Source: Undaria pinnatifida (lineage: Eukaryota > Sar > Phaeophyceae > Laminariales > Alariaceae). From it: 64,000 bases of DNA. The DNA is taken from positions 7,111,765-7,175,764 of the forward strand of contig JABAKD010000004.1 in NCBI GenBank assembly GCA_012845835.1. The letters are read 5' to 3'. The notes beneath the pieces are model-generated. The model was not told where the DNA came from and ran no database searches. It was given only the letters and a program-made list of their open reading frames with translations. Below, piece by piece: positions 1 through 64,000 of the stretch; the stretch's first letter is position 1, and each line of letters begins with the position of its first letter. The translations under genes were made by a program, and so were the position numbers.

Positions 1-90
1 ACCAGGGCGACCGGCTCTATTTGATACCGGTATGTAGCTATGACTGAGTCCGGAGCATAACTGCACCTGTTTCCGCTTTCGCCCTGCCAG

Positions 91-273
91 GCCCGAGCGC
101 AACTGTCGGAGATGATACACTACTGCCGCGACTGTGTGTCCCTCCTGGCGCTGGTGGACGACAACATGCCGGCACAGCAGGCTGCCCTCAGGGACCGCGC
201 TGACATCCTGGTAGCAACGCCTGCCAGGCTTGTAGCGCACCTTGAGGCTGGAAACGTGCAGCTCGAGAACACG
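91..273 (+). CDS. DBP9: DBP9 exon a (motif Ib)
   Basis: The exon begins after the acceptor GCCCTGCCAG and ends before the donor GTAAGA, phase 0 at both ends. It encodes 61 residues, reading [14 protein letters not shown] and later [18 protein letters not shown], the segment between helicase motifs Ia and II. Positions 1-90 read as the 3' end of an upstream intron: no family-like peptide is present there and a stop falls in the frame tried. Confidence 0.9.
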
Positions 274-3200
274 GTAAGATTTTTTAGAGACGTACGTTGT
301 AGGGGGGGTGGGGGGGGGGGGGGGCAACGGTGAGTCGGGGAGGAGTGTTGCTGTAATATACGTTGGCCCAGCTTCAACAATTGTTGGCTTAGATTTTGCT
401 CTTTTTTCTTAGACTACTTCGATCCCCCCCTTCCTCTCACTTCCCCCTGCCTTGACGGTGCTAATAATTGTGCAGAAAACTGGGTTGGGGAGGGGGAGGT
501 AGTGGGTCGGGGAGAACTATGTTGCGGTAACAATTTTTTTCCCAGCTTCTTCAACAAAATGTGTTGGCTTAGATTTTACTTTTTTTCTCGGAGCTTGCTT
601 CGACCTCCCCCACCCCTCCCCTTTCCCCGCCGTGATAATGCTAATGCAATGCTGCGAATAATGTGATGTATGTTGGAGCCCCATCCACTGATCTGTATGA
701 GCTAGTCGTGGGTGTGGCAGATCGGATTCGTCATATTTGTGAAACCTTGGAGAAGTTCTAGGTATTCGCGGAGCTTGCATAGCCCCCCCTCCCCCAACCC
801 CTGCTCTGCTCATCCCCCGCTCCTAGGTACTGCCAACGCAATACTAATAATAATGCGATGCTGGTGGAAACCCTTGTGGTGGACGAGGCGGACCTCCAGC
901 TCTGTTTCGGGCGCGCAGATGACTTTCGGAAGCTTACTTCGACCACCCCCTCCCCCTGCGATATCGCTAAAGCTAATATATTACTTATATTAGGCTGTTG
1001 GTGGAAACCCTTATTGTGGACGGGGTGAACGTCGTGCTCTCCTTCGGGTTACATTTTCTCGATTCCTCCCCCCCCCCCCCCCCCCCCCCTCACAGTGCTG
1101 TCTCATGAAGTGACCACACAAGAAAACAAATAAACCAATTCGAAGCTGTCATCCAGCATGCAAAAGAAAATGCGCACAAGGTGCGGAAGTCCGCCTCACA
1201 AGCGGTTCTTAGTAGGATGCAGTCCACTCTTTGTGCGACTCACCGATCACCTCACGGCGCTTTGGTGCACGCGATGTCTGCCTGGTCGGTGAAAGCGAGG
1301 TGTGTTCCGTCCTGGCGTCCTGGTGTTGTAGGGATGCGAGGGTCGATGATATTAAGACCACGGCTATGCATGAAAGTAGTACCCCCCCCCTCCCCTCCCC
1401 CCGCCACGGTAATGCTATCAGTAATATAATGCTGCTGGTGGAAACCCTCCCCTCGCCGCAACAAGGCTATCGCGGTCCTGTTAGTTATGTGATGCTGCCG
1501 AGGTCGACCTCGTGCTTTCGTTCGGGCTATACTTGAGCAAACCTTACTCCGTCCCTCCCCTCCCCCCGCTGCGAAACTGCCAACGTGATACTATTCAGAA
1601 TGAAATGCTGCAGGTGGAGACCCCCCACTCGCCGCGATAAGGCTGATGCAATGGTACCACCAGATGCGAGAGTGCATGTGGAAACCCTCTTTGTAGACGA
1701 GGCAGACCTCGTACTCTCCTTTGGGTTATTTTTTGTTTTTTTTTGTATGTTTTCATAGCTCACCTCGACCCCTTCCCTCCCCCCCCCGCCCCTTGCCGCG
1801 ATAATGCCAATGCAACGGCCATAATGCGATGCTGCAGGTGGAAACCCTTGTTGTGGACGAAGCGGATCTAGTGCTCTCCTTCGGGTATGCGGATGACATC
1901 AGGAGCGTGACGAAACGCCTCCCTAAGATCTGCCAGGGGTTCCTCATGTCGGCCACACTCAGCCCTGAACTGCAGGACCTCAAGCGCGTAGTCTTGCACA
2001 GGTGTGTAGGGGATTGGGCGTGTTTTGGGGGGTGTGGGGGGGTTGTCTCCCGCTAGATCATCAAACCCCCGGTGCACTTGAACGGGTGCTATTTGCTCGA
2101 TAGGGGGGGGGGGGGGGGGGGTGGTTGGGGGGGAGGCGGTGGTGGTTATAGTGGTAGCAGTTGTGGCGGTGGTGGAGGTAGTGGCGGTGGTATTAGTGGT
2201 GTGGTGTGGTATGGCGCGGTGTGTTGTGTTGGTGATGGTGGTGGTGGTGGTGGTGGGTTTGTTTGCCCTTGTTCAACTATCGCAGCTGAACTTCCGTCGA
2301 CCCCGCCCGGTGCTCTTATTTGCTGCCCTTTTTTCTTGCCCTTTGCTCTTGTTCGCTGCTCTTGCTTGCTGCTCTTGCTTGCTGCTCTTGCATGCTGCTC
2401 TTGCATGCTGGTCTTGCCGTGTTGCCTGTCCCTTCGCTCGTGCTTCCTGCCTTCGCTTGTTGCCGTGGATTGGCTGTCCTCGCTCTTTCCTGGTGCCCTC
2501 GCCCGTTGCCCTTGCCTGTTGCCACTGCTTGATGCCTCTGCTCGCCCCCGTCTACGCTGCCGTCTACTACCCTTGGTTTTTGCCCTTGATTGCCCCCCTT
2601 GCGTGTTGCCCTTGCGCGTTGCCACCCCCCTTTGCTTGCCGATTTTTTTTGCCTTTTGTCTTTGCCCTTGGTTTCTGCGTCTGCTTGCCGCCCTTGCGTG
2701 TTTCTCTCGTGTGTTTCTCGCGCCGTGATGCCCCTTCAGCCCGGCGGTGCTTAAGCTGGAGGAAGGCGCTCGAGCCGGCAGGCTGTCTCAGTTCTACCTC
2801 CCGGTTCAGGAAAAAGACGATAAATTTCTGGTGGTGTTCGCATTCATCAAGCTCGGGTTGCTAGAGGTAACGGGGGCGTGTCTTTCTTTTTTGTTTTGGT
2901 GGTGTGTTTGTCGAAGTGGTTTGTGGCGCGTTGCTGCTGGCGTGTTCCATTGCCCTACCCCACCCCCCTGCTGCCAGATTGTATAGACTGCGGCGCACCA
3001 ATCTCTCGCTCATGGGTTTCTACCGTTATTGCGGGCGTGTTTTGTTTTTTGACATGCAGGGCAAAGGCCTGTTCTTCGTGAACGACACGGAATCTTCGTA
3101 CCGCCTGAAGCTATTCCTAGAGCAATTCCACGTTAGGTCAGCCGTTCTCAACGCGGAGCTGCCGCTCAACTCGAGGCTGCACATCCTGCAGGTTAGATGG

Positions 3201-6200
3201 GGTGGGGTGGCGTGGGAGGGGATCGGGTCGCGATACCTGCTGCGGTCGAGATGCACTCTTCTTTTTCTATGGCTCTTCGCATGAGGAACTCCACACCCCG
3301 CTCAAAAACCGATGTTTATTAGAAAAAAACGAAATTGCAAACCGATGTATAATCCCATGAAGGTACAGTGATGTACCCAGTTTAAGGCCGATGACAATGG
3401 AAAGCCGATAGCTTGGCCAAAACGTTTCCAAACTTTTTTTTTTGGGGTTATTTTGCAACGATTTCGGGTAACGTCGCGATGAGGAAAAACTATTACAATA
3501 TTGTTTTTCTGGATCTTTTTTTTGGTGATGCGGTCCAACAGGTCAATGTCTATTTTTATCAAGCCTTGGTCAACGTTGTCCAACACATACGATTGACCTT
3601 CGATCTTGAGAGGGAGACAACCCATTGTCATTGTTCTTTGCTCCGAACAAGGTCACGTGAGTGTAGGTGAAAAGCGCTGAAGAGTTAATCTCCATCCATG
3701 CCCTAGCGCGTGAGAGGTTGCTTGTGATGTCCTGTGGTCTTCCGTCACATCCTCCCAAAAAAAAAAAAATCGCCCATTGGGAGATGGTATAGAGTTTTGG
3801 TCTCAGTTTTCTACACACCAGACTCCAAATGTGTTTTTCGCAGAACCCTGATCGGCACCCGCCACAAATCACCGGCCGTAGAGTGAGCCCTGTACACCAA
3901 GGGGGGTCGGAGCCCCTTACGAGCTCGCGACGTTCAGAGTTCACGACGCTGTCGTCGATTTCGTCGGACGAAGTGTGTGGAGAACACGAAATTACGCCGC
4001 GTGTTACCCCAAGATCTGCTTGAGAATTTCTCAAGCAGATGTTGGACAAGATCGGCGCGAGAAACCGTTTATTTTTTCCGGAATTCTGGGAAGTTGAAGG
4101 AAGAAAAACTACAAAATTGGGCTCATAAGCGACCGTCCAGGCAAAGTTTGGCCGGGATATTCGGGAACTTCAAAGTTTTGGGCTTCCACTGTCACCGGTC
4201 TAAGACCACTCAGTGACAAGCCAACTTAGGTGGCCTTATCTCTGGTATGGTCTTATCTTTTTCTTCTGCAAAAAACATCTCACTCTAATTCCAAGTAGTT
4301 TTTTGTTCATGACAAGCCGATTGACTTGGTATTTTTTCTACTATGGGCTTAAATCAGATGGTCTTAAAATGGGTACACCACTGTATTAAGGTATACCGCT
4401 TTTTGGCGAAACAACAATCAACAATGACATTGAGACGATTTTGGTTGAGAAGCCCCGTCATTCAGTAAATAGAATAGCACTTGTCTCACGTGAGGAGGGA
4501 GACCCCGTCTTTTTTTTTTTTTTTTTTGGGGGGGGGGTCGTTGTTACTGCCGCGGTGGAGGTGGTATTTGTCGGCGGCGTTGTTGGTGTCACTTCTCCCT
4601 AGTCGATGAACTTGTATGACCCAACAACTCAACCCAACCCAACCCAACCCAGCCTACTCAACCCAGCCTGCCCAACCCAATCCAGTCTACCCTAAGATTG
4701 GAGAATACCTCCCCCAAAAAAAATGAAGCATGATAACATATATAAGAGCAACACCGCACCGGCTCAATGGTATCAAACCGGAACGATTTTTCCAGGAGTT
4801 CAACCGAGGCATTTTCGACTATCTCATCGTGACGGACAGCAGCATGGACGTAGAAGGGGCAGCGCTAGAAGAGGAGAGGGGTGGAGACGCTCTGACGGAA
4901 GAAAACGCCTCATTAGAGTCATCGAAATCGGACAACGACAGCGAGGAAGAGGAGGAGGGGGGAGAGGACGAGGAGGACGTGGAAGGAGGAAGGGGGGGTG
5001 AGAGCGATGGAGTAGACGCGATGGACGAAGGGGAGGAGGGAGCGGGCGATGGTGCTGGTGGCGGCGGTGAGGAGGAGGAGAAAGACGATGCGGGAATAGC
5101 GCCTACTGACGCCAAGAAAAAGAAAGCCGCTGCCGCCGCCTTGGCCGCCGCCGCGTCCAAAGGGGTTTCCAAGAAGAGGAAAGGCCGGGGAAGAGGGGGC
5201 GGCGGGGATTCGGAGTTTGGTGCCGCCCGAGGCGTGGACTTTCAAGGGGTTTCGTTTGGTAAGTGGAAGTTCGTTTTTTTTCGGGGATGGGGTGGAGGGG
5301 TTGGAGTTGGGTGTGGCGGTAATTTTAGTTTTTGAACGACCAGGGGAGCGGAAATTGAGGTGGGGGGGGTGGAGGCGGGGGGGGGAGGGGGGGGGCTACG
5401 AATTTTTTGCTTGCCTAGTCATTTGACCATTAACCACGCATCCCTTTCGAGACGGAGCGCCGTTTCTACCCCTGATGGACACCTCCAACATTTGGGCGCT
5501 CATTACGCATTTTCCGTATATTGCATGAGAACAAAAAACTGTTTGCTTATCTTATCCCCTTCCTGTTTCGCCGTTTGTGCCACCATCTATTTCCTAGGAT
5601 GGCGATCGTTTTCTCGCTACTCTCTCGTCTACCAAACTCGTCCATGTCACGTTCGTCTATTTTCCTCATCTCCTCTAACACATGCCATTCCACCATGTCT
5701 GTTTCACATTCTCCTACTGTGTGAGTCCTACTCTCTATTTGAGAAGGGGGTAGATGATTGGGTGGAGGGGGGAAGAAAGGGAGGGAGGGTAAGGAAGCTG
5801 GAAAACGAGAGAGGGGGCGGGAGAGGGTAATGGCCGGGGCGGGAGGGAGGATTGGGGGTGTGCAGGGGAAGGGGGGAGCTGGTGCTGTTTTTTTTTCTTT
5901 GCTGATACTCACGCTGTTGCTGATGTTGCTAGCGCTACTGGTCATCCCGATGCTGCTGCTGTTGTGCTAATACATGGCCTCCCACGGCAAGCAATGACGT
6001 GAATTCTATCGTTTCCTGAGATTCATCCCGGGATAGGGGTTTTTTGTTTTTTGGCCAGACGTTTCTAGCCGGTTGAGCTCCCCGAGTGAGGCCCTACGGC
6101 ATAGTCCTTGATACCTTTGACGGGTACCTTTGGTTAAGGTGGGACCAGCGCGTAGAAATGTTTGGTTGGATTGCGCGGAAGAACGCCTTCGAAATCACGC

Positions 6201-9200
6201 TTCGAGTGAGATATTGAAAGCTCCTCGTGTTGCTGCTGCAGGATCTCAGAAACTCCCGCGGCGTCCCCGGCATGGCACGACTTGTCAAAAAACGCAAACA
6301 TTGCTAGGAGTAGCGATGGGCGCTGCGATAATGAAGATACTGCCATCGTGGCGCTTTTTTTGGCCGAACTTTTTGTACTCGTATGAATGGCGAGAGTTCT
6401 TTAAACCCCCAAAGCCGTTGGGATGTGGTTGTTGTTTTTCGCAGTGTGGTGGTTTTGTACACCGAGGCCATGCGCCGCCGGAGTAGGAACGGGGACCGTC
6501 GGTAGGGACAGCTCGCGCTATCGCCACCACGGAAACTGAAGGACACACCACCTAGCGCTGGATTTGCGAATGCGATTGAGTTAAATTTGACTCGCGACGT
6601 GTATGGAAATACGTGGAGGTGTGGTGAGCTTAATAAGCTTTGTTTCCCCCCACATCCGCCGGAGAAAGAAAACGAGGCCACATGGGAGTGTTCATCCGGT
6701 TGAACTTTTAGTTTTCTTTCTAAAAACGACCCAGGCTACGGTAGGGGGTTTTGCATTGGCTCGGGGTCACTCGCGCGAGTAACCCCTCTGTTCCTCTGCG
6801 GTGTTAGGTTTTCTTGATGATATGACTTGGACGAAATCAATCCGCAACGGAATGGTTGTCTTCGCTGCCCCAAAGAAAATCGCCCACAGCATTCTTGTCC
6901 GTGAGGTAATGAGTCATTCGTGCGAGTGGCTCAATTCCGGTACTGAAAATCGGGGGGGGGGGGGGGGGGGGGTCCCCCTACCGTACCACTTTCAGTTTTC
7001 TTTTTTGTTTGTGTTAGATGCGGTACGCCCACTAAAGGGGTGATGTGCCAAGAGCAATGTGACCGCGTTTACTGAGGGAAGCCGCCCTTGTTCCTTCCGG
7101 GCTTATGAGCGCGATTCCTCAGTCGCGGCCATGCAAGCGATTTTTTTTTCCGCCTTGTATCGGCATACCCTCCTTATTCAAACCGCCTTATTGGGGGAAC
7201 CCCCCTCCCGTAGAGAGCTCCTCAACTGACGAGCGTCGGGATGTATGCCTTGTATCGGGATACCCGCCTTATTCAGACCGCCTTATCGGGGGACCCCCCC
7301 CTCCCGTATAGAGTTCCTCAAGTGGCAAGCGTCGGGAAATATATGCCTTGTATCGGGATACCCGCCTTATTCAGACCGCCTTATTGGGGGACCCCCCCTC
7401 CCGTATAGAGCTCAACTGACAAGCGTCGGGAAATGTATGCCTTGTATCGGGACACCCGCCTTATTCAGACCGCCTTATTGGGGGACCCCCCCTCCCGTAT
7501 AGAGCTCCTCAAGTGGCAAGCGTTGGGGAAAATATGCCTTGTATCGGGATACCCGCCTGATTCAGACCGCCTTATTGGGGGACCCCCCCCCTACCGTATG
7601 AGCTCCTCAAGTGACAAGCGTCGGGAAAAATGTGCTTGTATCGGGATACCCGCCTTATTCAGGCCGCCTTGTTGGGGGATCCCCCCTCCCGTAGAGAGTT
7701 CCTCAACTGACAAGCGTCGGGAAAGGTGTGCCTTGTATCGGGATACCCGCCTTATTCAGACCGCCTTATTGGGGGACCCCCCCCTACCGTATGAGCTCCT
7801 CAAGTGACAAGCCTCAGAAAACACGTGATGCGCCTCTGCCGCCGCCTGTGTCTCAACGCCTTAACGGTGCTGCTGCTGCTGGCGATTTTTGTTTGCTACG
7901 TGCTACGATAGAGGTATACCGTTTTTTGGCGAAAAAAATCTGAGTGACGGGTCTCCTTAACCCAAAATCGTCGGAAATACGACATTTTTTGTTGTTGTTG
8001 TTGCATTATTCTCGTTGTACACCTAGGCCATGAGATATTTTTTTCATCCGCGATCAAAGCGGTTTTTCTTTTTTTCTAAATCAGTTTTTGGGTTAAGAAG
8101 GGCATGTCTTAACCTCCTTAACCCCTTTAGAGCCCCAAAATCCCTCCCTATACCAACTTCAAGTAAATTTGTCCCTAGAAAGGGTTTGAGGGGTAGTATT
8201 AAGAAAAAAACGGTGCTCCTCTATCGTAGCACGCGTCAAACGCTACTTCTCAACCCGACGCCGCTGCCCCCCGTTGCTGCTGCTCGTTTCGTCACCGCCG
8301 CCGACATGCCCTTATCGCTACCCTTGGTCCTCAGTGCTAAACGTGGACTTCCCTCCTACTTCCTCCAGCTATACCCACCGGGTGGGGAGGACGGCAAGGG
8401 GCGGGGCCAGCGGAACGGCTCTTAGCCTCGTCCTGGTCAAGGACGAGCGTCAGTGCCACACCTTGCACAAGGTTCAGGTGAGCTGTTAATGGAGGGGGGG
8501 GGGGGGGGGGGGGGGGGAGGGAGGGGGGGGGGGAGGGAGAAAGGCAGACAGGCAGGCAGTTTGTTCTACACCAGACCGCACGATATTTCCTTCGTTGATA
8601 TATTTATTCTCAGAAAACAAAAGACGCACCGCCTCTCCACTCCACCCTTTTTTGTTCCACCCCATTTGTTATCTTCGCTCTACTCTCGCGCTCCCTCCCA
8701 GTAGTAGCTCAGATCCGGGGTCACATAGCGGGCCCTCCTCTCCCCCCGCCACTACCGTACGGGCCTTCATTTTTGTCGCGAGAAGAATTCATTGCAACAT
8801 TTTTGTCTTCCCTCGTCGACTCGCGTTGAATTGTTCCCTGCCCCCGCCTAGATGTCGCAACCAGCTCTTGCTGCTCCCTCTCTCGACGGGGGCGGCGGTA
8901 AGGGTCCTTCTGCTGCTGAACGGGAGTCCCTGGTGTCAGCGATGGGGACGGAGGGAGCGGCGGAGCGGGCGGCAGCAGCGGGAGGTGGCGGGAGCGGGGG
9001 TGGAGGGGGTGTGCAGCCAGCTCCTCTTGCGTTTGACATCCGAGAGATTGAGAGGTTTAGGTATCGGGTGGAGGATACGCTGAAGAAGGTTGGTTGAGCG
9101 TTTTCGTTCCCTGCTTGTCGTTGTTTGCCTTTGCTTGCCTTTGCTTGCCCTTGCTTGCGTTGTTTGCCCTTGTTCGTCTTGCTTGCCCTTGCTTGCCCTT

Positions 9201-12047
9201 GCTTGTCTCGTTTGCCTCTTGCTTGCCCTTGCTTGCCCTTGCTTGCCCTTGCTTGTCTTGTTTTGCCTTGGTTGTCCTTGCTTGCCTTGTCTTGCGTTGC
9301 TTGCCGTTGCTTGCCTTGCCCATCTTGTTTGCCATCCTTAGCCTCGCTTGTATTGTTTTGCCTTGCTTGTCTGCTTATTTGGTTGCTTGCTTGTATGCTT
9401 TTTCTTGCTTGCTTGCTTGCTTGCGCTTGTTGTGCCTGCTCGCTTGCTCACTACAACCGGATGACCTGTGTACGCCAACTTCCATTTGATCGAGCAGGAC
9501 TGCTTCCTCAAAGAGGCAGACGACGCGCCGGTGAACGCCAAGCAACCCTACTCATCAAAAGACGAGGGGGCTTCTTGGCGTTTCCTGTCGCGTCTTGTTC
9601 CTCTTTGAGGATGCAGTCCGCCTCCGTCAAACGGGAGTCAACCCGTACACAGGGCGTCCAGTGGTAGTGAACTTGCCTGTGCACGGCAACATACAGCACA
9701 AACACAATCGAAAAAACAGAACGAACGGCTGCCAAAAAAAAAACGGACAGCGGCAGCGCGGGCCTGAATGTAAGGTACTTTTTTGTCATCGTTTTGATAC
9801 CCAAACGGTCCTTAAATTTCCGGACAATTATGATGAGTCTACTGCAGCCTATTGCTACATACGGAAGATACAGAAGAGCGGGTATCGTTGTGATCATGTC
9901 GTCGTACGCGAACAAAGGGGGGCGAGGCGGGAAGGTCGCGCGGTCGCTGTGGTCCAGGTTCGGGCGCGATCTGTGCCAACAGATAGGGTAGAAGGCAAAG
10001 AGATGCAACGAAAAAATCGGAGCAAATGGCTCGAAAGAACGGCGAACAAAAACACATTTTTTTTTCTTCTTGTTTGCTTGCTTGTTATATACTTCATGTC
10101 CGCCCGATGCTTGCTTTCCTGCCTTCCCCGCCTTTCCGTGCTTGCTAATTCTTGGTGTAGGGGTACTTTGGTCATAACACCAAAGTAAACGCCCGGTCGT
10201 GTCGTTTTTGTCGTTGTCGTTGTTGGCGAATGACTGCTTGGTCGGTCGGTTTGTCGATAGCGTCTGCTTGATCGGTTTGATGGTTGCTAATAGCTGGTTG
10301 GTCGGTGCGTTGGTTGCTGGTACCTGATTGGGCGGTTTGTTGGTTGATTCCTCCGGTGCAGGTGACGCGGGTTAGCGTTCGCGAGGCCCGGGCGGCGGAG
10401 CTGAAGGCCGAGATCGTCAACTCGCAAAAGCTGGCCGGGTATTTCAAGGAAAACGCAGGTAGACCGAAACACACAATTGTCTTCGCACACCAAAAGTTTT
10501 CCGTGTTCGCAACTTTTTTTTTTTTTTTTTTTTTTTTTTGAACGTTCGTCCGTTGCTCTCTCGATCCATTCATCCGTATCTTAAGGTGCTTTAGTGTTCT
10601 TGCTTTATTGGGTGCTCTTAGATCTTTTTTGTCTTGTTCTTATTGTTGTTCTTAGCATTTTTCTTCATCTTGTTATCTTGTTGCGCTTGTTGTTATTACG
10701 GGGGACCCTAGTAAATAGGACCTACGGTGGACACATAAACCTATATATTCATATATTTTTACTAACAATATTTGGTCCTATTTACTATCGTCCTCCGTAA
10801 TAGTGCGTTTTTTCCACGTTGTACAGACCACCGATGTCCACTTGGACGCGTGCTACGATGGAGGTATATGGTATACCGATTTTTGGCGGAAGCATTTTCT
10901 GAATTACCGGGGCTCCTTAGCCCCAAATCGTCGGAATTCCCATGATTCTTTTCGCAGAGAAAAAAAATGTATACTTGTATACATACACGTATGTATACCT
11001 AGGAAATGGAAATTGCTCTTCGGGTACTCCATTTTTGTTTTTTTCTTTTAGTAATAGTAATCAGTTGTTGGGTGGAGCATGGGACCCGTGAGGTCGAGAG
11101 CCTCGGGAAGAAAAACAAATGGGGTGCCTCTACCGTAGCGTTTTTTTTTCCTGTTTTTTTTGTCGTTTCGTTTTTTTTTTGTTTAATCCTCGGGCGGAGG
11201 GGGAAAAATGTAATTGCCTAAATCTCACCACCCCCCCTTCCACGTATTCTCGTACACCTCGTCTGTCGATTTCACTCAGTTGTATCCGCAATCCAGCTGG
11301 TTTTCTGGCGTGTCCTTCAGTCCCGGTGGTAGCGACAGCGCGAGCTGTCCCTACCGGTGGTCTCCGTTACTACTCCGGCAGCGCAAGCTGCCGCTCGTCC
11401 TTGTTAATTAGATATTACGGGGAGGATCTGTTTGGCCTAGCTCGTGTTTCCGGGGGGGGGAGGACGTACGATTTGCACGATCTATCTATAACACATGTTG
11501 AGCTTGGGTCGGGGAGTCACCCCACGGTGTGGGTACAGCAGATTCTGAGAATTTTCTGAGCTCCTAACATGAGGTGGGAGGTCAGTATTTTACCCCCGAA
11601 ACATTACTTGGAAGGCGTTTCGTTCGCGCAACCCGACCAGTTGTTTCTGTGCGTTTGTGCTATTAAAACATTTGGTTCAAAACTGCAACCCCTACTCCTT
11701 GTGTACAGATCCTGTGAGCAATCCCACGGTAGGGTTGCAGCATCAGTCCCTGAGCTCCTCACATGAGGAACTCAATATCTCACCCGATGCTACATGACTT
11801 CGAAGGCGTTCGTTCGCACAACCCGGCCAAGCTTCTCTGTGCCTTAGTAGTATTCCTAAAACAATATGTACTGGTGAAATTACTTCATTGACCGGCAGTT
11901 TCTCACATGAGGAACTCAATCGGCCAGGGACTTTTTGGCGCAAACAACTGCAACCCCTACCGTGGGATGACTCCTGTACGATGTTGTTGTTGCTGTTGTT
12001 GTTTTTATTGTTGTTGTCGTTGTTGCCGCTGTTGTTGTTGTTGCCGC

Positions 12048-12078
<31 letters not shown>

Positions 12079-14299
12079 GCTGTTGTTGTTGTTGTTCTCA
12101 CATTAACTCGCATAATAAAATCCGTGGTCACAGGACAGGCTCCAGTCACTCCTGGAGCGGAGGAATACTCCCAGGGAAACACACCCACAAACAAAACCAA
12201 AAGTGGTCCACGCATGTATCATAGCTGACGCAATTCGTGACTCCGCCAGAAGAAAATATAAAATAGTGAAATCGGGAGTCAGCGTACGATGTGCCAGGTC
12301 CGCACTGGTACGTACGTCTCACTGCTCGCGCCTGAAAACACCGACTACATCGCTTGCCACCCAAAAAAAGACTACCACGATATCTGATAATGGCGGATGC
12401 ACGAAATATTGTAGATTATGTAGACTACATCGTTATCAGTCCGAGGTGCGTGTGATCTAGATCGTGATCACTCGGAGGTGTGTATGATCTAGATCGTGAT
12501 CATCAGTCCGAGGTGTGTTGTATGTTTTATGTCTTGATCGGTCGGAGGTTTGATACCATTAAGCCGGTGACGTGCGAGATCAGTACGACCGCCTTGTGGG
12601 GGGAAGTCGCTTTTTTCATTCCGGGTTATGAGTGCTATTCGCTATTCCCCAGTCGCGCCAAGCGATTTTGACCGCCTTATATCCGGATGCACATGTTACT
12701 GAGACCCCTTATATCGGGATACCGCCTTACTCAGACCGCCTTATGTCCGGGATATCGCCCTACTCAGACCGCCTTATAGAGGTATACCGCCTTACTCAGA
12801 CTGCCTTATAGAGGGATACCGCCTTACTCAGACCGCCTTGTAGAGGTATATCACCCTACTCAGACCGCCTTATAGAGGGATACCGCCTTATAGAGGTATA
12901 CCGCCTTACTCAGACCGCCTTATAGAGGGATACCGGCTTGAATACTCAGACCGCCGGTATTGCGCTTCTCTTCCTGCTGCTGCTCCAGGTGAGCTGCAAG
13001 TTCTTCGGCACGACAAATCGGTGCTCCACCCTCTCCGAAAGCAGGAGCACCTCAAGCACATCCCCGACTACCTCATGCCCCGAGGGCTGCAGACGGGCGA
13101 GGACCCCACACAGGTTAGTTGCTGACGTCGTCGTTGTTGTTGTTGCTGTTGTTGTTGTTGTTGTTGTTGTTGTTGCTGCTGTTGCCGTTGCTGCTGTTGT
13201 TGTTGTCGTTGTCGCTAATATTGGTGGTGGTGGTGGTGTTGCTGGTGTTATTGCTGATGCTGTTCTTCTTTTGTTGTCATTGTTTCTTCGATGGTTGTTG
13301 TCGTTGGTAGCGGTGCCATTGCTGTGTGTTTTGGTGCCGTTGCTGTTGTTGGTACGCGTGGCGGTGGTGGTGGTGGTGGTGATGGAGTTGGTGGTAGTTA
13401 CGGCGTTACTATATTTGTTGTCATATTGCTGTCAGTGTTGCTTTTGAAACAACCCCCCACCCCCCTCCACCCCCCTCCGCCCCCCCCTCCCATCTCAGCG
13501 ACAGCGCAAAAAGATGAAGCGAGCAAGGGGCGGCGCGAAACGCCGCCAAGGTAAAGGGCAAGACGAGGGACGGCGGAAAGACAACGATCCCCTCCAAACT
13601 TTCGAGGCTTCGGAGTTAGGCGCGGATGGAAGCTACCCTGTGGAGGGGGCAGGGGGCGCGCCGAAGCGAAGTGGGGTGGGCGGTGAAGAGGGGGGGGGTG
13701 GGAAAGGTGGGGAAATGGAGGAGGATGCGGCGAAGCGCATGAATGAAGAGCGAAAATCCAGGGTTATGCAGGTGGGGTTGGGCGGGGGGGGGAGGGGGGG
13801 GGGGGCGTAGTAACTTGTTGGTTGCCTTTGTAATTTGACCATTGACCATTCGTCTCTTTCGAGACGGAACAGAGGGGGAAGCGGGGGGGGGGGGGGGGGG
13901 TACTCACTTTTTTGCTTGCCTTCGACATTTGGCCATTGACCACGCATCCCTTTCGAGACGGAGCACGGGGGGGGGGGGGGGAGGGGTGCATGAAGGTGTT
14001 TCTCGTACTTTCGCAAGGTTAAACAGTTGTTTTTTTTCTGTGACCACGTAGCTCAGAGTTCAGGGAAATGCGCTCTAATTTGATACTGCCATCGTCATTA
14101 CTACAGAAGTAATCACGTCTTCTATACCCCTCGCCCCCCCTCCCCCCCCCCCTCCCCTCCTCCTTAGACTGGAGACTTCGCCGGAGAGAGTACCGCCGGC
14201 AGACGCCGCTGGCAGCAGAGGAGGGGAAAGGGGAAGCACGGGGGGGGTAAGAACCACAAGGCCAAGAAAACATCCACTCGATTCGATCTGCCCGTCTGA
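91..14299 (+). CDS. DBP9: DBP9/DDX56-type DEAD-box ATP-dependent RNA helicase, 5'-truncated by window edge
   Basis: Eleven exons join at GT-AG introns and keep one frame: 91-273, 1838-2001, 2740-2866, 3060-3191, 4796-5258, 8335-8477, 8852-9088, 10362-10458, 12989-13113, 13499-13771 and 14168-14299. They sum to 2076 nt, giving 691 residues and a TGA stop. Motifs seen in order are Ib ([10 protein letters not shown]), II ([13 protein letters not shown]), III (FLMSATLS), IV (GKGLFFVN), V (ARGVDF) and VI (HRVGRTAR), then [26 protein letters not shown] and HIPDYLMP. The last three are hallmarks of DBP9/DDX56 as I recall the family rather than of other DEAD-box helicases. The family works in the nucleolus in 60S ribosomal subunit assembly. 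Motifs Q, I and Ia lie upstream of the window. Lineage-specific additions are an acidic insert before motif V, a Gly/Ala-rich insert in exon 7 and a basic Gly-rich tail. Family assignment is firm; exact boundaries are read by eye. Confidence 0.93.
274..1837 (+). other. DBP9 intron 1 with decayed copies of the following exon's start
   Basis: This GT-AG intron of 1564 nt carries repeated blocks: a C-rich tract, then a stretch like GATAATGCCAATGCAA, then a near copy of the first ~50 nt of exon b. Copies start near 864, 1001, 1438, 1614 (short) and 1678. A copy of a dispersed ~245-bp repeat lies at about 1143-1385 in minus orientation, and long G and C runs are at 301-323 and 1069-1089. Confidence 0.8.
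1838..2001 (+). CDS. DBP9: DBP9 exon b (motifs II and III)
   Basis: The exon follows the acceptor GATGCTGCAG and ends in AG before GTGTGT, leaving phase 2. It encodes [17 protein letters not shown] with the DEAD box, then [20 protein letters not shown] with motif III (SAT). Upstream near-copies of its start in intron 1 either lack the acceptor AG or are truncated, so this copy is the functional one. Confidence 0.93.
2002..2739 (+). other. DBP9 intron 2, low-complexity
   Basis: The intron has a G-tract and GGTGGT microsatellite at about 2104-2260. It then has a degenerate run of CTTGCTTGCC/TTGCCCTTG-type units from about 2330 to 2725. The same pyrimidine-rich motif recurs in intron 7. Long ORFs here on both strands are by-products of this composition. 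Confidence 0.75.
2740..2866 (+). CDS. DBP9: DBP9 exon c
   Basis: The exon follows CCCCTTCAG; its first base completes a serine codon begun in exon b. It encodes [20 protein letters not shown] and then [20 protein letters not shown], the linker into the second RecA-like domain. It ends in phase 0 before GTAACG. Confidence 0.92.
3060..3191 (+). CDS. DBP9: DBP9 exon d (motif IV region)
   Basis: This 44-codon exon follows GACATGCAG and precedes GTTAGA. It encodes [20 protein letters not shown], then [20 protein letters not shown]. The FVN-x2-E-x-SYRL-x-LFLEQF pattern is characteristic of the family's helicase C domain. The intron before it (2867-3059) is the shortest of the gene at 193 nt. Confidence 0.93.
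3192..4795 (+). other. DBP9 intron 4 with unassigned open stretches
   Basis: This 1604-nt GT-AG intron contains a 159-codon minus-strand frame at 3570-4049 and another at 3302-3631. Neither matches a family I recognise; they may be remnants of an inserted element. A poly-T/poly-G run lies at 4510-4538 and a CCCAACCCAACCC-type tract at about 4622-4690. Confidence 0.5.
4796..5258 (+). CDS. DBP9: DBP9 exon e with acidic insert and motif V
   Basis: The exon follows the acceptor TTTTTCCAG and ends in phase 1 before GTAAGT. It opens with [16 protein letters not shown] and closes with [15 protein letters not shown], holding motif V. Between them are roughly 125 residues dominated by Glu, Asp and Gly, then a Lys/Ala stretch and a [10 protein letters not shown] basic patch. 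DDX56 has a shorter charged insert at the same place, so the insertion site is family-typical but enlarged here. Confidence 0.9.
7140..7820 (+). repeat. ~96-bp minisatellite, about 7 copies, in DBP9 intron 5
   Basis: Each unit carries TTGTATCGGGATACCCGCC, then TTATTCAGACCGCCTTATTG, a G/C block and GAGCTCCTCAAGTGACAAGC. The core (GGGATACCGCCTTA-TTCAGACCGCC) recurs in intron 8 and, inverted, at 51.2-51.5 kb with a ~32-bp period. Confidence 0.85.
7899..8236. mobile_element. MITE-A copy in DBP9 intron 5
   Basis: The left end reads GTGCTACGATAGAGGTATAC and the right end CTCCTCTATCGTAGCACGCG, an inverted pair. The interior has the family landmarks CTCCTTAACCCAAAATCGTC, CCTAGGCCATG and AAATCAGTTTTTGGG. 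Near 8118-8190 it includes a block homologous to the 19.3-20.3 kb minisatellite unit. It has no coding capacity. Confidence 0.85.
8335..8477 (+). CDS. DBP9: DBP9 exon f (motif VI)
   Basis: The exon follows TTGGTCCTCAG; its first two bases finish a valine codon from exon e. It encodes [20 protein letters not shown], then [20 protein letters not shown]. The HRVGRTAR arginine-finger motif is intact. It ends in phase 0 before GTGAGC. Confidence 0.94.
8852..9088 (+). CDS. DBP9: DBP9 exon g
   Basis: The exon follows CCCCGCCTAG and ends before GTTGGT, phase 0 at both ends, 79 codons. The first ~55 residues are a Gly/Ala/Ser-rich insert not expected in the family. The last part, [20 protein letters not shown], is the conserved FRYR region of DBP9/DDX56. 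The preceding intron (8478-8851) has a long G run at 8492-8530. Confidence 0.88.
9089..10361 (+). other. DBP9 intron 7, low-complexity then unassigned
   Basis: From about 9110 to 9440 the intron is a degenerate run of TTGCTTGCCC units like that in intron 2. From 9460 to 10200 there is nonrepetitive DNA with overlapping open frames on both strands that I cannot assign. From 10225 to 10355 it is rich in GGTCGGT/TTGGTTG motifs before the acceptor CCGGTGCAG. Confidence 0.6.
10362..10458 (+). CDS. DBP9: DBP9 exon h
   Basis: The exon encodes [20 protein letters not shown], then [12 protein letters not shown], matching the family helix that follows the FRYR region. It ends in phase 1 before GTAGAC. 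Confidence 0.92.
10696..10800. mobile_element. MITE-C, 105 bp, TA target duplication
   Basis: The ends are TTACGGGGGACCCTAGTAAA and, inverted, TTACGGAGGACGATAGTAAA; the similarity runs about 27 bp. TA flanks both sides (10694-10695 and 10801-10802). A second full-length copy is at 24325-24429. The TA duplication suggests mobilisation by a Tc1/mariner-type transposase; that part is inference. Confidence 0.85.
11513..11976. mobile_element. two adjacent MITE-B copies
   Basis: The first begins GGGGAGTCACCCCACGG at 11513 and runs to about 11710, where its right end is degenerate. The second runs from CAATCCCACGGTAGGG (about 11729) to CCTACCGTGGGATGACTCC (about 11975). Both contain GAGCTCCT-x-ACATGAGG and the TTCGAAGGCGTT or TTGGAAGGCGTT landmark. 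Confidence 0.75.
11983..12096 (+). repeat. GTT/TGC-type trinucleotide microsatellite
   Basis: This is a TTGTTG run with interspersed CTG and CCG triplets. The Leu, Cys and Thr runs it encodes in different frames are not genes. Confidence 0.9.
12660..12955 (+). repeat. ~32-bp minisatellite in DBP9 intron 8
   Basis: The unit is close to ATACCGCCTTACTCAGACCG followed by CCTTATAGAGGG, about nine copies with variation. It is the same family as the intron 5 array and as the inverted array at 51.2-51.5 kb. Confidence 0.85.
12989..13113 (+). CDS. DBP9: DBP9 exon i
   Basis: The exon follows TGCTGCTCCAG; its first two bases complete a glycine codon. It encodes [20 protein letters not shown] and [20 protein letters not shown]. 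The LQ-x-LRHD-x4-LHP and H-x2-HIPDYL-x-P patterns match DDX56/DBP9. It ends in phase 0 before GTTAGT. Confidence 0.93.
13114..13498 (+). other. DBP9 intron 9, GTT/GGT microsatellite
   Basis: The intron is almost entirely TTGTTG and GGTGGT triplets, then a C-rich tract before the acceptor CATCTCAG. No coding content beyond repeats. Confidence 0.85.
13499..13771 (+). CDS. DBP9: DBP9 exon j, basic C-terminal region
   Basis: This 91-codon exon starts [20 protein letters not shown], then [13 protein letters not shown], comparable to the Lys/Arg-rich tail and the NPL-x-SF motif of DDX56. The second half is Gly/Glu-rich. It ends in phase 0 before GTGGGG. Confidence 0.85.
13772..14167 (+). other. 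DBP9 intron 10
   Basis: The intron has long G runs and two copies of a block reading TTGACCATTGACCA...TTTCGAGACGG (about 13838-13870 and 13928-13965). The same block occurs in intron 5 (about 5420-5460). It ends in a C/T-rich tract and TCCTTAG. Confidence 0.75.
14168..14299 (+). CDS. DBP9: DBP9 terminal exon
   Basis: The exon follows CCTCCTCCTTAG and reads in phase to TGA at 14297-14299. The peptide [20 protein letters not shown], then [18 protein letters not shown], is a basic tail as usual for nucleolar helicases. The phase match and stop support it; the tail itself is not conserved enough to prove it. Confidence 0.8.
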   Translation, partial: TGDFAGESTAGRRRWQQRRGKGKHGGGKNHKAKKTSTRFDLPV

Positions 14300-14321
14300 G
14301 TTTAGGGCTGTGCTTTCGTTC

Positions 14322-15664
14322 GGAGTCGTTCCACGGTAGGCGTTGCAGTTGTTGAACTAAATGTTTGTGAGCGGTCCGTCTCCCTGCGTGAGGAACTACC
14401 GGTTAACCTGATACTTTTTCGAGCGTAGTGCATGGAAGGGTTGGTCCGAATGCGCGATTGGATGCCTTCGAATCGTCGTGTGTCGGGTATGTATCAAGCT
14501 CCTACCTCATGATAGGAGCTCGGAAATTTCTTAGAATCTGCTGCACCCCCACGGTGGGATGAGCTCATCATGGTAGGAGCTCGGAAATTTCTTAGAATCT
14601 GCTGCACCCCCACGGTGGGATGAGCTCCTCATGGTAGGAGCTCGGAAATTTCTCAGAGTCTGCTGCACCCCCACGGTGGGATGAGCTCCTCATGGTAGGA
14701 GCTCGGAAATTTCTCAGAATCTGCTGCACCCCCACGGTGGGATGAGCTCCTCATGGTAGGAGCTCGGAAATTTCTCAGAATCTGCTGCACCCCCACGGTG
14801 GGATGAGCTCCTCATGGTAGGAGCTCGGAAATTTCTCAGAATCTGCTGCACCCCCACGGTGGGATGAGCTCCTCATGGTAGGAGCTCGGAAATTTCTTAG
14901 AATCTGCTGCACCCCCACGGTGGGATGAGCTCCTCATGGTAGGAGCTCGGAAATTTCTCAGAATCTGCTGCACCCCCACGGTGGGATGAGCTCCTCATGG
15001 TAGGAGCTCGGAAATTTCTTAGAATCTGCTGCACCCCTCCGGTGGGATGAGCTCATCGTGGTAGGAGCTCGGAAATTTCTTAGAATCTGCTGCACCCCCA
15101 CGGTGGGATGAGCTCCTCATGGTAGGAGCTCGGAAATTTCTTAGAATCTGCTGCACCCCTCCGGTGGGATGAGCTCATCGTGGTAGGAGCTCGGAAATTT
15201 CTTAGAATCTGCTGCACCCCCACGGTGGGATGAGCTCCTCATGGTAGGAGCTCGGAAATTTCTTAGAATCTGCTGCACCCCTCCGGTGGGATGAGCTCCT
15301 CGTGGTAGGAGCTCGGAAATTTCTCAGAATCTGCTGCACCCCCACGGTGGGATGAGCTCCTCATGGTAGGAGCTCGGAAATTTCTTAGAACCTGCTGCAC
15401 CCCTCCGGTGGGATGAGCTCCTCGTGGTAGGAGCTCGGAAATTTCTTAGAATCTGCTGCACCCCCACGGTGGGATGAGCTCCTCATGGTAGGAGCTCGGA
15501 TAAGTCTTAGAACCTGCTGTACCCCCACGGTGGGATGAGCTCCTCGTGGTAGGAGCTCGGAAATTTCTCAGAATCTGCTGTACCCCTATGGTGGGATGAG
15601 CTCCTCATGGTAGGAGCTCAAAAATCTCTTAGAATCTGCTGCACCCTTCCCGTGGGAGGGATGA
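14322..15664. mobile_element. MITE-B copy expanded by a 61-bp tandem array
   Basis: The left end GGAGTCGTTCCACGGTAGG starts 22 nt after the DBP9 stop. The unique interior (to about 14500) has the family landmarks GAGGAACTACCGGTTAAC and ATGCCTTCGAATCG. The right terminal segment is repeated 19 times before a final end near CCCGTGGGAGGGATGA. DBP9 polyadenylation signals must therefore lie in or beyond this element. Confidence 0.8.
14500..15655 (+). repeat. 61-bp minisatellite, 19 copies
   Basis: The unit contains GAGCTCCTCATGGTAGGAGC, TCGGAAATTTCTCAGAATCT and GCTGCACCCCCACGGTGGGA. The phase shifts by exactly 1 nt per 60-base line, so the period is 61. Each unit has an inverted repeat GAGCTCCT/AGGAGCTC. 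In the right half, CTCCGGTGG variants occur every second unit, a 122-bp dimeric order. Confidence 0.95.
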
Positions 15665-16300
15665 ATCTTTGTTTTGCGATTTTCCTTCTTTTTCTTTTGT
15701 GGGGCGGGGGCTGCTGCTGCTCTTTTTGCTGATGTAGTGCTCTTTTTCTTCGTTTGTCGTTTTTACCTCCGGAGAATCGTGAATAAGGCGGGGGAGGAGG
15801 GGGGGGGAGGAGCTTGGAAGACAGAATAATTTTTTCATCAGTTTTTCGGCTGCAACTTCGTTTTTTTTTTGTAGAAATGGTGGAGGGCTGCAGTGCAATA
15901 CTCTAAAGGGCAATATGTACGAGTACTTGCATCTCTGTTTAGGACTTGATATTTGAAAAGGAGCGCACGTAAATGACGGTTACGTTTTTGAATCTGAAGA
16001 AGCGAAAAGGAACAAGAACATGCTGGAACCGGAGAGCTTGAGAGGCGAAAACGAAAGGAAAAACAAAAATGGCGGAGTTACATTGTTGGTACCTGAGAGC
16101 TTGACAGAGATGATGAAAAGGAACGAACGATATTGGAACCAGACAAGTTGAGAGGCGAAAAGGAACAAAAAAAAACGGTGTCACACTACTGAGACTTGAG
16201 AAGAGGCGTGAAAAGGGAACGAAAAATGGCTTGTTAAAGTACCATCCACACTACGAGTACATACGTATATATACAATGATTCCAATGCTGCTGAGTTTAT
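15665..16300. other. intergenic; degenerate ~58-bp repeats
   Basis: At about 16000-16215 a GAGAGCTTGAGAGGCGAAAA-type unit recurs three to four times with drift. The rest is low-complexity. No gene seen. Confidence 0.6.
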
Positions 16301-16399
16301 GTTTTGTTGCTTTGAACTGGATCAAGGCTGCGGTTGGGGGGTTTCTTTTGGTCCGTTTTTGTTTTCCAGTGGCTCCGGAGAGCTCACCTTAACAAGTTG

Positions 16400-16715
16400 G
16401 CCGCACGGACCTTTGAGGCGGTGGGCTATTCGCGTTTGCGAGCAGAAAGCACTTCCTGGTCGGATAGAGGCACCGGCGTAGAGACCCGACCCACCCCTAG
16501 CCCTAACCCTAGCCCTAACCCTAGCCCTAACCCTATAAACCCTGACCCCAACCCGGACCCAAAACGGGGCCGGAAATATGGGCGAGAAACGCGGCTGCGC
16601 CGCTGTCGGAAACTTGTTCTTATTCTTCCGATCTGCGGACCACCGTTGTAGCCCTTGGCCAATCAAATGAGAGAGCGCAACCACTGTCCTCCAAGATCCG
16701 GGCTGCCACGTTGTT
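16400..16715. repeat. dispersed repeat with interstitial telomere-like tract
   Basis: A run of CCCTAGCCCTAACCCTAGCC type spans about 16494-16535. It is followed by CCCGGACCCAAAACGGGGCCGG-like DNA, CCGATCTGCGGACC and TGTCCTCCAAGATCCG. A second copy of the whole arrangement is at about 60040-60270, so the tract travels inside a repeat rather than marking a chromosome end. Confidence 0.7.
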
Positions 16716-16728
16716 AGGTCTTCTGGCT

Positions 16729-17000
16729 CGGGGTCACTCGCGCGAGTGCCCCCCCCCCCCCCCCCCCCCTCCCCGTTCCTTTGTGGTCCTGAGCTTCGGT
16801 GCGGTTATAATTTTTTGCGAGGATGTTCGAATCCGAAGTTCTAAAAGGTATGTGTGGTTAACTACGCTGCGCCAGAAAATTACCCCAGGACCAATGGTAC
16901 GGTGTTAGGGGGGGACTACCTACCCCCTTTAGGGCACATTTTTGTTGATTGGCAAGCTCGGTCCTCACGTCACTCGCGCGAGTGACCCCAAAGTCGCTTG
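16729..17000. repeat. CACTCGCGCGAGTG palindrome-bearing repeats
   Basis: Two copies of the palindrome lie at about 16729-16750 and 16968-16988, each followed by C-rich DNA. They belong to a dispersed family also seen at 6763, 24582 and about 36590. A long C run is at 16749-16769. Confidence 0.6.
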
Positions 17001-17136
17001 CGGTGACAGGCGTTCGTGCTGTTTAACATATTATCGATATTAACACGGAAGGGGATGGTTAGCTACGCTGCACACCTAAAAAACCGCCGAGAACGTGTTT
17101 TTGTCAATGAAGTTTTACAGAGTCACCCGTGTGCGA

Positions 17137-17196
17137 GTATAATATGATATGATATTTGATATGATATGATATGATATGATATGATATGATATGATA
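17137..17196 (+). repeat. pentanucleotide ATGAT/GATAT microsatellite
   Basis: About eleven near-perfect GATAT-type 5-bp units. Non-coding. Confidence 0.9.
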
Positions 17197-17429
17197 CCTC
17201 AGACCCGGTAGTGAAAATTGGGCCCCCGGGTATGATACTACAATACCGTATCCTTGATCTAAACCGAAAACAGATTTTGAGTAAGCCGAAAGTCCAACCT
17301 GGTGCATAAGCCAACTGCCCTAGGCAAGTAAGTGTGATAAAATGCGTTAATATTGCGAAACAAGAATGACAATTCTCTGACTAATTTGGGGTAAGGAGTC
17401 CCGCCATTGAGCAAAACGAAATTAGCCAA

Positions 17430-17800
17430 GAAGAGGTATACCATTTTCTGGCTTTGAGCCGGGAGTGAAAATTGGGGGTAACCCCCCTACCGTATTCTTA
17501 ATCAGAGGTATACCCTTTTTTGGCTTTGACCCGGGAGTGAAAATTAGGAGTACCCTCCTACCGTAGTCTTCATCTAGAGATATACCCTTTTTTGGCTTTA
17601 AACCGGGAGTAGAAATTGGGGGTGCCCCCCTACCGTAGACTTGATCTATCCAGAGGTATACCCTTTTTTTGGCTTTGACCCGGGAGTGAAAATTGGGGTT
17701 ACCCCTCTACCGTAGCCTTGATCTATTAATAAGAGGTATACCCTTTTTTGGCTTTGACCCGGGAGTGAAAATTGGGGGTACCCTCCTACCGTAGCAGGAT
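17430..17800 (+). repeat. ~75-80-bp tandem repeat, five copies
   Basis: The unit carries AGAGGTATACCCTTTTTTGG, CTTTGACCCGGGAGTGAAAA, then a GGGGGTACCCC block and CTACCGTAGCCTTGATCT. Related copies, partly inverted, lie at 18340-18595. Confidence 0.85.
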
Positions 17801-19250
17801 GAAATTTCACAAAAAACGGGAAGCATCGCCACTTTACAGGCGAGCTCTCCTGCGCTACAACTACTGTGTTCGATCGAGGCTCTGTATACTCGGCGAGACC
17901 AGCTCCAACGAAATAAGCTGTAGCCAAGCGCTTTTACACAACTAGCCGGGTGCTTTTTTGCCCCCTTCGTTGTTTGATCATTTATCCAGCTAACAGTGGA
18001 TCTCCTTAATAATAGAGCGTGTCTTTTGCCGTGAGGTGTGCAGAGTCACTCGTGCGTGCGGTTCAAATGCTGCGGTAGGTGAAACTGGGGGGTATGGGAT
18101 AGTACAATACCGTAGACGTGGTTATACATGGCGCCAAATTTTGTCGGGTGGGTGCTGTCTTATCGGCCGTGCATTTTAACCCCCTTTGGGGGCCTCAGAG
18201 GCAAAAAAATGACGAATAAAACCTGACGATTATTATTTTGTATAGCATCTTTGACACGAAGCAACCCGCGCTGCTAGATCGTTTACTGGGCGTAAAAATT
18301 ACGGTCGAACTCCAACGCATGTACAGCGGGCGGGTCCCCCAATAAGGCGGTCTGAGATCAAGGCTGCGGTAGTAGGGGGGTACCCCCAATTTTCGCTCCT
18401 GGGTCAAAAGCCAAAAAATGGTATACCTTAATATATATCAAGTATATTAAGGTATATTCTTTTTTGGCTTTTGAACCAGAAGTGAAAATTGGGTATATCT
18501 TAATATATGTATCAAGGTATACCCTTTTTTGGCTTTTGACCCAGGAGTGAAAATTGGGGGTACCCCCCTACCGTAGCCTTGATCCTGAGTAAGGGCTAGT
18601 AAGGCGGTATCCCGATATAAGGCGGTCACAATAGCTTGGGGTGACTAGGGAGGTGCACTCATAACCTCGAGTGAATAAGGCGGGTTTCCCCTATAATAAG
18701 GCGGTCGTATTGCTCTCGCACACCCCACCACCCTTTATTGGTTACTGTGGCTTGTAAGACACCCGCATGTATAGCTTGCGCCGCTGCTGCCATGTGTGCT
18801 GCATGCTCTCGCACACCACGATAAGACGATAAGACAGCGCTCCTTGTGCCTTTTATGTTTCATCGCTCTAGGTAGGCGCTTTTACTTTTTTTGAGAAAAA
18901 GTGTCGGTAAAAAGGCGCGCCTTTCGCATGCTATTGATGGGCGCTCTTACTTAAAAGTCCGACGCCGGAACAGCTTTGAAGGGAGGGCGCCTTCTATGTG
19001 ATCGTTTTTTTTTGTTTGAAACTTTGTTTGGCCATTACGAGCGAATCCGATCGGGAGTTTGCACTTTTTTGACACATGCTGTAGACGGCGAATAGGACGC
19101 GGCGCCATATTTTTTTCCCGAGGCTCAAAACCACTTGTGGAGCTCTCTGTACCCCTTATCCGGAAGCTGATTTTTTTAGTAAACTAAAAGCGCTGCCCGA
19201 TATCCAAACCCATGGATGAACTAGGTATAAAAAACAATCGTATCTTGCGA
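17800..19250. other. intergenic
   Basis: Holds further inverted and direct copies of the GGTATACC-TTTTTGGC-TTTGACCC repeat (18340-18595) and AAGGCGGTATCCCGATATAA-type fragments (18600-18700) of the ~32-bp minisatellite family. The rest is unassigned. No gene seen. Confidence 0.6.
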
Positions 19251-20275
19251 AAGGGTCACCGCCTTCACTACTGGAAAACCTTTTTGGGGGACAAATTTAC
19301 TTGAAGTTTGTATAGGGAGGGATTTGGGGGCGCTACAGCCTTCACTGCTGGAAACCCTTTGGGGGGACAAATTTACTTGAAGTTAGTACAGGGAGGGATT
19401 TTGGGGCTCTAAAAGGGTCAACGCCTTCACTACTGAAAACCCTTTTGGGGGACAAATTTACCTCAAGTGTGTATAGGGAGGGATTTGGGGGCTCTACAGC
19501 CTTCACTACTGGAAACCCTTTGGGGGGACAAATTAACTTGAAGTTAGTACGGGGAGGGATTTTGGGGCTCTAAAGGGGTCAACGCCTTCACCACTGGAAA
19601 CCCTTTTTGGGAACAAATTTACTTGAAGTTAGTATAGGGAGGGATTTGGGGGCTCTACAGCCTTCACTACTGGAAACCCTCTTTGGGGGGGACAGATTTA
19701 CGGGAGCCCCTATTTGCAGGACGGGCCTGCAACGAATTCTTGCAGGACGTTTTAGCACACTTTTGTCCCAGGTACCTGCACAGACCCCACCCAACCCCAA
19801 CCCTAACCCTAACCCCAACCCCAACCCGACCCCTGACCGTTTGACCGGTACGTGGGGCTAAAAGTGCCCTCGCGCGGCTTCGCCGCGCGTTCGGCAGGCG
19901 TTCGCCAAAAAAAGAACGCGGGCAATAAAAAGCGGCAGGTGGCCAATCAGAGGCACGTCCTGCAAGAATTCGTTGCAGGCCCGTCCTGCAAATAGGGTTT
20001 CTCCAAATTTACTTGAAGTTCGTATGAGGAGGGATTTGGGGGCTCAGCAGCCTTCACTACTGGAAACCCTTTTGTTGGGACAAATTAACTTGAAGTTAGT
20101 ATTGGGAGGAACTTTGGGGCTCTATAGCCTTCACTGCTGGAAACCCTTTTCGGGGGACAAATTTACTTGACGTTAGTATTGGAAGGGATATGGGGGCTCT
20201 ATAGCCTTCACTACTGGAAACCCTTTTGGGGGGGGACAAATTTACTTGAATTTAACTAGTGTAGGGAGGAGCCCC
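19250..20275 (+). repeat. ~80-90-bp minisatellite, about nine units, interrupted by a hAT-like MITE
   Basis: The unit has CCTTCACTACTGGAAACCCT, a GGGGGACAAATTTACTTGAA block, GTTAGTATAGGGAGGGATTT and GGGGCTCTA. Single units of the same sequence occur at about 8118, 21577, 23600, 53350 and 63560, some inside MITE-A copies. Confidence 0.9.
19702..20004. mobile_element. hAT-like MITE with telomere-like core
   Basis: The ends form a ~43-bp perfect inverted repeat (CCCTATTTGCAGGACGGGCC inward on the left, its complement on the right). Flanks AGATTTAC (19694-19701) and AAATTTAC (20005-20012) look like an 8-bp target duplication within the minisatellite unit. The interior has a CCCTAACCCTAACCCC-type tract (about 19785-19840) and a CGCGCGGCTTCGCCGCGCG hairpin. 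The 8-bp duplication is typical of hAT transposons; no transposase is present. Confidence 0.85.
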
Positions 20276-20383
20276 GTCAGTTAGAAAAAATACTTCGTCA
20301 AAAAACGGTATACCTCTATAGACCTCTCTACGTATATAATAGCACGCGTCCTTGTTGCACCTAGCCATGGATGGATACATGCT

Positions 20384-20841
20384 ACGACGCGTGCTACGTA
20401 CGACATGGAGGTAGCACTTTTCGTCTGAAACGTTTTCTGAATGACGGGGCTCCTTAACCCCAAATCGTCGGAAGTTGTATTAAGGTATTAAGGTATTAAG
20501 ATATACCTCTTTCTGGCGAAAACGTTTTCTGAATCACGGGGCTCCTTAACCCAAAATCGTCGTAAATTGTAATAAGGTAATAAGGTATACCTCTTTCTGG
20601 CGAAAAAAAAATCTGAATGACGGGGCTCCTTAACCCAAAATCGTCGGAAATCGTCCATTTTTTTTTTTGCATGAATTATTGTTGCGTACCCCTAGGCCAT
20701 GTGACTTTTCATACGGGGTACGTAGCAATTCAATTTTTTTTTTCAAAATCGTTTTTTTTTTTTGAGCTCTAGGTCTTGAGCTCCCAAATTGGGGAGAACC
20801 ACAGAAAAAAAAAATGGTGCACCTCTTTCGTAGCACGCGTC
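20384..20841. mobile_element. MITE-A copy with internal tandem units
   Basis: It begins near GACGCGTGCTACG and ends CTTTCGTAGCACGCGTCC. The GGCGAAAACGTTTTCTGAAT...CCTTAACCC-AAATCGTCG segment is repeated three times near the left end. A right-end fragment of another copy precedes it (about 20270-20350). Confidence 0.8.
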
Positions 20842-20999
20842 CTACACCGTAGAGAGAGGTAGTGCACGTGTACCTTTTTCTGTTTCTTTTTCCGGGGCTC
20901 CTCCTTCCTCCGCTGCATCTCACCCAGAAAATGTTTTAGCCAGGCAGGGGCTAGCTACCCCACTAGCGAGGCACGCGCGTCGTCTGATGCGAAATGTTT

Positions 21000-21732
21000 C
21001 GCCTCGCCACTACTACAGAGGTATTAAGGTATACCGTTTTTTGGCAAAAATGGTTCTGAATGACCGGGCTCCTTAACCCCAAACCGTCGGAAATTGACCA
21101 ATTTTTTTTCATGTGTGCCTAGGCCATGATAGAGGTGTTAAGGTATACCGTTTTTCGGCTGAAACGTTTTCTGAAAGACGGGGCTCCTTAACCCCAAATC
21201 GTCGTAAAATGTGTTAAGGTATTAAGATATACCTCTTTCTGGCGAAGAAAAATTCTGAATGACGGGGCTCCTTAACCAAAAAAATCGTCGGAAGTTGTAT
21301 TAATGTATTAAGGACCTCTTTCTGGCGAAAAAGTTTTCTGAATGTTGGGGCTCCTTAACCCCAATTCGTCGTAAATTGTATTAAGGTATTAAGGTATGCC
21401 TTTTTCTGGCGAAAACGTTTTCTGAATGACGGGGCTCCTTGGCCCAAAAATTCGTCGTAAATTGACCTTTTTTTTGTTTTTTGCGTGATTGTCGTCTTGT
21501 ACCTAGACCATGTTGGGATTTTCGTCTTCCGGTACTGTTGCAGTTTTATTTTTCTCCAAATCAGTTTTTGGGATAGGTCTTGACGCCTTTAGAACTGGAC
21601 ACCCTTTGGAGGACAATTTTACTTGAAGTTAGTGTAGGGAAAAGGGTTTTCGGGCTCTAAAGGGGTTAAGCTCCTAAATTGAAGAACCTCAGAAAAAAAC
21701 TGGTACATCTCTGTCGTAGCACCCGTCTCACG
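21000..21732. mobile_element. MITE-A copy or copies with about five internal tandem units
   Basis: The left end is degenerate (ACTACAGAGGTATTAAGGTA); the right end is CTCTGTCGTAGCACCCGTC. The subterminal unit recurs near 21053, 21172, 21254, 21341 and 21425. A single unit of the 19.3-kb minisatellite lies at 21577-21665. Confidence 0.75.
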
Positions 21733-22320
21733 GCAGGCACACCAAGGCGACGCGACGGGCGTCATTGTGCTGGCGCCCGCGCGAGGGGCTCTATCATTGC
21801 CGTCGTACATCTGTGCAGCCGTATCATACTACCTAAAGTTTTTTTTGGTGTATAAGCGAATGACACATGCCGTAGAGGTGCACTGTTTTGTGATTTTGTG
21901 AAATGCTTCTAACAACGTTTCAGCTGTGAGTTCGACGAATTTAGGGTTGACATAATCATCTTTGCAAACTCCTACTAGTTACGTCGTCGGTCGCCCGTAT
22001 TTAGTATCGAGTTTTCATGAGTTAGAACCTAATATTGAGATCACATACTGCATTTAAATCATGCATGGCCAAGTGTTGTACGTCGATCGTCTGTATATCT
22101 AGAAATAACTATTATTTGTTCATTGGAGAGGGTTATACCGCGTGCCTCGAAGAGGTGAAAACTAATTAATGTCTTGAATTAGTGTGAATTAATTAAAATA
22201 TACCTCATATATAAGGAAGGAGTTATCTACACCTTTGCCCAAAAAAACGATTTTCAGTAAAGCTTAAAGAGAAAGAAGGGCAACCTGGTATGAACAAACC
22301 AGCGGCCCAGGTATCATATT
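21733..22320. other. intergenic, no feature recognised
   Basis: AT-richer sequence with no long repeat, no convincing ORF and no RNA gene visible. Confidence 0.5.
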
Positions 22321-22664
22321 GCCGGTCGCCCCGGTGGCGTATCAGGTAATCCTCTAGCCTGGCATAGGTCAGTCTCGTGAGTTCAAGCCCCGCCGAGTGC
22401 ATACTCGGATGAATTCGTTAGGACTTTTTCTTGTGCACAAATTGACTTGCGGAAAACGCGAGAGCGTGAGTTAGCAACACTCGATGAAAAATCGACGAGC
22501 AGTGGGATTGCTGAGCCCTCGTATGCGCGATAAAAAATTGAAAGGCAAGAACCGGGGGGGAAGAAGGGACGACACCTCCTGTGACCACACTGCTTGTTCA
22601 GAGGACTGGAAAAAAAAGTAGCAGAGCTTGTGAAAAAAAGAAGAAAAAAAAAAACACACACACA
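22321..22664 (+). mobile_element. tRNA-derived SINE (SINE-1), copy 1
   Basis: The head has an A-box-like TGGCGTATCAGG (22335-22346) and a B-box-like GAGTTCAAGCC (22379-22389), as in RNA polymerase III tRNA promoters. The body is unrelated to tRNA (landmarks GAGAGCGTGAGTTAGCAACA and TCGATGAAAAATCGACGAGC, a hairpin). The tail is A-rich then CA-rich. It abuts a MITE-B copy. Copy 2 is at 43748-44388. Confidence 0.8.
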
Positions 22665-23526
22665 GTTGTCCCATGGTAGGAGTTTCACTTTTTTTTGGCC
22701 GAGGCGTTTCTGACCGGTTGGTCTCCCTGAAGTGTGCAACTACCGGTTTTAGTATTATCATTACTACGATAGAGCATGTTTTGTTTTAGGGCGCAATTAA
22801 TCGCGCAGCATGTAAATGTTGGTCGGGATCTTGCGCGAACGTGTGCAAGCTTCGAAGTCTTGTCTCCTGTTCCGGGGGCGAGAGCTCACCCTTGATATCC
22901 TCGTGTTGTTGGGAGCTAAGAAACTTTTCAGAATCTGCTGCACCTTGAGATCCTTGTGCTAGGAGCTCAGAAACTTCTCAGAATCTGCTGCGCACCTCGA
23001 GCTACTCATGTTGGGAGCTCAGATACTTCTCAGAATCTGCTGCGCACCGTGAGCCCCTCATGTGGGGAGCTCAGAAACTTCTCAGAATCTGCTGCGCACC
23101 TCGAGCTCCTCATGTTGGGAGCTCAGATACTTCTCAGAATCTGCTGCGCACCGTGAGCCCCTCATGTGGGGAGCTCAGAAACTTCTCAGAATCTGCTGCG
23201 CACCTCGAGCTCCTCATGTGGGGAGCCCAGAAACTTCTCAGAATCTGCTGCGCACCTTGAGCCCCTCATGTTGGCAGCTGAGAAACTTCTCAGAATCTGC
23301 TGCGCACCTTGAGATCCTCGTGTTAGAAAAATTCTTGGAACCTGCTGCGCACCTTGAGCTCCTCATGTTGGGAACTAAGAAACTTCCTATAATCTGCTGC
23401 GCACATTGAACTTCTCATGTTGGGAGCTAAGAAACTTCCTAGAATCTGCTGCGCACATTGAGCTTCTCGTGTTGGGAGCTAAGAAACTTCTCAGAATCTG
23501 CTGCAGCACCCCTACCGCGGGATGAC
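22665..23526. mobile_element. MITE-B copy expanded by a 52-bp tandem array
   Basis: It starts GTTGTCCCATGGTAGGAG and ends CCTACCGCGGGATGACG. The interior keeps ACCGGTTGGTCTCCCTGAAG, GTTGGTCGGG and CTTCGAAG. The terminal segment is repeated from about 22905 to 23505. Confidence 0.8.
22905..23505 (+). repeat. 52-bp minisatellite, about 12 copies
   Basis: The unit carries GGGAGCTCAGAAACTTCTCA, GAATCTGCTGCGCACC and GAGCTCCTCATGTTG. It is homologous to the 61-bp array unit but with a shorter period and different internal changes. Confidence 0.92.
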
Positions 23527-24180
23527 GAAAAAAAAAAAAAAGAGTAGCAAAACCAGAAATGGCACTCCAATGATCATTCCTACTCGATTATTCGGTTAAT
23601 GCCTTCACTACAACTGGAACCCCTTTTAGGGAAAAAAGTACTTGAGTTGAGTGTAGGGTCCCCCGAGAATTTGGGGGCTCTAAAGGAGCCTCTCGCTCGT
23701 CGTTCCGAACACAGGTTTGGCCTAAAAATTACTTCCTCCACCTGTCGTGGCGTTTTACCAGGACGCACTGGGTCTGGTGTGGGGTTCGCCGCTTTCAGCA
23801 GAATTTTTAAACTTATAAAAATAAAACGTAGAAAGGGTAGGGTTCGCCGCGGCTGAACATCACATGTATAAAAAGAAGAAAAAAAAACACACACACACAC
23901 ACAGTAGTAGCTTCGGAGTTTTTTTTCCCGCTAAAAATGGAATAGGTGCGGTCCCTCTCTCGCAGTTTCTCTCTGTATATATATATCTCTCTCTCGTGTA
24001 CACGTACGCCCGCACGTTGCATTTGCCGTGTACAAAAAGGCCCGATGAAAACTAAGGAACTCAAGACGTAACAACACGGCGTAGAGGGTTTCATCACACC
24101 TGAATTTCGTGAAGGACGCTCTCTTCACTTTTCGAAGGAGCTACGCAAACGTAGCTTAGCGGACCAGGCTCCAAGAAAAG
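23527..24180. other. intergenic with one minisatellite-type unit and a CA tail
   Basis: A single unit of the 19.3-kb repeat lies at about 23600-23690. An A-rich/CA microsatellite (about 23868-23902) resembles the tail of SINE-1 copy 1. No gene seen. Confidence 0.5.
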
Positions 24181-24187
24181 ACGCGGG

Positions 24188-24545
24188 CTACGATAGAGGT
24201 GCACCCCTTTTTTTTTCAACACTACTCCTACTCAATTTGGGAGCTCAAGACCTCCGCCACCAAAAACTGATTGCAGGGGAGCAATAAACCTGCTTTATCG
24301 CGGATGAAAAATTCCATGTGACTACTACGGAGGACGATAGTAAACAGGACCGAATATCGTTGGTAAAAATAGATGAACATATAGATTTTTGTGTCCACCG
24401 TAGGTCCTATTTACTAGGGTCCCCCGTAATAGGTTCGCAACGAGAATCGTGCAAACAAAAATGACCTATGTATGTTTTGTTTTTTTGTGCCGACAATCTT
24501 GGGTTAATTAAGGAGCCCCGTCATTCAGATAACAGTTTCAGACGA
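24188..24545. mobile_element. MITE-A copy interrupted by MITE-C
   Basis: The left end is GACGCGGGCTACGATAGAGG. The interior follows MITE-A until about 24324, is interrupted by MITE-C, then resumes with GGTTCGCAACGAGAATCGTG and AAGGAGCCCCGTCATTCAGA. The right terminal repeat is lost or replaced by palindrome-repeat DNA. Confidence 0.8.
24325..24429. mobile_element. MITE-C copy nested in MITE-A
   Basis: It is 105 bp, in reverse orientation relative to the copy at 10696. TA is present on both sides (24323-24324, 24430-24431). Removing it restores the MITE-A CCTAGG-type junction. Confidence 0.88.
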
Positions 24546-24581
24546 AAAGTGGGCTTTATTTGCGGTGGCCCGGGGTCGCTC

Positions 24582-24605
24582 GGGGTCACTCGCGCGAGTG
24601 ACCCC
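24582..24605. repeat. 24-bp perfect palindrome
   Basis: Centred on CACTCGCGCGAGTG with GGGGT/ACCCC arms, then a long C run. Imperfect copies at 6763, 16729, 16968 and about 36590. Confidence 0.9.
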
Positions 24606-24686
24606 CCCCCCCCCCCCCCTATTCCTTGGCGGTCTTGCGCTTACGTGCGGTTAAAACTCGTGACGATGTTTTTTTTTTTTGGTTAA

Positions 24687-24990
24687 GACGCGTGCTACGA
24701 CAGAGGCAGCACCTCTCGCCTGAAATGGTTTTCTGAATGACGCTGCTCAAACTTAGCCCACAATGGTCGGAAGCTATTATGGGGGCCATTTTTTTTCCTG
24801 CATGATTATCGTCGTGCGTAGCTAGGCCAATAGGATTTTCCATTATCCCCGGGGTACCTAGCGGTTTTATGTTATTTTTTTTCCAAATCAGTTTTTTTTT
24901 TGTGGAGATGTCTTAAGAAGCTCCCAAACCGAGGAATTCTCAGAAAAAAAAAAAAAGTGGTGAGCACAAACCTCTATCGCAGCACGCGTC
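24687..24990. mobile_element. MITE-A copy
   Basis: Both ends are clear: GACGCGTGCTACGACAGAGG and CCTCTATCGCAGCACGCGTC. About 304 bp; non-coding. Confidence 0.9.
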
Positions 24991-24994
24991 GCAA

Positions 24995-25585
24995 TCGGAA
25001 ATTGCAAAGTTACACGCTGCGCGCCAAAACAATCGCCTGAAAATAGGCTTTCCGTGAGGCAGATTAGAGTCGCTCTTGGGAAGTGGCTCTCCGCGCAAAT
25101 TATGGAATCGTTCAGTCACGCCGCCGCGCCAATACAATCCCCCCCCCGATAATATTTTTTTTCCCGTGGGGGAGAGAGAGTCCGCGAATGAGAGAGTGGC
25201 TCCGCAATGGTGTCGTAAGTCACGAAGCTGGGCGCCAACACTGATCACACCTGAAATATAAGTGCTTCTCCCGTGAGGGAGGTCAATCGGAAATCGTAAG
25301 TTACACGCTGCGCGGCAAAACAATCACCTGAAAAATAGTTGTTTTTTTTTGTGTGAGGTAGATTATTAGAGACACTCGTGGGGGAGCGGCTCCGGGCAAT
25401 GGAATTGTCAAGTTACGCCTCCCGCGCCAAAAACAATCCTTTCCCTCCCGAAAACAAACATGTTGTCCGTGAGGGAGAGAGAGTCGCGAGCGTTAGGAGT
25501 AGCCCCGCAAGGGTGTTGGAAGTTACCAAGCTGCGCCCCAACGCAACCCCCTTTGAAAACATCAAAATGTTTTCAAAGGGGGCAG
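24995..25585 (+). repeat. degenerate ~100-110-bp tandem repeat
   Basis: Five to six units share AAGTTACACGCTGCGCGCCA-type, AACAATCGCCTGAAAATA-type and CCGTGAGGGAGAGAGAGTCG-type segments. It lies between two MITE-A copies. Confidence 0.7.
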
Positions 25586-25590
25586 AGGGA

Positions 25591-25924
25591 GACGCGTGCT
25601 ACGATAGAGGTGCTCGAAGCACCTTTTTTTTTGTTTGCTTTGGAATAGTTTCTGAATGTGACGGCGCTCCTAAATCCCAAAAATCGTCTGAAACACGCCG
25701 TTTTTTTTTGTTTTTTTTGTTTGTTTTTTTTGCATCATCATTCTCGTCACGTACCCTACCTAGGCCCCATCTTGGGGTTTTTTTTTTCATCCGAGGTGTA
25801 GCAGCAGTTTTATTGTTCCCCCAAAATCAGTTTTTTGGGGGAGGTCTTAAGCTCCCATACCATCTTAAGGAGTAGTTTGTTAGAAAAAAAAGTTGTGCAC
25901 ACCTCTATCATCGTAGAACGCGTC
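25591..25924. mobile_element. MITE-A copy
   Basis: Ends GACGCGTGCTACGATAGAGG and CCTCTATCATCGTAGAACGC; 334 bp. Confidence 0.9.
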
Positions 25925-25999
25925 TCTTTGAAGCTCCCAAGTTGAGGAAGCTTTTTACAGAAAAAAAGAAACGGCGCACCTCTCCATCGTGAAAGATGG

Positions 26000-26460
26000 G
26001 GGTGTCAACCCCTGCACATTAATCAATGGAGTGGAAACCCGTTGTGACTTCACACGCGCAGGTTCGTGTCCAGCCGACGACGCCATTTGTTAAGGAATCG
26101 GTGGGGTTTTTAGTCCGTTCGACCACTGGCGAAACGTTAACCACTTGCTTGCCCAAATTAAGCCTTCCCCCCCCCCGCTGCAACGGCGGGATAGCAGGTC
26201 GGCCGGATATACGGGCGGACCTGTCAGTATCCAAGCGGTTTCGCTTCCTGGGGATACCGGGGAGAGTATTTTCCAAGTTCGACATGGGGAAAATCGTAAA
26301 AGTTTATTATTGTGGATTGTGGGATTCGAACCCACGACCCCAAAACCCATGGTCTGTCGACGACGCCATTTGCTAAGGAATTAGCGGGGCGGTATTAGTC
26401 CGTTTGACCGCTTGCAAAAGGTTGACCAATTGCTTACCCAAACTAAGCACTATAGCAGCT
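26000..26460 (-). mobile_element. second tRNA-like repeat family (SINE-2), about 1.3 units
   Basis: Read on the minus strand, 26311-26345 contains a perfect T-arm (GTGGG TTCGAAT CCCAC), a canonical B box. An A-box-like TTAGCAAATGGC lies about 40 nt upstream. The sequence from GACGACGCCATTTG at about 26077 recurs at about 26358, a ~281-bp period. Another copy is at 40640-40955 with continuation at 41734-41860. No complete cloverleaf with a paired acceptor stem was found, so this is not called a tRNA gene. Confidence 0.6.
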
Positions 26461-26705
26461 ATCGTCGTAGGATGGGTCGGGCTCGAAACGACAATCAACC
26501 GTTCACCCCCCACCCTCCACGCTTGCGGTGATTATACGCATTTTCAACCAGTTGACATTGTCGCGTTTTTCAACCATTTCACCCCAGTGGGGCAGATATC
26601 GGTATATTTCGTATGGGATAAGGTTAGGGTTGGGGTTGGAGATAGGGTTGGTTTCATCCATGGTGTGCTAAACACAGTAACGTAGGACACCCCCACGCTT
26701 GAAGA

Positions 26706-27036
26706 AACGACGCATGCTTTCGATAGCACGTGTCACGTTTCGCCTGGAATGATTTCTGAACGACACGGGGCTCCTTACCCCCATAAAATCGTCGGAAAAA
26801 AAAAACGCCATTTTTTTTCTTGTCATGATGCATGTGCTCGTTGTGTACCCCTGAGGCGCGATGTGTTCTGCTCATCCGGGGGGATGTGTTGGTTTTGTTT
26901 ATTTCGGTCCAGAACTCGGAAAAACGACCGGAGTCATCCATCTCCCATCTCCCAAAACTTTTCCTAGTCTTATTCCAAGTGTTTTGTCGCCAAATTTTTG
27001 GATAGTGCAGTGCTAAAAGTGCTACCTCCATCGTAG
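26706..27036. mobile_element. MITE-A copy, degenerate ends
   Basis: It starts CGACGCATGCTTTCGATAG and ends CTACCTCCATCGTAGC; interior landmarks AAATCGTCGGAA and CGTTGTGTACC are present. Confidence 0.75.
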
Positions 27037-27059
27037 CAAAACAGCAGGGTGGGCTAATG

Positions 27060-27315
27060 GCGCATACTACGATTAGAGGTATACCTCTTTCTGGCGAAAA
27101 TGTTCTTCTCCTTGACCCAAAATTGTCGGAAATCGGCCAAATTGTTTTTTTGCAGTGATCATTGTTGCGCGTGTACCTAGGCCATGTGACTTTTCATACG
27201 GTTCTAGCAGTTCTATTTTTCTCCGAGAATCGGTTTTTTGGAGCTCTTGGTCTTAAGCTTCCCAAGTTGAGGAACCACAGAAAAAAAGTGGTGCACCTCT
27301 ATCGTAGCCCGCGTC
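27060..27315. mobile_element. MITE-A copy
   Basis: Left end GCGCATACTACGATTAGAGG, right end CCTCTATCGTAGCCCGCGTC. It sits directly after another copy. Confidence 0.85.
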
Positions 27316-27399
27316 GGCACTGGTATGCAGGGAACAGACCCTCCTCCCCTCGACCCCCAAGGGTACCAGAGGGTTTCACGGATAGAGGTATCTGTAGCG

Positions 27400-27600
27400 G
27401 GACGGTCAGCGTCAGGGTGACCCGACCCAACCCGACCCGTGAGCCTTGAAGACCTCCTGTCCCGTGGCTATTGCGACCCGTGAGATATCGAATGCGTCCT
27501 GACCCGACCCGACCGGACTCAACCCGCGAGGTGTGTTTTTTGGAAAGCTGTTGAACCGACCCGCCGGTCGGGTGACGGGCCGAGCAAAACGCCTCCATGT
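27400..27600. repeat. GACCCGACCC-rich degenerate tract
   Basis: Repeated ACCCGACCC/CCGACCCG motifs; the nearest MITE-A copies lie on both sides. Non-coding appearance. Confidence 0.6.
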
Positions 27601-27657
27601 GTCATGCTCGCGCCAACCGCTGCCGTGTTGACAAGCGGCGGCCTAGGAGACAACGCG

Positions 27658-27936
27658 GACGCATGCTACGATAGGAGGTATACCTTTTTTTGGCGAAATC
27701 GTTTTCTGAATGACGGGGCTCCTTAACCCAAAATCGTCGGAAACAGGCGATATTGTTTTGCACGATTTTCTCGTCGTCTACCTCTACAGGCCATGGGATT
27801 TTTCATCCGGTAATAAATAGCAGCGCTTTTTTTTTTCTGAAAATCAGTTTTTCGGAAAGAGGCCAAGATTAAGCTCCCAAATCTGGAGGAAACACCTCAG
27901 AAAAAAAAGTGGTGAGCCTCTATCGTAGCGCGCTTC
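27658..27936. mobile_element. MITE-A copy
   Basis: Ends GACGCATGCTACGATAGGAG and CCTCTATCGTAGCGCGC; 279 bp with the full set of interior landmarks. Confidence 0.9.
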
Positions 27937-27959
27937 CGCGTTGTAAGCACTACTACTAC

Positions 27960-30130
27960 CTACCGCTCTCTCGGGGGCGGGAATTGTTCCGCATCCTTAT
28001 CGCTTCAAAACCTTTTGGTGATATCGTGCTGAAGAAAATGTCTGCAGCTGTCGTGCGATAACGCGCGCTGCGCACTCGGGGGTAGACGTCTTAGGCACCG
28101 ATGCTACTCTGTAGGCGAAAAGCAAGAAAATCAAAACAATTTTATACCGCTCGGAATCTTTATACGCTGAGAAAGGACGACTACTGATGCCATACTGTAA
28201 CGCGCTTCCCCCCCTCCCCCCAACCCGTGAACACCTTCTTATAGCGTCACTGATTTCCGTCTCCTGGCTCGTTCTATGGTAGCCCCCCCCAAGATTTCTT
28301 CAACGAAATCGACGGTTTTGAAACCAGCTCCCGGTCGTATCTTCTGAAATACGGTGGTGCCCCTTGCCGCCCCGACGTCATCGTTCGATAGACCTTTCTT
28401 TGCAAACATGAAAATGTGTGAGGATAGGTTTTTCATAGCATCCGTCCTCGTGTCGACCAGCCATGAAACGTTCGTTGAAGAAAATCTCTGACTTTTTTTT
28501 GGGGGGGGGCTATCGTAGAATCAGTCTTCTTTATCAGAGGAAGACTTGCCGTAAAGCTGAAATGGTGTGAACCGGCTCGCGCACTATCATTGTGGGCGAG
28601 AGAATGTCCCGCCTTTTTCGGCGGAGCAACTTGCTATACCTTATAGAGCGACTAACGTTGTTAGAATGTAGCGCGCGCTCCCCCTACCCTTCACCGTGAC
28701 GCCTCTTATTTGGATTCCCTGGTTTCCGTCGCTTTTTCGGGAGGAAAACTTTGTCGCGAACTTCAAACGCTTCGCAACGTCTCTCCCGTAGCAACACTGT
28801 CCCGCTTTAATGCGAGGAATCGCTCTATATAAAAAAAAAACTCAGGCGAAAGCTGTTCCAACTTATCGCTTGAGACCTCCATACTCTCAAAAAGATAAGC
28901 CTACCGTTGTTGTGGTGTTTTAGCACCCCCCCCCCCCCCCCCCCTCCCCGCGCGCGCCCCACCCCGCTAACGCCTCCTCATCATGGCGTCACCGATTTCC
29001 CTCTCGTATGTAGAAGGAAGGTGTGCTGCAAAGTCCAACCGATACTTGACGAATTAAGGACCATCGCTGTGGGCTGTAACTGCCCCCACCGCCTTGATGC
29101 GAAGAACCTCTAAATGCTGCAGAAGTTTAGGTGAAACTGCCGTCCCGCCTGCCTCACTGCTTGGAAAAATATGGTGCTGAAGGAGGATATGTGTTTCGTC
29201 GTGCTGTAGTGTCCGCTCTCAACTCGGCGAAAACGCCCCCTGTTGGCGGCGTCAATGGTTTCCCTCTGTAACGGTCCAGAAAAGGCTAGGTTTTGTCGCA
29301 AAGCTTAGACGGACACGTCGAGCGCCTGAAGCGCCACTGCTGAAGACGAAAAAAAATGCCGCCTCTCGACGCGAGGAGAACCTCCAGTACACTAAAGCAA
29401 AAGCTTACCCGAGAGTTGCCTCCGGCTTATCGCTTGGAACCTCTATTATATCCTGTAACAGTGTCTGTTGTTGTAATTGTTTAGCGCGTGTCCCACCCCC
29501 GACCGAAAACGCCTCCTTAAGACGCGTGCTACGATAGAGGGTGAACCACATTTTTTTTCCCTGAGCGAGGTCCCTCACTTTCGGAGCAAAAAACGAAAAA
29601 TCTGCTATCATACCGGATGAAAAATCCCTTGGCCTAGGTACACAACGAGAACCATGCAAACAAAATGGCCTATTATTTAATTTTTTTCCGACGATTTTGG
29701 GTTAAGGAGCTCCGTCATTCAGAAAAACATTTTCGCCCAAAAAAGGCATACCTCTATCGTAGCACGCGTTTTATGACATTCCCACGGGCGTCCCTCTCCT
29801 CTTTAGGAGGAAGGTTCGGCTTGTCGCAAAAGGCGAACCGGTACTTAAAACGCCTTAACGCACCGCGATACTGCAGGCGAAAACTTTTCCGCGATTTAAT
29901 GCGAGGAATCTCCTATACAACACCGCAGACGACGAGATTCGCGAAAACTGTCCCGCTTTATCCCATGTAATCCCTCTGTGTTGAAAGAATGTCTACTGTC
30001 GTCATGCTTCTGCGCCCCCGCCCCCCCCCCCCTCTTGCCCCCCTCCGACCGACAATGCCTCCTTATGGCGTCACTGGCGGCCCCTCTCTCCTCGTAAGGA
30101 GGATGTTTTAGGCTCATCGCAAAAAGGTGA
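27960..30130. repeat. diverged satellite-like array, ~250-300-bp units
   Basis: About six times the order recurs: GCGTCACTGATTTCC-type, GAGGAAGGTTTTGTCGCAAA-type, CTGTCCCGCTTTATCGC-type, then TTAGCGCGCCCCCC-type and CGCCTCCTTATGGCGTCAC. Units are strongly diverged. A MITE-A copy (29521-29770) is inserted in one of them. Confidence 0.6.
29521..29770. mobile_element. MITE-A copy inserted in the satellite-like array
   Basis: Ends GACGCGTGCTACGATAGAGG and CCTCTATCGTAGCACGCG; 250 bp. The flanks CTCCTTA and TTATGAC resemble the uninterrupted CTCCTTATGGC, compatible with a short TTA or TA duplication. Confidence 0.88.
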
Positions 30131-33050
30131 ATCTATGCTACGTGTGGTGGGAGTTTGGGCCGCGACAAAAAACCGTGAACAGTCGGAACCTAATACTCGA
30201 TGCATCTTTTCTTCCTGCGGGCTGAAGCTACTCTAGTTTTTGGACCGCAGCGTATCGTACCGAAGGGTGCGCCAAGCAGGCCCTATACGAACAACACAAA
30301 CAAGAAGCGAGCAACCAAGCAAACCAATTTCATGAATAAAACAGAGGCAGTCGCTGCTGCATCAACAACAACACCAACAACAACAACAACAACAACAACG
30401 ACAGCAACAACAACAACGACAACGACAACAACGACCGCTAATAAAGGATAACCTACCTCAACAGCAACAACATGGGGCAAAGTCCGACACCTTCCAACAC
30501 CAACCAAACAGCAGTAGGTCACAACAAACAACAGTCCAACAAACCATAGCAACATCAAAAATAGCGTGCCGCGGCAGCGTTCTTCAAGCTCAAAAACGTG
30601 CGCACGCCCCCCTCTCCCCCCCCCTTATGCCCCCCTCCCCCCCCCCTCCCCCCCCCACCGCCCCTCACCCCCTCCCCTCTCCCCAAAACGGCAGAGGACA
30701 GAGGGCACGCAACCCCCTCCCCTTCCCATCACGCCTCCACTCCCCAACGACAATGGCCGTGCTCTCTCCCTCCCCTCCTTCTTAGCCCCTTCCCCCAAAC
30801 ACCAGTTTAAGGCCTGGGCGCAGCATCCTCGCTTGCGCCGCTCCCGTGCGGACGCCACGCACGCGCAATGCACTTACACTTTCCCCTCCATGTTTCAATC
30901 TGGCGCACGCGTGTACCCTGGGGTGGGGGCTCACATGCATTCTCGGCTTTGGGACGAGAGCGTTTTTTTTTTTTGTGTGTGTGTGTGTGTCTTTTTGTCA
31001 CTGCTGGCTCGTCCTCTCTAAATAAAAAAGCAGGAGGACGACTCAGCAAGCACCTTCCTACCGGTTCGTTTGGCCTAGCAAGTCTTGTTCTTGCACGTCG
31101 GCCCAGACCAACCCAACCCCATACCTAACGCTAACTCTAACTCCAACCTCGTAGGGGGTTCGGGTCGACGCCGGGTGGTCGCGTAGCTCCACAGGATGAC
31201 CCATCCGAGCGGCCGGTGGTCCAGCCTCGACAAACCAAAACCAATGACCTGCAGAGTTGTTTTTAGCGGCGCTTCCCTTCATTCAGGACGAGCTGTCATC
31301 GCTGGGCGTTGGACTCGGGGGAATGCTCGATTCTCCGGTCTTTAGGGAGCTAAGCATGGTCTTCACACGGTCTCTCCGCCGGGTTTCATGGCGGTGAGGT
31401 GCCATAACTCAGGTCGCGCGGGATTTAGACTCGGAGGGTGCTTGCTTTTTCAGTCGCACACGAACCAGGCGTCGCCTTGACGCCCATTTCGCCAAAACCT
31501 CTCAAGTTTTGTTCGTGTCCGCTCTCTGTCTGGTTTTGCTGCTGCCGCCGCTGCTGCTGGTACTCCTGATTTTGGTGCAGGTGTCGGCGTTCGTGCTGCT
31601 GCTGCTGCTGCTGCCGTTTTTGCTGGTGCTGGTGCTGGTGCTGCTGGTGCTGCTGTCGCTGCTGCTGTTGCTGCTGCTGCAGCTGCAGCGCCGTGGACGG
31701 TGGGTTTCCGGTCGTGGTCGGGGAGAAGTCTGACGCGCAGCTCCTCGGTGTGTGGGCCGATGCGTCTTCGGCGCAACCGTCCACTTCATGCATCCATAGC
31801 GGGTGGAGGGTGCGACCGAGTTGGTCCTCCTGTTCGTGTATATACCACCATGGAGAACAGAAGAAACAAAAAAAGAGCATGTGGCAAAAAACGAAAAAGG
31901 TATAGTTGAACGCCTATTAATAATTATTTTCCGCACCCGACGAACACGGTGTGGTAACAACCTGTTCGGTTGGTTTTTCGAGTCCGAGCATGGTACGGTG
32001 GCTGCAAGGGGTTGCCCCTGTGTAACGCTGACACGCAATCGGAAACGAGAGGGGTGATTGGATTCACCGGGTTTTGCTGCGCATGTTTCCGATTCAACTT
32101 CGTTCACTACCGTTAGCGCTGTAACCACTCGCATACTCTTTGGATACTACGCGCTCAATATACCATATTCGTATCAGCAGTGCTGAATTTTCCAAGACAT
32201 GCATTGCTTTCCGCCGTCGACGCCAATGAGAGTTTCATGTTCGAGGGAGGGGATATTTGGATTGCTTTAGGCATGTCGTAATCTGTCTCCCGATCTTTGG
32301 CGGAGGTGACAACAGAAAAACTCTCGTTGTTAATTTTTGTTCTAATGCATGGAATGAACGAAGCAAGCAAACAGCACAAACAACCTAAAACATGGTTTCC
32401 ATTGCTTTAGGCATGTCTCCCGATCTTTGGCGGAGGTGAAAACAAAAAGCTCTCATTGTTAATATTGTTTTTGAGCTGTAGGTGTCCAAGTTTGTAGTGC
32501 TGCGAAACAACCCCCCCCCCCCGATCGAGACATCCACAAAGCTTACGATACAAGCCCCCAAAACTAATATGGCATTGCTATCATATTAACAGTTCAAGGT
32601 ATTCATTGTTTTCTGTCTTGTGTCGAAACTTCCACGATATGTAGGCAAGGGATAAACATTCGGGGAGCGGGGGGGGGGGGGGGGGGCACGGGAGCCAGAA
32701 TTAAAAAAGAGGGCTGAGCGCTACGTCCCGGTTTTGTCAGGATCTTACCGATACACCGCGGATGCCTACAGCGATGATGTAGAGTGCATCGACGTTCGCC
32801 ACGACAGTGTTCAGCAAATTTTGGCCAAGACGGTTTCTGAATACGTTCAGGTTGTTGTATGTTTGTTTTTTCATCGAGTTGATTTTTCGTTTTTTTTTTT
32901 TTTCAGGGGTTGGTTTTCACGGGTCATGATCCGCCCCGCGGGTCGGGTCGGAATTTTTTTTCAAAATCTAGCGGATCGAGTCGGCTCGGGTCAAGAGGTG
33001 GTCGAAAAAATCATCCGTCAGCTCGGGGTGGGTAAGGAGGTGTTCAAGTC
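30130..33050. other. intergenic, microsatellites and short duplications
   Basis: Contains an AAC tract (about 30363-30440), a C-rich block (30600-30790), a CTG/CAG tract (about 31540-31690) giving long Gln or Leu frames, and a ~75-bp direct duplication (CATTGCTTTAGGCATGTC...CTCTCGTTGTTAAT) at about 32253-32335 and 32401-32467. A poly-G run is at 32669-32687. No gene is supported; a minus-strand Gln-rich frame (31425-31880) is the best open stretch but is mostly repeat. Confidence 0.5.
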
Positions 33051-33290
33051 TCACGGTGTGATCGGGTCAGGTCGCCCTGTTTTGTTTTTTTGAAGATCCT
33101 CTACTGAAGATCCCCAGAAAAAAATGGCACATCTGTCCAGAACGCATGGCTGGCGGGTGATACTACTTGTGCTAATCGTACCCGCGACAGGACCGCGCGC
33201 ATAACTTGCGCCCGGCAAAGCGATAAAAAACAGCAACATCGCGAGCGAGCGAGCGAGCGCGCGAGACAAGTATTTTTTTCAAAGCCTCAC

Positions 33291-35639
33291 CTTTTCATTG
33301 CAGCCATCTTCCGCCAGCACGGCAGACAGCCCCATTTTCTGTGCCCCCCCCCGGCCCACTTTTTTCGCTACGCGCGCTTGGCCGTCGCGCCCCGTGTTGG
33401 TACCGCTGATGCTACCCTCGATGCCTCCGCCGACCATGCCACCACCTTCGCCACCTTCGCTACCTTCGCCTCCGCCGCAGCCACCACCACCACCACCAAC
33501 AATAACATCACCAACACCACCAACACCATCACCAACACCAACACCACCAACACCACCAACACCAACACCACCGCCACCACCACCGTTAACACCACCCCCA
33601 TCGCCGTTGCCGCTATTGCGTTTCCTCTCCATGGCGACACGCGTATCTGCGCGCTCGAAGGCCTCCTGCACGTCCGCCACGGTGGCACGATAGCGAGGCG
33701 GAGAAAAGGGCCTGCTGCTGCTACCACCGTTAGCCTGCTGATTTCCCACTGTGTTTCCTGTCTGCGGTACGGATTTATCAGGGGGAGAGTGAGACGTGTG
33801 AATCGTGCGCGTGGTAGGGGTTTCCCACTTCACGCATGGCGCTATGTGGGGAGGGGAAATTCCGGCAATACTCCCGCCCTTTGCGTGGGCGGTGGGGGCA
33901 CCGATGGCTTCGTCGTCGTCTCCTCGCGGGTACAAGCGGACTGTGGCGCTAAGGGGGGGGGCGAGAAGATCGTCCTGCCAGGCCAGGAAGTGCTTAGGGC
34001 TGGCGGAATATTTTGGTGTGTCGTCGTCGGGGCCGAGAGCTTTCACGCCACCGCTGTTGCCGTCCCCGCAGCAGGCTGCGCCTCCCCCGCCGGCCACGAA
34101 ATCGCTTGCAATACCGGGAAGGTTGTCTGTTTCAGTAGCTGCCTTCGCCGATGACCCTCCCGCTTCCGTCGTCACAACAACCGCCGCCGCCGCTGCTTCC
34201 TCAAACACCGCGGCGTCAGCCCCCGAGATTTTTACCGCTGGTCTGTCCCCGGAAGATCTCCCGCGGTTGGCGATGCCGAGGCCGCACCCATTGTCAGGTC
34301 TTTCGTTAACCGTGCCCACCCCAATCAGCTGAGCGGTGAGGCCCCCGTTCGACCCCACCCTGGAGTGTCCGCCGCCGCTTCCACGGCCACCGTTGCTGCC
34401 ACCGTCTGCGCCCCCGCCCCCATGACGCCTACCACCACTCGCACCTAAAGGTAACAGTCCGATCGGACCACGGGTGATCGGATCGGAGTCGCTGAAGTTC
34501 TTCCAGGAGTGATCGAGGAGCGACAGGCCCAATTTGTTGCTGCAGGGAGGGATCAGCTTCCCGGCGCTGCGGCAGGTCGTCTTCTCCCCCGCCGCCACCT
34601 CTGGACATACCTCTGGACCGACCCCATCCCCGCCCATGGTCACGCTCCCGGCGGTGAAATCGCCTGCGACGGGCATAGGGCTTTGCGACGATCGCTGGGA
34701 CAACGGCGACCGGAGCGCCCGCTCCGCCTCCCCCGACGTTGCGCCTTTCCGTGTCCCCCCGGTTGCTTCCTCGGCCTGGATCTCGGCCGTGCTGGGCGCT
34801 CCTTGTCCTGGTGAACCCCCCAGGCTACCTGCAGACGCCCTGCTTCGCTCGTGCTCTTGGGGAGAGGACTTGCCCCCCAAGATGCCTCCTCCTCCCCCTC
34901 CTCCTCCTCCTCGTTCTCCTCCCCGTCGTCCTCCAGTCCCTCCACCACCATGTCTATCTTCGCGCGCGCCTCCATTCTCTTTCCCCCCCCCCGCATCCAA
35001 CCCGTCCCCGAAGACACCCCCTTCGCTGTTCCAGCGGCGGTGGGGATGGTGGAGATTGTAGACAGCGGTCCCAGTAACATCCCTCGCCGTGGCTCCCTCC
35101 ACCACCGGTCCTGGCACGGTGGTGGCGAGAGAGACGGTTCGCCCCGGGGAGAGCACTGACGCCACCTCCACCATTGCCGGCGTAACGGCAGCGGCGCCAT
35201 CACCACCGCCATCACCATTAACACCACCAACACCGCCAACACTACAATCAACACCACCAACACCAACACCAACACCAACACCAACACCAACACCACCAAC
35301 ACCACCAACACCAACACCAATGCCACCAACACCACCACCACCACCACCACCATCACCGCCACCACCCGTCGCCACTACCGCTTCAATACTATCTCCGTGC
35401 GGCTCATCGCTGCTGCTGCTGCGAGCCAAGGCGACGATCCGACTACAGCCCAACCTATCGGTGACAGTTTCCTGGCAATCTCTCCCTCCACCCTCCCCGC
35501 CACCACCACCGCCACCACCACCGCCACCTCCATCGCGCCCTAGGGGCGTCGGAAGGTCAAATTTGGCGTCGTCGTCCTGCGAAAATTTAGCATCGTCATC
35601 TTTTAGGCAGTACTCGGAAAGGTCGTGCTCGCCGCGCAT
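33291..35639 (-). CDS. long exon of a Gly-rich hypothetical protein
   Basis: One open frame of about 780 codons runs on the minus strand. Its 3' end reads GCTGCAATGAAAAG followed by the donor-like GTGAGG (33290 downward), so the gene probably continues beyond a splice. The 5' side has an in-frame ATG at 35639 and an acceptor-like AAACAG about 40 nt upstream. Residues near both ends are unique (EHDLSEYCLKDDDAKF; VADVQEAFERADTRVAMERK). Long VGVGGVGG and GGGG runs come from GGT/GTT triplet arrays. I recognise no domain. Unique segments such as HFLAWQDDLLAPP argue for real coding. Alternatively the openness is partly a by-product of triplet repeats. Confidence 0.5.
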
Positions 35640-36690
35640 GATCTCCAAAGACGGTGCCTTAGGAAGCCGCCTCCGCGGCTGTTTTCATGTTTTGTGGCGT
35701 AGAACAACGGCCATAGACAGGGAGAACCCACGCAGTCGTCACCAGAAAACGAGTGCGTGAATAGAACGGTTGGTTGCGCGAGGGACGGAGGGGAGAGGGG
35801 TGAGAGGAGGCGGTGGGTGACGGGGGAGGGGGAGTATAGGGTGGACCCCGTGCAACCGCCATAAAAATGAAGCGTTATTGTGAAAGGGGGGGGGGGGGGG
35901 CGGCCGGGGGAGGGTGGGGAGCGAGCGTCGTTGGCGGCACGAGTGGTGGGTGTGATGAGGGGTAGGCATATTGGGTCGCGAACCAAAGTGGTAGACAATA
36001 TCTACGAACCCGCCACAATAATGGCTTGTTTGCGCGCGAAAGGGGAGAGGGGCGTGGTAGGGGGACAAGGGGAGGGGAGGGGAGGGGGGGGAGTTACGGT
36101 GAGCCTTAGGAAGACGCCTCCGCGGCTGGTTTTCTATTTTTGTCGCGGCGGGGTGCGAAGTAGCGGCAGACGGAACGGGGGTGGTCGCCGGGTGGCCCCA
36201 ACTGAAGAAAAGTGCGTAGAGCACCAAGCGAAGACATCCGGCCAGGCAGGATACATGCTTCAAAAAGCTTCACACGGCGATCTCGACTGTCCCAGGAGTC
36301 GCAGCGAAATCGCCCACGACTTGCATCGAGCGTTCTTGGATCTGATAGGATACGTTGGTTGACCCCACGACGGTGGGGGGGCGGGGGTAACATTTTAAGG
36401 CTCTCGCGAGCGGCTTGACCTGTTTATCTTTACCAGATATGTTTTTGTTGTCATTTTTCGGTTTTGCTGCATTGTGTGGATGTACCGCCGCCATCGTCTT
36501 TTTTGTTTGTTTGTTTGTTTGTTTTTTGCTTCGCTGCGTTGAAAACAAAAAAGTTTTTTGGTCGGCGTCTTTTTGAGCGAGGTGCGGAGTCCCTCGCGCG
36601 AGTGGCCTATACTTCGCTATTGAAAATGGGGGGGGCAAAACCAATGTATAAACATAGCTTTATATATAATTATGTATATAATAGTAGTCT
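35640..36690. other. G-rich region with a duplicated exon-start-like block
   Basis: On the minus strand, CAGCCGCGGAGGCGTCTTCC at about 36115-36134 repeats the block just upstream of the Gly-rich exon (about 35666-35686), with similar flanks over ~50 nt and a C-rich tract after it. A CTCGCGCGAGTG palindrome lies near 36593. Confidence 0.6.
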
Positions 36691-36696
36691 ATACCT

Positions 36697-36991
36697 GGGA
36701 GTCATCCCACGGCAGGGAGTGTAGCAGATTCCGAGAAATTTCTGAGCTCCTAACATGAGGTAGGAGCTCGATTTTTCCCCCCCGAAACATGACTTCGAAG
36801 GCATTCGTTTCGCTTCGCACAACCCGACCGATTTCTCCTATACAAAAACTTAGTCCTCAAAATAAAGATACACTCGTGAAAATGACTTGCACTACGGTAT
36901 AAACCGGTAGTTCCTCGCTTGAAGGGGTCAATCGGACAGGTACATTATTTGTTAATCCAACAACTGCAACCCTTACCGTGGGATGACTCCC
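36697..36991. mobile_element. MITE-B, complete unexpanded copy
   Basis: Terminal inverted repeats GGGAGTCATCCCACGG and CCGTGGGATGACTCCC bracket 295 bp. The left subterminal segment (TAGCAGATTCCGAGAAATTT, CTGAGCTCCTAACATGAGGT) is the single-copy counterpart of the 61- and 52-bp array units. It is non-coding. Confidence 0.92.
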
Positions 36992-37009
36992 GGCATATGT
37001 AGCACTGTC

Positions 37010-37724
37010 GACGCGCGTGCTGCGATAGAGGCGCGCACGACTTTTTGTTTTCTGATACTACCCCTCACTATCGGAGCTTGAGACCTCTCCCAAAAAACTG
37101 ATTTGGAGAAAAACAAAACTGCTCGTACGTACATATCGGATGAAAAGAAAATCATGGCCTCTACGTTGATACACACGACGAGAATCATTTGGGGGGGAAA
37201 AAAAAGTGGTGTTTTTCCGACGATTTGGGGTTAAGGAAGCCCCGTCATTCAGAAAAAAAAATCGCCAGAAAGAGGTATACCTTAATACCTTAATACAATT
37301 TACGACGATTTTGGGTCAAGGAAGCCCCGTCATTCAGAAAACGTTTTCGCCAGAAAGAGGTATACCTTAATACCTTAGTACAATTTACGACGATTTTGGG
37401 TTAAGGAGTCCCGTCATTCAGAAAACGTTTTCGCCAGAAAGAGGTATAGTACCTTAATACCTTAATACAATTTACGACGATTTTGGGTTAAGGAGCCCCG
37501 TCATTCAGAAAACGTTTTCGCCAGAAAGAGGTATACCTTAATACCTTAATACAATTTACGACGATTTTGGGTTAAGGAGCCCCGTCATTCAGAAAACGTT
37601 TTCGCCAGAAAGAGGTATACCTTAATACCTTAATACAATTTACGACGATTTTGGGTTAAGGAGCCCCGTCATTCAGACAAACATTTCACACGAAAAGCGC
37701 TGCCTCTATATCGTAGCACGCGTC
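37010..37724. mobile_element. MITE-A copy with a six-unit internal array
   Basis: Left end GACGCGCGTGCTGCGATAGA, right end CTATATCGTAGCACGCGTCC. From about 37218 to 37680 an ~85-bp unit (ACGACGATTTTGGGTTAAGG, AGCCCCGTCATTCAGAAAAC, GTTTTCGCCAGAAAGAGGTA, TACCTTAATACCTTAATACA) is repeated six times, several copies nearly identical. Confidence 0.92.
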
Positions 37725-37837
37725 CAACAACAGGTCGGACACCTACGAGATTGCTCGAGCAACAGGGTTAACAGCCGTGTGGTCACCGAGTACCCCCAGC
37801 ATTACGCAAGCGAGCGAGCAAGGCACCGAACAGCAGG

Positions 37838-38070
37838 CATTCATTATCATCATCATCATCATCATCATCACCATCATCATCATCACCACCATCATCATCA
37901 TCATCGTGATCATCATCATCATCATCATCATTACCACCATCATCATCATCACCATCATTATCATCATCATCATCATCATCATCACCACCATCATCATCAG
38001 CATCATCAGCATCGTCAGAATCATCATCACCATCATCATCACCATCATCATCATCCTCATCCTCATCGTC
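37838..38070 (+). repeat. CAT/CAC trinucleotide microsatellite
   Basis: About 75 triplets, mainly CAT with CAC, CAG and CGT. It produces poly-Ile, poly-His, poly-Met and poly-Asp frames that are not genes. Confidence 0.95.
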
Positions 38071-38380
38071 GCCAAAAAAGCCGAAGGACAACAGCTGCAG
38101 CAGAACTCAGGATCGCTCTACGATATCAAGGATACTTTTCCTGGTACATCCATGGCTTATTTAGTCAAGTGGTGCGGGATGGCATACCACGCCACAGGCC
38201 ACACACCCCGCTCCTTGCTCTTGCGTCGGTCCTGCGATGTGTGCGCTACTTCGCGCCTGATTTTCTTTCACCAATTCATAGACGCATTCTTAAACTGTAT
38301 TTATTTGCCAAAATAGGGGTGTAGCGGGAATTAGAACCGTGACTTTTCGCGTTCGGTAGGAACGACCCTTACCTGGCCAG

Positions 38381-38577
38381 CAAACTCGGGCCCAAGACCG
38401 GCGGGAAGAGGAAATCCCGCAAACCCTTCCAGCTGCCCAACGAGCCAAAGTGGAAAAAAAAACGAGCATCGAAAAAATGGCGGGGGCGGGGGGGGGCGGG
38501 GGCGGGCAGAGATGCGAAAAAAATCAAAATGAAGATGACCGAGGAGTTAAAACGCGATAATCGAGCTAAAACGGTCG
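38381..38577 (+). CDS. possible Lys-rich orphan exon
   Basis: After an acceptor-like ACCTGGCCAG, an open stretch encodes KLGPKTGGKRKSRKPFQLPN, then EPKWKKKRASKKW and IKMKMTEELKRDNRAKT. It ends near a GGTGGG donor-like sequence. Composition resembles a nuclear or nucleolar protein exon. No neighbouring exon could be joined, so it may be a relic. Confidence 0.3.
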
Positions 38578-38584
38578 GTGGGGG

Positions 38585-38830
38585 GTGGTGGTACTCATTT
38601 CATGCGCAGCCGTAGTCTTGAGATCATAGACCCTCGCATACGAGCAATGCCGGGACGGACCGCGTCGGGTTTTGACCGAGCAGAAAGACATCGCGTGCGC
38701 CAGGCGCGAAGCGCCGTGAGGTCTTCGGCGAGTCGCATGAAGGGAGAGCTGCATCCTACGACAAGCACCACTTGTGACGCGGAATTCCGCACCTTGCGCG
38801 TGTTTTCTTGCACATCGGATGACAGCTTCG
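38585..38830 (+). repeat. dispersed ~245-bp repeat, copy 2
   Basis: It shares GACCCTCGCATACGAGCAAT-type, ATGCCGGGACGGA and GTCTTCGGCGAGTCGCATGA with the copy at 47975-48180, and inverted with 1143-1385. The frame reading DPRI-x2-MPGR and SASRMKGELHP stays open in both plus-strand copies. Confidence 0.75.
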
Positions 38831-40190
38831 AATGCCTTGTTTTTTTTTATCCTGGCGAGGCCACTTCCAAAGACAGCAATGGGGATACTATGTAACTGCC
38901 TCGTGGGTGCCTTACCATATTCTCACTACGTGACACCACCCCCCTCGCGCGGAGTTAAGGTTTTCCACGCGGCACACTATGATCTAACTCGTCCACCATC
39001 TCGGTTAACACCAAACAGAAAAAAAAAAACGAGAGAAACGAAAAAAGACGGTAACCTGGTCCGGGTGGGGAAGGCGGGCGGGGAGGGGGCGGCAGCAACG
39101 TGAGAAAGTCCAGAACGAGGTTGGGGGGAACACGGAACAATCGAGGGAAGACCGGGGGTGGGGGGCCGGGGGATAGAACCTCATTCCCGAGTAGCTCTCC
39201 TATTTAGTTCCGGCTTCGTAACAGAGGCATCATGTCGCCAAAGAATTGTTGATGTTGCGACCAACAACAAGATGTGTTTCGAGTGTTTTTTCAATGGCCT
39301 ATTACACTCGGTGTTGAAAATGACGAGTATATATGGCACTTCTCGTAATGAAAATACTATATTTGCGGTATTTCGTGCAGTACTATAGCGCTATTTATAG
39401 TATTATATTGAGCTGTTTATATTGTTGTATGTAACACTATTTTTAATACTGTATAGTTATATACAGTGCTGCATAGTATTGTATGATGATGCTCACGTAA
39501 TAATATGTATGGACTATTGTTATGATATGTATAATACTATGTATAATACTGTGTATAATACTATTTTAGAGAACATGAAAATTGCACATCATCATCAGCT
39601 GTGAGGTCGATATTTTGATCAGTATTTGCAAGCTGCGTGTGATAGTTCGATCGCGCATGTTGAGGGGTGTGTATACCCTCGTGAAGGATACAGATCGGCG
39701 TGTACAACGCTATATAATATCATATTATACTACGAGTGTATAATACAATTATAGTACAATATATAATATGTATAGACTAGTCTAACATAATTCTATCAAT
39801 TTCTCTACAACTAACTGTATTAATAAATCATGTCGCGGTACTATATAATACTACTATGAAATACTATTCAATACTACTCATAGATAATGCCGCAGTCTCG
39901 GCGATGAGAAGCGGAGAACAGAATATCACCGCACCTGCTTCTTGCTCTTGCGGACCCCGCGCTTCCCCCTTCTCTTTTTTTTTCTGGGCGCCACCTGGTA
40001 CATGTCAGGATGTGTGTAGTGCAAGAACGACTCAATAGGATAATTGGGCTTTCTTTGCACGATATGGAAAGGCGGTTTACGAGGATGCGAAACCGTCAGC
40101 GGTTGCAACAGGCAGCTTCGAGACGCCTGTCTGTGCTGTGAGATATTAAAGTTCACTCTGTTTTTGCTCTACCCCAACCTCTGCTCAGCG
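38830..40190. other. intergenic, AT-rich with TATAATACT-type repeats
   Basis: From 39360 to 39860 it is dense in TATAATACTAT motifs. A ~100-bp dispersed repeat (TTTGCAAGCTGCGTGTGATA...CGATCGCGC) is at about 39615-39715, shared with 45760-45900, 52640-52780 and 63400-63490. No gene seen. Confidence 0.55.
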
Positions 40191-40194
40191 CTAG

Positions 40195-40392
40195 CTACTA
40201 CTACTACTGCATGATCTACTGCTGCTGCTACTGCTACTACTACCACTACTACCACTACTACTACTACTACTGCATGATCTACTGCTGCTGCTACTGCTAC
40301 TACTACCACTACTACTACTGCATGATCTGCTGCTGCTGCTGCTACTACTACTACTACTACTACTGCATGATCTGCTGCTGCTGCTACTGCGC
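40195..40392 (+). repeat. CTA/CTG trinucleotide microsatellite
   Basis: Runs of CTACTA and CTGCTG are punctuated by ACTGCATGATCTGCTG at regular intervals, giving a loose higher-order period of 60-70 bp. Confidence 0.9.
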
Positions 40393-40672
40393 TGCCAAGT
40401 TTCCCGACAGTACACGCCCCGCAGACGCGAGGCACGGATTTGTTAAAGAATTAGATGGCATTTGCCAAGCTTCCCGACAGCACACGCCCTGCAGACGCGA
40501 GGCACGGAGTTGATAAGGAATTAGATGGCATTTGCCAAGTTTCTCGACAATGCACGCCCTGCAGACGCGAGGCACGGAGTCGATAACGAATTAGATGGCA
40601 TTTGCCAAGTTTCTCGACAGTACACGCCCTGCAGACGCGAGGCAAGGAGTTGTTGAGGAATTAGATGGCATT
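40393..40672 (+). repeat. ~61-bp tandem repeat, four and a half copies
   Basis: The unit carries GCCAAGTTTCTCGACAGTAC, ACGCCCTGCAGACGCGAGGC and ACGGAGTTGATAAGGAATTA-GATGGCATTT. Its end merges into the SINE-2 copy at the GGAATTAG...ATTAGTCCG segment, so it may be an expanded terminal part of that element. Confidence 0.88.
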
Positions 40673-41860
40673 ATTATTATTAGTCCGTTTGACCACCGGT
40701 AAAAAGGCCAACAAAAATTGCCTACCCAAACTAGGCCTTAATATGCCAATTCCCCCACGCTGGAACGGCAGGATAGTCAGAGGTCGGCCGGCGGGTATAC
40801 GGGCGGGGAGGTGTTAAATATCCACGCGTTTCCGATTCCTGGTGAGATTTTTTTTTTTTTTTATTCGACATGCATGCGGGGGAAAGGGGAAAGTCGTAAA
40901 AATTTTATTGTTTTGGTGAATTGTGACACTCGAACCCACGACACCCCAAAAGCATGACGTGGGCCGCGACAGAGGTGTGCACCTATTTTTTTTTTAGGAT
41001 TACCCCTCATTTTAGGATGTCAAGACGCGCCCTTCTTGACCGCAGACCTGATTTGATTTGGAGAAGAAAAAAATACGTAAAACGGACTACACCGGATGAA
41101 AACCCTCGTATTGTCTAGAGATCGTACAAGTAGAACGAGAATCACGCAAAAAAGAAACCTTACGATTTTCCGACGATTTTTTTGGTCAAAGAACCCCGTC
41201 ATTCACACAACTTTTTCACCAGAAAGAGGTATACCTTAATACCTTGATACAATTTACGACGATTTGGGGTTGAAGAATCCCGTCATTCAGAAAAAGTTTT
41301 CGCCAGAAAGAGGTACACCTTAATACCTCAATATACTTCACGACGATTTCGGGTTAAGGAGCCCCCGTCATTCAGAAAACGTTTCGCCAGGAAGAGGTAT
41401 ACCTTAATAAAATCCACGACGATTTTTGGTTAAGGAGACCCGTCACTCAGAAAACGTTTTCGCCAGAAAGAGGTATACCTTAACACAATTTCCGATGATA
41501 TTGGTTCAAGGAACCCCGTCATTCAGAAACCGTTTTCGCGACAAAGAGATATACCTTAACACAATTTTCGACGATTTTGGTGTAAGGAGCCCCGTCATTC
41601 AGAAAACGTTTTCGCCAGAAAGAGGTATACCTTAATACCTTAATACAATTTACTACGATTTTTTGGGTTAAGGAACCCCGTCATTCAGTGACTATTTCAG
41701 ACCAAAAGCACTACCTCTGTCGTAGCACGCGTCCCACATCCTTCCGACGACGTCATTTGCTAAGGAACTATATTGGTATTAGTCTATTTGACCAATACTG
41801 GAAAAAAGCTACCCAAATTGCCTACCCCGACGAAGCCTTATTTGTATAACAGAATCCCGT
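40640..41860 (-). mobile_element. SINE-2 copy split by MITE-A
   Basis: The left part (about 40640-40955) holds the degenerate T-arm ACTCGAACCCACGACACCCC. The sequence resumes at about 41737 with CCGACGACGTCATTTGCTAA after MITE-A (40956-41733). In the uninterrupted copy near 26320-26370 these segments are adjacent. Confidence 0.7.
40956..41733. mobile_element. MITE-A copy with a seven-unit internal array
   Basis: Left end GACGTGGGCCGCGACAGAGG, right end CCTCTGTCGTAGCACGCGTC. The ~77-88-bp subterminal unit repeats at about 41163, 41251, 41340, 41417, 41494, 41567 and 41651, more diverged than in the 37-kb copy. Confidence 0.9.
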
Positions 41861-42283
41861 TTTGCCATCGTAGAACCGAACCGGTGGGTTGGGGGGGGGG
41901 AGGAGGGGTAGGAGCTGAGGTTGGGTTTGATCACGACCGTCGAAGTCTGGCCCAGGGGAACGAAGCCTGGCCCAGGCAAACCGGGGCCGGCGGAGGGGCC
42001 GATGTGGTGCGGGAGTGGGGGGAGGTGCTCATTTACTGCTTATCCCCCCCGCCATTTCCACTACCTCTAGCGGGGGGGGGGGGGGGGCAGGAAGAGAGAT
42101 TAGGCGTTTTTCCGTGATTTCTAGTGTATCTGGAGGAAGTTAGCCGGAGGAGAAGGGAGGGTGTATTCCTTTCGTCGTGCATGGCCGTTGTCCGTACGCG
42201 GCCATGGGGGCGAGGGGAAGGGCGAGGGAGGGAGGGGGGGGCAGGAAGAGGTTAAGGCCCTCACAGGGGTGCGCCACACTGTT

Positions 42284-42520
42284 GACGCATGCTGCGATGG
42301 GGGTTTCCCATTTTTTTTCCCGAGTTTTTCCTCAATTTTGGAGCCTAAGACATGATCCTCCCAAAAAACTAGCTTTGGAGGAGAAAAATCCCATGGGGCC
42401 TAGGTACACGTGCGAGAAAAAAAAAAACTTTTCCCGACGATTTTGGCTTAAGGAGCCCCGTCGTCTAGAAAGAAAAATAGCCAAAAAAAAGTAGATACCT
42501 ATGCTGTCGTAGCAAGCGTC
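42284..42520. mobile_element. MITE-A copy
   Basis: Left end GACGCATGCTGCGATGGGGG, right end GCTGTCGTAGCAAGCGTC; 237 bp. The preceding region (41860-42283) is G-rich without a recognised feature. Confidence 0.8.
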
Positions 42521-43668
42521 GGTTGCTGCATGTACTATGCAGTATGTAGTACTTCTGTGTGCGTGCGTCCTGCACACTAAAGCGACGTTTCCGCCCATCT
42601 AAATCCAGCGGCGCCGGTGTCCGTGCCGATGTCTCCTGGAAAAACGACTTATCTCTCTGTGGTCACCATGTACGAGACAGAGATACACGTCGCTGTACTG
42701 GTGCTGTAGTGCACTGCTGTTGTTACTGCACAGCCCTGCTACTACTGCATTGTTATGTTCTTGGACTGCATAGTTGCTGCGTACTGCTGTTACTGGCTGC
42801 TTTTTTTACTTCGTATTTGTTGTGTGCTCTTGTGAAGTTTTATCGTCGTTGCCTAGTGATGGAGTAAGGGGCATGCGGCAGTGCCATCCTGTACTATCAT
42901 GGTAGTGCTGCAGCTGTGGGGTGTTTCTGTACTGCTGTGTAGCACGTCGGTCCAGTGTACGTATCGGCCCGTTACTACAGCTGTACTGATACTGAATTTT
43001 TGCTTTGTGGTACTGGTGTGTATGCTGTTTATGCAGCACATTGGCACTGCACCATCCCTTTTTACCGCTGTTACTGTACCGATATTGTACTGACATTGCT
43101 GTTGGTACTTGTATAGTACTGTTTCTGCAGTATAGTGTAACTGTGTATTGTCCCTGTATTGCTACTGCTGCGATATTCGTCTACTGTTTCTGCGGTATGC
43201 TGCTGTGTTACTGCTTTGTATACATAGGGTTTTGTGTGTATCGAGGGTTCTACTTACTGCAGGTCCCTCCGTAGCATGAACATACCGACACTGCTGCTGT
43301 ACCTGTCGCTAGCTGCGCTACTACTGGCATAACGCTGTTTTCTGCAGACCCTGAAGCTGTCACTGCATACCGTTACCTTACCGGTACTACCTGTGTACAC
43401 CGCAAACTGTCACCACTTTTAACACATGCGTATCACTTCGTGCACGACTTTTTTTTCTTTTTTTTTCTATCCTCCCGTAGATCCGGGTAAAAACGTAAAA
43501 ATAAGCTCAAGCTCCACGCGACGCACTTTCGTTTGTGTACCCGTTTTTTTTTGTGCATCTATCTGCAGAACGCAGAATTGGAGTCAACCTCGCCCCTCCT
43601 GGACTTGCCGGCCTTCTTCGGCAGAACCCTACAAGGGCTACTACAAGGGCTACTTACTGCTGTAGCAA
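42521..43668. other. intergenic, CTGCTGTACTG-rich
   Basis: From about 42690 to 43420 the DNA is a degenerate run of TACTGCTGTACTG-like motifs giving Cys/Leu/Val-rich frames. A similar region is at 59395-59535. No gene supported. Confidence 0.55.
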
Positions 43669-44321
43669 ACGCATGCTACGACGATAGAGGCAGCTAGCAG
43701 TTTTCGGATAAAAAGTTTTCTGATTGACGGGGCTTCTTAACCCAACTGCCGGTCGCCCCGGTGGCGTATCAGGTTATCCTCGAGCCTGGTATAGGTCGGT
43801 TTCGTGAGTTCGAGCCCCGCCGAGTGCATACTCGTATGAATTCGTGGGGACTTTTTCTTGTGCTCAGGTTGTTGACACGTCGTGCGGAAAGCGCGAGAGC
43901 GTGAGTTAGCAACACTCGATGAAAAATCGACGAGCGGTGGGATTGCTGAACCCTACGCGCGATACTAATTGAAGGCGAGAACAGGGGGGGGGGGGGGGGG
44001 GGGGATGACACCTGTTTGCCCACGGCTTGTTCAGAAGCTGGAAAGTAGATATGTGTGTGAAAAAACAACAACAGCAGCAGCAGCAGCAACAACAACAACA
44101 ACACCAACAACAACTACAACAACAACTACAACAAGAACTACAACATGAACTATAACAACAACAGCTATAACAACTACAACAAGAACTACAAGAACTACAA
44201 CAAGAACTATAACAACAACAACAACAACAACAAGAACTACAACAACAACTACAACAAGAACTATAACAACAACTATAACAACTATAACAAGAACTACAAC
44301 AACAACTACAACAAGAACTAT

Positions 44322-44386
<65 letters not shown>

Positions 44387-44607
44387 ACCACAATCGTCGG
44401 AAATCATAGGTACTAGTAAGCTTTGGTTGACGATTCTCGTTGCACACCCATGCCTTGGGATATATTACCCGGTAACAGTTTTATTCTTCGCCAAATCAGC
44501 TTTTGAGGATAAGAGACGGACATGTCTTAACCCGTCTTAACCTCCTCAATTGAGGGGTAGTGTTAGAAAAAAAAGTGGTGCACCTCGATCGTACGCAGCA
44601 CGAGTCA
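43669..44607. mobile_element. MITE-A copy interrupted by SINE-1
   Basis: It begins AACGCATGCTACGACGATAG and ends CCTCGATCGTACGCAGCACG. The interior is broken exactly inside the conserved CTTAACCC-AAATCGTCGG segment by SINE-1 copy 2 and its tail. Confidence 0.85.
43748..44388 (+). mobile_element. tRNA-derived SINE (SINE-1), copy 2, with long CAA tail
   Basis: A-box-like TGGCGTATCAGG at 43762-43773 and B-box-like GAGTTCGAGCC at 43806-43816. The body (to about 44060) is collinear with copy 1, including GAGAGCGTGAGTTAGCAACA. The tail is ~325 bp of CAA with CAG and ACTACAA variants. Copy 1 has an A/CA-rich tail instead. Insertion into MITE-A fixes its left boundary. Confidence 0.85.
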
Positions 44608-44899
44608 TCCCACGGCAGGAGCGCATCAGGAAAATTCTGAGCTCTATCCTAGCATGAGGCAGGAGCTCAAAATCTCAACCAAAACACACCTTCGAAGGCG
44701 TTCTCGCTTCGCGCAACACCCCACCCAAGCTTCTGTGCCCTCTATTAATAGAGTCCTAAAACAAACAAACTATATTTTCGTAAAACTTAATAGACTAACC
44801 CCGCTAGTTCCTAGCTCTTGTGGAGCTCAACCGGCAACGTGTACCTTTTTTTGGCTAAAAAAAGTGCAAAACCCCTACGACCACCGTGCGGGATGCCTC
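44607..44899. mobile_element. MITE-B copy
   Basis: It starts GAGTCATCCCACGGCAGG immediately at the MITE-A end and finishes ACCACCGTGCGGGATGCCTC. TTCGAAGGCGTTC and GCTAGTTCCTAG landmarks are present. Confidence 0.85.
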
Positions 44900-46280
44900 G
44901 TGTATCATACCTCCGCCTCGACACCGGGAGACTCGGCCAAGCACAGCGTCGCGCTCGGACCCTCAGAAGCAGGCAAGCTACGCTCTCCCATAAGCTGCCA
45001 CCGCCGGGGCACACAGCAACCATCGGCGACAGCGAAGTGAGAATACGGGGGAGGGGGGGGGGGGGGGGGGGGGGTGAAACGTCAGGAGAAGAGTGTGCGG
45101 GGGGGGGAGGGGAGAGGGAGGGGTGGGAGGTTGGGGGAGGGAGGGGGGGAGGGGGGCGGGGCGCACTCATGTCAAGCATAGCCGTAGCCGTACGACCAAA
45201 GGCTCTCGCATAGCTCTACACTCCCGGAGACCGGGGGAGGCAAAAGCTGTCAGTGGAAACCCGACTATGGATAGAGTGGAGCGTCTGCGGCAGCCATTTA
45301 TGTCTTAGGATATCGATCGTTTTCCAGCTACTACTATCTAGTGTACCAAACTTCTCTGCTTCACACCCGCCTGTTTTCCTCCATCTCGTACTCGAACACG
45401 CTTCCGTTCTTCCTCGTACGGTTCAAGTTGATCACACTATCGGGGCGGGGTTTCCAATGTTACATATGGCTTGTTTCTCTCTACGAAACAATGGTGCTCA
45501 AACTAGGACAAGAGCTCGACAAATAACTAGGATACCAGGTACTCTTTTCAGTATTAATAGTGTCGGCTGCCATATCGCACGCTCAAAGATTGAGAGACCA
45601 CTTTTTTTTTTTTTTTTACTTGATCACATACCATTGTTATTTCTTTTGTACCAGATTAAAAAAAATACACTGTACGTCCTCGAAAAGGGTTGATATCCAA
45701 CCTGCAATAGCAGCCATATTATGTCTCCCTGTTGACCCTGGTACAAGCTACACTGTAGTTCCAAGGGGCGTCGCCGACCTATATCCTTAATGAGGACACA
45801 CAACCCGTAATACGCGCGATCGGAGTATCACACACAGCTTGCAAAGATGAGTTTCGACGAAATCTTGGATCTCACAGCTGGGGTGTTATTTTTTTTATAT
45901 ATTATTAATAATAGGTACGTATATATATCGTGCTACTAAGACACATTCTGCGTGTTATTGAGTGTTCTACACGAAAGAGAACCCTCACTGAGGACAGCAG
46001 TTGTGCAACGACAACCTAAAACATAAAAAAAAACAGTGCCTTCTTCAGCACGAAAAGCTCCCTCGGGGAAAAACAAAATAACCTCGTACAGCGGTCTAGA
46101 GAGAAAGAGAAAATATGTAAACACATCGTTTTTCCCGCGCTGGGTTATCTCGTTTTCGAAGGCAAATGTCGGGGAGACAGAACACGCCCCGCGACAGAAA
46201 AACGCCTTCGGGTCTCTGCCGCCACCGTACAACACGCAAGATAACACGACGCCTCGGGAGTTTTTTTTTTTTCTTTTTCT
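44900..46280. other. intergenic, G-rich then unassigned
   Basis: A long G-rich stretch lies at 45049-45165. From 45290 to 45420 the sequence is distantly similar to DBP9 intron 5 (about 5585-5705). A 146-codon plus-strand frame (45253-45693) is open but unrecognised. An inverted copy of the TTTGCAAGCT-CGATCGCGC repeat is at about 45760-45900. Confidence 0.45.
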
Positions 46281-46299
46281 TTTTTTTATCCTGCGGATG

Positions 46300-46700
46300 G
46301 GGAAAAATAAAGCTTTAGCTCACCACACTTCCACGTATTTTCATATGCGTCGTGTGTCGATTTAACTCAGTTAGCCTCGGGAGGTTTTCCAATCTGATTT
46401 TTCATGGGGACGACGGACGCGCAACCCCCCCCCCCAGAAAAAAAAAACACGATTGAAAGGGGGCTTCTTTAGCCCAAAATCGTCGGAGTAGCGCTGACGC
46501 GTGTTACGATAGGCGTACATGGAATACCATTTTTTGGACGATAGGGGTATATGGTATACCGTTTTTTGGCGAAAAATGGTTTCTGAGCGACGAGGCTCCT
46601 TCACCCAAATTCGTCAAAAAATAATTTTGTCCTTTTTTGCTACGCTATAATTTTGTTTTGTTCGTATGCCTAGGCCAAGGGTCTCTTTCCTCGGTATTTC
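46300..46700. repeat. partial dispersed repeat followed by MITE-A fragment
   Basis: Positions 46300-46375 match 11205-11280 (CCACGTATTTTCATATGCGT...GATTTAACTCAGTT). From about 46496, GACGCGTGTTACGATAGGCG begins a MITE-A fragment whose right end is not found. Confidence 0.65.
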
Positions 46701-46977
46701 ACTCTCAATTCACTCCAAAATATAATTTTGCAACTTCAGAAGGGGAACCTCGCAGCGAAGAAAAACCCGGTAGCATGCGTCTTTTTAATAGTACGTAGTG
46801 TCGTTCTTGATTTGGAATTGCGAGTCACTTCTGTCACGACTACAGTAGGTCATTGGTCTGGTCATCATCGGGCTGCCCTTTTTTCAGGTTACTTGCTTGA
46901 AAAAAAAGAAAAACAAAACTTTGGCAGGTGAGGAGGCGATGAAAGACAAATGTGGAGTGCAGCACTTCTAGTAGCGT

Positions 46978-47120
46978 GTGTCACCCCGGGGAGGGGGGGG
47001 GAAGACACCCCGGGGAGGGGGGGGGAGACACCCCGGGCAGGGGGGGGGAGACACCCCGGGGAGGGGGGGGGAGACACCCCGGGGAGGGGGGGGGGAGACA
47101 CCCCGGGGAGGGGGGGGGAG
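46978..47120 (+). repeat. ~24-bp G-rich tandem repeat
   Basis: Six units of ACACCCCGGGGAGGGGGGGG. The G runs are regular enough for G-quadruplex formation. Confidence 0.92.
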
Positions 47121-47287
47121 AGTGCAAGCGCCGTTCGGTGCGTCTACGAGAAGATGTCGTCGAAATAGAGATACTTTCGTGAGAGCGCGCGCGGCCGTTT
47201 TCTTTTCGCTTGTATCAGCGCCCCCGTCATTTTTGGAAGGCGTCGGCCGGGAAATTAGGGGGGGGGAGTCGTCCCTCGGCAGGGGTG

Positions 47288-47554
47288 ATGACGCGTGCTA
47301 CGATAAAGGGTGCGCCACTTTTTCTAACTCTCCTCCTTAATTTGGGACCTTGAGACCGCTCCCAAAAACTGATTCGGTGAAAACTATCTAACTTCTATCG
47401 GATGAAACATCTCATGGCCTAGCCTTATACAACGAAAGTCACGAAGAATTTGATAGCCTGCTCCCGACGGTTTTGGGCTAAGAAGCGCCCCACCCTCTCT
47501 TCAAAAACCGTTTTACAGAAAAAAGTGCTGCACAACCTCGTTCGTAGCACGGGT
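47288..47554. mobile_element. MITE-A copy
   Basis: Left end GACGCGTGCTACGATAAAGG, right end CCTCGTTCGTAGCACGGGTC. Confidence 0.85.
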
Positions 47555-47559
47555 CTGCG

Positions 47560-47760
47560 GCGGAAGTTCCTTAGGAGGGCTTCAAGCAGGATGCGCAAAA
47601 TATCTCACCCGAAAGGAATTACTTGGAAGGCGTTTCGTTCGCGCATCAACACGACCAGCATTTCGTTTCTACGCGCTGTTATGTAGTCCTGAAACAACGG
47701 TATTATTCGCCAAACACGACCAGCATTTCTATGCACTATTATATAGTCCTGACAAAAAAA
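47560..47760. mobile_element. MITE-B fragment
   Basis: Shows ACTTGGAAGGCGTTTCGTTC, GCGCATCAACACGACCAGCA and a repeated ACCAGCATTTC...TATGTAGTCCTGA segment. Neither terminus is intact. Confidence 0.65.
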
Positions 47761-47974
47761 AGGTGTTTTTTAATTCGTAAAAATGGTCACACCGGCCGTT
47801 ACTCCCACGCTCGAGAAGCTCAACCAACTAGAAGGTCAGAAACAACAACGCTTCTTGGTCCAAAACTTGCAATAAAACCTCTGCTGAGGGATAACTCAAG
47901 CGGCCGTTTTCGTTGTATGTGCTCCCCTCGTTTTGAATGGCATCGGCCAGGAAATTGGTGTCGGGCTGGGGGGG

Positions 47975-48180
47975 GGGGGTACTCAGGTTGTGCATGGGCG
48001 CCATCGTATTACCATAGACCCTCGCATCCCTACCATGCCGGGACGGAGCACGTCGGGTTTCCACCAACCAGCTAGACAGTGCTTGCACCAAGCGCGAACC
48101 GCCGTGAGGTGTTCGGCGAGTCGCATGAAAGGTGAACTGCATCCTTCCAAGAACCTTTCGTAAGGCAGACTTCGGCACCC
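47975..48180 (+). repeat. dispersed ~245-bp repeat, copy 3
   Basis: Shares GACCCTCGCATCCCTACCAT, GCCGGGACGGAGCACGTCGG and TTCGGCGAGTCGCATGAAAG with the 38.6-kb copy. It ends just before the terminal codons of the minus-strand gene at 48187. Confidence 0.75.
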
Positions 48181-48186
48181 GTGTGC

Positions 48187-50913
48187 CTACTTTCTTCTCA
48201 TGAATGACAGCACCAAATGAGTTACTTTGTTTTCTGGCGTGTCAACGGGGGGGGGGGGGGCGTTATTATATACCCGTATATTCACCTGTCGGTCAGGATG
48301 CCCCGACATTTCAGCACCCACAGGAAGACACGACTGCGTCGCAGGAGTCCTAGCCGCCCGCCCCGCCCCCTGCTGCCCCACGAGCACCCCACCGCGTGGC
48401 GGCACCTCAGCCGGCCGCATGCAACCCGTTGTCAGAACCACCGCCCCGCCCTGAACCCTCGGCCCCATCCCGGCGCGCACGTCCTCCCCAGCAGAGACTC
48501 CCGCGCTTTCCCCAATCGCAGCAGCCCCGATCCCGCCCCCGGGCCTCCACGCTGGATCTGGTTCGAAATGTTCCACAAACTGTTCCACGGTCCGGTTCTC
48601 GGACCGTTCCACAGACCGGTTCTCGAAGTGTTTCGCGGTCCTGTTTTCGAACTGTCCTGCAGGCATGTTCTGGAAACGTTCTAAGGGCCGGTTTTGGAAG
48701 TGTTCCGTAGGCCTGCTCTCGAACCGTTCCTTTTCAGGTCGATTCTCGGATCGTTCCGCGGGCCGGTCCTTCGTGCTCGCATCGGTGGTCCTCCTCCTTC
48801 CGCCGTCGTTCGCCTCTGGTACTTCGTCACGGGGTAGGGTCGATGGTGTTGCGTGTATCCTCGCCGTTGCTGCTGCTGCCGCAGTTCCCGCATGCGGTGT
48901 TGCTTGCGCAGAAGCTGCTGATGATGATGCGGGGAGATGCTGCGAGGTTCTGAGCGTTACCTGCGCTGTGCCCAGGTTTCTCTGCAGCTGGCGCATGAGG
49001 GCGGACGCCCCCCTGAGCTGCTCCTCAACTTTTTCCATGTCCGTCGGCGATAGGCTGCAAGGTTGGTTTGCTTGGTTAGTTTGGTTGGTTGGTCGGTTAG
49101 TTGGTTAGTTGGTGAGTTGGTTGGTTTGATTTGGCTTGTTTGTTTGGTTGGTTGGTTGATTGGTTGATCGGTAGGTAGGTTGGTTGGTTGATCGGTAGGC
49201 AGGTTGGTTGGTCGGTTGGTTGGTTGGTTGATTGGTTGATCGGTAGGTTGGTTGGATGATTGATTGACTGATCGGTAGGTTGGTTGGTTGGTTGGTTGGT
49301 TGACTAGTTGGTGTGTTGCCGGGGGGGTAGGGTTGATCGGTCGGTAGGTTGGTTGGTTGGTTGGTTGGTTGGTTGATTGATTGATCGGTAGGTTGGTTGA
49401 TTGGTTGATTGGTTGATTGGTTGGTTGGTTGGTTGGTTGGTTGACTAGTTGGTGTGTTGGCAGGGGGGTAGGGTAGTCCCCCCGCGAGCGTTTGGCTAAA
49501 ATCCCCATGGTGATCCGCACGAGGTACGAAGTTCTTCTTCATCGCCAGCGCCCTCCCCGCGCCACCATCCTACCCCCCCGCCCTGAACAGCGGAATACTC
49601 GCGAGGCTGGATGTGATCGAAGCGATTCACGAAGCGATGAACTTACTGTACCCCCTACATATACTACATACCAGTCTGGCCGAGGATATACGAGACTTAT
49701 TATATCTGATCGAACATACCCGCTGCACGTATAAGAAGTTGTTGTTATTAACAATACATGCCGTAAAAGCGTTCAACACCTCAGACAGGTCACGATCTAG
49801 ATCACATAGACCACGTAGATCATCCAAATTCTATATGTATCGTTGTTATTATACGTTGTGCATGGTATATCTGTGTGTGGTACAGATAGACGCAGCCCAG
49901 GAAACGTGCTGCTAGATCGTTCAGATCATCCTGCGCTCACCTGGCAACATGATCTGTAGGCCATGTAGATCGTATAGACCAGGGATCTATCTTGTACTGG
50001 AATGCAAATTCCATACAGATCATGAAATGGGATATGTTCTGCTGTGGACGTATGAAGATTTTCCGCCATCCCTCACATTAACGACAATACTGGTATACTG
50101 GGAGGGAGGAGAGGAATTAACTGCTGTTGACTGTACGAAAACAAGCTGCGTGTTGACTCCGCACACCCGCGCGCATCTCCATCAAATATACGCTGGTGGA
50201 GCCCGGTGATTTTGCACGGCGCGTGAAGGTCTACTTTGACCTTAGTATGCTAGATTTAGTGCTGGGATGCGCGGTCGTTCGAGGGATTAAACCGCCTTCC
50301 GGGGTTTTACTATAGTACTTTTGGCGTAGCGGGAGGGGGGAGTCAGTGCAGGGGGTCGAACAGCCTATTTCGTCTTAACATGCTATTACCGAATTACTGC
50401 CAAAAAAGCCCCCATAAGTGCCCCCTCCCCCCCGCTTATAACAGCCTTGGTCAGTACCTGGTACGTATCTGCTAGCTGGGCATTAACGTTCGTGAGTGAT
50501 CGGCGTTGAGGGTGCCATGCTGTTTTTGTTTTCCGAGTGTGGCCAAAAAAATATCTATATAGATATATAAAACTATAAGCAACATTTTTCTATTTAACGA
50601 ACCCTTACCTGAACTCCCTCATGTTGTAGTTCGAGATCAAGCACGCCATGTCGCTCAGGTGGATCTGAATTCGCTGGACTTGCTGCATCAATATCGGCTC
50701 CCTCGGGCGCAGCCCCCCCCCTGCCATCCCAGGGGGTCGAGGTCCACCGTAGTCCCCACCACGACCACCAGCAGCAGGCGCTCCTCCGCCTCCTCCTCCT
50801 CCTCCTCCTCCTCCTCCTCCTCCTCCTCCTCCTCCTCCTCCTCCAGCTCCTCGTCCTCCTCCTTTTCCGACCATATGTTCGGGCGCTGAGCCGTGCCCGA
50901 AAGCTTGCTTTGC
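48187..50913 (-). CDS. two-exon gene fragment, coiled-coil plus octapeptide-repeat protein
   Basis: Two minus-strand exons join in phase. Exon X (50913-50609) follows TCACTCTACCAG and ends AG before GTAAGG. Exon Y (49054-48187) follows GGTTCCAACC...TTGCAG-type intron end and runs to TAG. The junction reads [20 protein letters not shown]. The order is a Gly-rich segment ([17 protein letters not shown], then a long poly-Gly from a GGA/GAG array), a predicted helical region ([40 protein letters not shown]), an Ala/Ser-rich linker, about eight copies of an ENRP-x-ERF-type octapeptide, and a Gly/Pro/Arg-rich tail. I do not recognise the family. Upstream exons are missing; a possible donor CAG/GTAACG inside exon Y leaves an alternative end. 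Confidence 0.5.
48570..48770 (-). repeat. 24-bp coding minisatellite (octapeptide repeat)
   Basis: About eight degenerate 24-nt units encode (F/S)(E/Q)NR(P/T/S)-x-E(R/H). Examples are [16 protein letters not shown] and SENRTVEQ. The Asn-Arg core is kept while other positions vary, which suggests translation. Confidence 0.75.
49055..50608 (-). other. intron of the 48-51 kb gene
   Basis: GT-AG intron of 1554 nt on the minus strand. It holds a long TTGG/GATTGGTTGATCGG microsatellite (about 49065-49455) containing two ~110-bp direct copies ending GTTGGTGTGTTGCCGGGGGG, then AT-richer DNA with GATCTAGATC-type dyads (about 49780-49990). No further exon is needed for phase. Confidence 0.55.
50767..50870 (+). 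repeat. CTC/CCT trinucleotide array inside exon X
   Basis: About 24 CTC triplets on the plus strand, encoding poly-Gly in the minus-strand exon. Expansion-prone. Confidence 0.85.
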
Positions 50914-51209
50914 CTGGTAGAGTGAGTGGCTTGTGTTGATCCATGATATCGATAACGGGTCGCCGAAGAGATCCTGTATTATATATATATATATATATAT
51001 ATTTTCGTTTAAAGAAACATATCAAATGATTTTGCAAGGCCGAGGAGGGCGAGGTCAAGGGCGGGGTGGGGGCGGGGCGGGGCGGGAGGGAGGACGAGGA
51101 AGAAGAAGCGTGAAAGAAATGGAGGGTGCTTCTCCATTTTCGTGACCGCGGCAGCACTACGTTTTTTTTTCCTTTGTCATCAATGTTGTCAGTACAGTAG
51201 GTGTTCCCC

Positions 51210-51495
51210 CCGATATTGGGCGATCTGAGTAAGGCGGTATCCCTCTATAAGGCGGTCTAAGTAAGGCGGTATCCCGCTGTAAGGCGGTCTAAGTATAGCG
51301 GTATCCCTCGATAGGGCGGTCTGAGCAAGGCGGTATCCCTCTACACGGCGGTCTGAGTAAGGCGGTATACCGATATAATGCCGTCTGAGTAAGACGGTAT
51401 CCCGATATGAGGCGGTCTGAGTAAGGCGGTATCTCGACATAAGGCGGTCTGAGTAAGGCGGTATCCCAGCAGAAGGCGGTCAAACCCGCTCGGCG
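51210..51495 (-). repeat. ~32-bp minisatellite, about nine copies
   Basis: The unit AAGGCGGTCTGAGTAAGGCG, GTATCCC-x-GATAT is the reverse complement of the DBP9 intron 8 array. Confidence 0.9.
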
Positions 51496-51911
51496 CGACA
51501 GGGGAACTGCACTCATAACCCGGAATGACTAAAGCGGCTTCCCTCGATAAAGCGGCCACATTGCTCTGGCACACCACAGCCTTTCTGGGGGGACGGACCC
51601 CTGCTGTAGCGGAAGCGGTCAAGGCTACAGCAGTGCAGCAGAGCGTCACTTTCATGGCCGCTGCTTTCAGCAGCTTAAGAGGCACTCGGCCCTGGTGTGG
51701 CCATCCACTTTATTTGGACAGCGCGATTTAAACTCATTTTGTGCTTCGCGATGGTTCCTCGACGTCGTGCCACGGCTCGCTGTGGGATCGCTTGTTTTCG
51801 TCTCGCCCAACAATAGTGTCTTTTTAGCCCGTTTCTTTCATGGGGGTACGACAGGGCCACTCGCGCCAGCGGGTCTATAGTCTATATACTATTTATAAGA
51901 GAAAAAAATCG

Positions 51912-52317
51912 ACGCGTGCTACGATAGAGGTATTGAGGAATACCGTTTTTCGGCCGAAAATAAGAAACAAAACAAAAGCTCTGACGTGTGCTTAGATAGA
52001 GGTGCACACCGCTTTTTCTTTTTCTGTGAGTTCCTGAGTTTGGGAGCTTAAGACCATCTACTACAAAAAAAAAAAACGTTTTTTTTGGAGAAAAATCAGT
52101 TTCTGAATGACGGGGCTCAACCTTAACCCGAAACCGTCGGGAATAGTGTCATTTTTTTTTTCGTGTGTGCCTAGGCCGTGGCATTTTTCTTCCTGTACTA
52201 CGAGCAGTTTTATCTTCTCCAAGAATAAATCAGTTTTTTGGGGAGAGGTCTTAAGCTCCCAAATTGAGGAGCAGAATCAGAAAAAAGTGGTGGTGCACCT
52301 CTACCGTAGCATCGGTT
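51912..52317. mobile_element. composite MITE-A copies
   Basis: It starts GACGCGTGCTACGATAGAGG, has a second left-end-like GACGTGTGCTTAGATAGAGG at about 51983, and ends CCTCTACCGTAGCATCGGTT. Probably one copy inserted in or truncating another. Confidence 0.75.
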
Positions 52318-53340
52318 CATGCTACGGTAGAGGTGCACCATCACCTTTTTTTTTTCCTGGAGCTCCTCACTTAACGCCTTTACAACTGGAAACGTTATCG
52401 TGTTCCGCTAGGTATCCGCTATCTGCGTGAGCTATAGACCAACCGTCTATCTCTGCTGGTAAGTTGCGTATCTGTTGATATCGTAAGGTCTGATTTCCGT
52501 TATTTACTTTGTTGTGCGATTCGGGATCGGAATCGCGATATTCGGAAGCAATAAAACGCCTGGGAAGGCTGTCGTGCGATCCAGGATTCGGCACGTACAC
52601 ATATAATTTAAAATAAAAATACAATCCATCTGTGAGATCGAAGATTTTGTCGAAACTCATCTTTGCAAGCTTTGTGTGATACTCCGATCGCGCGTATTAC
52701 GGGTTGTGTGTCCTCATTGAGGATATAGGTCGGCGACTCCCCTTGCAACTACGGTCTAGCTATCAGGGCCAACAAGGTGATGTTGGTCAGTCCGTGCGCG
52801 CACAATAATAGTATAATGAACCACGTGATCTGCGAGGCATGTAGGAAACATAACAACAGTAGCATCCTGCCTTACGCAACGCGTCCTGCGCTGATCGGCT
52901 TAGAATAGGTAACTGCGCTTTCGCGTAAAGAGCAGGATGGTTCTTAGGAGAGTACTAGAACTCGATGTGATTGGTTGTGTTGTGGGTTGTTCCTCACTCC
53001 CGCTTCAAGTATGCAATGAGTCACACACGTGGCCTTGCAGAAGTGTCCGACGTAGGCAGCTAGCAGCTTGCACTCAGGATCGACATTTGGCCTGAAGTTT
53101 TGGATACCTCGCCAGTACGAGAGCCGGTATTTGGAGCTTGGCTCGAGCCAAGCCTCCACCTCCCCCCCCGCCCCCCTCCTCTCCTTCCCCCTCTCGACCA
53201 CTCTTGTATCCTGACCTAAATCAGCAAGCCTTGCTCGATGACAATAAGAGGATCTACTATCTACTACCTAGGTTTGTACTGCTGTCAGCTGTGGTCTCGC
53301 GATACACACACCTTTCCCTTTTGAGGACCATATCGACAAG
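52318..53340. other. intergenic
   Basis: Contains a short MITE-A-like end (about 52318-52345) and the TTTGCAAGCTTTGTGTGATA...CGATCGCGCG repeat (about 52640-52780). The remainder is unassigned. No gene seen. Confidence 0.5.
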
Positions 53341-53344
53341 GATA

Positions 53345-53925
53345 CCCCAAGGCAAATACCTTAACAGAAACCCTTCTTTGGGGGACAAATTCACTTGATA
53401 TTAGCATGGGGAGGGATTTTGGGGGCTCTAGGGGGGGGGGGGGGGTCTATAGCTCACCCAGAATCTCTGACCTCGAGCAAAACTGAAAATCGCAATCCCG
53501 GTGGAGAACCCGTGTGGCCCAAGTATACCGATTTTTGTTTTGTTTTGTGCAAAACGAGAATGGCATCATTCCGACCATTTTTGGGGGTTAAGGAGCCTCT
53601 CGGGTGGGTTAAGGAGCCTTTTGGGTGGGTTAAGGAGCCTTTCGGGTGGGTTAAGGAGCCCTTTGGGTGGGTTAAGGAGCTTTTTCTGGGCGGGTTAAGG
53701 AGCCTTTCGGGTGGGTTAAGGAGCCTTTCGGGTGGGTTAAGGAGCCTTCTGGGTGGGTTAAGGAGCTTTTTCTGAGTGGGTTAAGGAGCCTTTCGGGTGG
53801 GTTAAGGAGCGGTTAAGGAGCCTTCTGGGTGGGTTAAGGAGCCTTTTGGGCCTCGTCCTTCAGAATGTTTTTCAGCCAAAAAGCTATATACCTTAATGAA
53901 TACCTCTCTATCGTTGTACCCGTCG
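53345..53925. repeat. MITE-A-derived region with a 22-bp array
   Basis: A 19.3-kb-type unit lies at 53360-53430. From about 53583 to 53850 there are about twelve copies of a 22-bp unit (GGTGGGTTAAGGAGCCTTTC). GGGTTAAGGAGCC is the MITE-A subterminal motif, and the array is followed by degraded MITE-A sequence (GTCCTTCAGAATG, TACCTCTCTATCGT). Confidence 0.8.
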
Positions 53926-54890
53926 GAAAACATGGGGGAAAAAAAAAGTCAATGACGGTGTTGTTGCCCAAGGTTTACGGGGTGTTGCTGTGTTTTACCT
54001 CCATTCTGACTGGTCGAGGTTTGGCCGCCAGAGCGAAACCGTTCTGCAGCACCTCTACTCTCACTCCATGGCTTGCGGTAAAATATCGCGCCACCGAACG
54101 GAACCGAACACAAAGGCTGAAGGCCGCCAGCAAACAGACAGTTTCGCGCAGCCGCCGGCACGATGTCGTCGAGACGACAGCGCTGAAAAGAGAGGTCCTA
54201 CACGTGCCCCCCGCTGCGCCGTAGCAAAGCTCTATAGCATTTTATGTAGACTAATGCATGGAGGAAACGTACTGAGCGCCCAAACGTTGGAGGTCTCAAT
54301 TAGGGGTAGGGTTGGTGCTCCGTCTCGAAAAGGGGGACCTGCCCAAGGGTCAAATGCCTAAGGCAAGCATTAATTGAATACGCCCCCCACCTCCCCCTCT
54401 CCCCCCCCCCCCTCTCCGTGCCGTAGCCGTCGTTCGTTTGGCTTTTTCGTGACCGAGGCAGTGTGATTCAAGAAGGAATGCGTGTTTCTAATATTGACGG
54501 CGTCCAAAATATAGAGACTTCCGGGTTTCCTAAAGCGTCCACCGACCGTGAACGCACACAACTTGGCGACAGGAACGAAACAAAACTGTTGCGCGATTTC
54601 CTGGCGACAAGTATATACGAATACTACAAAAGGGTGTTTGCGATTTCCGAAAGTCTGCTTGGTTGAATATATATATATATATATATTATGTTGAAACAGA
54701 CGGATGTCATAGACCCAAAACGTCTAACCAACGCGTACAAACAAAATGTAAGATAGAAAAAAAAAAAAAATGGTGAGAAGAACATATTTGTAAAATGTTT
54801 TTGTTTTTGCTGATTTTCAGTGGCTTGGGCTGGACTAATCTTATCATATTGGATTGTGTCATTTCACGGTTTCAATATCATTACTGTGTG
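53926..54890. other. intergenic
   Basis: Contains a C-rich tract (54385-54415), an AT dinucleotide run (54667-54687) and open but unrecognised short frames at 53865-54224 and 53990-54361. No gene can be supported. Confidence 0.45.
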
Positions 54891-54892
54891 TT

Positions 54893-55143
54893 TTGCTACG
54901 ACGGAGGTAGCACTTTTCGTCAAAAAAAAGGTTTCTGAAATGACGTGGCTCCTTAATCCAAAACCGTCGGAAATGCGCCATTTTTTTTTCCCCATTATTT
55001 TCGCTGTGTACCTAGGCCATGTCGCGGGATTTTTCATCCGGTCTATCAATTTTTGCCTTCCTCCAAATTAGTTTTTGGGAGAGATCATAAGCTCCCAAAC
55101 TTAGGAAACCTCAGAAAAAAACTGGTGCACATCTATTGTAGAC
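54893..55143. mobile_element. MITE-A copy
   Basis: Left end TTGCTACGACGGAGGTAGCA, right end GGTGCACATCTATTGTAG. Interior CTCCTTAATCCAAAACCGTC and CCTAGGCCATG are clear. Confidence 0.8.
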
Positions 55144-55340
55144 TCTCTTAGACCCTTTAGTTCTGCAGTGTACAAAACCCTATATCTGACTCTATTTTCG
55201 AGTGATTTGTCCCCAAGTTGGGACTGCAGCCCTATTTCTATCTACAGGGATTCGGGGTAGGTGCACCCTTGCTGCTGTGGAGATGAATGCTACATCGACG
55301 AGTCCGTTCTTCACATCAAAGCGGTATTTCTGTGTGTCTA

Positions 55341-55628
55341 GATGCATGCTACGATAGATCTATGTGCACCACTTTTTTTTTTTCGAGGTTCCTCAAAAAT
55401 GGAAGCTTTAGTCTAGTGACCTCCACCCAAAAACACAAACTGATAATTTTTTGTGGAGAAAACGAAACTGCTATCTAACGGATAAAAAATCCCACGGCCT
55501 AGGTAGGTACACAATGAGATTTTCATGCAAAAAAGAAATGACCAATTTCCAACGATTTGGGGTTAAGGAGCCCCGTCGTTCAGAAACCATTTCGGGCGAA
55601 AAGTGTTACCTCTATCGTAGCATGCGCC
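55341..55628. mobile_element. MITE-A copy
   Basis: Left end GATGCATGCTACGATAGATC, right end ACCTCTATCGTAGCATGCGC. Reverse interior order relative to 54893-55143. Confidence 0.85.
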
Positions 55629-55900
55629 ACCTATCTACACATCCAGCACAGTAAGTGTCCGTGCCGATGCCTCCTACAGTAGAGAAACGATGACGACCTG
55701 CTGAGGTCACAAACCACGAGACAGAGATGCAGCAAGCTGGCGAGTATGGGCCATGCAATGCCAACCGCAGCTACACGAAGAGCACGCGGGCCAAGGTATA
55801 GAAGAAGCAAGCCGCCAGAGCACACCACACAATTTGCAACAACTAAAAGAAAACAAGGAAAATCATAGCGCCGTTGGATGCCTCGCCGTAAAATGCTCGT

Positions 55901-56211
55901 GTGTTATTTGTACGTACATGTATCGGACTCGAGCTGCTCGCGGCAAACTCCCTGCGTTTCCTTGGTGTAATACTTCTTGCCAAGAAGCTATTGCGGGACG
56001 GTGCGTTTTTTAGTGCTTCTCGTCTTTTGACCTGCGTGTTTGCCGCCCTTGTTTTTTATTTTATGCGCGTTGTTCACCCACTCACTGCGCCCTCGTCCAA
56101 AAATAAGCGTACACAGCAAGAGGGTGGGGCTTACGACGCCGCGCATGCAAAACGTGTCAACATCCTTGCCCGCCGCCACATCATTATTACCCAAACTGCC
56201 ACAAGATTCTC
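55901..56211 (+). CDS. possible exon, membrane-segment-like, unrecognised
   Basis: The frame is open for about 104 codons and ends at TTCTC followed by a strong donor-like GTGAGTAT. The peptide has two hydrophobic segments (SLRFLGVILLAKKLL; LLTCVFAALVFYFMRVV), then a polar tail (YDAAHAKRVNILARRHIIIT). No acceptor or initiating ATG is evident upstream, so the left boundary is uncertain and it may be spurious. Confidence 0.3.
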
Positions 56212-56762
56212 GTGAGTATCTTTCTACCACGGGGCGCCAATCTCCTCAAAACAGCACAGCGTTTCGCAACCAGGAAACAATGAGAACGGAGACGGCAGTG
56301 TCCTTCGTGAAAGTTATTTTGAAAGAGTACGGTGTATAGAGCTGTGGTACAAGTCCGAGATCATTTGAGTCTGGTAGATATTCAACTCTATTCTTGCTCA
56401 AGCTGCGTGTGGGGCAGCATTTGTATTCCGCGGTATCTAGACTCTCGGCGACACAAGCGGCACCCGGTGTGATCTGCACTGGTCAGCATCTATCTGCTGT
56501 ATCTCGAAGATGCTGCATACTGCTGCGGCCGTCACCCAGCAGCAGGCGTAGGAGATAGCACACCGACACAAAGACAGCGAGCCCGCCGAGGGCAAACGCG
56601 CAAAATATACTGGTACATTTCTGCGTCCCCCACAGCCGGGGTTTCTGGCAGTAGACACGCGCCGAGAGACTCTTCACTGCACAGACACAACGACGCGCGG
56701 GGTGCGATACATGCCAGCATCTACCTACCACAAAGACTCGTCAAATGCGCTGTATGAACGTC

Positions 56763-57725
56763 CTAGCTGCATGCCGTGGTCAATTCCCTCAGCAGTGCGT
56801 GTAGCTGTCGAATCATATCCATAAGATGGAGTGTAGAGTCGACAAGTCCGCGAGGCAATAGCAAGGTACCAACAAGCTCGTCGAGGGCAAACATACGTCT
56901 GCGTACCTCTCCTCTCACAGCCAGGGTTCGTTCCTTCATTAGCGGGGTTAAATTTTGTTTGCGCCGTGATTTTTCAAGCGTGAACAGTCTGACCACCCAA
57001 GAGTGAAGGTTGGGGCTTGTCACTAGGGCATGGGAGGGAGCAGCTCTCGACCGGGCTTTACGTGCAACACACCCTTAACCCGCACGTGTGTTGGCCGGTA
57101 GAAGGTGCCATATATATCAATACATGTTGGGCTACCGCACACAAACAGTAATGGTTGTTGGTCACATGCGCTACCCCACTAGATTACTCTAACGTGGCTG
57201 AAACACGTACCTGTCGAGCCATTGCTGTTGAGGTACTGTGCACAGTGCAGTCGCATGTGATATCCTCTACGTACCAGGTATTACTAACAATAGCCAACGA
57301 ACATGGAGATCTTGAGCGGGAGAAAAACGAACCTGGTGTCCCCAGCCGGCAGCAGCGGCGGTGGTGCTTTTCCTCCCGGTTGCCTCCGCGCATTGGCTGC
57401 CCAGGAAGGAGGATTGAGCATGATGTTGTGGCTGCTGTTGTTGTGGCTGTTGTTGTTGCTGCTGTTGCTGACGCCCTCCTCCCATAATAATATCCTGCTT
57501 GGAGAGCCAGCCTCCGGCGGCCAGTGTACTTGTGGTGGCGGTAGCCGAGCCGAGAGCCCTCGCGACGAGCCCAGCGTGGACGGCGCCAGGGCCAGGAGAC
57601 AGCGACCTTCCCCTGCCACCCCGCTTCCCTCTCCTTGTTTTCCGGGTTGGGGTGGTGAGCTCGGAGTTGACCGTGTCGCCTCTCGGCAGGCTTGGGCCGA
57701 GCTGCTGCATGTTGTTTTTATTCAT
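56763..57725 (-). CDS. two-exon Q-rich protein of about 236 residues, unrecognised
   Basis: Exon 1 (57725-57275) starts at ATG (MNKNNMQQLGPSLPRG) and ends CCTG before GTACGT, phase 1. The 252-nt intron ends CTCCCTCCCATGCCCTAG. Exon 2 (57022-56763) continues in phase to TAG. Total is 711 nt, divisible by three. Exon 1 has a basic patch (RKTRRGKRGGRGR), Ser/Thr/Ala-rich sequence and a Gln-rich run with His/Pro. Exon 2 encodes an amphipathic helical C-terminus (LHSWVVRLFTLEKSRRKQNL; STLHLMDMIRQLHALLRELT). A Gln-rich region followed by a helical end is common in nuclear regulators, but I do not assign a family. A stop just upstream in frame supports the chosen ATG. Confidence 0.5.
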
Positions 57726-58526
57726 GAACGGGCTCGGAAATATGTGTCGCAATCAGCACACAGACTTAAAATCAGCACCAGCCGCACACAAACTCCCGGA
57801 GGATCTCGTAAGAACCTCGTGCGAACTAGCTACGCTTCAAGCATTCCCAGGGCAGCGTGCACGTGTGTTTGTGTGCAACACGACACGGAGCGGGGTCTTT
57901 GCTGGTCGGGTTGGTGTCTTCGTTAGAGGATGTGGTCAATAGGTTGGGCTCTGCTCAGTAGCCGCGCTGCTGCAGTGGCTGCTCTGGTGGCTGCTCCTGC
58001 TGTCGCTGGAATCCTACAAAATCCTGCTATTAATAACAAAACGGTTACAGATTGTGGGCTGGCTAGTTATGTGTCGGTTCGGGAACCAAAAGTGAACCTT
58101 CGGCGTAATAAAACAGAACCCGAACCATTTAAATAAAACGAGCCAATCATTTCGCTCAATTTTCAGGCGAAAATTCCAAAAAATTGTTTTCAAGTTTCAA
58201 TTATTCTAAAACGAAGCAACCCTTTTGAGCCAAGCAAGACAGGTTGACTGGAAGCCCTCCTGTTTGCATTCCGACAGCAGCAGCGCTAGGACCCAGCTGA
58301 ACAACCCGTGTTTTGCTGCAGGAGGCAGACGGGAAGAACTTGTGGGACTAGACGACCTCGCCGAGAGTTGCTGCCTAGTGCGACGGAGAAGCGCCTACGC
58401 GCAAGCACCAGCTGCGAGTCTTCGGTTCGGAGCTCTGCGAGCTGGGATTGATAGGTCTTGAGAAGAGAAACAGCAGCAGCTTGGCAGGACAACACTTCGC
58501 ATATTTTTCTGGGCGAGCGTCGAATC
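57726..58526. promoter_or_regulatory. putative bidirectional promoter interval
   Basis: About 800 bp separates the divergent start codons of the Q-rich gene (minus) and the small gene (plus). A CCAAT motif is at 58142-58146. No TATA box is obvious. The region is free of the dispersed repeats that fill the rest of the window. Role inferred from layout only. Confidence 0.3.
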
Positions 58527-58894
58527 ATGTTAGCCGAGGCCCTCATCGTGACGGCCATCGCAAGCGCCATGCTGGGGTGGAACGTCCACGTAATGAGGAA
58601 GAACGGGGTGAGTCCCAAGCCACGACGGTCGCCAGCCACTGTCCGCCCCGAGACGCAACAAAGCAAGGCCTTGACCAAAAGCAGAAACAAGACAAAAAAC
58701 AGAAAAACAAACTTTTCCGCCCCTCTCCCCTCTCGTCGACCCGAGCCTTCTCTCCTTTTTTCGGGGTACAGCTTTGCCATATGGCGAGCGGCGCAGAGAG
58801 GCTCTCTTTGGCCGGACGACAGGTCAACGACCCTGTCGTCGTGAGCGCAGCAGCTGCCGCTGTTGCTGCCCTTCGAATCCCTCGAGATCGGTAG
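58527..58894 (+). CDS. small two-exon membrane protein, about 67 residues, unrecognised
   Basis: Exon 1 (58527-58607) encodes an N-terminal hydrophobic helix (LAEALIVTAIASAMLGWNVH, then VMRKNG) and ends before GTGAGT. The 164-nt intron ends TTTTCGGGGTACAG. Exon 2 (58772-58894) encodes LCHMASGAERLSLAGRQVND, then PVVVSAAAAAVAALRIPRDR and TAG. Both exons are phase 0. A single transmembrane or signal-anchor segment is likely. No family recognised; compact spliced structure and Ala/Val third-base bias favour a real gene. Confidence 0.5.
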
Positions 58895-59199
58895 TGTACC
58901 TCTGCTGTCGACAAAATGTGAAAGCTTTCGATGTGAAATGCAACCTGCGTCTAACAATGCAGTCAGCCCTTTAAACCCCTCTCTGTAAAATGTATAGTCA
59001 CTAACTCCAAGTAGTTGGCCTTCGATAATGGGGAAGAAAACAGCTCACTCGAAAAATGTGTGCCCGATTTTCAATTTCAGATGGAGCAAAATTGAACGTT
59101 GTTGCCAATCCGTCTATTTATTTCCTCGCGTGCTCTTTTCCCGCTGTTTTTGGGTGCAGCGCAGCCCTGTCTGCTGCTGTCTACTCCCCGCCCACGCCA

Positions 59200-59232
<33 letters not shown>

Positions 59233-60030
59233 GAAGCAAGCAGTGGTGTTGGTGTTGGTGATGGTGGCTCTGTCACATTTATTTCACCACGTGCAGGCTT
59301 CCTGCGCGTTGAATCGCTATGATTCGAGTACGTACGAAAAAAATTATACTGGAGTACCTGGTATCTATTAATAGCGTCTTGCTGATTGCAATCATGACGT
59401 GTGCTGCTGCTATCAATAATCGACGCTGCCGGTGCTGCTGTCCAGCTGCCTGCTGTGCTGTCTGCTGTGGTATGATATGTTGCTGTGTTTCGCTGCTGCT
59501 GCTGCTTCTGCTGTGCTGTGCTGTGCTGTGCTACATTGTTGCGAGAGATGAAAAAAGGCGGCACAACAACAGGCGTCAACTTGTGCTGCGCTGTATTACA
59601 GCCCATTGGCCTCTGGGCTATATGACCGTCATCGTAGCTCATAGCCCCTAGCGGGCAGGCTGTCCGATCGCCTTCCAAGCGTACAGCTGTGGCTGCTGGT
59701 CTCGAACCGTCTGCAGATCTCTTGTTTTGGGTGGGTGGATGGTCAAACATTGGCCAGAATGGTCAACCCTCGCAGTTTCAGCTGCTGTGACAACGTTATT
59801 TATCGCCAGGTGCCATTGATTGGCAACAGAAAACTGAGATATTTCGACCAAATATTAGCAAACTCACGAACATTCATTCGGAAAATACAAGAAAAAATAC
59901 TGGTCTTTTGAGATATACCGGTACTACTGGAGAACCAATTTTTTTTTTTCCTTTTTTTTTTATAGTAGATCTTTCTGGGGTCGGGTTATTCATTGCGACG
60001 ATTATTCGTGCTGATACAGGGAGCACCTCC
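58895..60030. other. intergenic, poly-C and GCT-rich
   Basis: A long C run is at 59202-59228 and CTGCTGTGCTG-type low complexity at 59395-59535, which creates Cys/Leu-rich frames. No gene supported. Confidence 0.5.
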
Positions 60031-60039
60031 GACGTTGGG

Positions 60040-60290
60040 ATCAAAAGTACGGGCGTAGAGAGCTACAAAACCCACACCCCCAACTAACCCCCATCAAACC
60101 GTAACCCTGACCCCAACGCCCGGAATCAACGCCGGCCAGAAACGGGCCGGAAGCGGCAGGGCGAGAAGCGAATTTTAATTTTTCGATCTGGGGACCGGTT
60201 AATGATCCTCCGCCAATTGTAGGACGTAACGACTGCCCTCAAAAATCCGCGCGACCATACTAACTGTTAGGTTTGCTGCCCTCATACTAA
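60040..60290. repeat. telomere-like-tract repeat, second copy
   Basis: It shows ACGGGCGTAGAGAGC, a CCCCATCAAACCGTAACCCTGACCC-type degenerate tract, GCCAGAAACGGGCCGGAAGC, CGATCTGGGGACCGGTT and CTGCCCTCAAAAATCCGCG. This parallels the order at 16460-16700. Confidence 0.7.
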
Positions 60291-60625
60291 CAGCAGTAGT
60301 GGATTCGGGAGTACTTGGTAAACTCCTGGAAAGCTTGAACCTTCCTCGGAAGTGCCCCTGCCTAAGGCCATCTCTTAATAGTACCTGGTACATAGTACAG
60401 TACGCTGATTCTGAAAACGGAAAGTCGAGGTTTTGGGCACCTTCGCAGGCGTGCTTGACCCGCGGAACGGGAGAATCGGGCCCGCTTTTTTTTTTTTCTT
60501 CAACTTGCGACAATTGTTACTGCAAAAGCACCACGCATCCATCGACGTTTGCCCTTCCTTTAGGGTATCAGTTTTGGAAACAAGTTTTGGACATATATTC
60601 CGTCGCAGTTTCGGGCCATCTCTTG

Positions 60626-61410
60626 GGCCATTTCTTATGCAGTCGGATTTGTCAGTCGAAAACGCCCTTTTTCGACTGAAGCCCAAATCGGGCTTTCTTA
60701 CGCAGTCGAAAAAGGGCTTTTTCGACTCAACTTTTTTCGACTGAAAATTCTGACTGGCGGATCCAGTCGAAAAACTCGACTTTTTCGACTGGATCCTCCA
60801 GTCGAAAACCTCAGTCAAAAAAGTTTTACACGTGTTTTTTTAATCGATCGCATCGCCCATCCCACCACCAAACACACACCCACACGGCCACACGGCCACA
60901 CACCCATGCCAAGTACGACACTGCAGTATCATACCAGGCGCTGACGCTGGCTTGGCTATCGCTGCTGTTGCTTCTCGCAGCAAGACAGCGTGGCAAATTC
61001 CTAGTTCCGCTCGCCAGCAGCGTGTATCACACGACGGCAGCAGCGCGCGGTCTCGATCCCATGCTGCCAACAACGGCTGCGCTTGCTGTAGCTTTGGCGG
61101 CTCTCGGCTGAGTGCAACTCCACGAACGTAGCTTTGACGGCTTTCGGCTAAGCCCAAAGCCACCAACTCGCTGGGACGAAGGTTCGTCGAGCCGTTGCTC
61201 GCGGAGACAGCGCGAAGCACAGAGCTGCCAACCGATTTCGCCTGCTGTACAGCAGTACTCCCTCACACCAACCGCCTCGAGGAAGAGCACGAAAACTATA
61301 AAAATCAACTCGACTGACGATAAGAAGGACCAGAAGAATCCAGTCGAAAAAAAGTCCAGTCGAAAAGGGCCGTTTTCGACTGGCGGAATCCGACTGCATA
61401 AGAAATGGCC
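60626..61410. mobile_element. 785-bp fold-back element
   Basis: Termini GGCCATTTCTTATGCAGTCG and its complement CGACTGCATAAGAAATGGCC are exact. The imperfect inverted match extends ~55 bp inward through GTCGAAAACGCCC. Many extra CAGTCGAAAA/TTTTCGACTG inverted pairs lie near the left end (60645-60815). The interior (60850-61300) is unrelated and non-coding by eye. Confidence 0.85.
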
Positions 61411-62215
61411 TTATAGTCGTTTCTAACGATCAAACGAAATTTCCAAAACTTGCTGTTTTGGCAAGAAAACATTGGCAACACTTTCCAGAAAAACGACCAA
61501 ACTTTCTGACGCGACACACTGCACCTTTGGCAAGTTTTTGGAAATATTTGGCAAGTTTCTCTTCATAACGCCCTCAGATTTTATTCAAACCCCTCACAGC
61601 AGCAGCAGAAGGGAACCAACGGCACGCCGACGCTCTATGGAGTAAATACTGGCGCAGAAAGGACTCCAGGCACAGCCCATGTACCTCAGAGGTTGGCAGT
61701 TCTTCCAGCCCGGCCAAATTCGCTTGGGAAAAGCTGGGGCGGCTGCTGTTTATGATGATGCTTCAGCACCCGCTCAACACGACGCCCATGTGGCATCCAC
61801 GCGGGCCTCACGGCCAGTGTCGCCAGCCCTATCATAGCTGCTACCAATGACACCGTGTATCCTCCATACCTCCCGCTATTACAGAATTTAGAGCAAGTCT
61901 AGTGTCGGGCGTCGGGGTATCTGGTTTGTACAACCTTGCGTTGGCGTTATTGGCCCAAAATGGCAAATGAAATGGCAAATCTCACTTAAAAGAAACTTGC
62001 CAACGAAGCGGAACGGAAATATATCCCAAAAAAAAAGTCGGGCAAGCTATTTTGGCTCAAGTCCAAATTTCCAAAACCTTGCCAAATTGGCAAGAAAATT
62101 GCCAAAAAAGTGTCGTTGGAAATGACCCTTGTACACCGTTTCTGAATCCGAAAAATGACGATCTCGGATTCCATAACCGATTTCCAACTCTTATGGAACT
62201 GAAACTGGCGTTTTT
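61411..62215. other. intergenic with TTGGCAAG-type repeats
   Basis: Two degenerate copies of a segment with AAATTTCCAAAACTTGC and TTGGCAAGAAAA...TTGCCAA lie at about 61430-61565 and 61965-62130, partly in the same orientation. No gene seen. Confidence 0.5.
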
Positions 62216-62476
62216 CTAGCTTCCGTGTTCGGATATCGTTGTAGGGACGCCCCTCACCCAGAAATGGGGGTCCAGTTTATCCGAAAGTGGCGTCTGGGTT
62301 TGGATCTTAACGGGTTTCCATGCGTCGTCAAGCATGGAATTAAGCGGACAACAGCGGTGTAAGACCCAAGAAGACGCATCTGCTGGGCAATAACACGACG
62401 TATCATAAGTGTCTCGTGCTGTTGCTGCTGTGTCCCGCCACCCACTCGCACACACCTCGGGCATCACCACGAGCCG

Positions 62477-62974
62477 ATGGGATCGGGCAGTGATGGGGGC
62501 GACTACGACCGTCTTGCCGTTTTCCTCGCAGTCGCAAATGCGGCATTCGCCGATGCCAGGTACATGGCACACACGCACTTCTTTTTGTCGAGAACGAGGA
62601 AAGCGACCGTTTGTGACATGTCGTTGTTGTTGATGCACGAGATCGACGAGAGCAAGGAGGAAGACGACCTTACTCGCTTGAAGCCACGAGGCGTGCTTTC
62701 CCTCTCCCCACTTACAAAGCTTCATCTGCGTGCGCTGAGATGCTCTGGTGCGGCGAACTCGTACGAGGACATAGTCAACGGCCAATGTCGTCGATTATTG
62801 CGTGAACACTCTGTACAAAAGCATTCGGTACAATTCGGGCTTGCTTACTACGGTTGTCGATCCGATCCCGCCCGTCTGGTTCTGCGACCCGAAAATTCAT
62901 CTGATTTTCGGTCTCGGATAAGCTCTTGTAAGAGTTTGCTTCATCCGAGAAATGGCGTATTTTGTCATCAATAG
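62477..62974 (+). CDS. unassigned ORF, 165 codons
   Basis: Starts MGSGSDGGDYDRLAVFLAVA and includes DMSLLLMHEIDESKEEDDLT and LSPLTKLHLRALRC. The sequence is nonrepetitive and of balanced composition. However, an antisense frame (62216-62785) is equally long and plausible (GIGECRICDCEENGKTVVV), and GCAG/GTAC splice-like signals fall inside. Only one strand can be real; neither is recognised. Confidence 0.25.
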   Translation: MGSGSDGGDYDRLAVFLAVANAAFADARYMAHTHFFLSRTRKATVCDMSLLLMHEIDESKEEDDLTRLKPRGVLSLSPLTKLHLRALRCSGAANSYEDIVNGQCRRLLREHSVQKHSVQFGLAYYGCRSDPARLVLRPENSSDFRSRISSCKSLLHPRNGVFCHQ

Positions 62975-64000
62975 CGTCCGAATCTGAGGACTGCGGCGTA
63001 TCGAACAAAAGAAGAAAACTCATATCCTGAAGAAAACGGAAACGTTGTTGGATGCGTCTCGCGAAAAGGCTGGTCGAGCTATGAGAAAAGCGGGGGCGAT
63101 TCTACCGTTCCCCCGGTCAAACACGCCTGCGAAGATGCTGAAACCTCCAGTTTCGGTTTTCAGAATCAGTTGATTGTACATAAGAGTTGGCCAATGAGTC
63201 GCTCACCGCCGTATACGTTCGGCGAACATTGCGTGAAGCGAGGCACAGTGCCCGGTGCACAAAACGTCCACGAAAAGACAAACTTAAGAACGGCCAAAGC
63301 GGCTTTGTTTCGCGTTGTCGTGCCTTCGCTAAAGCCTAAATGATTTGTCATTGCTTAAAACTACAATCTGCATGGCACCCAATATTCGATTAAGAGCGGT
63401 GCAGTACACGCGCGATCGAAGTATCACACCCAGCTTGCAAGGATGAGTTTTGGTCAAAATCGTTTTCGATCGATCTCACAGCAGCTGAGGTGTTTTTTTT
63501 TTCATATTTTCTAATTACGGGGAGAAGAGCGGTAGGGCTGGCCTGCTCCAAGGGTCTCCTATCTCTTTACGACTGGCAACCCAATTTTGGGCACGAAACA
63601 CTTGGAAATAGTATAGAGAAGGCTGTGGGGGGACCTACAGGAGTTAAATCGGGCACCGCACTGCTGTAGTATACCCTGACTTATCGAACAGCATGAGTAA
63701 TCGTAGTTCGATTTTACTCCGTATATTTTTGTTCCGAGAATTTTTGTTGATTTTGCATTTGGTTGGTTGGTCGAAAGATGAATCACCGAGCAGGCATTTT
63801 CCTGGTTTGAGGTTTGGAACGAAAAAAATCGAGTTCAAGAAAGAGGTGAAATAAAGCTTCTTTCTTCGAATTTGGTGGAACAATTAGTTCAATTTGGGGG
63901 CTTTGTACACCTAGACGTGGCGTGTTCCATGTGGCCGAAGCCGGCCAAGCGAATTGGTGCCGTGTCGTCGCCTGATTAAGATGCGAGAAGCCACCGTTAC
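62975..64000. other. intergenic
   Basis: Contains a CGATCGAAGTATCACACCCA...AGCTTGCAAGGATGAGTTTT repeat copy (about 63400-63490) and a single diverged 19.3-kb-type minisatellite unit (about 63560-63645). No gene recognised. Confidence 0.5.

Follow-up and report, generated by a model that had tools for sequence, protein, structure and literature searches.

In Undaria pinnatifida, the intron that precedes exon b of the DBP9/DDX56 gene contains a degenerate array of units of about 165-180 nt, located at about 312-1837 of the window (the whole stretch of 64,000 nt that was analysed). Five or six of these units carry a copy of the beginning of exon b behind an intron-like tail. The array is best explained, with a probability of roughly 0.85, as an old "mirage" minisatellite, formed by serial tandem duplication across the intron-exon boundary and in which only the copy attached to the exon is functional.

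Host gene and organization of the array

Within its first 8.5 kb the window has six exons that are joined at GT-AG boundaries into one frame of 404 aa (Table 1), and the product is DBP9/DDX56. The assignment to this gene is based on the Pfam DEAD match of exon b and on the presence of proteins named DDX56/DBP9 (P0002, P0004 and P0007) among the top hits. The closest matches from named organisms come from Ectocarpus, with Ectocarpus fasciculatus at 74% identity over 68% of the query and Ectocarpus sp. 8 at 75% over 70%. Phaeothamnion, Chrysoparadoxa and Tribonema likewise rank close to the top of the protein matches, and two metagenome proteins share 77-78% identity over 54-55% of the query. 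Further tblastn matches to the relatives are found at about 9014-9091, 10359-10496, 12985-13110 and 13529-13663. A second protein labelled Ectocarpus fasciculatus (P0061) gives 43-74% per exon by tblastn, compared with 61-98% for P0009 of Ectocarpus sp. 8, and is possibly a contaminant in the E. fasciculatus record or a paralogue.

The intron which holds the array was designated intron 1 in the earlier note, a label that is unproven. An acceptor precedes exon a too, and the match to exon a in the proteins of five relatives starts only at residue 86-140, so the intron is probably not the first of the gene. An insert at the junction of exons a and b is absent in all 11 of the relatives' proteins that were fetched (of 120 listed), and for this reason the array is presumably spliced out. 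The string DEAD is present once in 10 of these 11 proteins, while P0010 has a second DEAD at residue 349, far from the junction; among the 120 listed proteins the string occurs once in 108 and twice in 12.

Table 1. Positions in the window of the DBP9 exons, the array-bearing intron and its parts
Feature	Position	Strand	Remarks
DBP9 exon a (upstream exon, ends ...NVQLENT)	91-273	+	acceptor ccctgccag, donor gtaag; tblastn of 5 relatives
Intron holding the array	274-1837	+	gtaag ... ctgcag; frame continuous over six exons in the gene model
Upstream units without exon part	312-465 and 487-645	+	offset 175, 71%, self-blastn E 5.6e-13
Unit U3	765-923 (perhaps to ~930)	+	C-rich intron tail, 3-nt gap at AG, exon-start copy 864-923
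Unit U4	924-1052	+	tail and exon-start copy 1001-1049, CAG to TTG
Dispersed ~270-nt repeat interrupting the array	1107-1375	.	imperfect CATGAA(A)GT at both ends
Compound unit U6	1380-1526	+	tail, 11-nt exon start 1438-1448, second tail, exon piece 1499-1526
Short exon-start piece U6a	1438-1448	+	GTGGAAACCCT, exact
Exon piece U6b	1499-1526	+	28 nt, start of copy missing
Unit U7	1545-1620	+	tail, intact CTGCAG at 1608-1613, ~10 nt of exon start
Short exon-start piece U7	1614-1623	+	2 changes in first 11 nt
Unit U8, nearest the exon	1621-1726	+	tail and exon-start copy 1678-1726, CAG to CAT
Functional intron 3' end	1759-1837	+	C-tract, ctgcag
DBP9 exon b (helicase motif II)	1838-2001	+	Pfam DEAD 1.9e-7; tblastn of 5 relatives 74-91%
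Other DBP9 exons in the gene model	2740-2866, 3060-3191, 4796-5258, 8335-8477		GT-AG boundaries

The array unit consists of a T-rich stretch with an AGCTTxCTTCGACC-like start, a C-tract, a GATAATGCTAATGC-like stretch and an acceptor, to which the exon start is added where it is present. As in mirage minisatellites, the units are arranged head to tail, with offsets of 164-180 nt and in degenerate form. Self-comparison aligns 585-668 with 765-860 (offset 180, 69%, E 0.001), 1380-1468 with 1545-1644 (offset 165) and 1621-1726 with 1785-1886 (offset 164, 75% over 106 nt), as well as 841-911 with 978-1048 at an offset of 137. Units U6 and U7 are compound. Segments 850-923, 994-1049 and 1621-1726 match the sequence around the exon b acceptor, with intron and exon sequence from both sides of the real boundary, and all of the copies lie within the intron beside that genuine boundary, at 864-1726 with the exon at 1838. 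The upstream beginning of the array at 312 and the dispersed repeat inside the array were missed by the earlier note. No exon part can be recognised in the units that precede 764, which counts against the mirage reading to the extent that not every unit of the array is a boundary copy. Tandem Repeats Finder, used with a score of 50, reported no array in 274-1837 because the array is so decayed.

Ungapped copies of the first 48 nt of exon b start at 864, 1001 and 1678, with 40, 40 and 39 identities, respectively. In 1000 dinucleotide shuffles of the intron, the best match to the 48 nt had a maximum of 29 identities and a mean of 23.0. The extents of the copies in blast are 864-923 (80%, 60 nt), 1001-1049 (84%, 49 nt) and 1678-1726 (82%, 49 nt), and all three long copies have E values from 6e-11 to 9e-9 in a search of the first 20 kb. 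The copy at 864 may extend in register to ~930, the end stretch alone being within the range of the shuffles (P 0.16). In the copies at 864 and 1678, 16 protein letters each are readable in frame. These observations confirm the description in the earlier note of an exon start that recurs in the intron, as three long copies and shorter pieces whose coordinates have been slightly corrected here, and of copies at 864 and 1678 that read VDEAD in frame.

Elsewhere in the window (after 2001) the 48-nt exon start has at most 26 identities on the plus strand and 28 on the minus strand. The first 12 nt of the exon are not unique, as 11 or all 12 of them are matched after 2001 at seven places on the plus strand and one on the minus strand. 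The segment 19349-20225 contains four exact 11-nt hits of the exon b start and two longer imperfect ones, which lie inside arrays of 76-77-nt period. Comparison of the 12 boundaries of the six exons with the first 14 kb (E 1e-4) returned copies of the exon b acceptor only, and since a single boundary of the 12 has copies, the array reflects a local event rather than a general repeat. The first 11 nt of exon b, GTGGAAACCCT, are unchanged in U3, U4, U8 and U6a. Within U3, U4 and U8 these positions have 0/33 changes versus 25/111 at +12 to +48 (P 0.001), a comparison for which the region was chosen after seeing the data. Positions +49 to +100 of exon b were considered as a source of the unit start, and none of the 13 pieces tested was beyond the shuffles (the best, after U3, had P 0.16).

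Proposed history of the duplications

In the proposed mechanism, a segment of ~165 nt, with ~110 nt from the end of the intron and ~50-60 nt from the beginning of exon b, would have undergone several tandem duplications spread over a long period. Each time, the copy joined to the rest of exon b would stay functional, while the displaced upstream copy would become part of the intron and then decay. New copies would arise mainly next to the exon, the spliceosome would use only the last acceptor, and the array would probably do nothing more than lengthen the intron. As a physical cause one can offer slippage or unequal exchange at the C-rich tracts, although this is a guess, and a breakpoint at the microhomology CCTCCC was considered, a candidate that is hard to judge in sequence so rich in C. 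Minisatellite arrays are common in the window, so that a mutational process of this type is available. The low complexity of the C-rich tracts makes the alignment of the intron part less sure, a point against the mirage reading. The unit structure, the clean GT-AG gene model and the relatives without an insert support the proposal of the earlier note that a 3' splice boundary was duplicated repeatedly and that the last copy alone is functional.

A single burst of duplication followed by neutral decay would leave the exon and intron parts of the units equally diverged. Pairs of dead copies among the three full ones are 77-79% identical in the exon part and 48-56% identical in the intron part (Fisher P 0.018, 0.0037 and 0.0074, the pairs being non-independent). 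This closer agreement of the exon parts supports serial events and not one burst. The exon part would be the better kept because it was constrained while in use, with the copies leaving the functional exon at different times. Relative to exon b, the exon part is also more alike than the intron part in U3 (P 0.008) and U4 (P 0.001), but not in U8, where the identities are 81% and 72% (P 0.35); because the C-rich part is aligned with less certainty, the gap between exon and intron parts is widened further. Third positions diverge more than first and second positions among the dead copies (0.32 versus 0.15, P 0.036), and this excess is explained by a coding trunk shared by the copies.

The intron tail of U8 is the most like the functional tail (72%, versus 58% for U3 and 53% for U4), as expected if new units arise beside the exon. 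Judged from the exon part, however, U8 is not the youngest, as it matches exon b at 39/48 positions and both U3 and U4 match at 40/48. In addition, there are silent states common to exon b, U3 and U4 that are absent from U8. The tails and the exon parts disagree on the order of the duplications, and later exchange between copies is possible. The high divergence of the units suggests that the array is old. A more far-reaching and rather doubtful view is that the intron preserves the start of a single exon in successive layers, in which dead copies freeze the codons in use when they were displaced and the purging of acceptors is visible. If this view is true, ancestral silent states of the live exon would be readable within a single genome.

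State of the acceptors and alternative explanations

The AG has been lost at 864 (by a 3-nt gap), 1001 (CAG to TTG), 1438 (CAG to CTG) and 1678 (CAG to CAT), and the short copy at 1614 retains CTGCAG; the earlier note gave the same four losses and the same intact site. The same note suggested that competing acceptors had been lost, and the loss of AG itself is clear, although its selective nature is only suggestive. It is conceivable that selection removed the competing acceptors and that AG loss was adaptive rather than plain decay, a tentative reading to which we would assign somewhat less than an even chance. Four different lesions destroy the AG in four of the five copies whose exon start can be aligned, and the next 11 nt have only 2/55 changes, which gives P 0.038 if lesions are random over -12 to +11. 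The value rises to P 0.14 when lesions are confined to -12 to -1, and the odd conservation of the first 11 exon nucleotides noted above inflates the acceptor contrast. Moreover, U7 retains its AG, and the sixth piece at 1499-1526, which has no boundary, is outside the count.

Alternatively, the copies could be used now, or have been used recently, as alternative 3' splice sites or as coding-constrained exons, above all the copy at 1678-1726. This is improbable. The differences between U8 and exon b comprise eight at third positions and one at a first position, those of U6b comprise six at third positions and one at a second position, and U7 has an intact CTGCAG. Under neutral mutation from the majority codons the pattern in U8 has P 0.006-0.011, and the pooled value is 0.02-0.05. 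A fairer null allows the live exon silent changes only and leaves the copy free to change; it gives P 0.02 for U8 as the best of four, 0.08 for U6b and 0.11 for U3, U4 and U8 pooled, and the third-position pattern was not taken as evidence that U8 was coding on its own. Relative to the majority, U4 has five replacing changes and no silent ones. The copies also lack the remainder of the exon, and an insert is missing from the fetched proteins of the relatives.

The intron contains 70 AGs including the last, of which 33 are YAG and 37 are not. In-frame extension into exon b was assessed for the 32 upstream YAGs, and from none of them is the frame open; nine are in frame but stopped and 23 are out of frame. 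Only two AGs occur in 1741-1837, at 1757 and 1836, so that the stretch between 1759 and 1835 before the functional site is free of them. Judged from these reading frames, alternative splicing into the copies, a possibility raised in the earlier note, is unlikely, and productive use of a copy is not supported. The suggestion in the earlier note of an expanded exon start is likewise not supported, as the inferred coding sequence contains no copy.

That the boundary was duplicated artificially, through mis-joined reads or collapsed haplotypes, is very improbable. The region is rich in repeats, and one amphioxus mirage seems aberrantly assembled in its draft-genome version (PMC3087553). Duplicates made by assembly, however, would be near identical, and this disfavours an artefact since each full copy has 8-9 mismatches to the exon in 48 sites and 10-11 to any other full copy, with a distinct lesion at each lost AG. 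Finally, chance matches and self-similarity caused by C-rich tracts, which the earlier note had named as one finding that would overturn its reading, can be dismissed on the shuffles: poly-C and poly-G tracts are everywhere and many weak hits in the window are C-tracts only, but the exon part is not C-rich, its identities far exceed the shuffle maximum, and the copy at 864 was hit in tblastn by the protein queries of all five relatives (E 1.3e-4 to 2.4e-6).

Related systems and other repeats of the window

Mirage minisatellites have been described in amphioxus in Adh3 (cited via PMC3087553) and in the globin genes BflGb6 and BflGb9. In BflGb6 the tandem units are 150-160 bp and combine the 3' end of the intron with the 5' part of the exon; splice signals are kept in many, though not all, copies of the amphioxus mirages, and regular splicing is reportedly undisturbed (PMC3087553). 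The DBP9 array resembles these mirages in its tandem units across an intron-exon boundary, and its anatomy is the same as that described for BflGb6. It differs in its host, which is a stramenopile alga, and in being more decayed, with identities among the full copies and the exon of 77-83% in the exon part and 48-72% in the intron part, versus 81-100% in BflGb6. It is also interrupted by a dispersed repeat, unlike the amphioxus mirages, and is known from the sequence of one haplotype. The lancelet PGBD5 gene has imperfect tandem repeats over splice sites, which belong to another gene and phylum and have shorter units than the DBP9 array (PMC3902484).

Two other types of duplication are comparable in part. 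Intron gain by tandem genomic duplication, in which a duplicated exonic AGGT segment creates a new intron (PMC3443670, PMC2891723), likewise involves a segment with splice signals of which one copy becomes intronic, but in DBP9 an existing intron appears to have been lengthened and the array lies within that one intron. The intragenic partial exon duplication of Solea dmrt1 spans 10.4 kb and includes whole exons (PMC7605655). It shares with DBP9 a truncated exon copy that lacks the correct frame, and differs in being a single duplication rather than an array of short units.

The DBP9 array is a real and instructive addition to a kind of duplication already known from lancelets. Mirage duplication, as described in the lancelet reports (PMC3087553, PMC3902484), is thus also found in a stramenopile, a lineage distant from the lancelets, and the decayed state of the DBP9 array shows the fate of the copies. 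Boundary duplication provides a concrete route to intron lengthening and a natural test of the loss of competing 3' splice sites. Ectocarpus has long introns (autosomal median 524 bp), and the distribution of tandem repeats over its genome is rather even (PMC12477816). Should mirages turn out to be frequent in brown algae, boundary duplication would count among the ways in which their introns became long. No paper on minisatellites at splice boundaries in Ectocarpus was found in a search that lay largely outside subscription journals, and other hosts, algae among them, may be in print. A pattern search of viral contigs for a relative's intron gave one match, which was not a relative.

The dispersed repeat of ~270 nt that interrupts the array occurs at three places in the 64 kb, at 1107-1375 and, on the opposite strand, at 38598-38867 and 47991-48241, with identities of 71-73%. 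The copy in the DBP9 intron has an imperfect CATGAA(A)GT at each end, which suggests a small mobile element. The large DBP9 intron at 5259-8334 contains a 97-nt minisatellite (7152-7812; 6.9 copies, 88% matches) with no match to any of the six exons tested. A crude coding filter passed 31 of the 616 stop-to-stop ORFs of at least 55 aa in the window. A 61-nt minisatellite is present at 14505-15646 (18.7 copies, 94% matches), and the window has many further arrays with periods of 50-170 nt. Two of the arrays, at 37214-37686 and 41167-41688, are separate arrays of the same ~84-nt unit that are ~82% alike and start ~3.95 kb apart.
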